DNA of 64,000 nucleotides from Isoetes taiwanensis (taxonomy: Eukaryota; Streptophyta; Lycopodiopsida; Isoetales; Isoetaceae), in contig JAJEKV010000014.1 in assembly GCA_021234155.1 (NCBI GenBank), forward strand, positions 6,527,563 through 6,591,562, read 5' to 3'. Within the stretch, counting starts at the first letter, position 1, and every line of letters starts with the position of its first letter. The notes under the pieces were generated by a model. It did not search any database and was not told where the DNA came from. It saw only the letters and a program-made list of their open reading frames with translations. The translations under genes were made by a program, and so were the position numbers. Below are positions 1 through 64,000 of the stretch, one piece after another.

Positions 1-244
1 GTTTTCGGTTCCATTTCTGATTTTTGGTTCCCTTTCTTCATAAACAGCTCCTTATTGTGCAAGAGAATGAAGCTTGTTGCCATGCATTTGAGAGACTGGA
101 AACAGATAAGTAGTATTATTGCATTCTAATGCTTTATCATCACATTTTCTTCTGCATCAGGCTTTATTGAATGCAATTGAGGCACGCTTCACTGAGGCTT
201 TATTGATTCTAATGCTTTATTCTTCTGCATTAGGCACGCTCACT

Positions 245-1440
245 GAGGCCTGTGTTGTGCTACTATGAGGAGATGGGTTGCAACGGTCTTTCCAGCAAGT
301 TAACGAGCAAATATGAGGTACACTTTCTTCTTTTACATATATTGCCGTTTGGCACTTATATGTTTCAGGTTTGCAAGCATCAGATGGGCATGGCAATGAT
401 AAAAGATTTGCCCAGCAGGGATCAAAGTGGAGCCCTGAACAGATTGCAATTGTACAGAGTGTTGATCCTGTCTCTTTGTATATTTCTTCACAGGTAAGGT
501 CAGCAAAGTTTTAGTGGAATTTTCAAGTTGATCAAAATTATTTTATATCATTGTTTGGATCTTTGTTCGGTAACATATGCAGGGGATTATTAAATAGGCA
601 GAATATAGAACATCTGGAACCTTCCATAATTGACACCATTGTTAGGTATGAGACTTCTCGAAGTAATCTGATAGATGTAGCCAAGGGTAAATCATCCGTG
701 CACAGCCAATTTCATGCATATGAGGGGCTTAAGAATTATACATCCGGTCTAATTCACCTTGTAAAAATCGCAAGTATATTCTAACAGCTACTTTACATGC
801 TGAATATAGTATGTTAAACATGGTTACAATGTTTTGGCATGTCTGATCTAGGTCTTAAGCCACATATAACATACTACTACCAATGCGGGGACCTAAACAT
901 AGTTGCAATGAGTGAAATATTCAGCTTTACCACCTGGTGCTCAGTATGCCTGGCTAAAACGCGATCTGGAGGCTGTGGATAGATATTTAACTTCATGGAT
1001 GGTAGTTTCCATCTCCTGCCCTTGCTTCTATTTTTACTGATTTTTCTACAATCCAGAGCCTGATATTAGATGAACCCAATTGTGCCCTTCAAGAAAATTG
1101 GTATGAATAAAGCATTGACTCTATGCTCAAGGCTCTTGTAAATGCTTAGATGGAAGCTAGGTCCAGATTTTTCTGTAATACAAAAGTCAAGGATGCAAAA
1201 GAAGATCAGGAGGGATTAGATCCTTGCACTCCTAAATGATCATAAGAGGTCTTTAAAGATGATCATAGTAAGAATTGCAAATGGCCTGAACATGACTTAG
1301 ATTCTAAAAGTTGTGGCACGTTAGAATTGGATCCTGGAGAGACAAAGAAATGAATTATTAGGGCATTAAATTTTGAGGGAGTTCAAGCAAAAGAGCATGT
1401 TGCTATTGCAAAGCGATCTCTGGAAAAGACTCTATCGTAA
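245..1440 (+). pseudogene. Decayed multi-exon gene, unrecognised
   Basis: Several short coding-like blocks on the plus strand carry splice-like borders. About 371-494 has a TTTCAG acceptor before it and CAG/GTAAGG after it, and reads as a Gln/Ser-rich peptide including KWSPEQIAIVQSVDPVSLY. About 582-780 reads GLLNRQNIEHLEPS and onward. About 923-1001 reads LPPGAQYAWLKRDLEAVDRY. About 1066-1440 stays coding-like but has stops at several codons (TAA, TAG, TGA). The amino-acid composition and the retained splice signals suggest a real plant gene that has decayed or been copied in pieces. I do not recognise the family. The limits are approximate, and no continuous reading frame can be given. Confidence 0.35.
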
Positions 1441-1560
1441 TAGATCTAGCAAAAGGTTCATTTAAGAAGAATAGTAAGTTGTAGGTAGAGAGCACCATGC
1501 ATATTCAAGCTACATGTCTCATTATGGAGAAAAAACATTTCTTTGTGGCATTATTGTGAG

Positions 1561-3042
1561 ACGAATACTTTGATTCTATGGTGTAAGTTCTTGTTTGCCT
1601 TTTAAGAACAAATTTGCACTGCAATATGTAGTTTTGATTGGAACTACCAAATCACTTTTGTAACAACATGTCTGCATTATTTTTTTGCATTTACTCTTTG
1701 CTATAGCAATTGAGTTGGATAATGCATTTGCCTAGAGGTCATTTCATAAGTCAAGTCAGAATTTCATTTGGCGTGCATGATAATATATGTGGGTTCATGT
1801 GCAGCTACATATCAAGCTTTCTATTTCTACCAGAGCTTAATTATTGTGTGCTTCCTTTTATATAGAAAATGCTCAGATTTGGGCTCTGAAAATACACAAT
1901 TGGCTCAATCTATTAATTTTTAGGTTCCCATCTGATAGCTACATTTTGGAGCAAACACTATGCTCTTGAAGTTATTGAACTGTGCATGACAGTGAATTTT
2001 GCTATGCCGAGTGCAGCAGAAGAAAATATCTAGATGGCTTTTATGTCAATCTTTCCCAAGGGGAAACAGAAATCATGCACATTATGCAAAAGTAGTGACG
2101 ATCTTGCAAAATAATGACATGCTCACATGGCGAAAAAGATATGATTTGCACTTGGATTGCTTCCAGCTAAGGTCAGTGGTCAAGGGCAGGTTGAGGCTCA
2201 AGATACTCTCACTGCCAACTATGATTAAACAGGTTATTACGCCTTGATTCTAATTTACTACAAAATGGTGTGCAACATGTACAAATAAGATTTTCTTTAC
2301 GCTATGCGAGTGCATCAAAAGAAAAGGCGTTTCTTGTTTGATAGTTGTAATACTCGGGGCGACTTTTTATGTCATGGGTTTTTCATCGGTCCCCGAGGGA
2401 AATATGAATTGTGCACATCTTGAATCCGTGCAGGATAGCTGAAATGGAGTGACATCTAGAATTATTACTGCTATAACTACTCTCTTAAAGTCAAACTAAA
2501 GCATGGACATGTATTTTATGGCAATGGTTTCGTTGAAGCACAGGAAGCAATGGCTTTATTTGTTAGGCGCACTTCTATTTGATTCCTCAAGCCTGAGTGT
2601 AATCCTATGCTCTTTCTTTTTGTTTTCTTCTCTTCTATTATTGTTCTTGAAGGATGTCAACTGTACTTTCGATTGTGTAGATGGAATGTATATGAAACTT
2701 GATGTAAACTACCTTTGCTATGAAAGGAAAGAAATTTGAAGATTGCATAGATTGCATCAAAGTTGCAAAGGCTAATGCTTCATGATGTTAAATTTGTTGT
2801 CTAAGATCCTTATCATCATGATAATTGCAATTGAAAGTTACCAAGTTGTGGCACGTTCCATTTACCATTTAATCTCATTCAAAAGCCCTTTCCATCTTTT
2901 GGCTTATTTTTTGAAGACATGTTAATATTGTGAATAGAAGAATAGAAGCAAGTTAGATTTAGGCATATTTACACTTAATGGATTATGATTGGTATAAGTA
3001 TCTAACATGTATTGTGTACCACTAGCAACTCATGGGCAAGAA
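1561..3042. other. Gene-free stretch with a diverged duplicated block
   Basis: No convincing gene. Two diverged direct copies of an approximately 100-bp block lie at about 2002-2090 and 2303-2420. Both read GCTATG-CGAGTGCA-CA-AAGAAAA, and later share CTTTTTATGTCA and a purine-rich GGGGAAA-type stretch. The remainder is AT-rich unique-looking sequence. Confidence 0.4.
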
Positions 3043-3220
3043 TCATAAAAAGATTATATGATTCTCAAAACCTTATAAGTTGTATTTAAATATTAATCTC
3101 AATAAATAGAATATTATATAAGAAAAGTTGTATTTAAATATTAATCTCAATAAATAGAATATTATATAAGAATCATAAAAAGATTATATGATTCTCAAAC
3201 CTCATAAGTTGTACATGTTA
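3043..3220. repeat. AT-rich direct repeats upstream of a Helitron end
   Basis: The phrase AAAGATTATATGATTCTCAA occurs at about 3050 and again at about 3179. Between the two copies, GTATTTAAATATTAATCTCA is repeated at about 3081 and 3128, each time followed by the same AATAAATAGAATATTATATAAG. The arrangement is a nested local duplication just inside a Helitron-like terminus. Confidence 0.7.
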
Positions 3221-3455
3221 AGAGCACTCAATGTTAATGAAAGCTTTAAAAGACAACACTTGAGTCAACACACAAATTCACCTGCATGATATGACCATTC
3301 CAAAACTTAATCATTTATGTTCAAGTTTTAAGCTCAATAAATAAAACACTTTAAAAGGACAATATTCAACTTTAAGTTGGAATAAACAATTATATATGTC
3401 CAACTTGACATTCTCACTATATTTTTATTAATTTTGAACTTAATCCCAACGAAAA

Positions 3456-3483
3456 GCCCAGCAACGCTGGGCACTTTTTCTAG
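3456..3483 (+). mobile_element. Helitron 3' terminus
   Basis: A perfect 7-bp stem (GCCCAGC, loop AAC, GCTGGGC) is followed by ACTTTTT and then CTAG, with T as the next base. A short GC-rich hairpin about 7-12 bases before a terminal CTRR, with insertion before T, is the standard 3' end of plant Helitrons. The 5' TC end could not be placed by eye, so the length of the element is unknown. No RepHel protein is seen nearby, so it would be non-autonomous. Confidence 0.7.
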
Positions 3484-3666
3484 TATATTAATATTGGTAT
3501 GATATTATGTCTAATTCTATGCAATGTTTTCGTTTTTATAATTTGAGCACCTCTAGTTTAATAGATTTGTGAGGCTATGATACATCATCCATCATTAGAG
3601 TATTAGGTAATGTCTATATCTACATACACCATCCTTAAGGCCCCGAAGGGGCCAAAAATTTTTTTA

Positions 3667-4121
3667 GTTAACATAAACCATTAACACACAACTACCATTA
3701 ACATTATTAACACAAACCATTGCATTTAACACATTTAAATTAAAATCCCCCTTAAACCCCCTTTGGTTTGGGTGCATATTCACACGGGGGGTTATGTAGG
3801 GCAGCGAGAGCCCAAAAAATTTACAATACATGTACAAAATTAACACCATTGAGTACATTCTCTCAAACCTTATAGTATTTTGCAAACTTTAATATACAGT
3901 ATACAAAAACTTGTACATGCATACCCCACAAATGAGGATCGCTATGTACGGTCCAGATCTTGGAATAAAGGGCAAATATGCCCATCCGACAGCTCTCGTT
4001 GCTCGGAGTAACCCCCCGTGTGAATATGCACCCAAACCAAAGGAGGTTTAAGGGGGATTTTAATTTAAATGTGTTAAATGCAATGTTTGTGTTAATAATG
4101 TTAATGGTAGTTGTGTGTTGA
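3667..4121. mobile_element. Foldback (inverted-repeat) element
   Basis: Left arm, about 3667-3800, and right arm, about 4008-4121, are reverse complements of each other over more than 100 bp. Shared blocks include AACCATTGCATTTAACACAT on the left with its complement on the right, and the CCCCCTTAAACC..GGTTTGGGTGCATATTCACACGGGGGGTTA block near the centre. The spacer of about 200 bp is unique. No transposase is present. The outer limits and target duplication are not clear. It is probably a foldback-type MITE. Confidence 0.7.
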
Positions 4122-4521
4122 ACAGAGCAACAAACTTAAAGTCCAACATCTTAACCAAAAACCATTGCCAACATGTTGAAATTTAGTATTTTCTATTCTA
4201 TTCTATTCTATATTGATGTAATTATTTTTGTTTTTTCTCTTTCTCTTTTATTTTCTCCACTTTCAAGGACCCCTCCTTTTTTCTTTTTTGGGTTGCCCCT
4301 AGGGGGGCAAACCCTTGTTTATGTGGGCTTTTGGGATATCCTAAGTATATGCTGGAATATACCTAGGATATCTTTGTGGATCTCAAACCCCGCTCTTACA
4401 CCAGTAAACTCTCGGCCGCCATTGTTCTTTGTCTTGGTGGTGTGGGAACTGTTAACAAACCGCCAAGCATTAGAGCGAGGTCCATAAGCTGGTGTGGGAA
4501 CTGGTGTTGGAAGCTGGTGCT

Positions 4522-6105
4522 GGTCTGGAGAGTTGCTAATGGCAGCATATGAATGCATCAGGGCGTTTCAGATTGCGGTTCATTACATCAAGAAGATTGC
4601 AGTTCCGGAGGATGACAAGACCCTGAATAGTCTTTCATAAGGTACACGAATAAAAATACGGTGTCATCAAATAAGTTGTGACTTGATCATTCATGATATC
4701 TCCTTGATGTTTTGTGTAGATATGCGATTTGGCGAACAGTCTTGCAATGCCTAATGAGCTTGAGGATTTTTCTCGATGTTCGCAACAATCTTGTTAAGGT
4801 TGCCTGGAGAAGGACTTACACTTTGTCTTTTGTGGCTACAAGAGAATATAAGAATATAGTTATGATTAATCATGTATTGTTCTTAACAGGGATTGTCTGG
4901 TGGATCAATCTATTTCACGCATGGCGAAGACCATCTTTAAGGAGTCGAAAGCTAAGGGCGATAGCGATGTAAGCATGCTATTGCTTTATTTTTTTTGGGA
5001 AGGCTGTGATATAATGTTGCCTTTAGTTTATCGATACATTTGTTTTGTTTTGTTGCTCCTCTCTTTAGTTGTCGATTGGGTACTTAAGAATTTACAAAGC
5101 GCCGTCGGTATTGGCAAGAATAAACTACTCAAAGATTGCAAAGCGAGCCTTTATGGTACCTTTTGATGCCATTATTATATACTATTATTGGGTCCACATT
5201 TGTAAGGCTACAATAATCCATATCTAAAATGGTGTTATTGCATCTATTGGAGATTATAATAATGGGCTCAAACATGGCCGTTAACTCAATAGCAGAGCAA
5301 CCAGCAGGTCTTCGGTTCAATACCAGCCAGTTCATCCTTAGATTGTAACATGGCATCAGAGCCAAGGTTGGCTGGTCTTAGGAATGTGCAAGTGCATCAA
5401 GATAGATAGCTTGAGTGATGTGTTTTAATCAAAGCGGGACATTGGAAAATACGAGATGTTAGCTTAATGTGGCTTGCAAGTTGAAGAACTCAAGTTTAAT
5501 ACCCAGCCCAGTTCCTAACCAAATTCTAGATGCTCAATCACTGTTTGGAGTGACTATTTGCCTATAATCATGGTAAAGTTTAACCAGAGAAGGAAAAAGT
5601 CATGCCTTATGTTAAGATCTTAAAGTTAATAATGAAATATTCTGACCTGTGCATCTTTTGAGAGTTATTTGCGCCCTTAGCCAGAACTTAAGAAAATGCT
5701 TGACCTGAAATTATTTCTAAGACGGTCTTGCTTAAGCAAAAGGGTAGGGTTGGGCACATCCATGCACATGGGTATTCTGACTATTTCACGTCCATCTTAT
5801 AAATTGTTCTTTTACTATTACCTCATAATAGAAGGACCGTCTACCTTTTTATTCACATTCACAGTTTTTATGCTACAGTTTACTTTGTGTACTGCCTGAT
5901 AGAGTAAAATTCAATGTGCTTGACAGGATGGAAGTTGGTGACAAGATCTTCTTTACAGTCATGTTTGACATGATCCCTCTTGGCCATACTACCAGGTAAA
6001 GGCTATTATGATTTCAGGAGCCTACCAGGATTTTAATCAAGCTAACCAACAAAACATCTTAACATAGTTGTTCTTACGTTTGTGATTGGGTTAAGTGGGG
6101 AATTA
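4522..6105. repeat. Segmental duplication, copy 1 (1,584 bp)
   Basis: This block is nearly identical to 7,039-8,620. The shared sequence begins GGTCTGGAGAGTTGC and ends GTTAAGTGGGGAATTA. It contains exon-like pieces of an unrecognised gene: about 4525-4640 reads GELLMAAYECIR then IAVHYIKKIA, and a piece after an ACAG acceptor at about 4890 reads DCLVDQSISRMAKTIF and is followed by a GTAAG donor. It also contains TGGCATCAGAGCC at 5351, which resembles a retroelement primer site. The differences from copy 2 are scattered substitutions and small indels. Confidence 0.9.
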
Positions 6106-6205
6106 ATATGTATGCCAATGTGGGAACTCAGAAGAAGCAGAGAGGGCGGTCAACATTTCTAAAAGCCCCAGTGATATCATGGAATGCAATAATTGCAGGA
6201 CATTC
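6106..6205 (+). pseudogene. PPR protein fragment (upstream piece)
   Basis: The sequence reads MYANVG, then (after a frameshift) SEEAERAV, then VISWNAIIAGH. These are the hallmark phrases of plant PLS/DYW-class pentatricopeptide repeat proteins, which bind organelle RNA. The piece is about 100 bp long, is frameshifted, and continues in sense at about 8,890, after a 2.7-kb interruption made of a 279-codon ORF and the second copy of the duplicated segment. It is a dead fragment. Confidence 0.55.
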
Positions 6206-7032
6206 CAACTACTGACAAATATGAAGAAGTTGATCATAGACATGAGGAAACACCATTGATTCAAGGCACAGCTATCAGAAAATCATTGCTAATTCCAGTA
6301 GGTGAACCGAGGTCCTCAATGATTAGTTCGTTGGCGCCTCGCCAGTCAATGCTCGGCCAGCAACCAAGAGCTTCAATTTCCTTAGGTCCACAACCAAGGA
6401 GATCTATTCCTTCTCAAAAAGGTGCTTTTGAAAGGGAGCCTGCTAATGCAAGCCTTTTTCAAGGAGCAGATGTGGATGCACCATCAAGCCCACAATTACA
6501 GGGAAATTATGATCTAGATAGAGAAGTGGCTGCCCCATCAGACCGACGACCAAGCAGGAAGATTCTGCTTCGAGACTCTTCTGAAATGCCACAGTCAAGC
6601 AAAGCTATGGATGCCGCTCATCAAAAGAAAGAAATTTTGAATCAAATTTTGCCTAGACCAAGTATCTCACCTTATAGTCCAAGCCTGCCTAAAGAAGATG
6701 ATGCTGATCGTCAAAGGAAAAAGTCATTGGAATGGATTTTGCCTAGGCCATCTTATCATGTAAGCCTAGGTGCTGAAGGAATGTCCCAATCTAGGCCCGA
6801 CATCGAACCCAGGACCTTCTCCATTGATCCTCCAAGTGGATACAAAATACAACTAGCCGGTAAGGGGCCTGCTTTTTATTCAGATCCTTACAGACGGTTC
6901 AGCTGCCCTCCAACTTGCTTTCGACCAAGTTACTTAACGGCTGAAATGTTGCGTTATATAAAAGCATATCAACATGCAAACTTTGATGCTTTAGATTCAA
7001 ATTCCTCGCATCCTCATTACAAAGCATTTTAA
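6193..7032 (+). CDS. 279-codon ORF, unrecognised Ser/Pro/Arg-rich protein
   Basis: This long open frame runs to a TAA at 7,030 and lies between the two copies of the duplicated segment. It has no good ATG near its start. The frame opens right after a GCAG acceptor-like sequence, so it is probably a 3'-terminal exon. The product is hydrophilic and basic, with repeated Ser/Arg/Pro phrases (RKSLLIP, PRSSMIS, PRRSIPS, RPSRKILLRDSS) and two related segments, KKEILNQILPRPSISPYSP and KKSLEWILPRPSYHVSLG. There are no membrane segments or catalytic motifs that I recognise. It could be the disordered tail of a membrane or regulatory protein. The absence of stops over 840 bp in this decayed neighbourhood suggests that the insertion is recent or under selection. 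Confidence 0.5.
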   Translation: MQDIPTTDKYEEVDHRHEETPLIQGTAIRKSLLIPVGEPRSSMISSLAPRQSMLGQQPRASISLGPQPRRSIPSQKGAFEREPANASLFQGADVDAPSSPQLQGNYDLDREVAAPSDRRPSRKILLRDSSEMPQSSKAMDAAHQKKEILNQILPRPSISPYSPSLPKEDDADRQRKKSLEWILPRPSYHVSLGAEGMSQSRPDIEPRTFSIDPPSGYKIQLAGKGPAFYSDPYRRFSCPPTCFRPSYLTAEMLRYIKAYQHANFDALDSNSSHPHYKAF

Positions 7033-7038
7033 TGGAGA

Positions 7039-8620
7039 GGTCTGGAGAGTTGCTAATGGCAGCATATGAATGCATCAGGGCGCTTCAGATTGCGGTTCAT
7101 TACATCAAAAAGATTGCAGCTCCGGAGGATGACAAGACCCCGAATAGTCTTTCATAAGGTACACGAATAAAAATACGGTGTCATCAAATAAGTTGTGACT
7201 TGATCATTCATGATATCTCCTTGATGTTTTGTGTAGATATGCGATTTGGCGAACAGTCTTGCAATGCCTAATGAGCTTGAGGATTTTTCCCGATGTTCGC
7301 AATGATCTTGTTAAGGTTGCCTGGAGAAGGACTTACACTTTGTCTTTTGTGGCTACAAGAGAATATAAGAATATAGTTATGATTAATCATGTATTGTTCT
7401 TAACAGGGATTGTCTGGTGGATCAATCTAGTTCATGCATGGCGAAGACCATCTTTAAGGAGTCGAAAGCTAAGGACGGCCAACAGTGTAAGCATGCTATT
7501 GCTTTATTTTATGGAAGCTGTGATATAATGTTGCCTTTAATTTATCTGATACATTTGTTTTGTTTTGTTGCTACTCTCTTTAGTTGTCTGATTGGGTACT
7601 TAAGAATTTACAAGCGCAAATCAGTATTGGCAAGAATAAACTACTCAAAGATTGCAAACGAGCCTTTCTGGTACCTTTTGATGCCATTATTATATACTAT
7701 TATTGGGTCCACACACGTAAGGCTACAACAATCCATATCTAAAATGGTGTTATTGCATCTATTGGAGATTATAATAATGGGCTCAAACATGGCCGTTAAC
7801 TCAATAGCGAGCAACCCAGTAGTCTTGGTTCAATACCAGGCCCGTTAAGTCCTTAGATTGTAACATGGCATCAGAGCCAAGGTTGGCTGGTCTTAGGAAT
7901 GTGCAAGTGCATCAAGATAGATAGCTTGAGTGATGTGTTTTAATCAAAGCGGGACATTGGAAAATACGAGATGTTAGCTTAATGTGGCTTGCAAGTTGAA
8001 GAACTCAAGTTTAATACCCAGCCCAGTTCCTAACCAAATTCTACATGCTCAATCACTGTTTGGAGTGACTATTTGCCTAAAATCATGGTGGAGTTTAACC
8101 AGAGTAGGAAAAAGTCATGCCTTATGTTAAGATCTTAAAGTTAATAATGAAATATTCTGACCTGTGCATCTTTTGAGAGTTATTTGCGCCCTTAGCCAGA
8201 ACTTAAGAAAATGCTTGACCTGAAATTATTTCTAAGACGGTCTTGCTTAAGCAAAAGGGTAGGGTTGGGCACATCCATGCACATGGGTTTTCTGACTATT
8301 TCACGTCCATCTTATAAATTGTTCTTTTACTATTACCTCATAATAGAAGGACTGTCTACCTTTTTATTCACATTCAGAGTTTTTATGCTACAGTTTACTT
8401 TGTGTACTGTTTGATAGAGTAAAATTCAACGTGCTTGACAGGATGGAAGTTGGTGACAAGATCTTCTTTACAGTCATGTTTGACATGATCCCTCTTGGCC
8501 ATACTGTTAGGTAAAGGCTATTATGATTTCAGGTGCCTACCAGGATTTTAATCAAGCTAACCAACAAAACATCTTAACATAGTTGTTCTTACGTTTGTGA
8601 TTGGGTTAAGTGGGGAATTA
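7039..8620. repeat. Segmental duplication, copy 2 (1,582 bp)
   Basis: This is the second direct copy of 4,522-6,105, starting 7 bp after the 279-codon ORF ends. The same exon-like pieces recur (YAIWRTVLQCLMSLRIF; DQSSSCMAKTIFKESKAK), as does the TGGCATCAGAGCC site at 7,866. The copies differ by small indels, for example around the GTAAGCATGC motif near 4,970 and 7,488. The borders are not TG..CA and no flanking target duplication is seen, so these are not LTRs. Confidence 0.9.
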
Positions 8621-8887
8621 GACTGAGTGGAAATTATCCATCTTCAAATGTGCTTCCAGCACATATAGATGGAACTTGCCAGCTTTTGTTCAAATCCGTT
8701 AAAAGAACTTTTTCCCATTTCTCTGAATGATGAGAGATTGTTGAGGCTATTGCGGTTAAATGGTATTTGAACATGGCTCTTCGAAGGATGTAAAGATAGT
8801 AATGTTTTGTCGTCTTTTTTCATTGAATTTATGTGTTCAATTCTATTAAAAGTTCATGAAAGTATAAGTATGCCATTGAAGGAGTCT

Positions 8888-9335
8888 AATTATTACTTAA
8901 ATTGTCCATGGCACAAGGAAGCTGGAATGGCAGTACAGTGCTTTGAAGACATGTATCTATGTGGTCTTATTCCAAATGGGACAGCATATATGGTGGTATA
9001 CTTACTGCATTGCGTCAAGTGGGTTTTGTCAATGAAGCCCTTTGGTACTTTCAGACTATGAAAGAGTACGGTTGATTAACTCCTGATATGCATCATATTA
9101 TCTGAATGGTGGACGCTTTGGGTCATGCAGGACTTTTTGATAAAGCCAAAGGACTTTTTGATAAAGCCAAAGACTTAATCAGGAAGGGTGCCCAACCAGA
9201 TACTTACTTGTGGATGACATTGCATTGTGCTTGCAGATTGCATTACAATGTTGACCTGGGAAAGCTCCTTCCTATGTAGATCCTTCTCATGCTCCGGCAT
9301 ATGTGCTTATGTCAAATATTTATGCTGGCATTCAT
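8888..9335 (+). pseudogene. PPR (PLS-class) protein pseudogene fragment
   Basis: Conceptual reading in shifting frames gives typical PLS/E-domain phrases in the correct order: EAGMAVQCFEDMYLCGLIPNG, then ALRQVGFVNEALWYFQTMKE, then MVDALGHAGLFDKAKGLF, then GAQPDTYLWMTLHCACRLH, and finally APAYVLMSNIYAG. These correspond to the last PPR motifs and the E region of organelle RNA-editing or processing factors. Stops (TGA, TAG), frameshifts and an 18-bp local duplication (GACTTTTTGATAAAGCCAAA, at 9,130 and 9,148) show that it is dead. It is probably the downstream half of the fragment at 6,106-6,205. Confidence 0.75.
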
Positions 9336-9428
9336 CTAGGTAGATGTGTAGGAAAGTGCTAAACAACCTAAACAATATATATGTTTGTCAGTTCCATATT
9401 ATAAATATACTGAACAATCCAAGGCATT

Positions 9429-9972
9429 AGGGATTTTTTGAGATCATAAAAGGGCCTTCTAAGAACTGCTGACTAAGCTATATGAACTACCAATCAGAAA
9501 ACAGAACTGGTAATCCAGTCAGCAAAACAGTTATAACTAACTCACTGGATCACATTTTCTAGCATAAGTGTTGATAGGAAAGTCCAAATGAGCTCTTGTT
9601 TGGTGCAATAGATAGATCTCATTGAGATCTTTCCAACCTTGGGTGGTTTGCATATCTTTTAGCCCCGTAGGATAGTAAAAAATGGTAAAAACCATATTTT
9701 TTGGAGTTTTGACAATCATAAGTGGTTAAAATATGTGCAAAGCACCTAAGATTAGAAAGATCTCAACGAGATCTATCTATTGCACTAAACGAGAGCTCAT
9801 TTATACTTTTCTATCAATAGTTATGCTAGAAAATGTGATTCAGTGAGTTAGTTATAACAGTTTTGCTGACTGGACCCGTCAGGCTCTGATTTCTGATTGG
9901 TAGTTCATTTATCTTCATTTGGCTTAGTTGGCATGTTTTGAAGGCCCTTTTTTAATCTCAAAAAAACCCTAA
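9429..9972. mobile_element. Long foldback element (approximately 540 bp)
   Basis: The sequence is one large imperfect palindrome. The outer ends are AGGGATTTTTTGAGATCATA on the left and a close reverse complement ending at 9,972. Further in, ATGAACTACCAATCAGAAA pairs with TTTCTGATTGGTAGTTCAT, and the block around GATAGATCTCATTGAGATCT pairs with AGATCTCAACGAGATCTATC. The arms are about 210 bp with a loop of about 110 bp. It has no coding capacity. It could be a foldback MITE or an inverted duplication able to form a long double-stranded RNA. Confidence 0.8.
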
Positions 9973-10336
9973 TGTCTCGATGAGCCAAATATGCTTGCAA
10001 AGATACAATTCCCAATTTTAATGTAAATGATACATAACTATATCCAGTATAGCAATTAAGCTGGCTCCAGTTCTGCAAAGTTGGGCAGTACAGAAGTCTT
10101 TTCATGGAACAAACTTCAGGTGTATTTGTATATTGGATCCTAAGCTTTCCGAAGGTCATGAATTGCACCCTAGATAGTTATGAAGTAATGGTTAACGTGT
10201 TAATAGTATTTAAGTGCATGGTTATGTTCTTTTAGAATCCTTTTAGGCAGTTCTTTCTTTACTTATAATAATAAGATTTATTAACGTTCAATAAAGACCT
10301 GTAGGCCATGGGACAACTCTTACAGTTTTACATCTA

Positions 10337-10862
10337 CTATGTATTGATAAGAGTATCTTTTTCGCTACAGTCAATGCTCTCAAGGAGCTCTCTAATAAAT
10401 TTTGCAACTTGACATATTGTAGAGTATTTTTGGAAAAGAGTTGTCAAGTTCTCGTGTACCCAATCTACTTGGGAGTACTTTTGCCGAAGTGAATGGAACC
10501 GAGGACAATGGAATATTATATGTGATTCTGTTTTTATATCATGCCTGCATCTGCATATCCTTTCTTCCCTAGGAAGCCCGGACCATCTCCCAGTTTCAAT
10601 CATAAGATGATGTGAACCCATGCGTATTCAAGCTACTGCTTGTACCATTCTGGGGTAGATGTTCTTATGACTCATGTTTTGCTTTCGGATTAAAGCCTGC
10701 CAAATAATATATGAACTTTTTCTTATCACAGAACACAATGCATCGCTCAAATGCTTTTTTTTTTATAAAATTTTTACCAAAAGCAGCCATCGTAAGATGC
10801 AATCGATTCAGCCAAACATTTAAGGAGGAGTTAGTGATGCAAATGGGTACCATCATCTTCAC
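10337..10862 (-). pseudogene. Non-LTR (LINE) ORF2 C-terminal remnant
   Basis: The minus strand encodes MGSHHLMIETGRW, then GLPREERICRCRHD, then ESHIIFHCPRFHSLRQKY. This layout (GSHxLxIETGRW, PRxxRxC, xxETExHxxxxCPxxxxLR) is the C-terminal zinc-knuckle-like region found after the reverse transcriptase in many LINE ORF2 proteins. A TGA lies just upstream in the same frame, and upstream sequence up to 10,862 gives further open but frameshifted coding (LNRLHLTMAAFGKNF). No RT core is present, so it is a 5'-truncated, inactive copy, as is common for LINEs. Confidence 0.55.
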
Positions 10863-10869
10863 AAAATGA

Positions 10870-13800
10870 CAATGTTCTAAAATAGCAATTTTGATTGATT
10901 ATAAAAACATAACTTTCAAGTATGATTTAAGCCACCTCAACCTCCGGGCACGGAGGGCAACCCTCCGTGCGCAGCACCTTGTTTCTTTTGCTTTCCTCTG
11001 CGCGCGCGGCCATTAGGGTATGGCGAAAGGGAGATGGATCAGACGGCTGTGACAAATACCTCCCTCTCATCTTTTTTTACTTCGACTGCTTCCCTTTCCT
11101 TCTTGCAGGTGATGCTGGTTTTCTAAGCTTTATTTTTTAGATAGTGAAGGACTGTGGCAGAGATAAATATGAAGAGTTCTTTCTGTTTTTTTTTTCTTTG
11201 TTCTTTTTCTTTTGCAGGATTTGGATATGGCAATAGAAGCAATCATGCAGGTAAATCGACAGGGCAAAGAAATGGTGGTTGTGATGGATGATTAGGGCTT
11301 CGGATTTTGTCTTGCAGGTCCGCCGGCATTTTAGGGCTTTGATCTTTCTTTGTCTTCTATGGCTATAGCATATTAGAGCATAATAGAAGCAGATAAAACA
11401 GATAAAATACAGATGAATAGGTTTTGAAGAGCTTTGAAATGGTGATGCAAGGTGAAGCTATGGTAGCAAAGCATTTTTACAGGCTTGGCTTTTGTACATG
11501 TTGATCAATCGAAATAAGATTTTTAAGGCAACATCTTCAGAACTGTTAGACAGATTGGTAAAAAAGAAAAATGTGACCAGTGTTTGCTTTTCTCATCTTG
11601 GATCTTTGTTTATATGCAGATATGGCAAGGTAGTTACGAAAATGAAGATAGATGGCAGCCAGCAAGGCTGTAGATTTTGAAAATGAAGGCAAATTTAGAA
11701 AGAAATTTGAAGGCTAGCAATTGTTGGCTTCCTTTAATAAATCCACAAAAATATTCAATCCATTTTACTTCTAATGCTTCAATTCTTATTCCGCTGGCCA
11801 ATCAAAAAATGAATAGAAGCAACAATTCATACCTCTGCAATAGGCTCCAGATTTTACAGATTCCTCCTCTAAAATATAGCCCTCTTCCTCCTCTAAAATA
11901 TAGCCATCTTTGACAAACTTATGATATACACCACTGCACACCACCATTCCTCCGCAACAAGCTCCAAACTCACAGATTCTTCCGCTAAAATATGGCCATC
12001 TTGTTTTACTTTGACAAACCTTTGATACATTCATTGATCTAAACATATGAGATTATGCCAGCAAAGTGTTGCTTTCTCAGAATGCCCCCCAAAACATGTT
12101 AGTTTGGTCAACGCATGCAAGGCAAACGGAAGTCGAAGAGTTATCGACAAGAACCAAAGCAAATCTCAAAGTATATGAGACAGGATAAGCCTCACTTTAC
12201 TGGCATCATACATCACCAACATAATCATTCCATCGTAATTTCTTGCACCAATTCATATCATAAACTTAACTTCATTTGATATTAGAGAAATTGAGATAAC
12301 AGATGAGAGAATGACATAATCATACTCAAAATATCATACTTCAACATAATATTATTCAACTGATCAAGAAAGATACTTACAACTTCAAAAACTTTGTCCA
12401 GATGTCATCTTCCAAAATTGGGCCTCCCTCCTACACGAATTTTGACCATCTTAGACAAAACTGCACTTGATCCTAGCCACCAAATCTGGGCAAATCTCAA
12501 CATTGGATCCAAATTCTAACTACCATAAGTTCACTAGATCTTGCCATTTCAACATCAAACCTAGGCCATCTAAACTCCTTGCAATTACCATGCTCCTCCA
12601 GATTCATGCCACATCATTAACTTATCAACCATTGAAAATATTTCTTAAGGACTTTAATACTCCTTCAAGTCCATAGGTTCCACTTTAGTACATCATAAAT
12701 GCTTCCTCCATAATATTTGCACATGTTTTACATTTTCTCCACATTACAACATATTGTTCTCCATTTTTGCACACATTTCATCAATTTAAGCACATCATGC
12801 AAAAATAGTCAAGATAAAACACACAACACATGGAGCCCCTGTGTGTGAGCTGCCTAGCATTTAAGTTGATGTAGCATTCTCATTTTGAACTGACTCCAAG
12901 CTAGATATCACATAAATCCACCTGTATAAGTCAATGAGTAAGAGAAATGTTCGCGGCGGCCTTGGCTGCCGCGATAAATTTCTTGTATTTATAATTTGTC
13001 TATCAAGCAAGATTTGTTGTGCACTAGTTTTTTAATGTGCATAATTTGGAATCCTTTAAAATGTAAAATGTGGCGATGATCTGCAATATTGAACAAGATA
13101 TGTGAAATACTTTATCCTACGAAAAACCTCAATCTAAGTTTTGTCCCAAAATTAAGACATAATCCCAATTTAAATGAATGTTAGTTCAACCACCAGAATA
13201 AACATTCCCAAGTCACGTAAAATATTACAATAAATTGCAAAAAATATATACACCTTCAAGAAAACTACAGAATCCAAGATTGTAAATGTCTTTCAAATAA
13301 GAAAAGCCTTTGCCATGAAAAAAAAACAACTAAAACTTACATATTACAATGTCAACAAGAATAAATGAAACTTGAATAAAAATCTTTACAGGTAGCCATT
13401 CTGCAACTCCAAATACTGGATTTGCCAAGAAAGTTTCCAAAAGCACATGGAATCGCGATCTTTAGCCGATCTTGCAAGATATAAGTGCAAAAGAAAAAAG
13501 ATAATGGCATTATCTGCCATATCAAACCTAAAGCTTGCAATCAAAATAGTAACGCCATCGTTCTGGCAAGGCAGCACGGAAATGCCATGGCCGTTAGATG
13601 AAGCATAGAAAGAGAAAGAGAAAACCAGTACGACCAACTCAGCCTGACACATCAAAATGCCACCTCAGAATTGCAAGAATCCAAGACTTCATGTAACAAG
13701 AATTGTGTGTGAATTGAAATTTCACGGTGTCAAGCATGCTTCCTATTACAACACAAGATGGGGAGGGGGGGTAACTCAGAGATCTTGCAGGATGAACACA

Positions 13801-14190
13801 AATGTGAACTCAGAACTTAAAGCCTGTTAAAAGAATACTTATGATTATATTCTTTAAGTAAGGACAAGTTAATATGGTTTAAAGTCATAAGAACCTTATG
13901 AAGTTATTAAGCCCTATAAATATATATTAACTTTTTTAAATAAAGGTTTAAAAAATGGTCGCTACAGTAGTTGCGACCAGAAATCCAATGGCAACCAATG
14001 AACCCGGAATGGGCTGGATAGGCTTCAAACTGGCCGAATCAACTCGACAGAGAGCAATTAAGGCAGATCAAGTTGTATTAAGCCAAAGATGGTCTGAATT
14101 AAGCCAAAAGCAGCCCAATCAAAATTAGCTAAAAGGCCAAACCTTTTCTTAAAGAGAAGAAAATTAGAAAGGCAATCGATTTGTGAGAAG
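10870..14190. other. Gene-poor stretch, no gene supported
   Basis: No supported gene. Short ORFs here lack family features. Notable are a perfect 10-bp GC-rich hairpin at 10,948-10,970 (GCACGGAGGG, loop CAA, CCCTCCGTGC), a second hairpin around 12,953-12,975 (CGCGGCGGCC with GGCTGCCGCG), and diverged repeats of CCTCTAAAATATAGCC near 11,868-11,905 with a related copy near 11,940-12,000. The remainder is AT-rich. Confidence 0.4.
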
Positions 14191-14224
14191 GATAGAGAGA
14201 AACTAGTTGCAAGCTTGCTTGTTG

Positions 14225-14428
14225 CTCTATCCCGGGTTTCGCTTTTCCTTTTCTTTTTTCCTAATTTTCCTACACACTTTCCTTTTTCCTTTTTTCTTTC
14301 CCTTCCCTTTCCCCCTTTCCACCACCTTTTTCCTTTCCCTTCCCTTTTCATCCTTTTCTTGCCCTTCCCTTTTTTCCCCGACCCTTCTTCCCTTTCTTTT
14401 TCTCTTTCCTTTTCCTTTCTCTTTTCCA
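14225..14428. repeat. Polypyrimidine tract
   Basis: About 200 bp of almost pure C/T on the plus strand (runs of CCTTTTC, CCCTTCCC). Long apparent ORFs on both strands here are products of the skewed composition (Phe/Ser/Pro on one strand, Lys/Glu/Gly/Arg on the other) and should not be read as genes. Confidence 0.85.
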
Positions 14429-15126
14429 GTAATTCCTTGCCAACTGGCACTTAAGTCGACCAGAATCTCCATTGATTGCACATGCCTTTGCATCTTAAAC
14501 CCCCAAAACAATAGTATTGCCCTCCAAAGGAATAGTAGCTCATATTGCAATAATAATGCCATATATTGCAGTGTTCGCATCATCGGTTTGTCGTTGTTGA
14601 AAACGAGTACATTAGTATAGAAACGATTACATTACAATATAAGATAACTAAGTTTATTGATAGAATAATTCCTTGCCAACTGGCATTTAAGCCGACTAGA
14701 GTCTCCATTGATTGCACATGCCTTTGCCTCTTAAACCCCCAAAACGATAATATTGCCCTCCAAAGAAATAGTAACTCACATTGCAATAATAATGCCATAG
14801 ATGTTAGCATCATCGATTTGTCATTGTTGAAAACGAGTACATTAGTATAGAAACGATTGCATTTATAATATAAGACAACTAAGTTTATTGATAGAGGTAA
14901 CCATAATTCCTTGCCAACTGGCATTTAAGCCAACTAGAATCTCCATTGATTGCACATGCCAAACCCCCAAAACATTAGTATTGCCCTCCAAAGAAATAGT
15001 AGCCCACATTGCAATAAAAATGCCATATATTGCAGTAGTGTTCGCATCATCGATTTGTCGTTGTTGAAAACGAGTACATTAATATAGAAACGATTACATT
15101 ATAATATAAGGTAGCTAAGTTTATTG

Positions 15127-15260
15127 ATAGAATAGAATAGAATAGAATATGATTTTATCGTCCACGGAGACCAACTGGCCTATGGGACCCAAGTACAAAG
15201 AGAGAGCAGTAGGCGTATTACTACCAGGATTAAAAAACCCCCGCCCCGAAGGGTTTTACC
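15127..15260 (-). mobile_element. SINE-like element with (TTCTA)n tail, copy 1
   Basis: Read on the minus strand it starts near GGTAAAACCCTTCGGGGCGG, has GGGGTTTTTTAATCCT, GGTCCCATAGGCC and GGTCTCCGTGGAC, and ends in a run of ATTCT pentamers. The same element occurs in plus orientation at 43,476-43,605. A short interspersed sequence with a fixed body and a simple-repeat tail fits a SINE or similar retroposon. No A/B boxes are obvious. Confidence 0.6.
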
Positions 15261-15291
15261 ATAATTCCTTGCCAATTGGCACTTAAGCCGA

Positions 15292-15613
15292 GGGTGAAAG
15301 CATGCTAGGGTGTACCATCTAAAGTTCTTTTTAGGGAGTGCAAAACTACCCAGAAAAGTACCCAGCACTGGGTATTGGGAACTTGCATAAATGTCTCAAT
15401 AAGAAATAAGTTTGAGAGTTGATTCATTCATTTTAATCTTTAATGGTATTGTTACCCACTAATACTATAGGTTAACATTTTATTGACCTTCAATACAAAA
15501 TTTTTGAATTGATTTTAATGGGAAGAAAAAACAAGAAGTGACAATTTTAAAAGTACCCAGTGTAGGTACTTTTGAGGGTTCCAAAAGTGGTACAGCGTAG
15601 CATGCTTTCACCC
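15292..15613. mobile_element. 322-bp MITE with TIRs and CCGA duplication
   Basis: The ends are GGGTGAAAGCATGCTA and its exact 16-bp inverse TAGCATGCTTTCACCC, continuing imperfectly inwards (GTACC and AAAGT blocks). CCGA is duplicated at 15,288-15,291 and 15,614-15,617. Removing the element and one CCGA restores the repeat unit sequence TTAAGCCGACTAGA that is intact at about 14,687, which proves insertion. There is no coding capacity. The 4-bp duplication is unusual, so the superfamily is left open. Confidence 0.85.
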
Positions 15614-16064
15614 CCGACTAGAATCTCCATTGATTGCATATGCCTTCGCCTCTTAAACCCCCAAAACAATAGTATTGCCCTCAAAAGGAATAGTAGCTCA
15701 CATTGGAATACTAATATCACATATTGCAGCGTTCACATCATTGATTTGTTGTCCTTGAAAACGATTACATTAGTACAGAGAGAATGCAAGTTGCAACATT
15801 TACCTTTACCCTTAATACTCTTAGTACAGAGTGTCTGCAAGTTGTAGCCTTTACCTTTACCCATTGTAAAAACAAACCTTATCATCATCCTGATGAGATG
15901 CAATCTGAACCGTTGGATGTGCTCCTATCGACGGACGACTACCAATCGCTTAACCTTTATCCTTATCCTTTATCCTTTATATGTTGGCTCATTTCATCAA
16001 TAGAGCATCGCCTGCTATGGTGTAAATTTCTTAGTGTTCTTTGTATGTCTTGATATTTCACCAA

Positions 16065-17337
16065 ATGAGCTCATCAGCTTTGGCATCAAAATGGAGACAA
16101 GTGCAAGGAGAAAATCACTGGAAAGGCATGATAGATCCCCTAGATATTGAGCTTCGGAAGGAGCTGATACGCTATGGGGAATTGATCCAGGTGATGTATG
16201 ATTCACTGGACAATGATGTAGAATCAAAATACGCAGGCCTACCTAGGTATGGCAAGAGCAAGCTGTTCGAGGCAGTGGGCCTAAACAATCCAGACGAAGG
16301 GCTAAGCGTGGACTACAACATCACAAGGTATTTCTACGCAACGGCAACGGCAAATGCAGAGGCAACATTTCTGCTAAAATCGATCCACAAGGATGCATGG
16401 GCTAGGCAGAACAACTGGAATGGATACATAGCAGTGGCGGATGACAAGGGCAAGGAATGGCTTGGAAGGAGATATTGTGGTGGTGTTCAGGGGCACCAAG
16501 AGAGACGCTGAATGGGTGGATGACGTCCATCATAAACCCGTCAAGCTTCCTCCTCTCAACCCATCCTCTGAAGCAAGCTCTCTTCTGTCTGCCTTGCATG
16601 ACGATGGCATCCGAGTTGCCGAAGGATGGGTTCTGGTCTATAACTCCAAATCCGACTCTGCCCCATTGGGGAAGCTCAGTGCTCGCGAGCAGGTTCTCGC
16701 CGAGCTTAAACGCCTTCTAGAACAGTATAAGGATGAAGACGTTAGTATTACTGTCATTGGCCATAGCCTTGGCGCTGCTCTTGCTACTCTTTGCGCTTAT
16801 GATATTGCAAATGAAGGGATCAATCAAAGGACCAATTCTAGTGGCCACACAGAAACCATCCCTGTTACTTCCTTTGCATACGCAAGCCCCTGTGTTGGTA
16901 ATCTTTTCTTCAAACAACACGCCGAGAAGCTCCCCGGTCTGCGCATCTTGCGCATTCATAACATTCAAGATTTGATTCCTCTTGCTCCTAGCACACTCCT
17001 GGGTTATATACATGCTGGAGTGGAGAGAAGCTTTGATTATACCATTTCTCCTCACCTCAAGAACGATACTGATATTTGGAAGAAGCATAATCTGGAGGCT
17101 ATTCTTCACATGGTTGCAGGATTTCAGACATCTCTTTCCAGGACTTTCAAGCTGGAAGTTGATAGAGATTATGCCTTGGTCAATAAAAATTCTGATGCCC
17201 TCCAGGATAATCTGCTCATTCCTCCTAATTGGTGGAAGCTCCAACACTTGGGAATGTTGTTTTCCAATGGACGTTGGAGGCTTCCTGAACGATTGCCCGA
17301 GGATCTGCCTTCTATGGACAACCCAGAGTACAACTGA
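16065..17337 (+). CDS. Class-3 lipase, phospholipase A1 (DAD1-like, type II), one frameshift
   Basis: This intronless gene would give about 424 residues if one 2-bp loss is allowed for, the usual length of plant cytosolic PLA1-II enzymes, which hydrolyse the sn-1 acyl ester of glycerolipids. The start MSSSALASKWRQVQGENHW is the family N-terminus (W...G.N.W.G..DPL), with no transit peptide. The nucleophile elbow GHSLGAAL has its Ser codon at 16,765. The likely Asp lies in HNIQDLIP and the His in KKHNLEAILH, completing the triad. FRGTKRDAEW precedes the lipase core. At about 16,466 the frame changes between LGRR and DIVVVFRG where GA appears to be missing, leaving either a recent pseudogene or an assembly indel. 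A decayed inverted paralogue lies at 39,608-41,081. Confidence 0.88.
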
Positions 17338-17351
17338 AGCAACTTGCCAAG

Positions 17352-17763
17352 GACATAACTTTAATTTTGAGTAAAGTAATGTAAGCCGATATAATAAAAG
17401 TTAATGCTACTTTCCATGGTAGCTAGCAATTAACATTGTAAGAGGTGCTCCCTCTCATACATATGCATTAATATTTTGCATTTGGGCTTTACTATGTTTT
17501 TGTTGTATTCGAGTTAGATGTACTTGATAATATTTCTAAAGTGCACCGTTTCTTAGTTTCTTAGCTTTCTTAGAACATAGCTTTTAACTTTGAGTAAAAT
17601 AACGTAAGCTGCTACTTTCAATGGTAACTAGTAACTAACATACTAGAATTTGTAAGAGGTGCGCCCTCTGTTACATCTGCATTAATATCTAGCATTTGGG
17701 CTTTAGTATGATTTTGTTTGTATTCTAGTATAGATGTATTAAACAATATTTCTAGACTGCACC
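17352..17763. repeat. Direct duplication downstream of the lipase gene
   Basis: Two copies of an approximately 195-bp block lie at 17,352-17,548 and 17,572-17,763. Both run AACATA..TTTTAA-TTTGAGTAAA, then GTAAGAGGTGC-CCCTCT, then GCATTTGGGCTTTA, then a terminal TTTCTA-A-TGCACC. This probably duplicates the 3' UTR/terminator region of the lipase gene. The copies are perhaps 80-85% alike by eye. Confidence 0.75.
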
Positions 17764-17774
17764 TTGCTTAGCCA

Positions 17775-18093
17775 CACAGTGGTTTTTATAGCTAATACGT
17801 GGTTAGCAGGCTTGCCTAAACATCCTGATAATAATTCCTGGAATTCTAGCTTGTCCACGTGCACTGTCACATCAGCCAATTTATCTCCTGATTCTCTACG
17901 TGAACTGCCACATCATCAATTTTAATACTATCGTTAGATTCTTTATTTTCTAATATTGCGGCTAGGAAAATTAGAAAATATGTGGACAGTCTATCAACAA
18001 CGACGGCATGCCAAAATCCAGCCCCTGCTTCCTGTCGTCATTCCATTCTCTTCTTGCCTTCTTTCCTTTCTTTCTTCCTCCATCCTCATTTCC
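17775..18093. other. Intergenic, with a GTGGTT-type repeat trace
   Basis: No gene. CAGTGGTTTTTATAGC and TACGTGGTTA at about 17,779-17,812 resemble the GTGGTT-rich repeat at 57,000-57,700. The remainder appears unique. Confidence 0.35.
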
Positions 18094-18096
18094 TAA

Positions 18097-18442
18097 GGGT
18101 ATGGTCACATGTACATGTCAATATGAAGGGATAGACGTCAAAATTTCAAAAACTAAGGGTCACATGAGAGTTTTTGACATGAAGAGCTTCATGTCAACGT
18201 CTATCCATTCCACGGGCTTCCTCTTCGGCTGAAGGAGTCCATGTTGACATGAAGCCTTTTTATTTTGACACGTTGCAAATTTTGGAATAGATCAACCGTC
18301 TAAATTAAGGAAGTTTCTTTGAACGGTTCATAGCTTTTTGACGTGGCATTTCCTTTGAAGATGGACATGCGACCCCAACCTTTTATAAGCATTCAAGTCG
18401 ACATGAAAGACGTCATGTCAACATCCTCATGTGACCTGGCCC
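18097..18442. mobile_element. PIF/Harbinger (Tourist-like) MITE
   Basis: The 346-bp element has terminal inverted repeats GGGTATGGTCACATG and CATGTGACCTGGCCC (complement GGGCCAGGTCACATG) and is flanked by TAA at 18,094-18,096 and 18,443-18,445. A 3-bp TAA/TTA duplication with GGG..-starting TIRs is diagnostic of PIF/Harbinger MITEs. Internally, it contains several ATGTTGACATGAA-type inverted motifs. The small ORF overlapping its left end is not supported as a gene. Confidence 0.85.
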
Positions 18443-18929
18443 TAATTCCATTTGTTTTTCTCTGGCTGAAGCTCCTGAGTAAAAAATGCAAGAAGCAGAT
18501 TAGGTCAAAGAAGAGGCAGAGCAAGCAGTGTGCGGCCAGGAAATTATTTCGAAAGCTAAGCCTTAGTAGAATACGTGGAGCAATTAGCTATTTCTCAAGA
18601 TCTAGTAGAAACAATTTGTTTCCTGGATCTTAAGATATTTGCTTTGGCACATGAGAGCAATGCTCAATGAAGGAGAAAACATATGCTAGTTGAGCTCTAA
18701 TACTAGTTTTGGTCTTGCCATATCACTTGTATTCATCTTGGTAAGGTCGTGACTTCACCAAAGAAGCAGGGACCAAAGGAGCAGGAAGACTGTGGTAGTT
18801 CAGAGGAATATGGTGCTTTGGGGCTCTAGATACCCTTTTGTACCATTATTTTCTACCCTTTTTTCAATCTGAACCAGGTCAGTATGCTAATAATATTATA
18901 AGTTTTATACCCTGCTTATGCCAGGAACA

Positions 18930-19682
18930 TGAGTTGCATGTCTCGATGGGACCTGCAAAGGTGGTGCTATGGCTGCCAGACTTGAAGCCTGCAAGATTGC
19001 GCTTCGTAAGCCTCATTGCAAATCCAAAACCTTCATCAAAGCTGCCTTTTTTTTTTTTCTCTCTAGCAATAGTATGTGTGTTTTGCTTTTCTGTAGTTCT
19101 TTCAGCAGTTCCTTTTCCATCTCAAATTGATCATGTTCTCCCTATAAATGCTTAGAGTCAACCCTTGGACTTGTGTTTCCCAGCCATGTCTGTGTTTGAA
19201 AGACTGCAACACCAGTAGGGATTAGGCACTCTGTTTTGGCCCAAAGTGGGCTTGTAATGCATCTAAATCAGAGCACAGGCATTGATGATTTTGCTTTGGA
19301 AGTCGAAGATATCCCTCTGGATGTCATTACACTTTGTTGGTCCTATTAGATGCGCAAATCATATGTGTCTGAGAGCGGAAAATGGTGTTGCCTTGCAAAA
19401 GCTAACTTCCTTTCTTTACCCAAATCCTTAAGAAGTGAGATTTGGCAGCAAGCTAGCAAATTTGAGGACAAAAGACCTCAAATTGTAGACGTCTATAATA
19501 AACAATGGAATTATTTCGATCTCTAGTTGGATCGTCTTCAACACCATTTTTCAGTATGAACAGTATGGAAACTTCTTGAACTATTGAATCTATTAGCTGC
19601 ATATCTGGCAGGCTCCTATGTCAAAGGCTATCTTCTACAACCAGCAGATGCATAGAAATTACTGGAGCTATTTCTCCCAAGG
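18930..19682 (+). pseudogene. Decayed gene, unrecognised
   Basis: About 18,948-19,046 reads GTCKGGAMAARLEACKIALR in a frame without stops. About 19,282-19,681 reads DDFALEVEDIPLDVITLCW, then SGKWCCLAKANFLSLPK, then LLELLNLLAAYLAGSYVKG, and ends at a good AG/GTAAAA donor. Four in-frame stops (TAG, TAG, TGA, TAG) interrupt the second block. The composition is clearly protein-like, so this is an exon of a real gene that has decayed. I do not recognise the family. Confidence 0.4.
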
Positions 19683-20544
19683 TAAAAAGATTTTTGGTCG
19701 CCTTCACTACATTAGCTCATTATTCGTTTTTCCTTCTCTCTTTTACTTTCACTGCCTATTTTATTTACAAACGGCATTAATGATTTAACAGGCAAACTTA
19801 ATCAACTGGAGCTTGCATTGCTATTCTGTTATTTGCAAGTTCATGATTCGAAATGATTGTCCTTTGCAGTTCAGAAAGGCCTGATACCCATCTCACTCGT
19901 TTCACATAAAAAAAATAGGGTTCTTCCTACTTCTAGAAGGATGATGTTTATAGCCAGGAATTTCTTTGCTTATCTCAAACAATAATAGTGCAGTTCTAAG
20001 AAATATATGGAGACAAATCTTTTTCCCAACACACCTCTTGGCTTTGAGGTGTGTATTTGTTTTGTTGTGCATCAGTTGGGCCTAAAAAATAATTATGATC
20101 GGTGTCAAGGTTTGACAAAGTTAAACCTTCATGATCTCAATAGAAGGCAAAGCAACAGAGATTGCTTGGTTTGGGCATTCATGCAACATGGAGTTCTGGC
20201 ATGATTTCTGCAGGTCGCACATGACCTTTCTTACATTATCTGCATTGCTCTTACGGCCTTCTATCTAGCAATTTGTTTCAAAATCTAACTTAGTATGTAC
20301 AGATCTACAGAGATAGGCTGTGATTTATGTATTCCATCATAGTAATTATGCCAGCTGAGATCTTAAATAAGGGGGCCTGCCTTGGGCAATTAGTGGTTAG
20401 TTTGTCCAAGTCATCATTAAATGTCTTATTTATTATACATAAAAAACGATGCCCACATCCTCCTTAAAATCCTCCGTAAAAACCCCCTCAAAATCCTCCT
20501 TCTTTCCGTGGAATAGCAATGATTTTCAGAAATGGGGTATTTGG

Positions 20545-21245
20545 CCACATTACCCCCTTTGTGATTTTGTAAATTAGTATCCTCTTATTTGAAGTTTTTT
20601 TTATATCCCCTATTGTCATATGTAATGTTCATACCCCATTTCTTACAATTAATGTTCATACCCTTTTCTAGCAACTATCCCCCTTTGTGATTTTGTAACT
20701 TTAGTATCCCCTTACTCGAAAATTTCTTCATTTATACCCTATTTGACATATGCAATATTTCATACCCCATTTCTTGCAACTAATATTCATACCCCTTTCC
20801 TCAACAATCCTCTTTTTGTGATTTTGTAGTTTCATATCCCCTTACTCGAAACTTTCTTCATTTGTACCTCATTTCTACATATGCAATATTCATACCCCAT
20901 TTCTTGCAACCACCATTCATACCCCTTTTCTCAACAATCCTCTTTTTGTGATTTTGTAGTTTCATATCCCCTTACTCGAAAATTTCTTCATTTGTACCCC
21001 ATTCCATATGTGCGTACCCCTTTAAAACAATCAATGTTCATACCCCATTATCACAACAATCCCCCCTTTGTGATATATATCCTCCTATAAAAAATTCTTT
21101 CTGTTGTACTCTATTTCTACATGCAATGTATTCCCTGTTTCCATATGCAACAATTCCCCATTTCCATATGCAATGTTTTACCCTGTCCCCTGTTTCTGCA
21201 ACTCCCCCTTTATATTTTATAGACTAATATCCTCTTATCATGGCA
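20545..21245. repeat. Approximately 125-bp tandem repeat array, about 5.5 units
   Basis: Units start with CCCCCTTTGTGATTTTGTA or the variant CCTCTTTTTGTGATTTTGTA, at about 20,558, 20,683, 20,808, 20,938, 21,060 and 21,205. Each continues with TATCCCCTTACTCGAAA, TTCTTCATTT and one or two TTCATACCCCATTTC phrases. The spacing drifts from 122 to 145 bp. There is strong strand asymmetry (C/T rich). No coding potential. Confidence 0.9.
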
Positions 21246-21545
21246 TGTTAATGTCTATAACTTGTAAGATCCGTTAATGTAAATTCTAGACCAACCCTGA
21301 TTGTTGCCAAACCAAGATTTACTTCTCATTTGCCAAATGAACAGGGAATAAATCAGGGTGCCCAACTCCACTTTATCTCCAATCTTACATCATTCTTAAG
21401 CATTATATCCCAGAAGCTCTTCTATTTGCTCATTGGATAACATCCCACTAAAGAAATATGCAAAAAAGAAAACGAAAAAGGCTGGACCATACTTAGAATG
21501 ATAGCATATAAACTTTTTTTGTATGATCTTACCTAAATCCGATGA

Positions 21546-22560
21546 TTACATAACATACAACTGTTCAAAATTAAAAGCCGTTCTAGCCTTTATGTTTTTG
21601 GGCGACCCCATGTAAGAAAATTCACCATTAATGTAAATACCATGTGAATTTGCCACAGACCGTGGCAAAAGACCAGTTGCATCTAAAGCAAAGTAAGCAG
21701 GCTTTGCAGCAAAATCAAGCTCAAGGGGCGAGTCTTCCAAGGTCTCCCTCATTGCAACCTTGGGTCCAATGGGATATTTCCTTTGCGCTTGAGCAATGTG
21801 CAATTAACAGTTGATAGGCAGAGCCAATCCAATCTCATCTTCAAGCATATATAATAGGTCCAACATTCACATATATAACACAAAGAATTGCATCTAAAAC
21901 TTTGCTTACAAAATAAGCGGCAACTTCAATAATCGGCTTCCAGCATTTCCGCTCTATACCATGCTGTAAAATTAGATGGGTTCCGCTCTATACCATGCTG
22001 TAAAATTAGATGGGTACACAAACAACGTAAGCCAAGAATTAAAGCTAGATATTGAGCATGCCCTTCTAATAGATGCAAAGTGGATATATTAGCCAAATTG
22101 TTACATAAAACCTGCTTTATTGGAAACAAAAGCTGCATGATTGACCATAGCTTTAAGTGATGCAAGGAGATTGTCCAGCGCATGGAACAACAAACCCTTG
22201 CATTATATCACTTCAAACAATTAACCAACTCCAATTATCACTTCGAACATGGATCTAGTGATGATAAGAATCTAGAGTTTATCTGCTAAATGCTGCTCGT
22301 TGCATGCCACTATTGACAAAATGAAGCCATTGTACATTTCCAGCAAGATTAAGCACTTACGTTTTGATAGCCCATTCCAGCTGATTAAAAGCCATTCTTG
22401 CCTTTATGTTTTTGGGCAACCCCACGAAAAAAAATTCATCATTACTGTAAATACTATGTGAACTCGCCAAAAACGTCGCGGAAGACCAATTGCATCTAAG
22501 GTAGAGCAGACAGGCTTTGAAGTGAAATCAAGCTCAAGGGGCAAGTCTTCCAGAATCTAG
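21546..22560 (-). pseudogene. Duplicated coding module, unrecognised
   Basis: On the minus strand, 21,568-21,760 encodes TLEDSPLELDFAAKPAYFAL, then ATGLLPRSVANSHGIYINGEF, an uninterrupted frame within 21,546-21,803. A second, decayed copy at about 22,385-22,557 reads ILEDLPLELDFTSKP then falls out of frame. Between them, at 21,946-22,014, a 34-bp unit (TTCCGCTCTATACCATGCTG..) is repeated twice in tandem. The module is a duplicated exon of an unknown gene, and its relation to the fragments at 22.8-23.8 kb is unclear. Confidence 0.4.
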
Positions 22561-22766
22561 CATAGCCACGACCCGTGCTGAGGTCAGCCGCTGCCAATCC
22601 CATTCTGAGTTGAACAAAAAATGATCAATTAGGTTGCAGGTGCAATCACAGAAGTAAGAACACATTAAACAAAATATTATCAAGATGTATATCTGTAAAA
22701 GGAGATGGTGAAATGCAAACAAAACTTAATTCTCTAAGGGAAATAAATCCAAAGTTTAGATCTCAC

Positions 22767-22860
22767 CTCTTCAAGGGCAGAGGTTGCTGCAGGGATATAA
22801 TCAAGCTGCACCATGGTTCAAAACTGCAATTCCTGCAGCACCAGCTTGTATGACTATGTT
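22767..22860 (-). pseudogene. Glycolate oxidase-like exon fragment
   Basis: The minus strand reads IVIQAGAAGIAVLNHGA, and in a shifted frame LDYIPAATSALEE, followed by a GAG/GTGAGA donor. This matches the FMN-binding (S)-2-hydroxy-acid (glycolate) oxidase segment AGAAGIIVSNHGARQLDY.PA...LEEV, a peroxisomal photorespiratory enzyme. The conserved SNHGARQLDY, which holds the catalytic His-Gly-x-Arg, is changed to LNHGA and frameshifted before the Arg, so this piece cannot encode a working enzyme. Only one exon is seen. Confidence 0.6.
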
Positions 22861-22878
22861 TCCTGCTCATAGACAACG

Positions 22879-23793
22879 TCAAATGCAATCATAATGCCTT
22901 TGTTGAAGCAATTCTATGCAACTAAGTTTCTCCTTTGCTTGTTGAATTGAAATTTTATCTTTTGCAATGTCTCTAGTTGCTTCCTGCAAAGCAATTTCCA
23001 GCTTAGCAGAGTGATGTTCCTTCCCTATTCTACTCATAACCAAGTCTTCCAACTTGTACTTCAACAAACCATAGCTAACTTGATTTCCAGCAGTATCGCT
23101 GGCCAATTTGTCGAATTCCAATTTTGTTTCATCTACTTTTTGGGAAATCTGCTGTAAATCTTCTTCAAACATATCCTTTCTACCCCTAATCCAGCTGATC
23201 AACTTCGATGCGTCCCTCCTCCTTGCTTCCAATGCTTCTACATCATTCAATAGGTTAATTTTTCCCTCTAAACCATGCTTAATTAAATGGTTTATTATGT
23301 CAAGATCAAATTTAGAATAACCCAAAGCCCTAACATTATGGTGCAATAACACCTCTTGCTTGATGTTTGAGGATTTACTTATTGTAGGTTCCTATGTAAT
23401 CTCTGAAGTTTTGGCAAGATCCTTGGCAGTCTTAGCCATATCAACCCAATCAACAAGGCATTCCTTCAAGTGAAGAGCGAATGCCCGAGCAAAATATATA
23501 GAAATATAATGGTTTGTAACATGTTTCTTGCCATAAACTAATGCATAGTATTTGAAAAATTCTTCTCTCCATGCATTCGGGACTCTGCCTTCCTTGAATC
23601 CTCTTCTTTTTTTTGGAGTTGCACCCCATATCTCGTTCATAATCTCCTCTAGTCCGGATATATGGGTCTCGACATGTTTTTCACAAAAGTCTTTTGCTTG
23701 GATCTCTTTGGAACTCGAAAGTTTTCTCTTTGCAAGTAAAATTCCAGTGCCTTGTACTAGTTTCTTGGTTCGGTTGTGGTGAACAGCAAGCAT
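22879..23793 (-). pseudogene. Coiled-coil protein gene with an amber stop, unrecognised
   Basis: Two blocks in one reading frame are separated only by a TAG at 23,392-23,394 (context ACA TAG GAA CCT). The first, from 23,793, encodes about 133 residues (FCEKHVETHISGLEEIMNEI; REEFFKYYALVYGKKH; FALHLKECLVDWVDMAKTAK). The second, from about 23,391 to 22,879, encodes a helical, Lys/Glu/Leu-rich coiled coil (RKDMFEEDLQQISQKVDETK; KDKISIQQAKEKLSCIELLQ). The joined frame would be about 305 codons. A single CAG-to-TAG change would explain the break. No known domain is recognised. It may be host-derived or a remnant of a mobile-element protein. Confidence 0.5.
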
Positions 23794-24104
23794 TGGATTG
23801 GGGGATGGATTTTGGAGCCATAGCTAGATCAAGAATTGGTGATCGAATGGAATCAAAGAAGATAGGGGTGGGATAGCAAATGCGAGGCAAGCATTTGGTG
23901 GGAAAAATTTTTAAAATCCAAAAGTGGTGCGGTTGCAGAGTGGTGAATAGCCTTAATGATTACAATTACCGACGATTCATGATTATAAGACTCTAGAAAT
24001 TGTGCTTTGGGTACATATGTACCTGTATAAAAAGGGCTACATTTCTGGACACCCTTTCATGCTTTTACCCAACTTTACGATATTTTTCTATAGGTTTTTT
24101 AAAA

Positions 24105-24335
24105 CCACCATTCAACGTTTAAAAGCATGCATTTGAGTCCATTAAACAGTTAGATTCAAGATCTCTATCCATTTCAAATTAGAGGGCAGGCTAGGAATTC
24201 AAAACCAAACTCTCCAGCATACAACATTTAAAAGCATGCATTTGAAGCCATTACATATAGTTAAATTCAAGATCTCCATCCATTTGATGCTCTTCAAGTC
24301 AAAGGGCAAGCCAATAATTCATGTCTGCCAAGCTC
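24105..24335. repeat. Approximately 115-bp tandem duplication
   Basis: Two diverged copies share AACATTTAAAAGCATGCATTTGA-type starts (about 24,114 and 24,228), TTAGATTCAAGATCTC/TTAAATTCAAGATCTC and the following CATCCATTT. The surrounding 24,000-25,100 stretch holds no gene that I can support. Confidence 0.6.
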
Positions 24336-25107
24336 TCGAACAGACATGAATAGCTTTTGGAGATAGACTAGCCTACAACCTGCAACAACAGAACATGTTA
24401 ACAGATATGCTTGGCTCCTTACGTAAGGAATTGCAGGCTTGTAAAATTTTACTTTTGTTTACTTTAAGTTGCATGTCTTTGAATGATGTGCATATTAATG
24501 CATAATATAACTGCTAGATAATGCACATACCTTATATTCTCTCACATACCCCTACAATATGAATAATGGCCAAAGCTTACAGAGAAAAGTTGACACTCCT
24601 CTACATGTTTATGAGTGGTCAATATATAGATTGAGAAGTGTTCAAAACAATAAATATACCTGCAGTTGTCTAGTTCTCCATCTTATAGCATAAGGATAGA
24701 ATAAGGAACTGATCATAGGAGAATAACTTGCTATGACAATAAGAAGTTCAGAGAGAGAGATTATGTGAAGAAGAAAAAAATGCCAATAAATAAAGTTCTT
24801 TAGTACAAAGACATTGCATCTTAGCATACAATCATTCTTGATTTGTTATGCTTCCTATCCTTAGCCAAATCACAAGTAATAGAAAAGGATTTTCATTTGA
24901 TTCTAGAAATTTCTAAATTGCAATTCTTTTCAAGGACCATTTCGAAATATCAATTATATAAGAAACAGTGCCAATTGCAGCAATGGGTAGCGCTGATTGA
25001 CACTGTTTCTTAAATAATGCCAAAAGAAACAGTGCCAATCAATTTAGGCTGCTTAACACCATAATGGCTAAGATCAAGAGGCATAAAGATAAACAAAAGT
25101 TTGTCAT

Positions 25108-25320
25108 AGACACGAAGAGAAGCTAGCATCGTGCATTATTGTATGTCCATGCTATATGTAAATCATACATGTGAAGCCTTTCAATCTTGGATATGCTTGA
25201 AGATAAAGTACCGCCAATGTTGCAGCAAAAGACAAGCTTTTTGAGATCAGGGAGATCATATAAAACTATAATAGGTTGTCCATGACCTTGCCTGCTATCC
25301 AATAGCTGCCTTAAAATATG
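25108..25320 (-). pseudogene. Possible LRR (NLR-type) coding fragment
   Basis: A minus-strand frame of about 70 codons reads LRQLLDSRQGHGQPIIVLYD, then LPDLKKLVFCCNIGGTLSSS, then ISKIERLHMYDLH, ending at a TAG at 25,108. The LPDLKKLVF..C..I...IS.IERL pattern resembles leucine-rich repeats of plant NLR immune receptors. Upstream at about 25,395-25,470 the same strand gives ELINILEDPKDDGKLLHKIE, possibly the preceding exon. No NB-ARC motif is visible, so the assignment is weak. Confidence 0.3.
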
Positions 25321-25771
25321 AAAACTAAGAATAACAAAGGGTTACTTAAAGAACAACTAAAAATACGATTTAGGCATTTAAGAAGCTCAATTTTGTGGAG
25401 AAGCTTACCATCATCTTTAGGATCTTCTAGAATGTTGATAAGTTCGCGGCAAGAAAAACATCTAGAGTTGGTCGGATATCTTCATGAGATGCAAAAAGTA
25501 CATCCTCATGAATCTGCCAACACAGATCTGCCTTTCACTGCAACTCTAGAAGTATCAAGATTGTTTCTACAATTCAATAAAGCAAAGGCCTCCTGATATC
25601 ATGAATAATGATTACGTGCAAGGTAAAAAGAGAAGTATGGGCAACTGATATTTCTATTTTTACCTGCAATGCGGCCATAAATCAAAGGTCATGCTTGACG
25701 CTGCCGTAGGCGACAATAGCTTCATCGCCCTGTCATTCATTTGATAAAGAGGAAAATAGATTACGAAAACC

Positions 25772-26038
25772 TTGAAGACCCATAATCGAACAGCATATGT
25801 GGTGCCCAAAGAGGAGGATTGCTGCAAAACAAAATGGATCGAATGGTTAAAGAAATTAAAAGATGTGCTTAATGTACCCGATTACCTTGAGGGTGCCGAC
25901 GCCATAGCTCGCCACTTTGATTTTGGGGCGGCAGAAAAGGGCCATGTGCTGCCCTTTTCGTTCGTGCTTTGGCTATGGCAGACAACTGATTTGCTCGGAT
26001 TTGATGGGGCCATGGACTGGATCCTGACCGTCCGATTG
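25772..26038 (+). other. Open frame broken by the retrotransposon insertion
   Basis: The frame from 25,772 (MKTHNRTAYVVPKEEDCCKT, then WIEWLKKLKDVLNVPDYLEG) runs directly into the LTR retrotransposon at 26,039. Whether it was coding is unknown. The target site GATTG lies in a roughly 90-bp unit that occurs twice in tandem after the element (39,233 onwards and about 39,330 onwards, both GATTGCTAGATTAAATC). Confidence 0.25.
26034..26038. repeat. Target-site duplication GATTG (left)
   Basis: GATTG immediately precedes the 5' LTR and recurs at 39,233-39,237 immediately after the 3' LTR. Removing the element restores CCGTCCGATTGCTAGATTAAATC, which matches the neighbouring tandem copy near 39,330. 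Confidence 0.95.
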
Positions 26039-27613
26039 TGTGACGTTCCAGCACAGTATACGGTCCTAGAACGTATACTGTACTGCCTCGTCACGCGTAC
26101 ACGCCACTCCGACCGACGTGTACGCCGACGGATAGCCAGGTAAGTAGCCCTAGGGGCAACTTGCTAGGAATGTTCACATGTTATTAATGTGCACATATGC
26201 ACATTAATGCGGGCACACTTTTCCATGTAGACACTTTTTGCCACCTTGCCATTAATGGCAAGTGGGCCCTTTCCAATTATCCCACATGCCAAAAAGGGAT
26301 AATTGGAAACCCTAGCCCTAAACCCATGTCTATTTAGGGTAGGAAAACCCTAACTTGCTAGTTTTTCGTCCTTAGGGTTTTAGAGCCCTGTTTTGGCTGC
26401 CCCAGGAGCCAAACCGCATCCCGAATCTTTGCCCAAGCGAATGCGCCATCGGTTTCCCTCGAATTGATCATTTCAACCAGGATGGTTGAACTTCAGTCGA
26501 GGAGCCACTTTCGGGGGATCAGAGTTTGGTCAATTTAATAGCTTAAACCGCCTTCTAGTCATAGAACCCGGTAAGTTTAGACTATTAAATTGCCCATAGT
26601 AGCTATCTAGATCTTAGATCTCGGACACTAACTAAAGAACCTAACTCTATGATCTAGATTAGATCTAGTTCTTTAGTTCTTCGGTGATGTATATGGATGA
26701 TGTATCTTTGTGAACTCCTTGTATTGGGAAGGGGGGTAGAGGCCCTAAGGCTTGTAGTTGATGCTCCTAGAGTAGCCTCTCTAGCACACCGGTAGATTCG
26801 GCCTGTGGCACAAGAACCACACACCTCGGTTGTGGGTGAAGGGGCCAGACTGGCTTAGAAAGAGGTTCGTGTTCTGACTCTTGAACGATCCCTATGGTGT
26901 GTTAGTGCTACCAGGGATCATTGTGACTAGGTCTAATGCCTTGCCACTAAGTGCGGGCAAGGCATGGGCTCGACACCCGTGGGGTGGGGTTCACCTTCCA
27001 ATGGGTTCAAGTCGAAATCGGCAAAGGGCCCTCTAGTCACCTTGAGTCAGCATGTAGACCTTTGGAGGGAGTGATCCCTACCTGCCCCATCGGAACTGGG
27101 GAGATGAAACCCAGGAATAGCCCTTTTGGCTATGCATCCCGTGGGCTACGATCAGTCCCAACACTTTTCACCTACTCTTACCGCAAAGTGTGCACGGGGA
27201 GGGGCGGATGGAGTGGACAACCCTATGCCATGTTCATATGCCAGCCAAAGCCATTGCCATGAATTACATGCGCAATGAACTCACGGAGACCCAAGCCGTC
27301 AGTCATCCCCTTGAGTCTGAGCCCTGGGTAAAGCTTCCCATATGTATTGTGCTCACCTTGTTATGCAGATGTGATGGACCACCCTTGGAGGTGGTTATTT
27401 GCTTATGTTATATACTGACATGTATGTTTACGCTTCCGCAGCTAGGTTGGCCCTGAGGGAGACAGGGTAGAATGACACCTTCACTCTTCCCACTGGGACT
27501 CGTTACGGGTGCAGTGATGTGTGGAGGGCCCTATATCAGTGTGGAGCTGGTATGGGGGGAGAACTCCTGTTTGTATACGGTGAGGGCACCGTATACGAGT
27601 AGGGGACGTCAGA
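26039..27613 (+). repeat. 5' LTR
   Basis: About 1,575 bp, starting TGTGACGTTCCAGC. Its end reads GGGGACGTCAGA, where the 3' LTR has GGGGACGTCACA. The first 350 bp are almost identical to the 3' LTR, but differences cluster around 26,400-26,520 and in other short patches. ORFs inside the LTR have no coding signature. A TATTTAGGG stretch near 26,330 is the only weak TATA candidate. Confidence 0.92.
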
Positions 27614-27614
27614 G

Positions 27615-27626
27615 TGGTATCAGAGC
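27615..27626 (+). promoter_or_regulatory. Primer-binding site, initiator tRNA-Met
   Basis: TGGTATCAGAGC, one base after the 5' LTR, is complementary to the 3' end of plant initiator tRNA-Met, the standard minus-strand primer for Ty3 and Ty1 elements. Confidence 0.93.
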
Positions 27627-27814
27627 AATGTTCTTGGAGACCAAGAGCAAAGCACTGGCCATGTTCCAGTAGTACTGACTTGATAGGATCCTCAAGCCTC
27701 GAAAAGTGGGAAAATTTTTCTCATTTTTGTAGTTATGCTAAGCTAGTAACAATTAAGCGAATTGGAATTTGGTAAGATTAAAAAGAATAAGCCCAAAATT
27801 TTCCAAGTGAGATG

Positions 27815-27881
27815 GTCTCACAGCTCGCGCCTGGTCGCAGAACTAAAATTTAGTTTTTGAGCGAGGCGCAAGCTGTGAGAC
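27815..27881. repeat. 67-bp hairpin H1
   Basis: GTCTCACAGCTCGCGCC and GGCGCAAGCTGTGAGAC form a stem of 17 bp with one mismatch, around an inner AACTAAA/TTTAGTT stem. It is the first of four copies in the leader, 396 bp upstream of the TATA-like box of the histone cassette (position 28,178). Confidence 0.9.
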
Positions 27882-28004
27882 ATCGAGCCAAAAACACCAA
27901 AACATGATGAATTTGAGAAAAGTAATGTGGTAAGGCTAGTTCTAAGGCAGGAATTAATTAGAATAGCATGTTTTAATTACCTAAATAACCTAGAAATGTA
28001 CGAG

Positions 28005-28072
28005 ATCTCACAGCATTTCGGCGCCGGTCCAGAACTAAATATTAGTTTTGGAGCGAGGCATGTTTTTGAGAC
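28005..28072. repeat. 67-bp hairpin H2 (degenerate)
   Basis: This is a decayed copy of the hairpin: ATCTCACAGC at the left, AACTAAATATTAGTTTT in the loop, GAGCGAGGC retained, and TTGAGAC at the right. The outer stem has mutated. It pairs with H1 in front of the first cassette. Confidence 0.75.
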
Positions 28073-28177
28073 CATTAGGTAGAGAAAGTCTGAAATAAGT
28101 GTAGATTTTAATTAAATAGGTGCCTTGGCATGATAAATTGAGCAACTTCGAACTTTGACCTAAAAAATTTTCCAAGC

Positions 28178-28231
28178 TATAAATAGATGTAAACCCCCTC
28201 ATTTTTCTCGTCCCACCCTAGAAATCCGCTC
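28178..28231 (+). promoter_or_regulatory. TATA-box leader of the H3 cassette
   Basis: TATAAATA at 28,178-28,185 is followed by CCCCCTCATTT, then CACCCTAGAAATCCGCTC ending at 28,231. The same ordered set (TATAAATA, CCCCTCATTT, CACCCTACAAATCCGCTC) recurs at 30,146-30,192 before the second cassette, and an ATG follows the TATA box by 109 and 121 bp respectively. It therefore looks like a duplicated internal promoter with its 5' UTR, which is an inference. Confidence 0.6.
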
Positions 28232-28286
28232 TTCCCCACTTAGGCGATCTTTGGGCGCTTTTACCCGATTGACGATCCGTAAAAGC

Positions 28287-29560
28287 ATGGCCCGAACCAA
28301 ACAGACCGCCCAGAAGCGCCGCCAGCGAAAACCACCACCAGCGCCCGCGGAGGCTGAGATCATTCGACAGATGCTTCATGAGAGGCTCGCGAAAAAGGGG
28401 TCGCTCGCCGGACGACGAAGAGCGAGACACGCCCGATCCGATCGACGTCTTCAACCAAACAGTGGAACAGATTTAGGCAACATCACCAACCTCCATGGAC
28501 GAGGAGACAAGGGAGGTATATGAGGAAATAGAGCGGGAGATCCGGGGACAGAAAGAGCGTAAGACCATTCTGGCGCAGCCCGAGAGATCCTCGAAAGAAG
28601 AAGAGGTGTGACAGTCCGGAGCCGCCAGAGAAGCGGACCTTAGAAGGTTCATTAGGAAATATGAACGTCGGGAGAAGAGGAAGGAAGACAAAAAGAGGAA
28701 AAGGGAGGAAGAGGAACAGAAAGCAGCAGAAGAGAAAAAGAAGGCGAAGGGGAAGTTCGTGGATAGCACAAGGAAGCTGAAGGACTGCCCGCCGAGGAAG
28801 AGGCCTAACCCCAAGATCGTCATCAAGGAGCGGCAAGCCGACGAACCTCCGAACTCCTCCGACGACTCTTCCGATGGGGACTTCAACCCTAATGCTGCGC
28901 AGTGGAAGCTCTTCTAAGCACCGGACGACGAGCGTAGTGCCCGACCCAGCCAAGACTGAAAGCAACCCCAAGACCAAGTGCGTAAACCCCCGAAAATACC
29001 GGCATGGGATAGAAAGAAGCAGCCCTAACCTGCCTGTGGAAGCTTACGCCACCCCATTGGGTAAAGATATACGAAAGAAAGATGAGGGAGCACGAGGCTT
29101 ATATGAAGAAATGGGAAGCCTACAGCAAGTACTATAAAGAAAACAGGGTCAGGATCATCGAGGGAGGGCGGCCGACAAAGCAGCAGACCTTGAAGCCGCC
29201 ACCACCGAAGCCCAAGGTCCCCAAGCCACCACCCAAGAAGAAGGTAGACAGAAGGAGGTGGAGAGGAGAGCTACGAGGGAGATTAGGCACTTCCAAATAA
29301 GCAGCTATGGACTTCTAATCCCCCGCGCCCCTTTTGCTCTGTTAGTCACGAGAAGTCACGCAGCCTACAGATGACGGACTTCGAGGTCCGCGGACGAGGC
29401 GCTGCTAGCAATGCAAGAAGCGGCCGAGGCAAAGATAGTGCAACATTTTGAAGATTCAACACTGCACACTGTCCACGCCAAGCGGGTAACCCTAATGCGA
29501 CAAGACATGAGTCTTGCGACCCGCATAAAGGGAGAGAACGCCTTAGAACGTTTTTTGTAA
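28287..29560 (+). pseudogene. Histone H3-like gene inside the retrotransposon
   Basis: The ATG at 28,287 opens MARTKQTAQKRRQRKPPP. The first eight residues are those of histone H3 (ARTKQTA after Met). At the other end, 29,270-29,541 encodes an H3 histone fold: ATREIRHFQ.S..LLI, PFALLV, then [44 protein letters not shown], then LERFL and a TAA at 29,558. Between tail and fold is a long charged insert absent from normal H3: an Asp/Glu- and Lys-rich coiled region (EEIEREIRGQKERK; EKRKEDKKRKREEEEQ), then a Pro/Lys stretch (KPKVPKPPPKKK). The cassette spans about 424 codons against 136 in canonical H3. This copy has shifts between three frames and stops at 28,474 (TAG), 28,609 (TGA) and 29,372 (TGA). 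In an active element it could encode a chromatin-incorporated or decoy H3, but the function is unknown. Confidence 0.85.
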
Positions 29561-29691
29561 ATAATTGAAAATTTTGTATTATAGAGCAATTTTGTGTACT
29601 TAATTGCATAAACTTGATTAATTAGAGCAAGTTAATAAGTTTTAGCTTTTATTGCAGCGAAATAGGACAATTGCGGGCCGAAACACGTGAT

Positions 29692-29758
29692 GTCTCACAG
29701 CTCGCGCCTGGTCGCAAAACTAAATTTTAGTTTTGAAGCGAGGCGCAAGCTGTGAGAC
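29692..29758. repeat. 67-bp hairpin H3
   Basis: Same sequence as H1 with only a few changes: GTCTCACAGCTCGCGCC, inner AAAACTAAATTTTAGTTTT, then GGCGCAAGCTGTGAGAC. It lies 132 bp after the stop codon of the histone cassette. Confidence 0.92.
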
Positions 29759-29889
29759 CTCGCCCAAACTTGACCAAAGCAACTCCAAGTCGACTAAATA
29801 AGGGGTCAATTTCCCCAATTGATGAGCCCATCATCCTTACACCATTAGTTTACCCAAATTAGACACCTTTTGATCGAAATGAGAGTGAT

Positions 29890-29956
29890 GTCTCACAGCT
29901 CGCGCCTGGTCAAAGAACTAAAAGTTAGTTTTGGAGCGAGGCGCAAGCTGTGAGAC
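29890..29956. repeat. 67-bp hairpin H4
   Basis: Fourth copy, nearly identical to H1 and the third copy, with inner AACTAAAAGTTAGTTTT. The spacing from the third copy (198 bp, start to start) is close to the 190-bp spacing of the first pair, so the hairpin pair was duplicated as a unit. Confidence 0.92.
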
Positions 29957-30145
29957 CTCTTACCATTTCTTTACCAGAACGTGTCCAAATCATCTTCAAC
30001 CTGTTGGATAGTATCCTTGAGGTAATTTAGCCTGTTCAAACATCTCATTTAGTCTTCAAATTGCCATTTTTACCTTAGATAGACTAGAATTACCCAACCC
30101 CAGGAATTTCCCAAGTCACCCAAAAATTAGGGTTTTCCCCTTTTC

Positions 30146-30192
30146 TATAAATAGACCCCTCATTTCTCAGATAGCACCCTACAAATCCGCTC
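30146..30192 (+). promoter_or_regulatory. TATA-box leader of the second cassette
   Basis: TATAAATAGACCCCTCATTT, then CACCCTACAAATCCGCTC ending at 30,192, parallels the leader at 28,178-28,231. The ATG of the next reading frame is at 30,267. Confidence 0.6.
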
Positions 30193-30266
30193 CTGCCCTT
30201 CTAGCCGATTTCTCAACTCCCTGAGGCGCTCTTGCAACCGTTGTTACCCTCTCCTGCAATTAGCCA

Positions 30267-31823
30267 ATGGCAACCTCGACTTTTCGCGGATGGTGCGGTA
30301 CAAATAATCATGTTTCTTGAGGCGACGTCGACCAAATCTTCCATATCTTCAGGAAGGAGGTAGATGTCCAGGCAACCTTGCACGCAACCCCAGCTTACAG
30401 TAGAGTCTTGTCTGAGTTCCAAGCTAGGGTAGAACCAGCGCTAGTACAGCTCCCCCCTTGTGTAGGCTACTTTGTTCCTAGACAGTCCCTGCAAGCAGCA
30501 TTAGACGACGTCCCGAACATCGCCAAATACCTAACAAACAAAGCGCAAATAAGACACTGAAACCAATGGTCCTAACCGGCCAATAGGACCAAGTATTTCT
30601 CTTTCAACACTGCCTTGGCAATCTTTCTCACCCACCGTGCCGAGAACACCGTGGGGGAAACCTCCATTCCCCCCATGGACGTAGACCCATTAGCCATAGC
30701 AGCAGAACAACGGCTCCTCACACAGTATGAACGGGGAGCGAGGAAGGGAAGGAAGAAGACTTCGGATGAACAGAATCGAAGAAGAGGAAGACTATGTCGA
30801 AGCTTCGACCAGCCGGAGGAGGAGGCGACAAAGCGAGCAGAGTGGCAAGACTTCGAAAGAAGCCGGCAAACTCTCAGAGTCACGCCACCCCTTGGGTTAG
30901 GCATCACAAGCCTAGCTCCCATTATTGTCGAAGGCGAGGAGTTTCTGCTCCTAAGCGACATCCAAAACCTCCCGGAGTGCAGGGAAAGGGAGTACAGACC
31001 TGAAGAGTTGCTGCACCAACTCCGAAGAACGGACCTGGACGACTTCATCATCCGAGGAGCATCTGACTTCCCACTCCAAGTAAGAGAAGCCGACACTTAC
31101 ACGGGAGAGTCGACCTCCGACATCCAAGCCTACAGCAGCATCAGGCAGATTATGGAGGCGGACCAGGCAGCAAATCAACTACCGACGGAGGAAGAGTTCC
31201 TTGCCCTACAGGAACAGATGGGGATCCGTTATGCGACCTCGAACATCCTAACGGCAAGCTCTTCAGCAACACCTCCCCCGGAGAGAAGAGGCGAATTCGA
31301 CCTAAGGAGGGCTTCAGCAACAGTCAGAGACTACAGGGAGCTCACCACGGTGGAGGTTGATGACTTTGCGCGCATTACGAGGCTGATACCGAAAGTGGCC
31401 GAGGACCCGTCCCGCAACGACAGGTCATTGCGTTATTACCTCTCCCTGCTGATGGATGGTAGATTAGCGGTAATTCACCGCAAGTTCACCCCTAGAGGCG
31501 AGGAAGGAGTATCGATGCTGATTGCACTCTCAGGATTCGGCCGGCATGCGCGGTTGCCCCTCAACACCGAGTATGCCATTCTGGTGAAGAGAGCAAGCTT
31601 TTCGACGCGTCTTCGACTTCGCCATACCTTACAAAGCGGCCAGCAAGATCTGGCGATGACAAAGGCTTTTATACCTCCGAATCAGCGAATAGAAGACTTG
31701 GCGAGAGCTTTACAGGGGGGATCTTCAGCCAATGTCCTTAGGAACTTGGGCCATTCAGTGGGAACAGCCCAAGTGAAAAAGTTCCTAGAGGATAACCCAT
31801 CTTACCGGCGGCAGCAAGAATGA
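30267..31823 (+). pseudogene. Second leader gene (about 518 codons), unknown protein
   Basis: A single frame runs from the ATG at 30,267 (MATSTFRGWCGTNNHVS) to the TGA at 31,821, broken only by TGA at 30,318, TGA at 30,558 and TAA at 30,573. After that it is open for 415 codons. The N-terminal 100 residues are moderately hydrophobic (SRVLSEFQARVEPALVQLPP). The centre is Arg/Glu-rich (RLLTQYERGARKGRKKTSDE). The C-terminal third looks globular (SLRYYLSLLMDGRLAVIHRK, FTPRGEEGVSMLIALSGFG). No protease, RT, integrase, zinc-finger or histone motif is seen. A homologous piece with the same FxPRGxExxxxLxAL core lies at 54,494-54,754. The position before gag recalls the extra ORF1 of Ogre elements, but I see no similarity that can be named. 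Confidence 0.8.
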
Positions 31824-31892
31824 TTAGCAGTAGTTGTAATTTTGTATTAGCATAATATAAAATATGAATAGAATTTCGTTTGCTCTATAAAT

Positions 31893-31935
31893 GTTTTGTT
31901 GATGTATCTTGTGTCCCCAACCACGCCAATAAACA
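31893..31935 (+). promoter_or_regulatory. AT-rich spacer before gag with TATA-like and AATAAA motifs
   Basis: Between the second cassette and gag, the sequence is AT-rich, with GCTCTATAAATG at about 31,890 and CCAATAAACATAAAG at about 31,928. It could hold a poly(A) signal for the upstream cassette or a further start region for gag. Neither is proved by sequence alone. Confidence 0.3.
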
Positions 31936-31974
31936 TAAAGAATGCAAGAAAACAAGGAAAACTAACCATATAGC

Positions 31975-34902
31975 TATGAACCACTTGTGTATGCAGCTAG
32001 AAGCCTAAACGCAGGAGAACGTCAACTGCGAGAACTTATGGAAGAACAGAGTCCGCCTAGGCCACGCCCGGCAAGGAACCTGCTTGAAGAATTTGGACAA
32101 ATGACCCTAGAAGAAGAAATATCGCAAATGAGGACGGACCTTGAGCAGATAAAGGCTTTGCTAGCCGCACAAGCAGGAGCAGGTTCGGGGGGTAACGCTC
32201 AACTGCCGCAAGCATCAGCTCGGAGAATAGGAAGAGACAAGAAGAGGGGCAAGAGAGGAAGGTCCCCCAGTTCGGACTCCTCCGACTCAAGCCCAGATTC
32301 AGACTCCGATTCCGAGGAAGAAGAAGAGCAGAACCAAGACCGAACAGATGGAAGGCAGAGGAACACTCAGGACGGACGACAAAGGGACACAAGAACCTCT
32401 GACTACCAGAAGAAAGTGGACTCTGCATTGGGAAATGTTTGGAAGGCCAGGAAGCTCGAGCAATTCTCAGGCGAGAATAGGTCAGGCATGGAGGCGGAAG
32501 CTTGGCTTGACGAGATGAGTGAATATGGCAACGCTTATGGTATGAAGGATAAGGATAAAGGCGGTGGTAGCAACGCAAACCCGAAAGGAGCAAAGACGAT
32601 TTGGTGGAAGGGTTATGCCAAAGCTCATGGCTTAAGCAGGATGCTTGCGTGTTCGTGAAGTTTGCTAAAGCCTTCAAAGCGCCATTACGCCCAAGAGAGC
32701 ACAAGTCCAAAGATGATGCAAAGAAGCTCTACGGTGTTGCGCTAAAGGCAACAAGTCAAGTCAGAAAATATACGAGGAGTTCATGAGGCCGAGGTCAGAT
32801 GTGCAAAGTTAGGTGAGAAGCATGCAGTAGAAAGCTACATTGAAGGTCTGAATGAGGAGATCCGCAAGCTTGTAAGGAGAACAGTATCAGAAGCGGAGTC
32901 CAAGGCAATAAGCTTGCAAGGAACGGGACCTCAGAGTAGCGGGCAGAGGCAGCAGTATTATCAGGACAAAGGCAAGGCAACGGGCCGTTTTAGCCCGAGG
33001 ACAGCCAGCCCAGGACCAGCTAGAGCCCCATATAGTAGCAATCAGGGGAAGCAGCAGGAGAAGAAGCAGGTGTCCTTTAAAGATAAGCAGGAAGGGTCAA
33101 ACTACTCCAAAGCAGTGCGATCCTTCTTGCAGGCCATGCCCAAGGAGAAGAGACAGGAGTGCATAGAAAAGCAGCTCTGCTTCAGGTGCTTCCAGCCAGG
33201 CCATAGAACAGCGAACTGCCCATACGTTATGAGTGCGGCACTAGCAGAGTTGGGGGATTGGGACACTCTGTCCGACGACGACGGCGAGGAAGCCCGCGAC
33301 TACATTCAGGGTGAGTGTCATATCTTTGCCGCAATAGATACAGAGCAAGCGGAGAGCCAGTATAAGGTAATTTCCACAGTGGGAAAGGCCAAGGCCAAGT
33401 CATTTATAGTCCTGATAGATTCGGGAAGTAGCCATAACTTCGCATCCCCCAGAATGGCCCAAATGTTGAAGTTGAAACCATTAAAGTCAAAGCCAAGGCC
33501 CGTTGTCTTAGCAAGTGGAGCAGTAAGGCAGACGGCAGGTAAGAGAATCAACTTCGACATCGACTTGCCAGGGATTAAAATTCAGATGGGGGCAGAAGTA
33601 ATGGGCATTGGGAAATACGACTTGATCATAGGTATGGAGTACCTTGGACCAGCAGGGGCCATCATTGATTGTGGAAAGCGGAAAGTGACCTTCCCAACAC
33701 CCGACGGCAAGATCATTGAGATCACAGGTAAAGAAGTTGTCCCCATCATGCAGTGTATGTCTTCTAAACGGCTGTTCAAGTGTATCAAGAGTGAGCAGGT
33801 GGCATACATCTTCAAGCTTGAGATTGAAGAGCCGGAGTCAGAAGAGAGTGAAGAAGATAAAGTGCTCAACAAGCTGCCCAAGCAGATAGCTAGCTTGATC
33901 ACGGAGTTCCATGAGCTCTTCCCGGATGAGATCAAGCAGCTCCCTCCTTATAGGGGAGTCGAATGCGAGATAGCACTCGAACCGGGAACAAAGCCGACAA
34001 GCAAGGCTCCATATAGAATGACAACGCAAGAGTTGACGGAGCTGAAGAAGCAGTTGCAGGAGCTGCTCGACCTAGGTTTCATTAGACCTAGTGTCTCGCC
34101 ATTTGGAGCGCCCATTCTTTTTGTCAAGAAGAAAGATGGATCTCTGAGGATGTGCATAGACTATAGACAGTTGAATAAGCACACCATCAAGAACAAGTAT
34201 GCGCTTCCAAGATCAGACGACTTGATGGATCAGCTTCAAGGAGCAAAGATCTTCTCCAAAATCGACTTAAGGTCAGGCTATCATCAGATCCGGATAAAGG
34301 AAGAAGATATCCATAAAACCGCCTTCAGGACGCGGTATGGGCACTATGAGTTTACGGTAATGCCTTTCGGCTTATCAAATGCCCCTGCAACGTTCATGAG
34401 GCTCATGAACGATATCTTCAGGGAGTTCCTAGACACCTTTGTGATTGTTTTCTTTGATGACATTTTGGTGTATAGCAAATCCCTTGAAGAGCATGTACAA
34501 CACTTGAGAAGAGTGCTGGAGAAGTTGAAGAGGCACCAATTGTACGCCAAGTTGTCGAAGTGCCACTTCGCAACGGAGAAGGTGGAATACCTTGGTCATG
34601 TGATTTCAGCAGAAGGCATCTCGACGGACCCCGCCAAGATTGAAGCAAATGATTCAAAGGGCCTACGCCCAAGAATGTGCATGAGGTCGGTTTTTCTGCC
34701 AGCGGGGTACTACAGAAATTCGTGGAAGAACTTTGCTAAGATAGCGGCCCCATTAACGGACCTGACAAGAGCAGAGAAGGTGAAAGATTGGGCAGAGCAT
34801 TGGCACAAGAAAGCCCAAAAGGGGTTTGAATTGTTGAAAGAAGCTTTGACGACAGCCCCTGTCTTGACCCCTCGCCGACCCGTGAGAAAGATAAGCTTGT
34901 AG
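31975..34902 (+). pseudogene. gag-protease-reverse transcriptase region
   Basis: Gag starts near 31,975, with a first in-frame ATG at about 32,038. It runs through an Asp/Glu/Ser-rich segment and KLEQFSGENRSGMEAEAWLDEM, then shifts frame near 32,620 and again near 32,786. From there one frame runs to 34,902. It contains the zinc knuckle [14 protein letters not shown] (33,178-33,219), the protease motif [11 protein letters not shown] (about 33,408-33,440), and RT with [42 protein letters not shown] and the catalytic FFDDILVYS (about 34,449). Gag, protease and RT share one frame. Products would package and copy the element RNA. The frame ends before RNase H because of frameshifts. Confidence 0.93.
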
Positions 34903-36200
34903 CAACAGATGCAAGTAAGATAGCTACGAGGGCAAAGCTTATGCAGAAGAGCGTGTGGTAGCGCATGACTCGTGAAGATGAACGACGCCGAGACGCCGCT
35001 ACCCAACGCATCGACCGAAATTGCTTGCGGTTGTCGGGGCACTAAGAATATGGAGGCATTACCTCTTAGGAAGGAAGTTCCAATTGATACCGACCATCGA
35101 GCCTCCAAGATGTATTCACGCAACCACACCTTAATCTGAGGCAAATGAGGTGGATGGAGTTCCTCGAGGAATATGACTTTGATATAGTCTACAAGCCGGG
35201 AAGCTCAATGTGGTAGCAGATGCTTTCGAGGCATCCCCGACAATTAGAGTGCATTACAATGCAATTTCGACGCTCTCCAAATGACTTTGGTAAGAAGATT
35301 GAAGAGTCCTTGCCAACGGATGTGGATTTCGTGAGAAAGATGGGCAAGCCTCTCTAGGGAGGCTAGAAATGGATAAAAGAGCGGAAGCCTTCAAGCATTA
35401 TAAGAAGGAGGGCAACCTGTTATATCATAAGGACAAGTTGTGCGCACGAAATCATCGTGAGTAAGGAAATTGATCCTCCATGACACGCGACAAATGGCCC
35501 AATAGCTGGCCATGCGGGATTCATGAAAACATATTTCAAAGTCGCAGCAGCAGCTATTATTGGCCAGAATGAAGAAGCGTGTAGCTCGCTACATCAAGGA
35601 ATGTCGGCTATGCCGCCAGACAAAGGCGGAGCAGCCTTCGGGACCGGGGCATTAGAGCCATTAGCGGTGCCAAACGCTAAGTGGGAGGTGATTAGCATGG
35701 ATTTCATCACAGACTCCCAAGGACCGCCGAGGGAAAGACGCTTTGATGGTAGTAGTCGACAAGTTGTCGAAAATGGCACATTTTGTGCCTTGCGTGACCA
35801 CGATACGGCTATGGATACAAATGGGCTCTTCACCAAAGAGATCTTTAGGCTTCATGGCATGCCAAGGAGATCATCTCCCACATGGATCCGAAATTCATGA
35901 GCGCCTTTTGGCGGGGACCTCTTTACGACAATCCGCACGGCTATCCATGAGCACGGCATATCATCCTCGACGGATGGCCAAACGGAGCGGACCAACAGAT
36001 TTTAGAGGACATGCTACTTAAACTATGTCCGAATAAGCAAGGTATGTGGGAAGAATTTATTCACTTGGTGGAGTTTGCATACAATAGCACCAAGCAGAAT
36101 CATCCCAAATGTCGCCGTTTATGATCAATTACGGCTATCGCTTTTAACTCCGCATTAATTTGGCACAACCCCGCGTCAAAAGTGGAAGTCTCAAGCAGCC
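34895..36200 (+). pseudogene. RNase H and integrase region, heavily frameshifted
   Basis: RNase H begins with VATDASKIA (about 34,898) and continues as IWRHYLLGRKFQLI and YKPGKLNVVADAF (about 35,190-35,225). The integrase zinc-binding region surrounds AGHAGFMKT and IKECRLCRQTKAEQ (about 35,510-35,640). The catalytic core is recognisable as WEVISMDFITD (first Asp), MVVVDKLSKMAHFVPC, STAYHP and FAYNSTKQNHP up to about 36,110. Single-base indels change the frame roughly every 50-200 bp, more densely than in the RT region. This suggests decay or poor local consensus quality. Confidence 0.88.
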
Positions 36201-36479
36201 AGATGTTGGCTGATATGCGGCAGCTTTGTGGAAGAGGTTCGAGGGTATCTCGCTAGCGCAAGAAGTCGACAAAAGAGCATCGCCGACAAGCATCGAGCGA
36301 AAGAAGAGAGTTCAAAGTTGGAGATGATGTTTGGCTCAAGATCAAGGTGAAGCAAGCCGGCTCGGGATTGGGAATTGCAAGAAGCTTGCTCCAAGGTGGG
36401 CTGGACCTTCGTAATAGTCGAGAGTAGGTAATCAAGCCTACAAGCTAGACTTGCCAAAGACACCTAAAGATTCATAAGG

Positions 36480-36800
36480 TCTTCCACGTGAGTTTGTTAA
36501 AGAAGCACACTCCAAACCCGCATCGAAGTCTTGGACACTCCAACGTTGTTGAAAATGACGAGGAGGAACCGAGATAGTTCCGCACTGATTCTTGATAAAG
36601 CTTTCAAGAAAACGAGGAGATCAGAATTCCTCCAATACTTGGTCAAGTGGAAACACTTACCGCTGGAAGACGCCACATGGGTACTTAAGAAAGATTTAGT
36701 AAAGCAAGCACCCACGGTTTATGGAGCAATGGGACGGCAAGGTCATCTCCTCAAGAAATCGCTCGTGCATGTCGATTTGTGTAGATTAATTCTATGTATA
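36480..36800 (+). pseudogene. Chromodomain-like C-terminus of pol
   Basis: The sequence before it reads VFHVSLLKKHTP, the usual end of the chromoviral integrase. Then ILDKAFKKTRRSEFLQYLV, KWKHLPLEDATWV and KKDLVKQAPTVYG follow. The YLVKWK-LP-EDATWE core is the chromodomain signature of Ty3 chromoviruses, where the domain is thought to direct integration to modified histone tails. The N-terminal aromatic residue of the cage cannot be assigned with confidence. Confidence 0.75.
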
Positions 36801-36879
36801 GTTAAGATTAATCTCCACGATGCAACCTATGCTAGGTATGGGTCGCATGCGTGTTACCAATGATGGGACCACTACGGTG

Positions 36880-37656
36880 ATCTCTAGGGCGGTGTAATGT
36901 CAATGTAGGCATGACCGCTGCTTCCGGCTTAAAGTGGAAGGTAGATTAGAAAGTCTACTTCTGTCCCACGGAAGTAGACGACCTAGAGAGAAAGGAGGTC
37001 ATGAAGGAATGCACTGATAGGAAAAGCACCTCTAGCCCCATATATGCTTTGATAGGAGGAATCAGGCCTTCACGCCCCATATACGGGAAGGACCTATCCT
37101 CCACGCTGGGCAACTAGGGTGTAGGCATGAGCGGCATATAGGCACATAGGCGCTGTCTCCACGGCCATAATGGAAGATTCACCCTCTTCCTACGCCGGGA
37201 GATTAGCCATGCATCCATGTAGATAGGTGGGGTGGTCACCATATAACCAAAATTTATTAAATAATTAAATGGTACTAACGTAGTGTCGACCTGCAGGCCA
37301 ATAGAGCGCTCCGGAGGGCAAGGAGGTCGAGCTACGAAGACTTGCAACACAAATTTTGTTGGAATGTGTTGCAAGGAACGAAGAGTACCTCGAACAATAA
37401 TTATGGATAGGAAATGTTGAAATTTTGTCTAACTTAATGTCATAATAACTGAGATAGCGAATAACTTGTTTAATGATGTTATGAATTGATAAGTATTCCA
37501 TAGTATGATGACGTGATAATGTTCTAAAAATATTACCTTAGGGTAATCTTGATAAATGTATAACTATTATATTGTATGCATCACGTTGATTGCAGATTGC
37601 AGATTAGGAAGATCCCAAGGTGGGGAGACCCACGATGCTGCGGACAGCATCATTTC
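36880..37656 (+). other. Non-coding 3' tail of the element
   Basis: About 780 bp between pol and the polypurine tract. No supported gene. It holds short inverted phrases (GGCGTGTAATGTCAATGTAGGCATGACC-like repeats near 36,893 and 37,118; AGTAGACGACC; CCCCATATA twice near 37,036 and 37,075). Confidence 0.5.
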
Positions 37657-37669
37657 AAGGTGGGGAGAA
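37657..37669 (+). promoter_or_regulatory. Polypurine tract
   Basis: AAGGTGGGGAGAA directly precedes the 3' LTR and would prime plus-strand synthesis. The same CAAGGTGGGGAGA occurs 40 bp upstream at 37,617-37,629, so the tract is duplicated. Confidence 0.9.
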
Positions 37670-39232
37670 TGTGACGTTCCAGCACAGTATACGGTCCTAG
37701 AACGTATACTGTACTGCCTCGTCACGCGTACACGCCACTCCGACCGACGTGTACGCCGACGGATAGCCAGGTAAGTAGCCCTAGGGGCAACTTGCTAGGA
37801 ATGTTCACATGTTATTAATGTGCACATATGCACATTAATGTGGGCACACTTTTCCATGTAGACACTTTTTGCCACCTTGCCATTAATGGCAAGTGGGCCC
37901 TTTCCAATTATCCCACATGCCAAAAAGGGATAATTGGAAACCCTAGCCCTAAACCCATGTCTATTTAGGGTAGGAAAACCCTAACTTGCTAGTTTTTCGT
38001 CCTTAGGGTTTTAGAGCCCTGTTTTGGCTGCCCCAGGAGCCAAAACCGCATCCCAGACGCTGCCCAAGCGAATTGCGCCATCAGTTTCCCTGAATTCGAT
38101 CAGCTCAGCAGGATGGTTGAACTCAGGTCAGGAGGAGCCACTCAGGGATCAGGTATTTGGTCAATTTAATAGCTTAAACCGTCTTCTAGTCATAGAACCA
38201 GTAAGTTTAGACTATTAAATTGCCCATAGTAGCTATCTAGATCTTAGATCTCGGACACTAACTAAAGAACCTAACTCTATGATCTAGATTAGATCTAGTT
38301 CTTTAGTTCTTCGGTGATGTATATGGATGATGTATCTTTGTGAACTCCTTGTATTGGGAAGGGGGGTAGAGGCCCTAAGGCTTGTAGTTGATGCTCCTAG
38401 AGTAGCCTCTCTAGCACCGCGGTAGATTCGCCCAGGCACAAGAACCACACCGGTTGTGGGTGAAGGGGCCAGGGACCGGGCTTAGAAAGAGATTCGTGTT
38501 CTGACTCTTGAACGATCCCTATGGTGTGTTAGTGCTACCAGGGATCATTGTGACTAGGTCTAATGCCTTGCCACTGAGTGCGGGCAAGGCATGGGCTCGA
38601 CACCCGGGGGTGGGTTCACCTTCCAATGGGTTCAAGTCGAATCTGGGCGTGGCCCTCTAGTCACCTTGAGTCAGCATGTAGACCTCTGGAGGGAGTGATC
38701 CCTACCTGCCCCATCGGAACTGGGGAGATGAAACCCAGGAATAGCCCTTTTGGCTATGCATCCGGCGGGCTACAGTCAGGTCCCAACACTTTTCAGCCTA
38801 CTACGCAAAGTGTGCAATGAGGGGCGGATGGAGTGGACAACCCTATGCCATGTTCATATGCCAGCCAAAGCCATTGCCATGAATTCTGTCTGCAATGAAC
38901 TCTGGAGACCCAAGCCGTCAGTCATCCCCTTGAGTCTGAGCCCTGGGTAAAGCTTCCCATATGTATTGTGCTCACCTTGTTATGCAGATGTGATGGACCA
39001 CCCTTGGAGGTGGTTATGTGCTTATGTTATATACTGACATGTATGTTTACGCTTCCGCAGCTAGGTTGGCCCTGAGGGAGACAGGGTAGAATGACACCTT
39101 CACTCTTCCCACTGGGACTCGTTACGGGTGCAGTGATGTGTGGAGGGCCCTATATCAGTGTGGAGCTGGTATGGGGGGAGAACTCCTGTTTGTATACGGT
39201 GAGGGCACCGTATGCGAGTAGGGGACGTCACA
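37670..39232 (+). repeat. 3' LTR
   Basis: About 1,563 bp, TGTGACGTTCC to GGGGACGTCACA. Alignment with the 5' LTR is close, with patchy small indels (for example 38,050-38,150 and 38,420-38,480). The target duplication GATTG follows at 39,233-39,237. Confidence 0.93.
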
Positions 39233-39607
39233 GATTGCTAGATTAAATCGTGACCACCCAAATTAGGTCTCCATTGAAGACATGCACTATAATTTTATAT
39301 TCGGACCTGATGTAGCCTATGGGCTAGATCCTGACTGTCCGATTGCTAGATTAAATCACGATCGTCAAAATTAGGTCTCCATTGAAGACACACGCTATAA
39401 TCTTATAGTGATGAGAGCTCAAGCTAGATAGGGACGATATGAGAGGCCCAAGATGGATAAGTCCAAACAACCACGAGTATGACTATTGTTTAGTTCTTGA
39501 GGGAGTAAAGGAAAGATGTTTCAAAGCTTGCAAAGGGAAATAATTGATTTGAATTAAAGAGCATGAAGCAATGGCAGTTTTCGTGAGAGAAATCTATGAC
39601 AAAGCAA

Positions 39608-41081
39608 TCAGTTGTACTCTGGATTGTCTATTGAAGGCATATCTTCAGACCTCCAACGTCCATTTGAAAACTGAAGTTTCCACCAATTTGTGAGAATGAG
39701 CAGATCATCGTTGAGGGAATCGGATTTTTTATTAATTAAAGCATTGTCTCTATCAACTTCCATCTTGAAACTCTTGGAGTGGGACGCTGAAATCCTGCAA
39801 CCATATGAAGAATAGCCTATAGATTATGCTTCTTCCAAATATCAGTATCATTCTTGAGGTGAGGAGAAATGGTATAATCAAAGCTTATTTTCATACCACA
39901 ATGTTTTTAACCCAAGAGTTTGGCAGGAGCAAGAGGAATTAAATCTTGCATGTTATGATTGTGCAAGCTGCATAGGCCACAAAGCTGCTCAGAGCAGGTT
40001 TTGGCAGAAGTAATCTTCTCCGGCAGAAGATTCCAGGGCGCACATTATCAGTTGTCGCGAATGATGGTTTGCGCCCTGAAATCTTCTATCAGAGAAGATT
40101 CTTTGACTGAAAAAAGGAGGAGCATCAAATTTTTGGCTGCATTTCAGTGTTTCCAATGACGAAATTCGACGAGGATTTAACAAGAAATTTCTTTTTGTAA
40201 AAATACCCTAAAAAGGACTGAAATTTGATGGTCCCCTTTTTTTTGAAGAGTAAATTACCAATACGGGAGTTTGTATAAGAAAAGGAAGTAATAGGGATGG
40301 TTTCTATATCTCCACTAGAATTGGTCCTTTTGTTGAACCCTTCATTTGCACTATCATAGACATACAGAGTAGCAAGGGCAGCGCCAAGGCTATGGCCTAT
40401 GACAATAATACTAATGTCTTCAGCTTTATACTCTTCTAACAAGTGTTTAAGCTCTACCAAAATTTGCTCTCGAGCACTCAATTGACCAATGGTGCAGTTT
40501 GAAGCTTGGAATTGTCGAGAAGCAGCTCGTCTTCAGCAATTCTGATACCATCATCGTCATCCTCAGCCTCATTGTCATCCAAGGGCGAGCTTGTTATATC
40601 AGACTGACTGGTTATGCTGAAAGGGGAAAGCTGACTGGTGTAAAAAGAGCATCGTCAACCACCACCACAATATCTCTTCTTCCAAGCTGTTCCTTTCCTC
40701 TATCATCTGCCACTGCTATGTACCCATTCTAGTCGTTTTCCTTTGCCCATGCATCTTTGTGCATGGATTTTAGCAGAACTTCGCCAGCACATTTGCCGTA
40801 GCTGTTGCATAGAAATACCTTGTGATTTCGTAGTTCATGCTCAGCCCTTGCTCCGGATTGTTCAGCCCCACTTTCTCAAACAACTTGCTCTTGCCATATC
40901 TTGGAAGGCCTGCGTATTCTGATACTGGGTCATTATCAAGTGAATCATACATTGTCTGGATGAAATCCCCATAACGGATCAGCTCCTTCTGAAGCTCAAG
41001 ATCTAGGGGATCTGTCATGTCTTTCCAGTGATTTTCTCCCTGCACTTGTATCCATTCTGATGCAAGAGCCGATGAGCTCAT
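39608..41081 (-). pseudogene. Inverted, decayed paralogue of the phospholipase A1 gene
   Basis: The minus strand starts MSSSALASEWIQVQGENHW at 41,081 and matches the gene at 16,065-17,337 through to the same C-terminus (DNPEYN, TGA at 39,608-39,610). The first 96 codons are open. The region then carries frameshifts, and the FRGTKRDAEW segment is replaced by unrelated or rearranged sequence (about 40,500-40,690). IVIGHSLGAALATL is retained at about 40,395-40,435. An insertion of about 260 bp (39,985-40,245) splits the segment before the catalytic Asp. It is a pseudogene. Confidence 0.88.
40012..40100. repeat. Foldback within an insertion in the lipase pseudogene
   Basis: AATCTTCTCCGGCAGAAGAT and CCAGGGCGCAC at the left are complementary to GTTTGCGCCCTG and AAATCTTCTATCAGAGAAGAT at the right, with a loop of about 23 bp. 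Each arm is itself a small palindrome. It forms part of the approximately 260-bp insert and may be its core. Confidence 0.7.
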
Positions 41082-41284
41082 TTTTTGTCAAAGATTAGAA
41101 TATACAACGATTAGGCCAATAACAGAAATTAAATGATGGTAGAAGATGAAGTGAAGAGATCCTTGTTCGCCAGATTTGTGAAGAAGGGAGAAGAAGGGGG
41201 CGGATGATTGGAGAAGAGAGGCGCTAGAAAATCTTATATTATAATGTTTAAGTGTGTTGTATCAAGCCCTAATTCGAATTGCAT

Positions 41285-43475
41285 TCGAAGGCCGAGATTT
41301 GTCGCACGGTAACAAACGGCAGAGCCACAAAAATGGCCATCATTTCGAAGAGGCTTATATGGATGTTGACAACATCTGAAGTTGTGAAACTGAAGTTATC
41401 AAGAACCTGCATTCAAAGTTTAGTGTGATTATGTGATAACAGCAAAATGCAATGAGCAAGCACTAACCTTTCAATATGTTTGCTTCTTCCATGCAAGCCT
41501 ATACTATCAAAGTGATATATTCCTGGTTTATGTCTACGTAAGAGACACGTGCACCTTATGATGAAAAAACATGTCATAAGCAGGAACAAATATATACTAA
41601 CATTTATCCAGATTCACATGTTTTCTTATGATTTTGTAACTATTTATATCCTTGGACAATGTTGAATGAAACAAAGGGCCAAAGAAATGAAAAGAAAGGC
41701 TCGCTCCTTATAATATCAAGTAATATTCTATATTAGTAATGGAAGCCCGGCATTGCCAGACATAAAGACAATGTGTATAGATAGGTGGTGTTCGATTGAA
41801 TGGACAAATCAACTATGCTGAGCAAATTAGACATGTAGAAGTGAGACTTTGGCATATAAATGGCATGTAATACTCCCCTGCAATCTTTATGGCATCGACC
41901 CTATATTAAAACAATGGACACGTGCACAGGGAATCCATTTGGACCACAGTGAATGTAGAGTGCAATTGTTTGTACTCTTCTTTGTATATTCATTTATGTA
42001 TTAACTCATCAATCTCAATTGTAGATACGAAAAGTGTTGCATGCAAGTTCCTAAAACATGCTTTAAAGCCATCTATAAACATCACTTTTATCTTTTACTT
42101 TCCTACAAAATGCTTTAAAGCCTTATATAAACATCACTTTTATCTTTTTTGATTCGTAAAACATCACCTCCAGTGTCCATTTTTCAACAAACAAACAATT
42201 AAAGATGATTCTGATACCTTTGTGTAAATTTTTCTATATGAAAAATAGCACAATGAAAGTTTCTTAGCAATGTAAGTAATGTTTGTGCATCTAGTGCAAA
42301 CCTTAGCTTAACAGATGAACAAATAGTTTCTGATACACAACATAGCTAGTATGAGAAGTCACACGACGCTGCCTCGAAAGTGGAATAGAACCATTTAGAA
42401 AGCTACAATAATATTAATATTAGATAAGTAGGCTTCTTAGCATGTTGAAATCCCTATGATATAAGCGAAACTAAAGTAGTCAATTCCGTTTATTTAAGCG
42501 AGTTTTCTTGCCATCTTGTTTGTTACATGGTAGCTTTCAAAATATGTCTAGTTTTATACTTCTACGCATGATCCACATGGAATCTTCCTCAAATATGCAT
42601 GCATGAAACTGGGTTTGGTCTATCCCTTAATGGGTGTGAAATGCCATGTCTTGGCACATCGGTCAAATTCTAAGGATTAAACCAAACAGTAAGCTTTGGT
42701 ATTGCACCTGCACGTATGACAAAAAAAACATAAGGCATGCTTTGTACGTGAAATGGTTGTCATTCAAGTAGCTCTGCATAAAAATTCCAAAGATTGTGTA
42801 TCCTATCAATCGTTCTAGGCATATCCTACCGCATCATGAAATACATGAATTGAATTGAAAAGATATTCGCATCCCACAACAAAGTTGAAATCATAGATTA
42901 GGATTATCCCCCTCCATAGAAGAAGTAAACACTAAATGCTTTCAACGAATTTGCTCACCTCCTACCAAATTTATGCAACAATTCCTACTTTTGAAACAAA
43001 AATGAAGATTGATCCAACTTTCTTATTTGAACTTGATTCTGTGAAGCGGTTTTAAATTTGTTCATGAAGAACATTACTTGGCTGTAGAAAGGATAAAAAA
43101 ATCTATAGATTTGTATGTGCAATTTAAGGAGATATTTAACAGACTGATACACAAATAAACATGATGGTGGGCATGCAAAGTGCAACGACGTTAAAAAAAA
43201 TGTCCCCATTATAGAGAAAGGGTGATGCAGTTGACACCATATCCAAGTACTAAGACGATTTCCTAAAGACATTGATGCCATCAATAAGGGCCAAGAAATA
43301 AAAGCATACCTAAAAATACTTGATAGCTCTATTACCTCTAGTTTTTATGGACTATATACGTCTGCTCCAAGCTACACAACCCACTCCTCTAGATAAACGT
43401 CAGCAATTACTGAGCCCTCAGTAGTCATTATCTCCGCTTGTCTAGTATCATCATTACTGCAAAGGTTTTTCCCTT
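41285..43475. other. Gene-free stretch
   Basis: AT-rich sequence without a supported gene. There is a local duplication at about 42,050-42,140: AAACATGCTTTAAAGCC..ATAAACATCACTTTTATCTTTT occurs twice. Confidence 0.45.
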
Positions 43476-43605
43476 GAAAACCTTTCGAGGCAGGGGTTTT
43501 TTAATCCTAGTAGTAATGATTGTACTAGCCCATTGTATGGGTCCCATGACCTATTGGTCTCCGTGGACGTTAAAAAAACTATTCTATTCTATTCTATTCT
43601 ACTCT
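43476..43605 (+). mobile_element. SINE-like element with (TTCTA)n tail, copy 2
   Basis: AACCTTTCGAGGCAGGGG, TTTTTTAATCCTAGTAGTAA, GGGTCCCATGACC, TTGGTCTCCGTGGACG, then four to five ATTCT pentamers. The body matches the inverse of 15,127-15,260 with perhaps 20% difference. The two copies lie on opposite strands. Confidence 0.6.
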
Positions 43606-43699
43606 AAGGATGGGTCCAACAATGTTATGAAGTTTGAAAGTCAATGCTCTAGTTTCATAATGGAATCAGTGAACTGCAGACCACATTCATATTGATAAT

Positions 43700-46130
43700 C
43701 TGTGCATATGCGCACTATTGATCTAAGAATTTATAGTTAGTACTTATTGAGACTGAGGGTATTCCTGCATTTTTTATTCTCTGGGCCGTATGGATAAGGA
43801 TTTTGTTTTTTATGTATGGTAGAAACTTTTACTACCAAAGCAATGCAAGATTTGTCCAACTTTCACACTGTAAAAGAATATGCTACAAACACTTTTGACC
43901 TATAAAGAAGTGCCCATCAGTCGCATCTGTTTAGGGTCTTAGTGGAGCCCGTCCTTTTATACGGGGTCAAAGCCTGGGCTCAGTGTACCATACAATCACA
44001 TTAGCTAGATACTTACCATATTTGCTTTTCTTCCATTATTTTGGAGGTGCCAATATTTATCATAAAAAAACCCTACATCCTGCCGTAGGATTATATAGGA
44101 CCCCTGTTTTTTCTTTTCGAGAAAAACCTTTACACTGTAACTTATAGGGTGAGCAGATCCCTACTTGTTAGTAGGGGTCTTTTACAACCCTATATTTTGC
44201 TCTAAGACACGCATTTTACCAACGACGCTATACAATTTATATAGTAGAACCAAAGGCGTACCTCTAATGACTTATATCGATGTGAAGCAACTCTCTAAGC
44301 ATACATCTACTCTAAAACATATTATTTCTTAGCAATAATAGAAAACATACACTGGGGCTTCTATCTGTGCCAACCAACTACCAACAGTGCTAATACGACA
44401 GACAGAGAAAAGAAGCAAGCAACTGCAAGAAAAAATCAACGTCAAACAACCAATCTGGCTGCACATTAAAACAAAAATGTAAAGGTTACAAAATATAACA
44501 TTATGGTAATGAAATATAACATTATTTTACCCTAATCAGAGACATAGCTTTAAATCATTGCTAATGTTGCTGGCCTTCACCGTAGCTAGCTTGATCTTGG
44601 TCTCTAATATTGCAGCCCTAGGCCAAAATTCAATCCCGATAAAGAAATGGGAATCTTCATACATGCATTGAAAAAGCAAGATTAGTAGGAACCTTGATAA
44701 TGAAGTGGGCTCATCTGAAAGGGTCCTGCCTCAGCTGGCCTGATGAAGATGCAAGGCAGGAAAATCAAGCATGGAATCCATGCTATATTCAGTTAACATG
44801 CAAGCAGATCTGCTATGGAAGCTAATAACAATGGAAGCTAATAACACAGAAGTAGTCATCATGGATGAATGGCCATCAAAGCATCTATGAGATATCAAAT
44901 AGACTAGATTCAGCAACTCCCAATTCATGTGTTATCTATGCCATCTAACGTCTTAGTATAGACTGGTCATTTTAGCCTCATCTTTCACCAAACTGCTTTA
45001 AAGCATTAAACATAATGGATTCGCAATATGTACATATAATCATTCACCTCGTCCATGCCACCGTCATGCAATTAACCATATCTCAACATAAAGCAATAAA
45101 AAATCATATCAACACCCTTACTGGCCTTGATATTGCTTGCCAGAAACATGCAAAGAGAACATTTACTGCGACATTAGCATGTTTTGTAAAGACAACACTT
45201 ACTGCGAGATTAGCATATAAGCTACTTAAGAATAGATGTATTACTTCTCTAGACCATTTCCAGGATATGCTCAATTGCATGCCTCCAAATGGTAGATTAA
45301 CCATTATTCATGTTGTACTGCCATCCACGTCCAACAATCTTCTAAGTTCTTCTCCGCTTCCTAATATAAAGTACCCAGATGATTTGCAAAATTTCCAAAA
45401 TACTGAAAACTCTATTGCATGGGAAAGGGAAAATATCATTATTGCATAAAGCCTGTTTTATTTCTCGAGTAATTGCAAACTAAAGATTTGAGCCATGTCA
45501 TAAAATGTACCCTCTCCTTGCTGAAGGAAACATGAAATGGTCAAAAAAATACATGGGTTATGCGCAGATAACAATAATGTAGGATCTTCGCAATTAAATC
45601 TTCCAAATCAAAGTGCAAGGGCAATCTAGATGATTACAATTTGACATGTGAGTCATGACTACGCAACACATTCAGCAGTGTCAGAGTCTGTTTCTAAGAA
45701 CATAAGAGCCCTCTACATGTACATGGACACATGTTGACAAACCAAGCAGAGTAACCCAATACTGCAAATTCTTTGTTGTTGGTATCTTTCCATTTAGGTA
45801 AAGAAATTAAATCATAAGAATAAAACATAAAGTTTAGGACTTGCTAAAAATTAAGGAGGACTTCAATCAAACTAAGCAACCTATCTCTTTAAGCATATCA
45901 AGATGGATCGTGCATCTATACTTGTGCTTCTTGTGGAAAAAAATGTACCGTCACCCACACGATCTAAGACGCAATAGCGCATTAACAAATTGATTAATGA
46001 GTATCTAACTGAAAAGCCAGAAAAATGTACACTTGTAGGAAATTGTGAAGGCACAATGACTACCTTTGAATTAACAAAGGTCGAAGGTGCAATGGCAGAA
46101 GTATACATTTTATACCTCAATCTGAAAGCA
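43700..46130. other. Gene-free stretch with one weak ORF
   Basis: No gene family recognised. A frame at about 45,903-46,190 (MDRASILVLLVEKNVPSP, one TAG, then LINEYLTEKPEKCTLVGNCE) is protein-like but short. The ORF at 45,015-45,449 has no features. Confidence 0.35.
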
Positions 46131-46132
46131 AC

Positions 46133-46286
46133 CACAAAACCAAAAGGTGTCAAATCAAATGTAGTGGTATCTGTTTGTCAAGCCATTTAAGGGGAAATCA
46201 ATAAAGTACAACAAAACCAAAAGGTGTCAAATCAAATGCAGTGGTATCTGTTTGTCAAGCCATTTAAGGGGAAATCAATAAAGTAC
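46133..46286. repeat. 77-bp tandem duplication
   Basis: Two near-perfect copies of ACAAAACCAAAAGGTGTCAA through AATCAATAAAGTAC, differing at about one base (TGTAG against TGCAG), lie immediately upstream of the long hairpin at 46,348. Confidence 0.92.
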
Positions 46287-46347
46287 AGAATGTGAATGGG
46301 ATGTAATCTACCTAAAAAGAACTTTTAATAGATTGAATGGGATGTAA

Positions 46348-46502
46348 TGTGGAATGGGAAGAGGGAGTCGATTCTGGTGTAGCAGGGCAGGCTGGCTACT
46401 GCCAGCAGCCGGTCCAGCTACTGCCAGCAGCCGGTGGACCGGCTGCTGGCAGTAGCCAGCCTGCCCTGCTACACCAGAATCGACGACCTCGACCATTCCA
46501 CA
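46348..46502. repeat. Long hairpin with a perfect 50-bp stem
   Basis: 46,367-46,416 and 46,435-46,484 are perfect reverse complements (GTCGATTCTGGTGTAGCAGG ... inverse). The 18-nt loop (GCTACTGCCAGCAGCCGG) itself repeats the inner part of the left arm. The stem continues imperfectly outwards to TGTGGAATGG at 46,348 and CCATTCCACA at 46,502. Absence of any arm divergence means recent origin or strong constraint. A foldback insertion or a young small-RNA locus are both possible. Confidence 0.93.
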
Positions 46503-46504
46503 GC

Positions 46505-47195
46505 GTCAAGGTAAGCAGGAATTTTGGCTTCTTCAGGTTTTGGCTATGGCATGGAGTTTAGGTAAGCTATGGCATGGAGTTTAGGTTCGGATAAGCTCAG
46601 CTTGGAGTTCTGCCGGAGATCTGGCTATGGCTGTGGCTTGGAGCTCTGCCGTTTCTCGCCTTCCTCGACTGCACAGAGGTAAAGCAGAGGTGCTAAGGCT
46701 TGAAAATCTGAGGTATTAACGGTAAAGCAAAAGCTATGGCTTAAAAATCTTCCGGAGGTCTGGCTATGGCTATGGCTTGGAGCTCCGCCGTCTGTACAGA
46801 GAAAAAACAGAGGTAACCGGTTGTAAAGGGTTAGCCAAGAATGCTACATCGATTTTCCATTCTTGATTAGAATGGTTGCAACGTGGCAACATATCATTGG
46901 CCAAAAAACAAGAATTCAGACCAACTTACCTTGACGTAATTTACCTAACTAAACACTCTTTATAGAATGTCAAACTTCTGCTCGAGAATGTGACATGTGC
47001 TAAAAAGACTACCCAAAAATTGGGATGCGGTTAACGGGAATGCCCATATTTCTTATTTTTATTTTTGTCTAGGCAAGGTCTGTCGCCATAACATGGATTA
47101 ATGGGTTAGTGCCTCGAACCTTTGTGTTTATATATTCTCGGGGATCCATGGAACATAAATTTCGGTGAAGGGCAAAATAGGATTGTGTTAAGGAC
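46505..47195. other. Upstream region of the BTB gene
   Basis: Holds short repeats of GCTATGGCATGGAGTTTAGG (twice at about 46,544-46,585) and related GGCTATGGCT-TGGCTTGGAGCT phrases at about 46,622 and 46,761, resembling a duplicated leader. No clear TATA box was fixed. Confidence 0.4.
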
Positions 47196-49476
47196 ATGGA
47201 AGAAGCAAGGTCCTCAATTGAGTCCGCAGAGTTCGAGAGACTGCCGATCTGTGCAGAATGTCATGAGGAATGTGAAGGAAATCTGACCTATTGCAGGTCA
47301 TGTTTTGATGCCAGAGTTAAAAGCAATGGCCATAACTGGAGACGAAGGTCGAGACTTGAAAGCGCCCTTGAAACTGAACAATTCAACCTGGAGAAGGTGA
47401 CCCAAAAATTGGGTCTGCTGGAAGACGCTTTGGAAATTTATCGATCCATGCTTTTGAATTCTGTTTATTCCGATGTTACAATTGAGACAGGAGATGGAGA
47501 CAAGACTCCTGCACATAGAGCTATTTTGGTAAGAGTTTTTTTATTTTCTTGGATATGACTGTTCCTTATAAACATTGTGATTTTTCCCAAGAATATGGAA
47601 AATGTTTACTTGCTACTATTAGCGAAAAAATTTCTTCTTCCTGTGAACATTAGCTAAAGCACAACACATCAGCACAGCAAAAGAGAAAATATTACTTGTA
47701 TACAATTTGTTGGGAACGTGTAACACATTAAAGGATGTGCTAACTCAGTTTCTTACCCAGGCCAGCAGATCACCAGTTTTCAGGGCAATGTTTGAGCATG
47801 AATTGCAAGAAAAGACATGTGCAGTGATTCACGTCGCGGACATCTGCACTCCAGTAATGCGTGCATTGCTTCTTTACATTTATACTGGTCAGTATCATAT
47901 GAACAGAATGTCATGTCTTTGCACTGAAGGTTGTACATTACAAGTGTGCACAAGTGTCTTTCACCATATGAGTTTTTTGTGTGTAACCTGCATGAATGCA
48001 GAATAAGGATAGAGGTGCTGCTAACAAAATCTGAGCAATTTGCATATGATGATATCTTATCAACTGGCATATGATGTGATTGTGGAGAATGATGGACACT
48101 TGCTTTCCTTTCTATACTAATGTATATTTTTATGCTGAGAAGATCAACATTGGGATAGTTTTGGAGTTGCCATTCTATTTTTCCTATAGCATATGAGCTT
48201 GTTGGCAGCACTTTGGTAAGGCTTTAGGTTCAATGAAGGCCTTACCTTTTGCCTTCGGTATTCATAGTTGATGATATCATCAAAGAGCTTCTCCATCAAG
48301 TTCACAGTGGTAGATAAGAAATCCCCATTCAGCAATTCTTTCTCATAAAGGCTTTGCACCGGCCAAATTGGCAGCCTGTGCAAATGTTAGGCTTATTACT
48401 GGATATAGCCTTTGTTTTGTAGGCCTTGTCTGCCATGGTTGTCAAGCTTATATACCACAACAGCTCGACACGGACTGGTTGAGGAGAGTCAATAGATTGC
48501 AAACGGTTCTGTGCAAGGATTATTAGGTGAAAAGTGCCACATTTTTTGTGGACTTGAGAGTAAATAATGAAGTCCTATCATAATTTGTCCCTTTGTCTGC
48601 GAATTCTAACTGTATTCTGAATGGAAGCAAGAGACAAATTGTATACGTAGGCTGGTAATAATAATTATATGCCTGATAACTTTATGCTAGTATGCACGTA
48701 AATATGTTCCATTCTACTTTATAACTCTGATCTACCTTGTGTCATTTATTTTTTATTTGACGATCTGGAGAAACTTTAGGATTGGACAGACATACATCAT
48801 CTGGCTAATGGCAGATTAAAATGCTGAAGCTTAAGAGCATTGGTATGTGGGAAGCATCATCCTACTTGGTATTGAGGCTCATTATATCTCCTTGGCGTTT
48901 CTTGCTTAAAATAACCTGAATCTCTGTTCATTCTATTTGCTGCTTCGGCTTGTCAGTATAAATCTTCAGTTTAGTGGGGCCTTCCATTTCCCACATATAA
49001 ATCATTCTTCTAAAGACTATGTATCATAGCACATATCCTAAATGAGAGAGCAAGTTTATTAGGTTTGATATGTTTTGTAGCTTGAAGTGCCATAGGATTA
49101 CGGCATGAGTTATTGATAAGGCCGTCTGAGTTTAGTTCTAACCCATGTTCTCTTAAATGCAGATAATCAAGATAACAATGTCATCAAACAGCATGGCATG
49201 GAGTTACTTGCTGCAGCTCATAAGTATGATATACCGAACCTGAAAAGAATATGCGAGGCTGCCATTGTCAATCAAGTTGAGCCACACAATGCCCTTGAAA
49301 TGCTACAAGCAGCAAAACTTTATGGTGCCAATAAAATCAAAGAGGCTTGCATGAAATGCATTGCAAGGAATGTGAAGAAGATAGCATTTACGGATGAGAT
49401 GCGCAGCCTCATTAATAGTAATGATCATCCTGAGGCAATCTTAGAAATCATACAGAATATTGCAGACGAAATTTAG
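47196..49476 (+). CDS. BTB/POZ domain protein (At4g08455-like), three exons
   Basis: The exons 47,196-47,528, 47,761-47,887 and 49,163-49,476 join in phase (333, 127 and 314 bp) to give 257 residues plus a TAG. All donors and acceptors are GT-AG. Residues 19-36 form CX2C-X10-CX2C, a small zinc-ribbon-like motif. About 50-88 is a helical segment. The BTB fold begins at YSDVTIETGDGD (about 94) and spans AHRAILASRSPVFRAMFEHE and VMRALLLYIYTG, then LLAAAHKYDIPNLKRICEAA and ALEMLQAAKLYGANKIKEA. Plants use such proteins as substrate adaptors of CUL3 ubiquitin ligases. The frame is fully intact, which makes this the best-preserved host gene in the window. Confidence 0.93.
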
Positions 49477-49479
49477 TGT

Positions 49480-51954
49480 ATAGCTTATGAAAAGAAACCA
49501 ACGAGCTACTATTGTCATATAGATATGATATGACAAAGGTTAGGCAGAGGCAGTGCCAAGATATGTGTAAAAGAGAAATTTCTTATGATGAGCTTAATTA
49601 AGGATCTGACGTTGCTTGGCCATCTTAGCCCAATCAGCTTTATGTTCTGACTGTCAACGGCAATAATTAGAGAACCATCGTTATCTTTCCAAAAAAAAAA
49701 AGCACCTATACGATGCAGTGATATGCAGTCTGGTCCATTTGCTTGCCATTAATTGATTAGATCCTTGCATACACTCTTTGATACAAGCCAGTTTGTTGTC
49801 TATCCCACAGTTTCCACACCATTGTACATGGATCTTGCGTGCAGTTCGGGTGATTTGCTTCCTTACACTAGGGTGTATCCCCATTATGCCCAGAAATTGC
49901 CCGTAAGTATGACACCTTGCAAGTTACATGCATTGGAGTAGCGTTCGCATTCTGCATCGGGGTGGCAGGAAATTAACTATCTGGAGAATAGCAGACGTGG
50001 GGGTTTAGATAGAATTAGAAAACGCAAGGCATGCGTCATGATGACTCTAGGTAACTTACAAGTTTCACAAAGGATCACTCCCTAAATCAGAACATGACTA
50101 TGGCTTATGGAAGTATGCCAAGTATTTGTAATGCCGGCATAGCGGCATGACAGCAACACAGAGGGATATAAGGTCTAATAGTTCTAAAGTGGATAATGAC
50201 TGTAAATGATAGATAGAGAGAAATTTAAAGACATAGATGCAACCTTCTATTGTATCATACGACATATAATAGTGGGTTAAAAGCCAACAAGAGGGTTCAA
50301 AGATATCTTAAAGAGTAAATGGGTCGGTAACCTTACGGAGGATGACTCATAACCAAAGAGAGTATAGAGAACATATCAAAGATGAAGATGAAAATAAAGG
50401 AGTACGATTCGTATTAATGGGTAGGCCACCTGGTTGGGATAGTTACCACCTATACAACTTTGGGGATGAGTTACATAACGTAAGGATGACGACAATGCTC
50501 AAGAGGTTCACTCTTGAAAATAGGGCATGAGTGTGGCGTATATGCGGATGCCAAGTTACGTGTGATGGCACAACAGTGGCATGACATCGGCATAGAAGAA
50601 CGTAAGAAATAACAATTCAAAGATCTATGAGGATCCTAAAGCATAGAGTTCCAATGATATGCAAGGTAAAAGTCATAGAGAAATTTGAGCGTTTAACTGT
50701 AAAAAAAATAACACGTTTCAAGGCCAGGGTGAAGGAGATCGATGATAGTCCTAAGAAGGTAGCAAAGAAAAAGACAAAATTAGTGGACCTTTATTCATTG
50801 TGTGGGCCTACTGGGCGGAAAGGCAGAAGGGGATTTTGAAAAACCGTTGAAGACTTAAATACGGATTTCAGGGATAAAAGGATTTCAATTTCTGGGATAA
50901 CATGGTGAACAATAATTTTACAAGGACCCTAAGAGTAGAAGGAGTCGTTGTAGAAGGGTGCCGGATTCGTACTAACATTTGGGACTACTGTTCTAATTCC
51001 CTAAGATAGATAGATTATTCATGGAACTCAGTGACCCTGTGACGCTAAAGTAATGGTTGGAAGGAGTTTGCTCTAATCAAATTTAGGTATTCTTGAAGGT
51101 GTTGATGAGTCAAGAATGGTGTTATACCTTGAAAAGAGGTTTGGCCATCGCAAGTTGACAGGCATGTGATGCAGGTATATAATTACTGGGATATAGGCGG
51201 TGAAGGGTGGTACAAACTGATACCAAGGTTTATGCTCTAGATAGATTCGAGTGAGGTGTTGACATGGCTGTGGGAGTTCGAACTCAAACAATTACTATGT
51301 ATTACAGAGTATGTGTCGTGACATAAAGAAGGTAGTGAAGGGTGATGGTACTATTTACAAACCCAAGTCCTAGAGGGTTGCTGCATGGCAGTGTCTAGTT
51401 GGTTGGGTCAAGAGAAGTCTATTCTCTGAGAAGTAAGGCGGTCAAGGCTTTGAGACTAAAAGAAACTGCATTAGGTATGGTTGGTTCATAGTGCTACTTA
51501 CTCCTGACATGTGAAGTCGAATGAAATAACTTTTAAAGCAGATGAAGGTATTAGTGATTAAACGAAGGCAGGGTTGAAAGAATTTTTGCTACCAAGGCAT
51601 CTACTAGAGAAAAATTATTTAAACATCAGTACTGGAAAATTCCGTACTGCTAGGGTATTGCTGCGAGCAAACATTTATCACAGGGGAGAGCGGATTAGGA
51701 TCCTACCTGGGAGATGCTATCTCGCTCAGAAGAGGCACCGTCCATCTTGCATCGAGAAAGTGCGATACTATGGGCGTGGAACCCATTGGCCGAGGCCAAC
51801 AATGTTCCTCGAGGTGAGGGCACCTTGTGATGGTTGCACAAGTCCGGCAGAGTTGTTGCCACCACAACGTGGGTTTACGGAAGACGGTCTTCTAATTTAA
51901 ATAGAAAATAAAACCACTATAAATAAAACGAGAACTATTATATTCTTTGCTAAA
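49480..51954. other. Repeat debris without a supported gene
   Basis: Short open frames (50,342-50,530; 50,627-50,839; 51,574-51,900) are Lys/Arg-rich but match no family that I know. Diverged phrases recur between about 50,033-50,160 and 50,480-50,600 (GGATGAC, TATGCC-AGT, GGCATGACA), suggesting an old tandem or nested repeat. Confidence 0.35.
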
Positions 51955-52250
51955 GAAACTTAGCCCATTAGTAAAGGGGTTGTCTCATGTGTAGGAGGTC
52001 AGGGGTTCAATCCTGGAGGTCAGGGGTTCAATCCTGCCATATGCCTCTTTCTTTTAAAAGGAGTTGTATGGCCTCTTTCTTTTAAAAGGAGTTGTAGTCT
52101 AGCAATAGAACGCTTGATATGTATAACAAATACGTAACACATAATTATTAACAAAAAGAAAGTTGGCATGCTGGTAAGGACCTAAAGTTGGAGTTAGAAG
52201 GTCATGGGTTCAAAACGTGGAAGGAAATTTTTTTTTTAAAAAAAAGTCAA
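51955..52250 (+). mobile_element. tRNA-like promoter boxes, SINE remnants
   Basis: Two segments have polymerase III-type internal boxes. The first has TTAGCCCATTAGTAAAGGGG then GGGGTTCAATCCTG (the latter duplicated at 51,999-52,015 and 52,017-52,037). The second has TTGGCATGCTGGTAAGGA at about 52,163 then GGGTTCAAAACG at 52,206, ending in T/A runs. The spacing fits tRNA-derived SINE heads. The bodies are too decayed to classify. Confidence 0.4.
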
Positions 52251-52675
52251 CGGTCAAAACCAGCAGACTTGGGGATTTTTGAGTTTAGAATCGAAAAAGA
52301 AAACCATTTTTCCCTGAGTGCGCCAATTTCGAATTTTCTCTCCCGTTTTCGCCAGTTTGAGTCGGCCAAAGGGTGTTCTAAGCTAATTAGGGTGTTCCGG
52401 ACGCAATAGAACAAAAATCGCCGCAATGCAAGTTTCCTGGAGAAAGTTATGGCTTCTGGAAGAAAGGGACTGCATTCTGCCGAAAACTCAACATAACTTC
52501 ATCTTAAAATCTTGAATTTTTCTTCTTAACTAGCTCAATCCTCGCACACTTAGGCCAAAACTCATCCTACTTATGGATTTGGTGGTATACTTTTCCTACA
52601 TTGGAGGTCTCCTACTATCTAAAGGGTCTAACGAGTTAGACATGACCATGCAATGATCCGGTCCACCAAAATCAT

Positions 52676-52687
52676 GCTCTGATACCA
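52676..52687 (-). promoter_or_regulatory. Primer-binding-site sequence, antisense
   Basis: GCTCTGATACCA, the inverse of TGGTATCAGAGC, lies one base left of the LTR at 52,689. Either it is the primer site of that LTR, or an older element was struck at its LTR/primer junction. See the linked finding. Confidence 0.65.
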
Positions 52688-52688
52688 T

Positions 52689-54193
52689 TGCGACGCCCCC
52701 CGAACCTATACGATGCTCCCATCGTATAAATACGGGAAATCCCCTCTTCCATGGCGACTACTCCACCATAGAAAGGCCCTCCGTCTGACTCGGACCACTT
52801 GTGATGGGCAAGTGTTCGGGTGAAGGACACGGAGGTGTCATTCGTCCCACGCCTTCTATGGGAATCCTATATAGCGGAAGCGTACAAACATGTTAGCACC
52901 TGGCAACAATACAAATAAGTAATATACCACCACGAAGGGTGGCCCATCATCATCAATACGAATACAACAGAATACCAACATAACAAAGGAAATGCTTCAT
53001 AAATAAGGGCTCTACCCCGGCTCAGACTCCTGGGAATCAACTGACGGTCAGGGCCTCCAGATAACAACAGACGGAATCATAACAATGGCGTTGGCTGGCA
53101 CAGAACAATGGCTAGGGTAGTCCACTCTATCCGCCCCTCCTGTGCACACTTTGCAGATAGGCTGGAACATGCTATGGTGTGATTGTAGCCTTCCGGAGAC
53201 GCAATTCCATAGAATCACCCTATGGAACTACTCCGGGTTACATCTCCCCAGTCCGATGAGGCAAGTCGGAGAAGCGTCCCCTCCCCGAGTATGACGGATC
53301 CCTGGGTGTATTAGAGAACGCGTGCCCCCCTTAGTGACCCCCGCGTTCGTACCCTACTTACTCCCCTAAATCTAAAGGCCAGCTCACCAGCCCATTCGAG
53401 CCCAGGGCGCTCAAGAAATATTGGCTCGACACCTGCGACCCAGGGAGTGTCAGACCCATACCCGGCCCTCTCCGTGACGGGCTATAAGCCTAGCACACTG
53501 TAGGAGTCCTGTAGCCGCGCTAGGCAAGATCCCACCCCCAATTCACCATCATACTCGTTGTCTGGTGCTGAATCACATCATAGCATCCACAGCCAGGCGG
53601 GCTCTTGTGCACAGGCCGCATTTAATGGGATTTAAGGGGTTCTAGCTAGGAGCATCACTAAATCTAGATAACCTTTAGGTCTCTACCCCCCCTTAATCCA
53701 ATAGAACACAGGAGGAACAGAAAGAGAAAATAGAATCAGATACAATCATCCATCATCATCATCATCATAAGTAGATCATAGAATAGAATATAATCATCCA
53801 TCTACTCAAACAAGGATTAGAAGAATACAAGCTATGCTAAACTAACCAGTATCATAGCTATCTCTCTGGTTCTCCATCCTTCTGGCTGGAATCCAAGGTG
53901 AGCAGCAGCTCCTCCTCCACAAATTTCCCCCAAATCGATTTGGGGCAAATTGTTGTGGAAGCCCCAATTTGGGTGTCCCAAGCTAGTAGGTCTGCCTTGC
54001 CTAATCAATTTGGGCCAGATGGCAACTCTAGATTAGTTATCCCTGATCAATTTAGGACTTTTTAATATTAGGTTAATCCCTAAATTCGAATTAGGGTTTA
54101 GGGTTAGGTTTCCACCTTAATAATAAAATGATGTGCATTAATTATTCATAGTGGCGTGTCATGTATTTATACCCAAAAGGGCGTAACATCACA
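52689..54193 (-). mobile_element. LTR related to the 26-39 kb element, minus orientation
   Basis: Read on the minus strand it starts TGTGATGTTACGCCC and ends GGCGTCGCA, compared with TGTGACGTTCC..ACGTCACA in the large element. Shared interior phrases include the inverse of GGGGCGGATGGAGTGGAC (about 53,115-53,145), the AAGTGTGCA segment next to it, and the GGAGATG-ACCC stretch near 53,240. ACCAT flanks both ends (52,684-52,688; 54,194-54,198), as for a solo LTR. At about 1,505 bp it is the same size class as the LTRs of the intact element but clearly older or from a sister family. Confidence 0.8.
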
Positions 54194-54493
54194 ACCATGG
54201 TTGTTATTTAAAGTTATACATCATGATGTCCTTTATATGTTAATTCTTGTTAATCATAAAAGAAATCAAGTTGAAACTCAACTTATAAGTTAACGATGAA
54301 TTATAATAATTGGTACATCAACATACAATTGGAAGATTGAAATTTTATATAGAAGATAAATAATAGTACATGAAATCTTGTTACATATTAATACATAGAA
54401 GGGGATAAGGGTTTATCGTCGAGAGCCCTTTATAGACTTGAAGTCCTTCACGTCCTTGAGTTGAAGATCCTTGTCGACGTTGCATAGAATATT

Positions 54494-55067
54494 TCAGAAT
54501 GATCCCCCTTCTAATGCACGAGTCATTTGAGGAGGTGGGAGCGGTGATGCCGTAGCTGCTACTATTGGCATCGGCGCATCCCTTAGATGACCCCTGGTGA
54601 AGTCGAGGCTGTAGAGTACCACGGACCTTTTGAAGAGGATGACGTGATGCATGTTCTCTTTCATCTTGGCATGCTGGTCGAACCTTGTAAGTGCCATCAG
54701 GAGTGCTATAGACTCATCCCCTCGTGGGCTGAAGTCCTTCTGGAATACTATCATCTGGCCTTGGTTTCGGACTAGAAGATTGTATCTAAGGGCCTTCCCC
54801 TTTTGGAGTCCCGCCGACTGTGATCCTGTACCCTTCTTTTCTGTCGCTTCGCCGAAGATGTCGATTGCTAGGAGGTCTTCATGGTCCTTCCCCCAAAAGG
54901 CTTTGCCCTACCACAGATGCGGCATCGGCTCGAGGAGATGCGGCATCGGCTCGAGGTGCATAGAGCTCAAAGAGATGGTCAAAGACATGGAAAGCCTCCT
55001 TGTTAAAATCAAATGCTTTGAGTCCGGGAATTAAACCTAGGAGGAATCCAAGCTCAATCTCCAACAC
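54494..55067 (-). pseudogene. Fragment of the unknown leader protein of the retroelement family
   Basis: The minus strand encodes LRYNLLVRNQGQMIVFQKDF, then SPRGDESIALLMALTRF, VILFKRSVV and ALEGGSF. This aligns in order with the second leader gene of the 26-39 kb element (LRYYLSLLMDGRLAVIHRKF, TPRGEEGVSMLIALSGF, AILVKRASF, ALQGGSS). Upstream sequence to 55,067 is coding-like but frameshifted. Gag and the H3-like cassette are missing. The right side is cut by a copia LTR. Confidence 0.75.
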
Positions 55068-55074
55068 TTTTCTC

Positions 55075-55550
55075 TTCTTTTATCTTCAGCAATTACTATC
55101 ACAATAGAATCCACAAAGGATAAAAATTAAGCACAAAGCTTTAATCACAATTAGAACAAGCAGCTAAGCACAAAGCTTTAATCACAGATAGAACAAGCAG
55201 CTTTATATTAACCAATACTGAAATCTTCACAATCTCCAACAACCAGATGATCTGATGCCTGAGCTGCTGATTCGTCTACTAGCCTGCAGTTTCGATCACT
55301 TGCCAAGCGAATCTGTAGCAGACGGCTGCTATGACACTTCTCTGCTGTTGGCTCTTCCACCTGCACCTTTTATAGAATAAAAAACCTACGTTGCCCTTTT
55401 TCTTCTGTATTGCTTTTCTATTTCTTACCTTTATTTATACCAATATCATGCAATTGTATATGTTTGATAATACCATATGTTTCTTCATGCAAATGCCATG
55501 TGTAGTCAAGCAACACATAGGCATGTCAAACCAAGTAGTTAAATCCAACA
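55075..55550 (-). repeat. Ty1/copia 3' LTR (minus orientation)
   Basis: Starts at 55,550 with TGTTGGATTTAACTAC on the minus strand, directly after the polypurine tract AGGGGGAGAT (55,551-55,560). A TATA box (TTCTATAAAAGG) lies at about 55,366-55,377 on the minus strand. A 36-bp tandem repeat (CACAAAGCTTTAATCACA..) sits at about 55,132-55,203. The left end is approximate, placed where the sequence of the neighbouring fragment begins. Confidence 0.7.
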
Positions 55551-56600
55551 ATCTCCCCCTCATGCCTAGGTGATAGCCGGTTCAATATTAACTCTTTCTG
55601 AAACATCTTAAATTTGAACTCCGACAAAACTTTTGTAAATATGCCCGCACACTGCATATCTGTAGGTCTATATAGAACAGTTATTTTCCCACTTTTTACG
55701 TGATCACGTATGAAATGATTATGTAACTCAATATGCTTGGTTCTTTCATGTAGAACTAGATTTTTAGTCATGGCAATGCAGTTTGTACTATCACAACATA
55801 GTGGTGTTGGCTCTTTCTGCATTATACCTAATTCTATTAGTAATTGTCTAAACCAAATTATTTCTCTAGATGCAAGAGATACTGCTGCATGTTCGGCTTA
55901 TGCAGTAGAAAGAGCAATAGAGGGTTGTTTCTTACTTTTCCAAGCGATAGCTGTCTTGCCTAGTAACATGCATATCCAGATCTTGACCTTCGTGTATCCA
56001 CATCACCTCCTCAATCTGCGTCTGCAAAACCTTCAAGTAATAGAATTTCCAATTTTACACCATGTTCACGTCTAAAGATCTTTATAATTTTGAGTGCCCT
56101 TCAAAAACCTGAGAATACGTTTCGCGCATTTCCAATGTCCTTCACCAGGATTCTTCAAAAATTGACTCAGCATATTTACTCCATATGAAATATCAGGACG
56201 TGTACAGTTTGATACATATTGAAGACATCCAATAAGTTCCCTATAAGGTCGACGTACAAAAAAGATCTCCGCCTCTATAGACGTATACATTTCCATCCAT
56301 ATTTAATTTCCCAAACCCATGTTCTTTCAAATGATTGTCAATGCATACATACCATTGTCGTGGTGCCTATCTTAAACCATATACTACCTTTTGCAATTTG
56401 CGCACTTTATCTCCATCAATTTCATAAACAGGGGGTTGCTCCATATAAATCTCTTCATTTAAGTCTGCATTTAGAAATGCTGTGTTGGCATTTATATGAT
56501 GCAACTCTAAATCGTGCATGTTAGCAATAGCCATAATTGCTCTAATACTTGTGCGTTCAAAAGAACTTAATTCTGCATCCATTGCATTTTTTCACTTGTC
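55551..56600 (-). pseudogene. Ty1/copia pol remnant (RT and RNase H)
   Basis: The minus strand gives, in element order, ERTSIRAIMAIANMHDLELH, TAFLNADLNEEIYMEQP and KLQKVVYGLR (56,582-56,367). It then jumps to RPYRELIGCLQYVSNCTRPD and LSQFLKNPGEGHWKCAKRIL (to 56,072), and ends with CDSTNCIAMTKNLVLHERTK and IFTKVLSEFKFKMF (55,822-55,526). These are the copia RT fingers, the thumb/connection and the RNase H C-terminus. The palm containing the YVDD site is deleted between 56,296 and 56,367, so the copy is dead. The frame to the right (to about 57,000) is coding-like but degraded. Confidence 0.9.
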
Positions 56601-56999
56601 TAAATCTAAGCTCTCTATAGCTTCATTATAATTAGTTGGTATTTCTAATTCTAATACAGTCATAAGAGTTGGTATTACCTGATCACTTTCTTCAATTCCT
56701 TCATGTCATGTGCTTCTTTCAATTTCTTCATGTCCTGTGCTTCTCTCAGTTGTATCCCTCCTCATACTTCTTCCAATCTCATCCCTTCCATACTGTGTTG
56801 TATCGAAAGATATCCCTTCTTTAAGTAATTCTGCTTCGGTTCATCTCTTACGTCGCGTTACTTCAGGAATTGGTTATATTTCTGCATCACCATATTCTGT
56901 GTGATCTACAAGTTCAGTTTGTTCTTCTTCCTCTTCTGTTTGACTGATATCACCTTTTTCTTAATCCTTACCTGCATCTTGATCTTGCTTACACAAGGC

Positions 57000-57720
57000 A
57001 CCCAAAAATTTAACCACTATAATAAACCACTGAAAAACCACTATAGATGTGGTTTTTTATGTTATAAATTCTATTCTTAGTAATAACCACATAGCTTAGT
57101 GGTTTTCATAACTAGTACGTGGTTATTCATGTTGATATTGTGTTATAACGTGGTATATTAAAGCCGATATTAGTTTATTACATGGTTTCTAACATCAATG
57201 GTGACAATTTTTATTGGTTTTCTAACATAGCATGACTTATTAAATCAACAAAGTTTGTAGCATGGTTTTTCAACAACACTTTAAATATGGCAATGGTTGT
57301 TTATGCTGGTTTTCTATTCTCACATGGCTTAGAGAAGTTGAAGTGGTTTATAGCATGGGTTTTTATACCAATTTAAATGCCATGGTGGTTATTCATGCTA
57401 GTTTACTATCTTAATAATTAGGTTATAAAATGGTTGTGGTTTGTAGAATGGTTTTGGATACCGAGTTGATTGTCATGGTCACTATTCATAGGTATCACCT
57501 AAAAGGATGTGGCTATCCATAGTGGTTATTCATAAAGCACCCAAAAAACAATTGTCATAATTAGCCGCTATCAAACCATTAAGAATAGATATAGTGGTTT
57601 TTAAGAACTATATATGGTTTTGCATTCACACTTCTTATATTGATTAGCAGAGGTTTCTAACATGGTTTTCAAATTCTCAATACCAAGTTAATATCCACGT
57701 CCAGTATATATTAAGAAGTA
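57000..57720. repeat. GTGGTT/AACCAC-rich repeat region
   Basis: Dozens of diverged GTGGTT, ATGGTTTT and AACCAC motifs occur in about 720 bp. Two longer internal copies start GGCACCCAAAAA (57,000) and AGCACCCAAAAAA (57,537), each followed about 60 bp later by a TATAG-TGTGGTTTT-type motif. Similar sequence occurs at 17,779-17,812 and, on the complementary strand, at 63,600-64,000. Subterminal repeats of a DNA transposon are a possible source. Confidence 0.5.
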
Positions 57721-57829
57721 AAATGTTATGCTATAATGGTCTTTGAAAGATGGAAATTATTCTCGAGATGATTTTCTGGAGATGATTTTTTTAGTAATTG
57801 AATTGATTTTTTATTGTCCATACTACATA

Positions 57830-59880
57830 AATTTTTTTTTTTTTGAAGAACGTGTTTTACTTCTATTATACACTCAAAATATTACAAAGTACTTCCAGAA
57901 GTAAGAAATGTCCCTGAAGCATCAATCACTTTTAGATGATCACTCCATATTGGAATTTTAATACTATCAGGCCAATTGGAGATCTGAAAGCAATTATACA
58001 ACTTCTTACGAATTTCTTGAAGCACCACCTGAGAAGAAATACGCTTATCATAAAAGACCTTTCTATACTACATAAATTGCCTATGGGATCCAATAGAAAG
58101 GCAATCGTAAAGGTGCAAACCAATAATGTTTATTTCTAAAAAAATGTTTCTTATATCTACGTTTCTTTCCTTTTCCTTTCTTTAATCAACTGCTTTTTTT
58201 ATTTTTGTCTATTGTTTGTTATTGTAGAAGTTGGAAATCTAGCAAGTCATTGCTTCAGAGTTTTGTAGATGGGCGGCCATTTTAAATTGAATAAACATTT
58301 CATTCGAATTGAAGAAGACATGTGTGAAGGGGGTAAACACATATTAAGCAGCCTTGAAGTTATAGACATGTACATTTCAATGCTCTATGCAATAATATTG
58401 AAGTTTATGTTAAAATGGAACTTTGAACCCGCTTGTCAGTTTGAGATGGTCTTGTGGCCACCATTGCATAGGTTACCATCAAAGACCCATAAACATTCGA
58501 CCCATAAACATGCTTGCATCAATTTCTATGTACCGCTTATGTAACTCCATAGAAAAATGCAACTAAGAAGCATCGTCTAACGAATCAGAAGAAACCTAAT
58601 TCGATTCCATGAACAATCTAACAGCCTTGCCCTTGTTAGTGGACGTTGGCATATTGTGTCAAGATGCCAAAAGACATATATAATTATGAAAGAAAGTCCT
58701 ATACCAAAGCAAGAAACAAAAAAGTTAATCACAATACAATTTGATTTCAAATGATCATATGATGTAGATATTCATGAAGATTTGGAACTGGCACTTATAC
58801 CTCAAATGCTAGTCCATACAACATGTGTAACCAAAGTCTAAGCATGATAAAATAATTTAAACAAAGTAGCCAGTTTAGCAAGTGCCTTGTTACACAATTG
58901 GGACCTGATAAAGCAAACATTAGAGAATCATTGCCTATTCTTAAAGCCTAAGAGCAAAAGAAGATGAATATACCTTGCATCGAATCTCCTCACTCTAAAT
59001 CTCTGGCTACCAGTCATTGAAAAATTCCATCTGATTCATTTAATTTAGTTGTTGGCTATGAGCCCCAGACTAATCATAACACATCCCCTGTTTAGGACCA
59101 TGGGAAACCCAAAGGAAAGCAATGTTTATAAAGTCAATAAAAGCATTGATTGTTATAGAAAGGAATCATATGGGAAAGCAAGAGTGGGAATAATTTAAGA
59201 AATTCCATGTTACCTTCTCTGTTGACTATATAATTGGATTTATCAGGAAAGAAGTTATTGGGTTCAATGCCCATAAGAATATTCCTTATCTATGTTCTTA
59301 GGCTCCATATCTATGTTTGCCTTTTAAAAGCCATTCTTTTCATGCATGGTCCAAAATTCGGCTCTGCTTCCAATCAAATTGTTCTAACTACATACAAGTG
59401 AAAGAGAAGGCAAATCGTCTAGTGACAACTAAGTCAACACCTAATTTAGTGTAATTTGATCATATTTTTGCATGCCTATTTCAGTTAGTGTATGCTTTAT
59501 GTTTCAGCCTTTAAAAGATAGATAATGCAGGCTTTGGAACTAGGTTGCAGTTTGATTTTGTAAAATACGATAGTTATTATATAAATATAAATATAAGACA
59601 ACAATTTCTTTGGTTGTTGAACCAATTTTTTAACTCCAAGGCACTTTTAGATATCATTTTTTCTCGTTTTACATGTACCTTTAGATGTTCATCACAACAT
59701 TTGCAAACTCAATCATGCCATAAAAGAGAGTAATTCGCCACTAATTTTGTTGAGGCAAGTGCCGCTAACAATCTTCACAATGACCTGTGCTGCTTAGTAA
59801 AATCTATAGTAAGCTAGTAAGGAGACTAGAATATATCTCAAAGGCTAGTAACGACATTAGAATACCGTGCTACAAAGCTC
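57830..59880. other. Gene-free stretch
   Basis: No supported gene. A 13-base T run at 57,833 is followed by GAAGAACGTGTTTTACTTC, typical of the antisense poly(A) end of a retroposed sequence. ACCCATAAACAT is duplicated at about 58,485 and 58,500. The remainder is AT-rich. Confidence 0.4.
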
Positions 59881-59895
59881 TTACATTTGATGTAT

Positions 59896-60006
59896 GGGGG
59901 GGATGTCCACCGGGAGCACTTTTTGGTGTGGACGGTGGGGTCCCACAACTGCAGGGGGAAGTGGGTCACTGGCCACACGGAAAGTGCGACCGGTGGGCAT
60001 CCCCCC
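59896..60006. mobile_element. 111-bp GC-rich element with approximately 38-bp inverted termini
   Basis: The left end GGGGGGATGTCCACCGGGAG, then CACTTTTTGGTGTGG, is matched by the right end whose complement reads GGGGGGATGCCCACCGGTCG, then CACTTTCCGTGTGG. The two arms cover most of the element. Its GC content contrasts sharply with its surroundings. No target duplication is apparent. It may be a tiny MITE. The overlapping ORFs are palindrome artefacts. Confidence 0.7.
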
Positions 60007-60170
60007 ACAACATGGAAATTGGGAGCTTTTTTTTCCCTGGCATTTTTTTCCAAGCAGAGCTCTGGCGATGGCGCTTAGCGGTTCGGCGCTCGCCCTACTC
60101 TTCTAGTTTCTATGGCCGTTTGTCGCAAAGTACCCTATTCTCGAGGTTTTTTTTCCTATGGCGATCTTTA

Positions 60171-60197
60171 GCTTTTTTTTTTTTTTTTTTTTTTTTT
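60171..60197. repeat. Poly(T) run
   Basis: A run of about 27 T residues, possibly an antisense poly(A) tail of a retroposon that ends near CTTTTT at 60,168. The phrases TGCCGCTAACAA, CTTCACAATGAC and GAATACATCTCAAAGGCTA after it repeat those at 59,760-59,850, so the interval 59,850-60,230 looks like an insertion flanked by a duplication of about 90 bp. Confidence 0.6.
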
Positions 60198-61601
60198 GTT
60201 TCTGTTTATAGATTTTCGTTTTTGTTGAGAGTGCCGCTAACAAACTTCACAATGACATGTGCTGGTTAGTAAAATCTATATTAAGCTAGTAACGAGACTA
60301 GAATACATCTCAAAGGCTATTAACAACATTAGAATGCCATGCTTGGATCTCGAAATTCCCCGGAAGCCTTGTAACCGTATGGAAATGAAATTTGGCAGTA
60401 CAGTTTAGAAACACGAGGAAAATTTCCCGCTAAATAGGCACTTTTCTTGGTACTTCCATCAAAAATGGCGAGGGACTTCATAGCTGGTTTGCTGGCCTAA
60501 TCCAATAGCCGGTTTGGATACGTAGGAGAACTGGAAGTTCGTTTGAATATGCCCTAAACGACAAACTTCAGGGCAACTTCAGTTTTTCAGATGCAGTGAT
60601 GGTGCATCTGAAAACTCTACCGGATGCAGTGCCATGTCACCCAAATTGAGTTCCGGTGGAAGCAATGGGAACAGCAAATCGTGGAGCCAGGAGTGCCATA
60701 TGGCACAGTATTTCCGGTAGATGACCCTAATGGAGATGGACCCTTACATTTGATGTGTAATATAATGGTACACCTAAATATAAAAAGGATACCTTTAGGG
60801 TTAGGGTTTGGTTAACCCTAAATCATATGTTTCGTGGAAGAAATGCGAAGGCGCAGAGATGGCATTCCGACGAAGATATGATGGCAAGACTATGGCAGAA
60901 GAGCAGCTGGTGAAGAATGCTATAAGCTGCACTAACGCCTTCAGTTGCTCTGCGATATTCAAGATTCTATCCAAGATTCAGTTGCTCTGCGATATTCAAG
61001 ATTCAAGATTCAAGTTCCTTCAAGCTGCTAACTGTAAGCTGAACAAATGCCGTTTGATGCTTTGTGATTTTTAGGATTTCATAAACCCTAGAGTAAGCAT
61101 TTTGTTTATCAGAATTGATGATCCATACCTTTGTACTCCAGCTCCATTAATTTTACTATTTGCTCCAGTTTTGGCGAATTCTTCGCTTGTATTTTGAGGA
61201 CAGAAGCTTGGAGGGTGAGTGGCAAACTATGGCGATGTAAAACTAAAGCCTGGCCAAGTAAATGCCTTTGCTTTTTCAACATTTCTTATCATTTTCAATT
61301 CAGTTTGATCCTGCGGATATTATTTACATGTGCTTGGCAGAGAAATCATCTAGCACTAGATCGACACCGTATAATACAGTTTGATCTGACATTTGCAGCT
61401 CTTGCAACACGATTTTGCAATGTAGATGCTAGAGACAGTAAGGGAATTGAGAGTTAGGGCCATTTATAACATCATAGGTTATAATTGTTTCTACTTTTTT
61501 CCCGTCTTATCGTCTTATCGTCTTATCATAGTTTATCAAGAAAAGGGGTGACCGATCTACTCTAATCTTTCATAGTAATAACATGCTTTACATTTCTGGC
61601 A

Positions 61602-62732
61602 GATGTATATCTATCAAAAACCAGTTTAACCAGTTTGAATAACGGAGGTAAGCATCATCATCTACATCTCCACCAAACGTTGATTGATCATTATGTCCTC
61701 TGTTCTGATGAATTTTTATTGTTTAGGTACATGTGCTCTGGCTCTGTTTCAGAGATCTCCATTTTGATGGTCCCCAACATAAGTTTTATGTTCCCTGATA
61801 GCATATGGCATTCGAGTGCTGGTGCTCTGTATCATGGTTGTAGTGCGCCAAGCAAAAGCCATCTACGTAAGCTAGCCTGTCTGAAAAATTACTTGCTTCT
61901 ATTTGAAATCATTTGCTCGTATCATTCATCAATATTGAGTGCTCATTCTGCAGGTCCTACTCAGTCCAGTTCCATTGGCTATTTGATGATTGAAGCAAGT
62001 GGGGGACTCAATCAGCAAAGAACTGGGGTATGTATTTTTTGCTAGCGTATTTTTTCTAACAGTTCTGGAGGAGCTAATGGTTTTGACATGCAGATAACTG
62101 ATGCCGTGGTTGTTGCAAGGCTGTTAAATGCAACTTTAGTTGTCCCAGACCTTGATCATAAGTCATACTGGAAGGACAGCAGGTATTTAGCATGCCAGCC
62201 ATGTGATGTAAACATTGGAATGATATCTCTGATAATTGCTATTGGTTATTTTCTCAGCAATTTTAGCGACATTTTTGATGTTGACTGGTTCATAGAGGCT
62301 CTTGCTTCTGACGTGGTCATTGTGAAGAACTTACCTCCGAAACTAGATGCAATGATGAAGAAGCATGCAATCACAACACGAGTTCCTAGAAAATGTACTC
62401 CTAATTATTATCAAACAAGAATAGCTCCTATTGTGCGCAAGAAATAAGTATGTGATTGCTGAAATGGGTGCTTGTTTTTTAAAGATATGAGTCTTTGATC
62501 TGCAGGCTCATTTTATAAATAATCCGTTGACCTCAGGCTGATCTTATCCCTGCAGGTTTTGCGCTTGACAAAGTTTGACTACCGGCTGGCGAACAAGTTA
62601 GATGCGGACCTTCAAAAACTCAGGTGTCGAGTGAACTATAATGCACTTTACACCGCCAATAACAGACCTGGATGAGGCTTTGGTTGAAAGAATGAGGCAC
62701 AAGAGTGGTCGGTATATTGCATTACATCTGAG
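61602..62732 (+). pseudogene. Plant GDP-fucose protein O-fucosyltransferase gene, partial, disrupted
   Basis: The exons are 61,602-61,648 (tentative), 61,727-61,866, 61,954-62,027, 62,094-62,182, 62,258-62,447 and 62,556-62,732. They read IWHSSAGALYHGCSAPSKSH, then GYLMIEASGGLNQQRTG, then ITDAVVVARLLNATLVVP, DLDHKSYWKDS, SNFSDIFDVDWFIEALASD, LRLTKFDYRLANKLDADLQK, LRCRVNY and RYIALHLR. These are the conserved blocks of plant O-FucT (GT65/68-like) Golgi enzymes, up to the first part of the nucleotide-sugar site. A TAA closes the fifth exon exactly at its donor, and the sixth exon has a frameshift after NYNAL. No further exon is seen in the 1.27 kb to the window edge. It is a pseudogene or a poorly assembled gene. 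Confidence 0.82.
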
Positions 62733-62739
62733 GTAAAAC

Positions 62740-64000
62740 AATTTTCATTCGTGTTTGAGTGGTATTTTTTCAATGAATAGCATACAGTGGAAGCGTTTGA
62801 ACTCTGTAATCAAGCTAGTAGTGATGTTGAGCACAAGACTTGATGAAATGATATGGTCGATAAAGATATTGGTTAGGGTTGATCTTCTTTTAAATTTCTG
62901 AGGTAGCGTTTAAAGCAAAATGAAGCATTTTATCTTGCATTCCATCCATTTTCCAAGCTCTGTTTTGCCTTTTGCTTGTTAGCCTTAATTGTGTGATAGA
63001 ACACCTTGGAGTTTTTTTACAGTTCAATTGCTGCTCTAGATGCCTTAGTTTTAGGATCAATTACGCTCAAATATTCTTTATACCTTGGAAAGGTAGTAAC
63101 AATAACATTTTTTTTTTTTAATTTCTTTTTTTGATGAAAAGAATCCCTCTCGAGGGATCATATTATGCCATGTTGCATATCATGGGGTATGGTTGATCCA
63201 AGGTTCGATTCCTTGTCCTGAAGTACTATGGATGGCACGTCAGATTATGAATTGGGAAAGTATTAGATGTTTTATTAACTAAACCACTACATGTAAAGCT
63301 AGAATAGAAGGAGGAGTTATAATAAACTAATTTGTATTGCTTTGAACAATAAAACACTAGTGATCATGAATGGTTAAGTATTGATGATTTATCAATTAAA
63401 CACTACATATAAAGCTACAATATAATGAGATGTTAACAAGCTAACTTGGAATGCTTTGGACTGCAAAACACTATTGATTTGAGGTGTTAACAAGCTAACT
63501 TGGAATGCTGCAAAACACTATTGATTTGAGGTGTTACCAAGCTAACTTGGAATGCTTTGAACTGCAAAACACTAATGATTTATAATCTTAACCATAGTTA
63601 AAACGATGTTAAGAACCAATGCATTCTACTAGTAAACCATTCATGGTTTCAACACACTAAACATGAAATATCATGGACAAACAACCAATAGTGACTTATG
63701 AATCAAAAAACATTCACAACATTTAGCCATGTTTGTTTACACTCTAAAAACCACATACAACCACACACATGAAGTGTTATGATAAACCATACCTACTAAA
63801 CCACACACATGAAGTGTTATGATAAACCATACCTACTAAACATGTTAGAGGACCACCATATTGAACACCATATATAAACCACATATGTATACAATGTTAA
63901 AATACCACATTCATAAACCGTACACATGAAGTGCTAGATTAAACTATACCTGTTAAACATGTTAAAAAATCACCTTAGTAAACACCCACTGCAAACCACA
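62740..64000. repeat. Intronic or intergenic AT-rich repeats
   Basis: GGTTCGATTCCTTGTCC at about 63,202 is a good polymerase III B box, possibly a SINE. From about 63,330, related sentences repeat: GTTAACAAGCTAACTTGGAATGC (63,433; 63,487; variant 63,533), CAAAACACTA-TGATTT, and ACACACATGAAGTGTTATGATAAACCATACC twice (63,762 and 63,802). The last 400 bp are AACCAC-rich, like the complement of 57,000-57,720. Confidence 0.6.

Follow-up and report, generated by a model that had tools for sequence, protein, structure and literature searches.

The window, by which we mean the whole 64,000-nucleotide stretch that was analysed, contains a Ty3/chromovirus element of 13.2 kb (26039-39232) that houses an H3-like cassette. 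The features of the element are given below by coordinates and strand, with the evidence for each in brackets.

26034..26038, no strand: target-site duplication GATTG, left copy, with the right copy at 39233-39237 (read from the flanks; holds if the LTR end is CGTCACA/CGTCAGA)
26039..27613, +: 5' LTR, TGTGACG...CGTCAGA (94.8% identity to the 3' LTR, 1587 BLAST columns)
27615..27626, +: primer binding site TGGTATCAGAGC (sequence directly after the 5' LTR)
27815..27884, +: hairpin palindrome 1, ahead of the H3 cassette (RNA MFE -44.2 kcal/mol, z -7.0)
28006..28059, +: degenerate hairpin 2, ahead of the H3 cassette (z -4.6; 84% to the other copies, 56 columns)
28177..28250, +: TATA-like CTATAAATAGA and leader, resembling 30145-30209 (72% over 72 columns)
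28287..29560, +: ORF1, a broken H3-like gene (5' extra ORF) with tail MARTKQTAQK, charged insert, H3 fold and stop TAA (translation, Pfam, phmmer, codon-usage scan)
28287..28400, +: N-terminal tail of H3 type with a basic stretch; its right boundary is approximate (9/10 H3 start residues)
28401..29263, +: charged insert, partly coding-like, in shifted frames (codon-usage scores reach 9.1, against a shuffled 95% limit of 2.2 and a noncoding control maximum of 3.4)
29264..29557, +: H3 histone fold with one in-frame TGA (PF00125 E 7.4e-14; model pLDDT 83)
29692..29761, +: hairpin palindrome 3, ahead of ORF2 (z -9.3)
29890..29959, +: hairpin palindrome 4, ahead of ORF2 (z -7.3)
30145..30215, +: second CTATAAATAGA and leader (10-mer search of the window)
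30267..31823, +: ORF2, the second extra gene, in a single frame with three stops in its first part (40% identical to P0104, 501 aa, over the full length with no frame change)
31966..32658, +: gag, first part (our own assignment from the sequence; nothing significant in Pfam)
32746..34902, +: zinc knuckle (weak), protease, reverse transcriptase and RNase H start (weak) (Pfam RVT_1 E 1.7e-41, RVP_2 E 1.2e-8)
36501..36860, +: chromodomain, end of pol (PF00385 E 1.2e-8; aligns to Chd1 chromodomains)
37657..37669, +: polypurine tract AAGGTGGGGAGAA (purine run ahead of the 3' LTR)
37670..39232, +: 3' LTR, end CGTCACA (BLAST and LTR alignment)

A chromovirus with two extra genes ahead of gag

Protease and reverse transcriptase lie at 32746-34902 and a chromodomain at 36501-36860, which identifies the element as a Ty3-superfamily chromovirus. 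No hAT domain was found in the element frames submitted to Pfam; LTRs, a reverse transcriptase and a chromodomain are present instead. This anatomy and the H3 homology of the cassette are nearly certain. The BLAST alignment of the LTR pair (94.8% identity) contains 49 mismatches and 21 gap openings, and a global MAFFT alignment of slightly wider pieces contains 88 mismatches and 11 gap runs (K2P 0.059). The TG..CA ends and the 5-bp target-site duplication depend on the 3' LTR end CGTCACA, which in the 5' copy now reads CGTCAGA. We take the primer binding site TGGTATCAGAGC to be of the initiator-Met tRNA type. Ahead of the chromodomain the sequence is broken (35.4-36.5 kb), and two pieces of it gave no integrase core match in Pfam. 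The chromodomain reads LVKWKHL in the phmmer alignment to Chd1, and its third cage residue, compared with HP1, is presumably not aromatic. A non-aromatic residue at this position would fit type II chromodomains as described in PMC6317226 (excerpt).

The initial annotation had set the H3-like cassette between the primer site (27615) and gag (31966 on) of a Ty3 element. This placement was right, and ORF2 (30267-31823), absent from that annotation, lies in the same interval. ORF1 spans about 424 codons and is broken; ORF2 has an open stretch of 415 codons, in line with the sense ORFs of at least 250 codons that lie upstream of gag-pol in plant chromoviruses (eORF-5'F). The 501-aa ORF2 homologue P0104 is carried on a 2-kb assembly contig. 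ORF2 itself had no match in Pfam, PDB or PHROG, and its structure prediction (pLDDT 33) was of no use.

Four near-palindromes lie within 27815-29959, two per extra gene, three of about 70 bases and one degenerate. Candidate roles for them are protein-binding sites, insulators or small insertions. The 10-mers CTATAAATAG and TATAAATAGA of CTATAAATAGA occur just at 28177 and 30145 in the window, with both strands searched. We read the CTATAAATAGA/hairpin/leader modules as two putative promoters, one per extra gene. Among plants, Grande is reportedly an earlier example of an extra gene driven by a promoter of its own.

Farther along the window, the minus strand holds a 151-column match to a third ORF2 relative (54889-54440), with a related LTR and a primer site close by. 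The second related element fragment (52690-54907, minus strand) holds the end of the ORF2 relative (54907-54440) and an LTR matching at 64% over 653 columns, including the primer site. By our own reading of the sequence, a copia-like fragment lies upstream of it at about 55526-56900.

The H3-like cassette

The frame at 28287-28523 begins MARTKQTAQKRRQRKPPPAPAEAE, and the translation from 28287 is MARTKQTAQKRRQRKPPP. The H3 start MARTKQTARK is matched here by MARTKQTAQK at 9 of 10 residues, and the best in six shuffled windows was 5-6 of 10. The fold occupies a single frame of 98 codons with one in-frame TGA. It matched the Pfam family PF00125 Histone (E 7.4e-14), and its best match among solved structures (phmmer, PDB chains) was histone H3.3 (E 4.7e-16). 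In the AlphaFold model (mean pLDDT 83), helices at 2-15, 22-35, 40-71 and 79-89 follow the alphaN-alpha1-alpha2-alpha3 order of H3. A Foldseek search with this model returned 317 PDB matches at E <=0.001; the best 50 of the 317 were nucleosome/chromatin entries, with TM scores by query length of just 0.55-0.59. The H3-like start and full-length H3 fold described in the initial annotation were both upheld.

The same annotation had placed an acidic/basic insert of about 300 codons between tail and fold. An insert of about 290 codons is present and charged (28% K+R and 24% D+E in one piece, 31% K+R in another), but it is open solely in pieces of differing frames and the gene is broken. We trained a codon-usage model on the element's own ORF2, gag and pol, and scanned the cassette in 90-base windows. 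The shuffled 95% limit was 2.2, yet 3 of 22 noncoding control windows lay above it, reaching 3.4. Eleven cassette windows exceeded 3.4: eight in one frame at 28425-28874 (up to 9.1) and three in two other frames at 29145-29324. Together with the tail, these windows amount to at least three frame changes. The damage in ORF1 thus amounts to at least three frame changes and at least two stops within coding-like stretches. Tail windows scored at most 2.2, within the shuffled limit. In the frame of the fold, the scores were 5.2 at the window over its start and then 1.5, -2.2, 0.8, 0.5 and -3.2. The codon test gives tail and fold no support, and the case for both rests on homology.

Directly before the fold, RRWRGE in another frame resembles RWRPGT of CENH3s such as P0028, and MTDFEVR, in another frame within the fold, resembles TDLRF of H3, so some frame changes may lie near or inside the fold. 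We infer that the cassette was formerly one gene of about 424 codons and is now broken.

Probable past selection on the fold and the case for capture

For the conservation panel, 114 of 116 H3-family matches (P0069 and P0094 left out) were aligned with the fold and weighted, giving an effective number of 37.9. The fold keeps 32 of the 36 columns that are at least 90% uniform in the panel, and 16 of the 53 other columns (Fisher p 2.3e-8). If decay had ignored conservation, 19 of the 36 conserved columns would be expected to be kept. Panel members themselves average 97% in conserved columns and 55% in the others. The conserved positions altered in the fold are L48T, R69L, C110H and R128T. The panel was picked by similarity to the fold, and the test therefore leans towards conservation; the contrast is large even so, arguing for past purifying selection on the fold. 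The initial proposal is supported in that the tail start and the fold were kept, the middle is new, and the fold shows a selective signal.

The fold is identical to the canonical-looking fold P0090 at 44 of 89 positions. Judged by structural contact lists, it keeps 10 of the 11 positions in the H3-H3 bundle, which are conserved in almost every H3, and 5 of the 9 that contact DNA. Pairing thus seems to have survived better than DNA binding. In a neutral simulation to 54% identity, 35% of 2000 runs left at most one stop in 98 codons. Such a count is not rare under neutrality (P 0.35), and the number of stops was dropped as an argument for selection. Neutrality would also predict indels in the fold, about 34 at the gap/mismatch ratio of the LTR BLAST alignment and about 10 at the MAFFT ratio, the rate being rough. 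Missing indels would be more telling than stops, with compensating frame changes inside the fold possible. We consider it probable that the H3-like gene functioned in this element family and was under selection as part of it.

A one-off capture would instead have copied a host H3-like gene or pseudogene into a single element by template switching, and the gene would never have had a role for the element. We regard this as rather unlikely. In its favour, neither a second cassette in the window nor the same protein among candidates of suitable length came to light: tblastn searches of the complete window with the fold and two relatives found this locus alone, a larger H3 panel over 39.3-64 kb gave chance-level matches only (E 0.11 to 0.80), and 15 of 278 candidates of 232-740 aa matched at E 1e-4, none of them more than 52% identical. 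The initial annotation had looked to a second copy of the cassette in the genome as a check, and the window yielded none. Plant LTR elements are also known to take up host gene pieces (PMC7264820, excerpt). Against capture, the divergence of the fold with conserved positions kept needs a long selected history, and the promoter-like module that ORF1 shares with ORF2 links the cassette with the rest of the element.

Since plant H3 hardly varies, identity well above 55% would be expected after a recent capture. The simplest form, a recent host H3 pseudogene, was ruled out by identities of at most 55% to the database matches; the divergence argument leaves room for a host gene of the same layout that had already diverged before a recent capture.

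Fourteen of the 15 long-protein matches (P0105-P0118) form a separate long-tailed H3 family with a long insert and a near-canonical fold. The 14 clusters hold 111 member sequences, all from ENA assemblies, and the full-length members (337-348 aa) start like MVRTKQTERK. They resemble the protein of the element in their start, MV(R/K)TKQ..RK in full-length members, their long insert and their terminal H3 fold, but differ in that the fold is close to canonical H3 and the insert is another one. Possibly this family is another case of an H3 carried by a mobile element. Scans of viral contigs and genome contigs gave no relative of the queries. With P0007 as query, one viral contig had an H3 relative at 42%.

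Possible roles, ancestry and known systems

We favour, with a probability of about 0.5, the reading of the element as a decayed plant chromovirus copy carrying two 5' extra genes, of which the first encoded an H3 variant or mimic acting on chromatin. The protein of this first gene would have been H3-like and about 420 residues long, beginning as H3 does (ARTKQTA-K), continuing with a long charged insert and ending in a complete H3 fold. Each extra gene would have been transcribed from its own promoter. The protein was presumably nuclear and may have paired with H4 and with itself through the kept helices. Its action on chromatin could have been that of a nucleosome component, on the element's DNA or at insertion sites, or that of a decoy drawing off H3 chaperones and H3K4 readers. 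Selection would have kept the fold while the element was active, and the gene would have broken in this copy later.

Conservation of ORF2 in an independent sequence (P0104) and in the second related element in the window supports this reading, and the single known copy of the cassette, which is broken, counts against it. Large 5' extra ORFs, predicted to be nuclear, occur in Tekay chromoviruses (PMC11728184, excerpt), and we counted this for the same explanation. That the gene product acted as a chromatin component or decoy through its H3 fold is about an even proposition, and of the two routes we give the variant histone somewhat better odds than the decoy.

On the decoy route alone, the H3-like protein would never have been in nucleosomes, and would have weakened silencing of the element by tying up H3 chaperones, H4, or H3K4 readers and writers. 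The kept ARTKQTA start and self-pairing face, the changes at the DNA-contact residues R63, R69 and R72 (by the same contact lists) and the long charged insert are consistent with this. However, P at position 63 is also present in plant CENH3s, which do enter nucleosomes, and we consider a pure decoy unlikely.

Descent from CENH3, with a protein that served to aim the element at centromeric chromatin or to get it tolerated there, was also weighed. Matches to the H3 family, reaching E 9.4e-17, bore out the histone-database check proposed in the initial annotation, but the accompanying H3/CENH3 tree did not settle between the two. In the protein search, 101 of 165 candidates matched the fold at E <=1e-10, none more than 55% identical. 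The best database match was a plant CENH3 (Quercus; 53%, E 9.4e-17), and P0007, an H3 with a normal tail, was 55% identical to the fold. Plant CENH3s among the top matches, together with the chromovirus type, suggest a land plant as host. Pairwise identities of the fold were 47/86, 46/91 and 48/89. The first reading as CENH3, taken from the match list, was not settled by trees or profiles.

The plant CENH3 profile beat the H3 profile by 7.7 bits for the fold, a score between the two classes: when controls were left out in turn, true CENH3s (5 of 20) scored +26.8 to +65.6 bits, far above the fold, and H3s (4 of 15) -36.6 to -59.9. One of 20 other non-member sequences reached +0.3 on this CENH3-minus-H3 scale, and the others -5.3 to -42.2. 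The LLIP.APF motif of the fold is common to plant CENH3, as descent would have it, and P0007 also reads LLIPRAPF. Loop 1 of the fold is one codon longer than in H3 in the alignment, and a stop and a doubtful frame fall there. A quick tree (117 rows) and a careful tree (56 rows chosen from those) both joined the fold with P0007 (SH-aLRT 91 in the quick tree and 94/88 in the careful one, neither of them starred). In them the fold falls outside the clade of plant CENH3s, and its branch is very long, at 1.3-1.4 changes per column. Holding the fold with plant CENH3 was not rejected by the AU test (p 0.387). The start ARTKQTA is H3-like, and taken together we consider CENH3 descent with such a centromeric role unlikely. 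P0007, the nearest tree neighbour, has a normal tail but reads IPRAPFA, EAAEAKMV and LVTRIS.

A more elaborate scheme, in which the element encodes an H3- or CENH3-derived variant laid down in nucleosomes and its integrase chromodomain reads H3-type tails, is improbable; if true, the writer and reader of an insertion landmark would travel together in one mobile element. Chance resemblance of the frames, to which the broken state of ORF1 might point, has a negligible probability and is ruled out by the Pfam (7.4e-14) and PDB (4.7e-16) E-values and the tail match of 9/10 against 5-6/10 in six shuffles.

The initial annotation knew of no described retrotransposon with such a gene. None with an H3 gene appeared among the literature matches listed, which lie mostly outside subscription journals and leave the domain list of survey PMC6317226 (excerpt) uncovered. 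However, H3-like genes are known in a mobile element of another kind: a hAT DNA transposon of Pyrenophora tritici-repentis carries H3L genes, with ESTs reported (PMC3538342, excerpt). That transposon shares with the present element its mobility and an H3-like gene whose tail and globular domain are both of H3 type; it differs as a fungal DNA transposon with terminal inverted repeats and 26 very similar copies in the reference genome (PMC3538342, excerpt).

Tekay 5' extra ORFs resemble ORF1 in lying ahead of gag in a chromodomain Ty3 element and in encoding about 400 aa, largely disordered and predicted to be nuclear. The sunflower Tekay ORF differs in having no similarity to known domains and a structure likened to double-stranded-RNA-binding proteins; the word histone is absent from that paper (PMC11728184). 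Orchid Ty3 elements with an AlkB-type RNA-demethylase gene likewise acquired and retained an additional ORF whose domain is recognisably of host type, but that domain is another one, the family is diversified and activity was shown in vitro (PMC9289625, excerpt). The word histone is also absent from a 2026 review of gene capture by plant elements (PMC13317346) and from a review on extra ORFs that appeared in 2020 (PMC7264820). The H3 of the element has the fold and key blocks in common with plant CENH3 and canonical H3, and the ARTKQTA start with H3; it differs from both by its identity of at most 55%, its insert of about 290 codons, one added residue between alphaN and alpha1, and added C-terminal residues.

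In a survey of plant elements, extra ORFs occurred in 3372 elements of Ty3/gypsy type, in 314 groups, and 5' extra ORFs of plant chromoviruses are covered as well (PMC6317226, excerpt). Only 21.4% of the extra-ORF proteins match some domain there; most extra genes of plant retrotransposons have no known domain match and no known role. A recognisable H3 tail and fold offers a concrete, testable chromatin function for such a gene. With it, an element copied through RNA joins the sole DNA transposon with an H3-like gene among the literature matches listed. Intact copies, if they exist, would reveal whether histones of its own serve selfish DNA in countering silencing or in targeting.

Elsewhere in the window, direct repeats at 4522-5634 and 7039-8149, about 2.5 kb apart and 96-98% identical in the listed pieces, flank a 279-aa frame (6193-7032) with no Pfam match; they represent either a small LTR element or a tandem duplication. 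A class-3 lipase frame (PF01764) lies at 16432-17337, and its 16678-17127 part has an inverted partial copy (82-85%) at 39787-40478, just outside the 3' LTR of the element.
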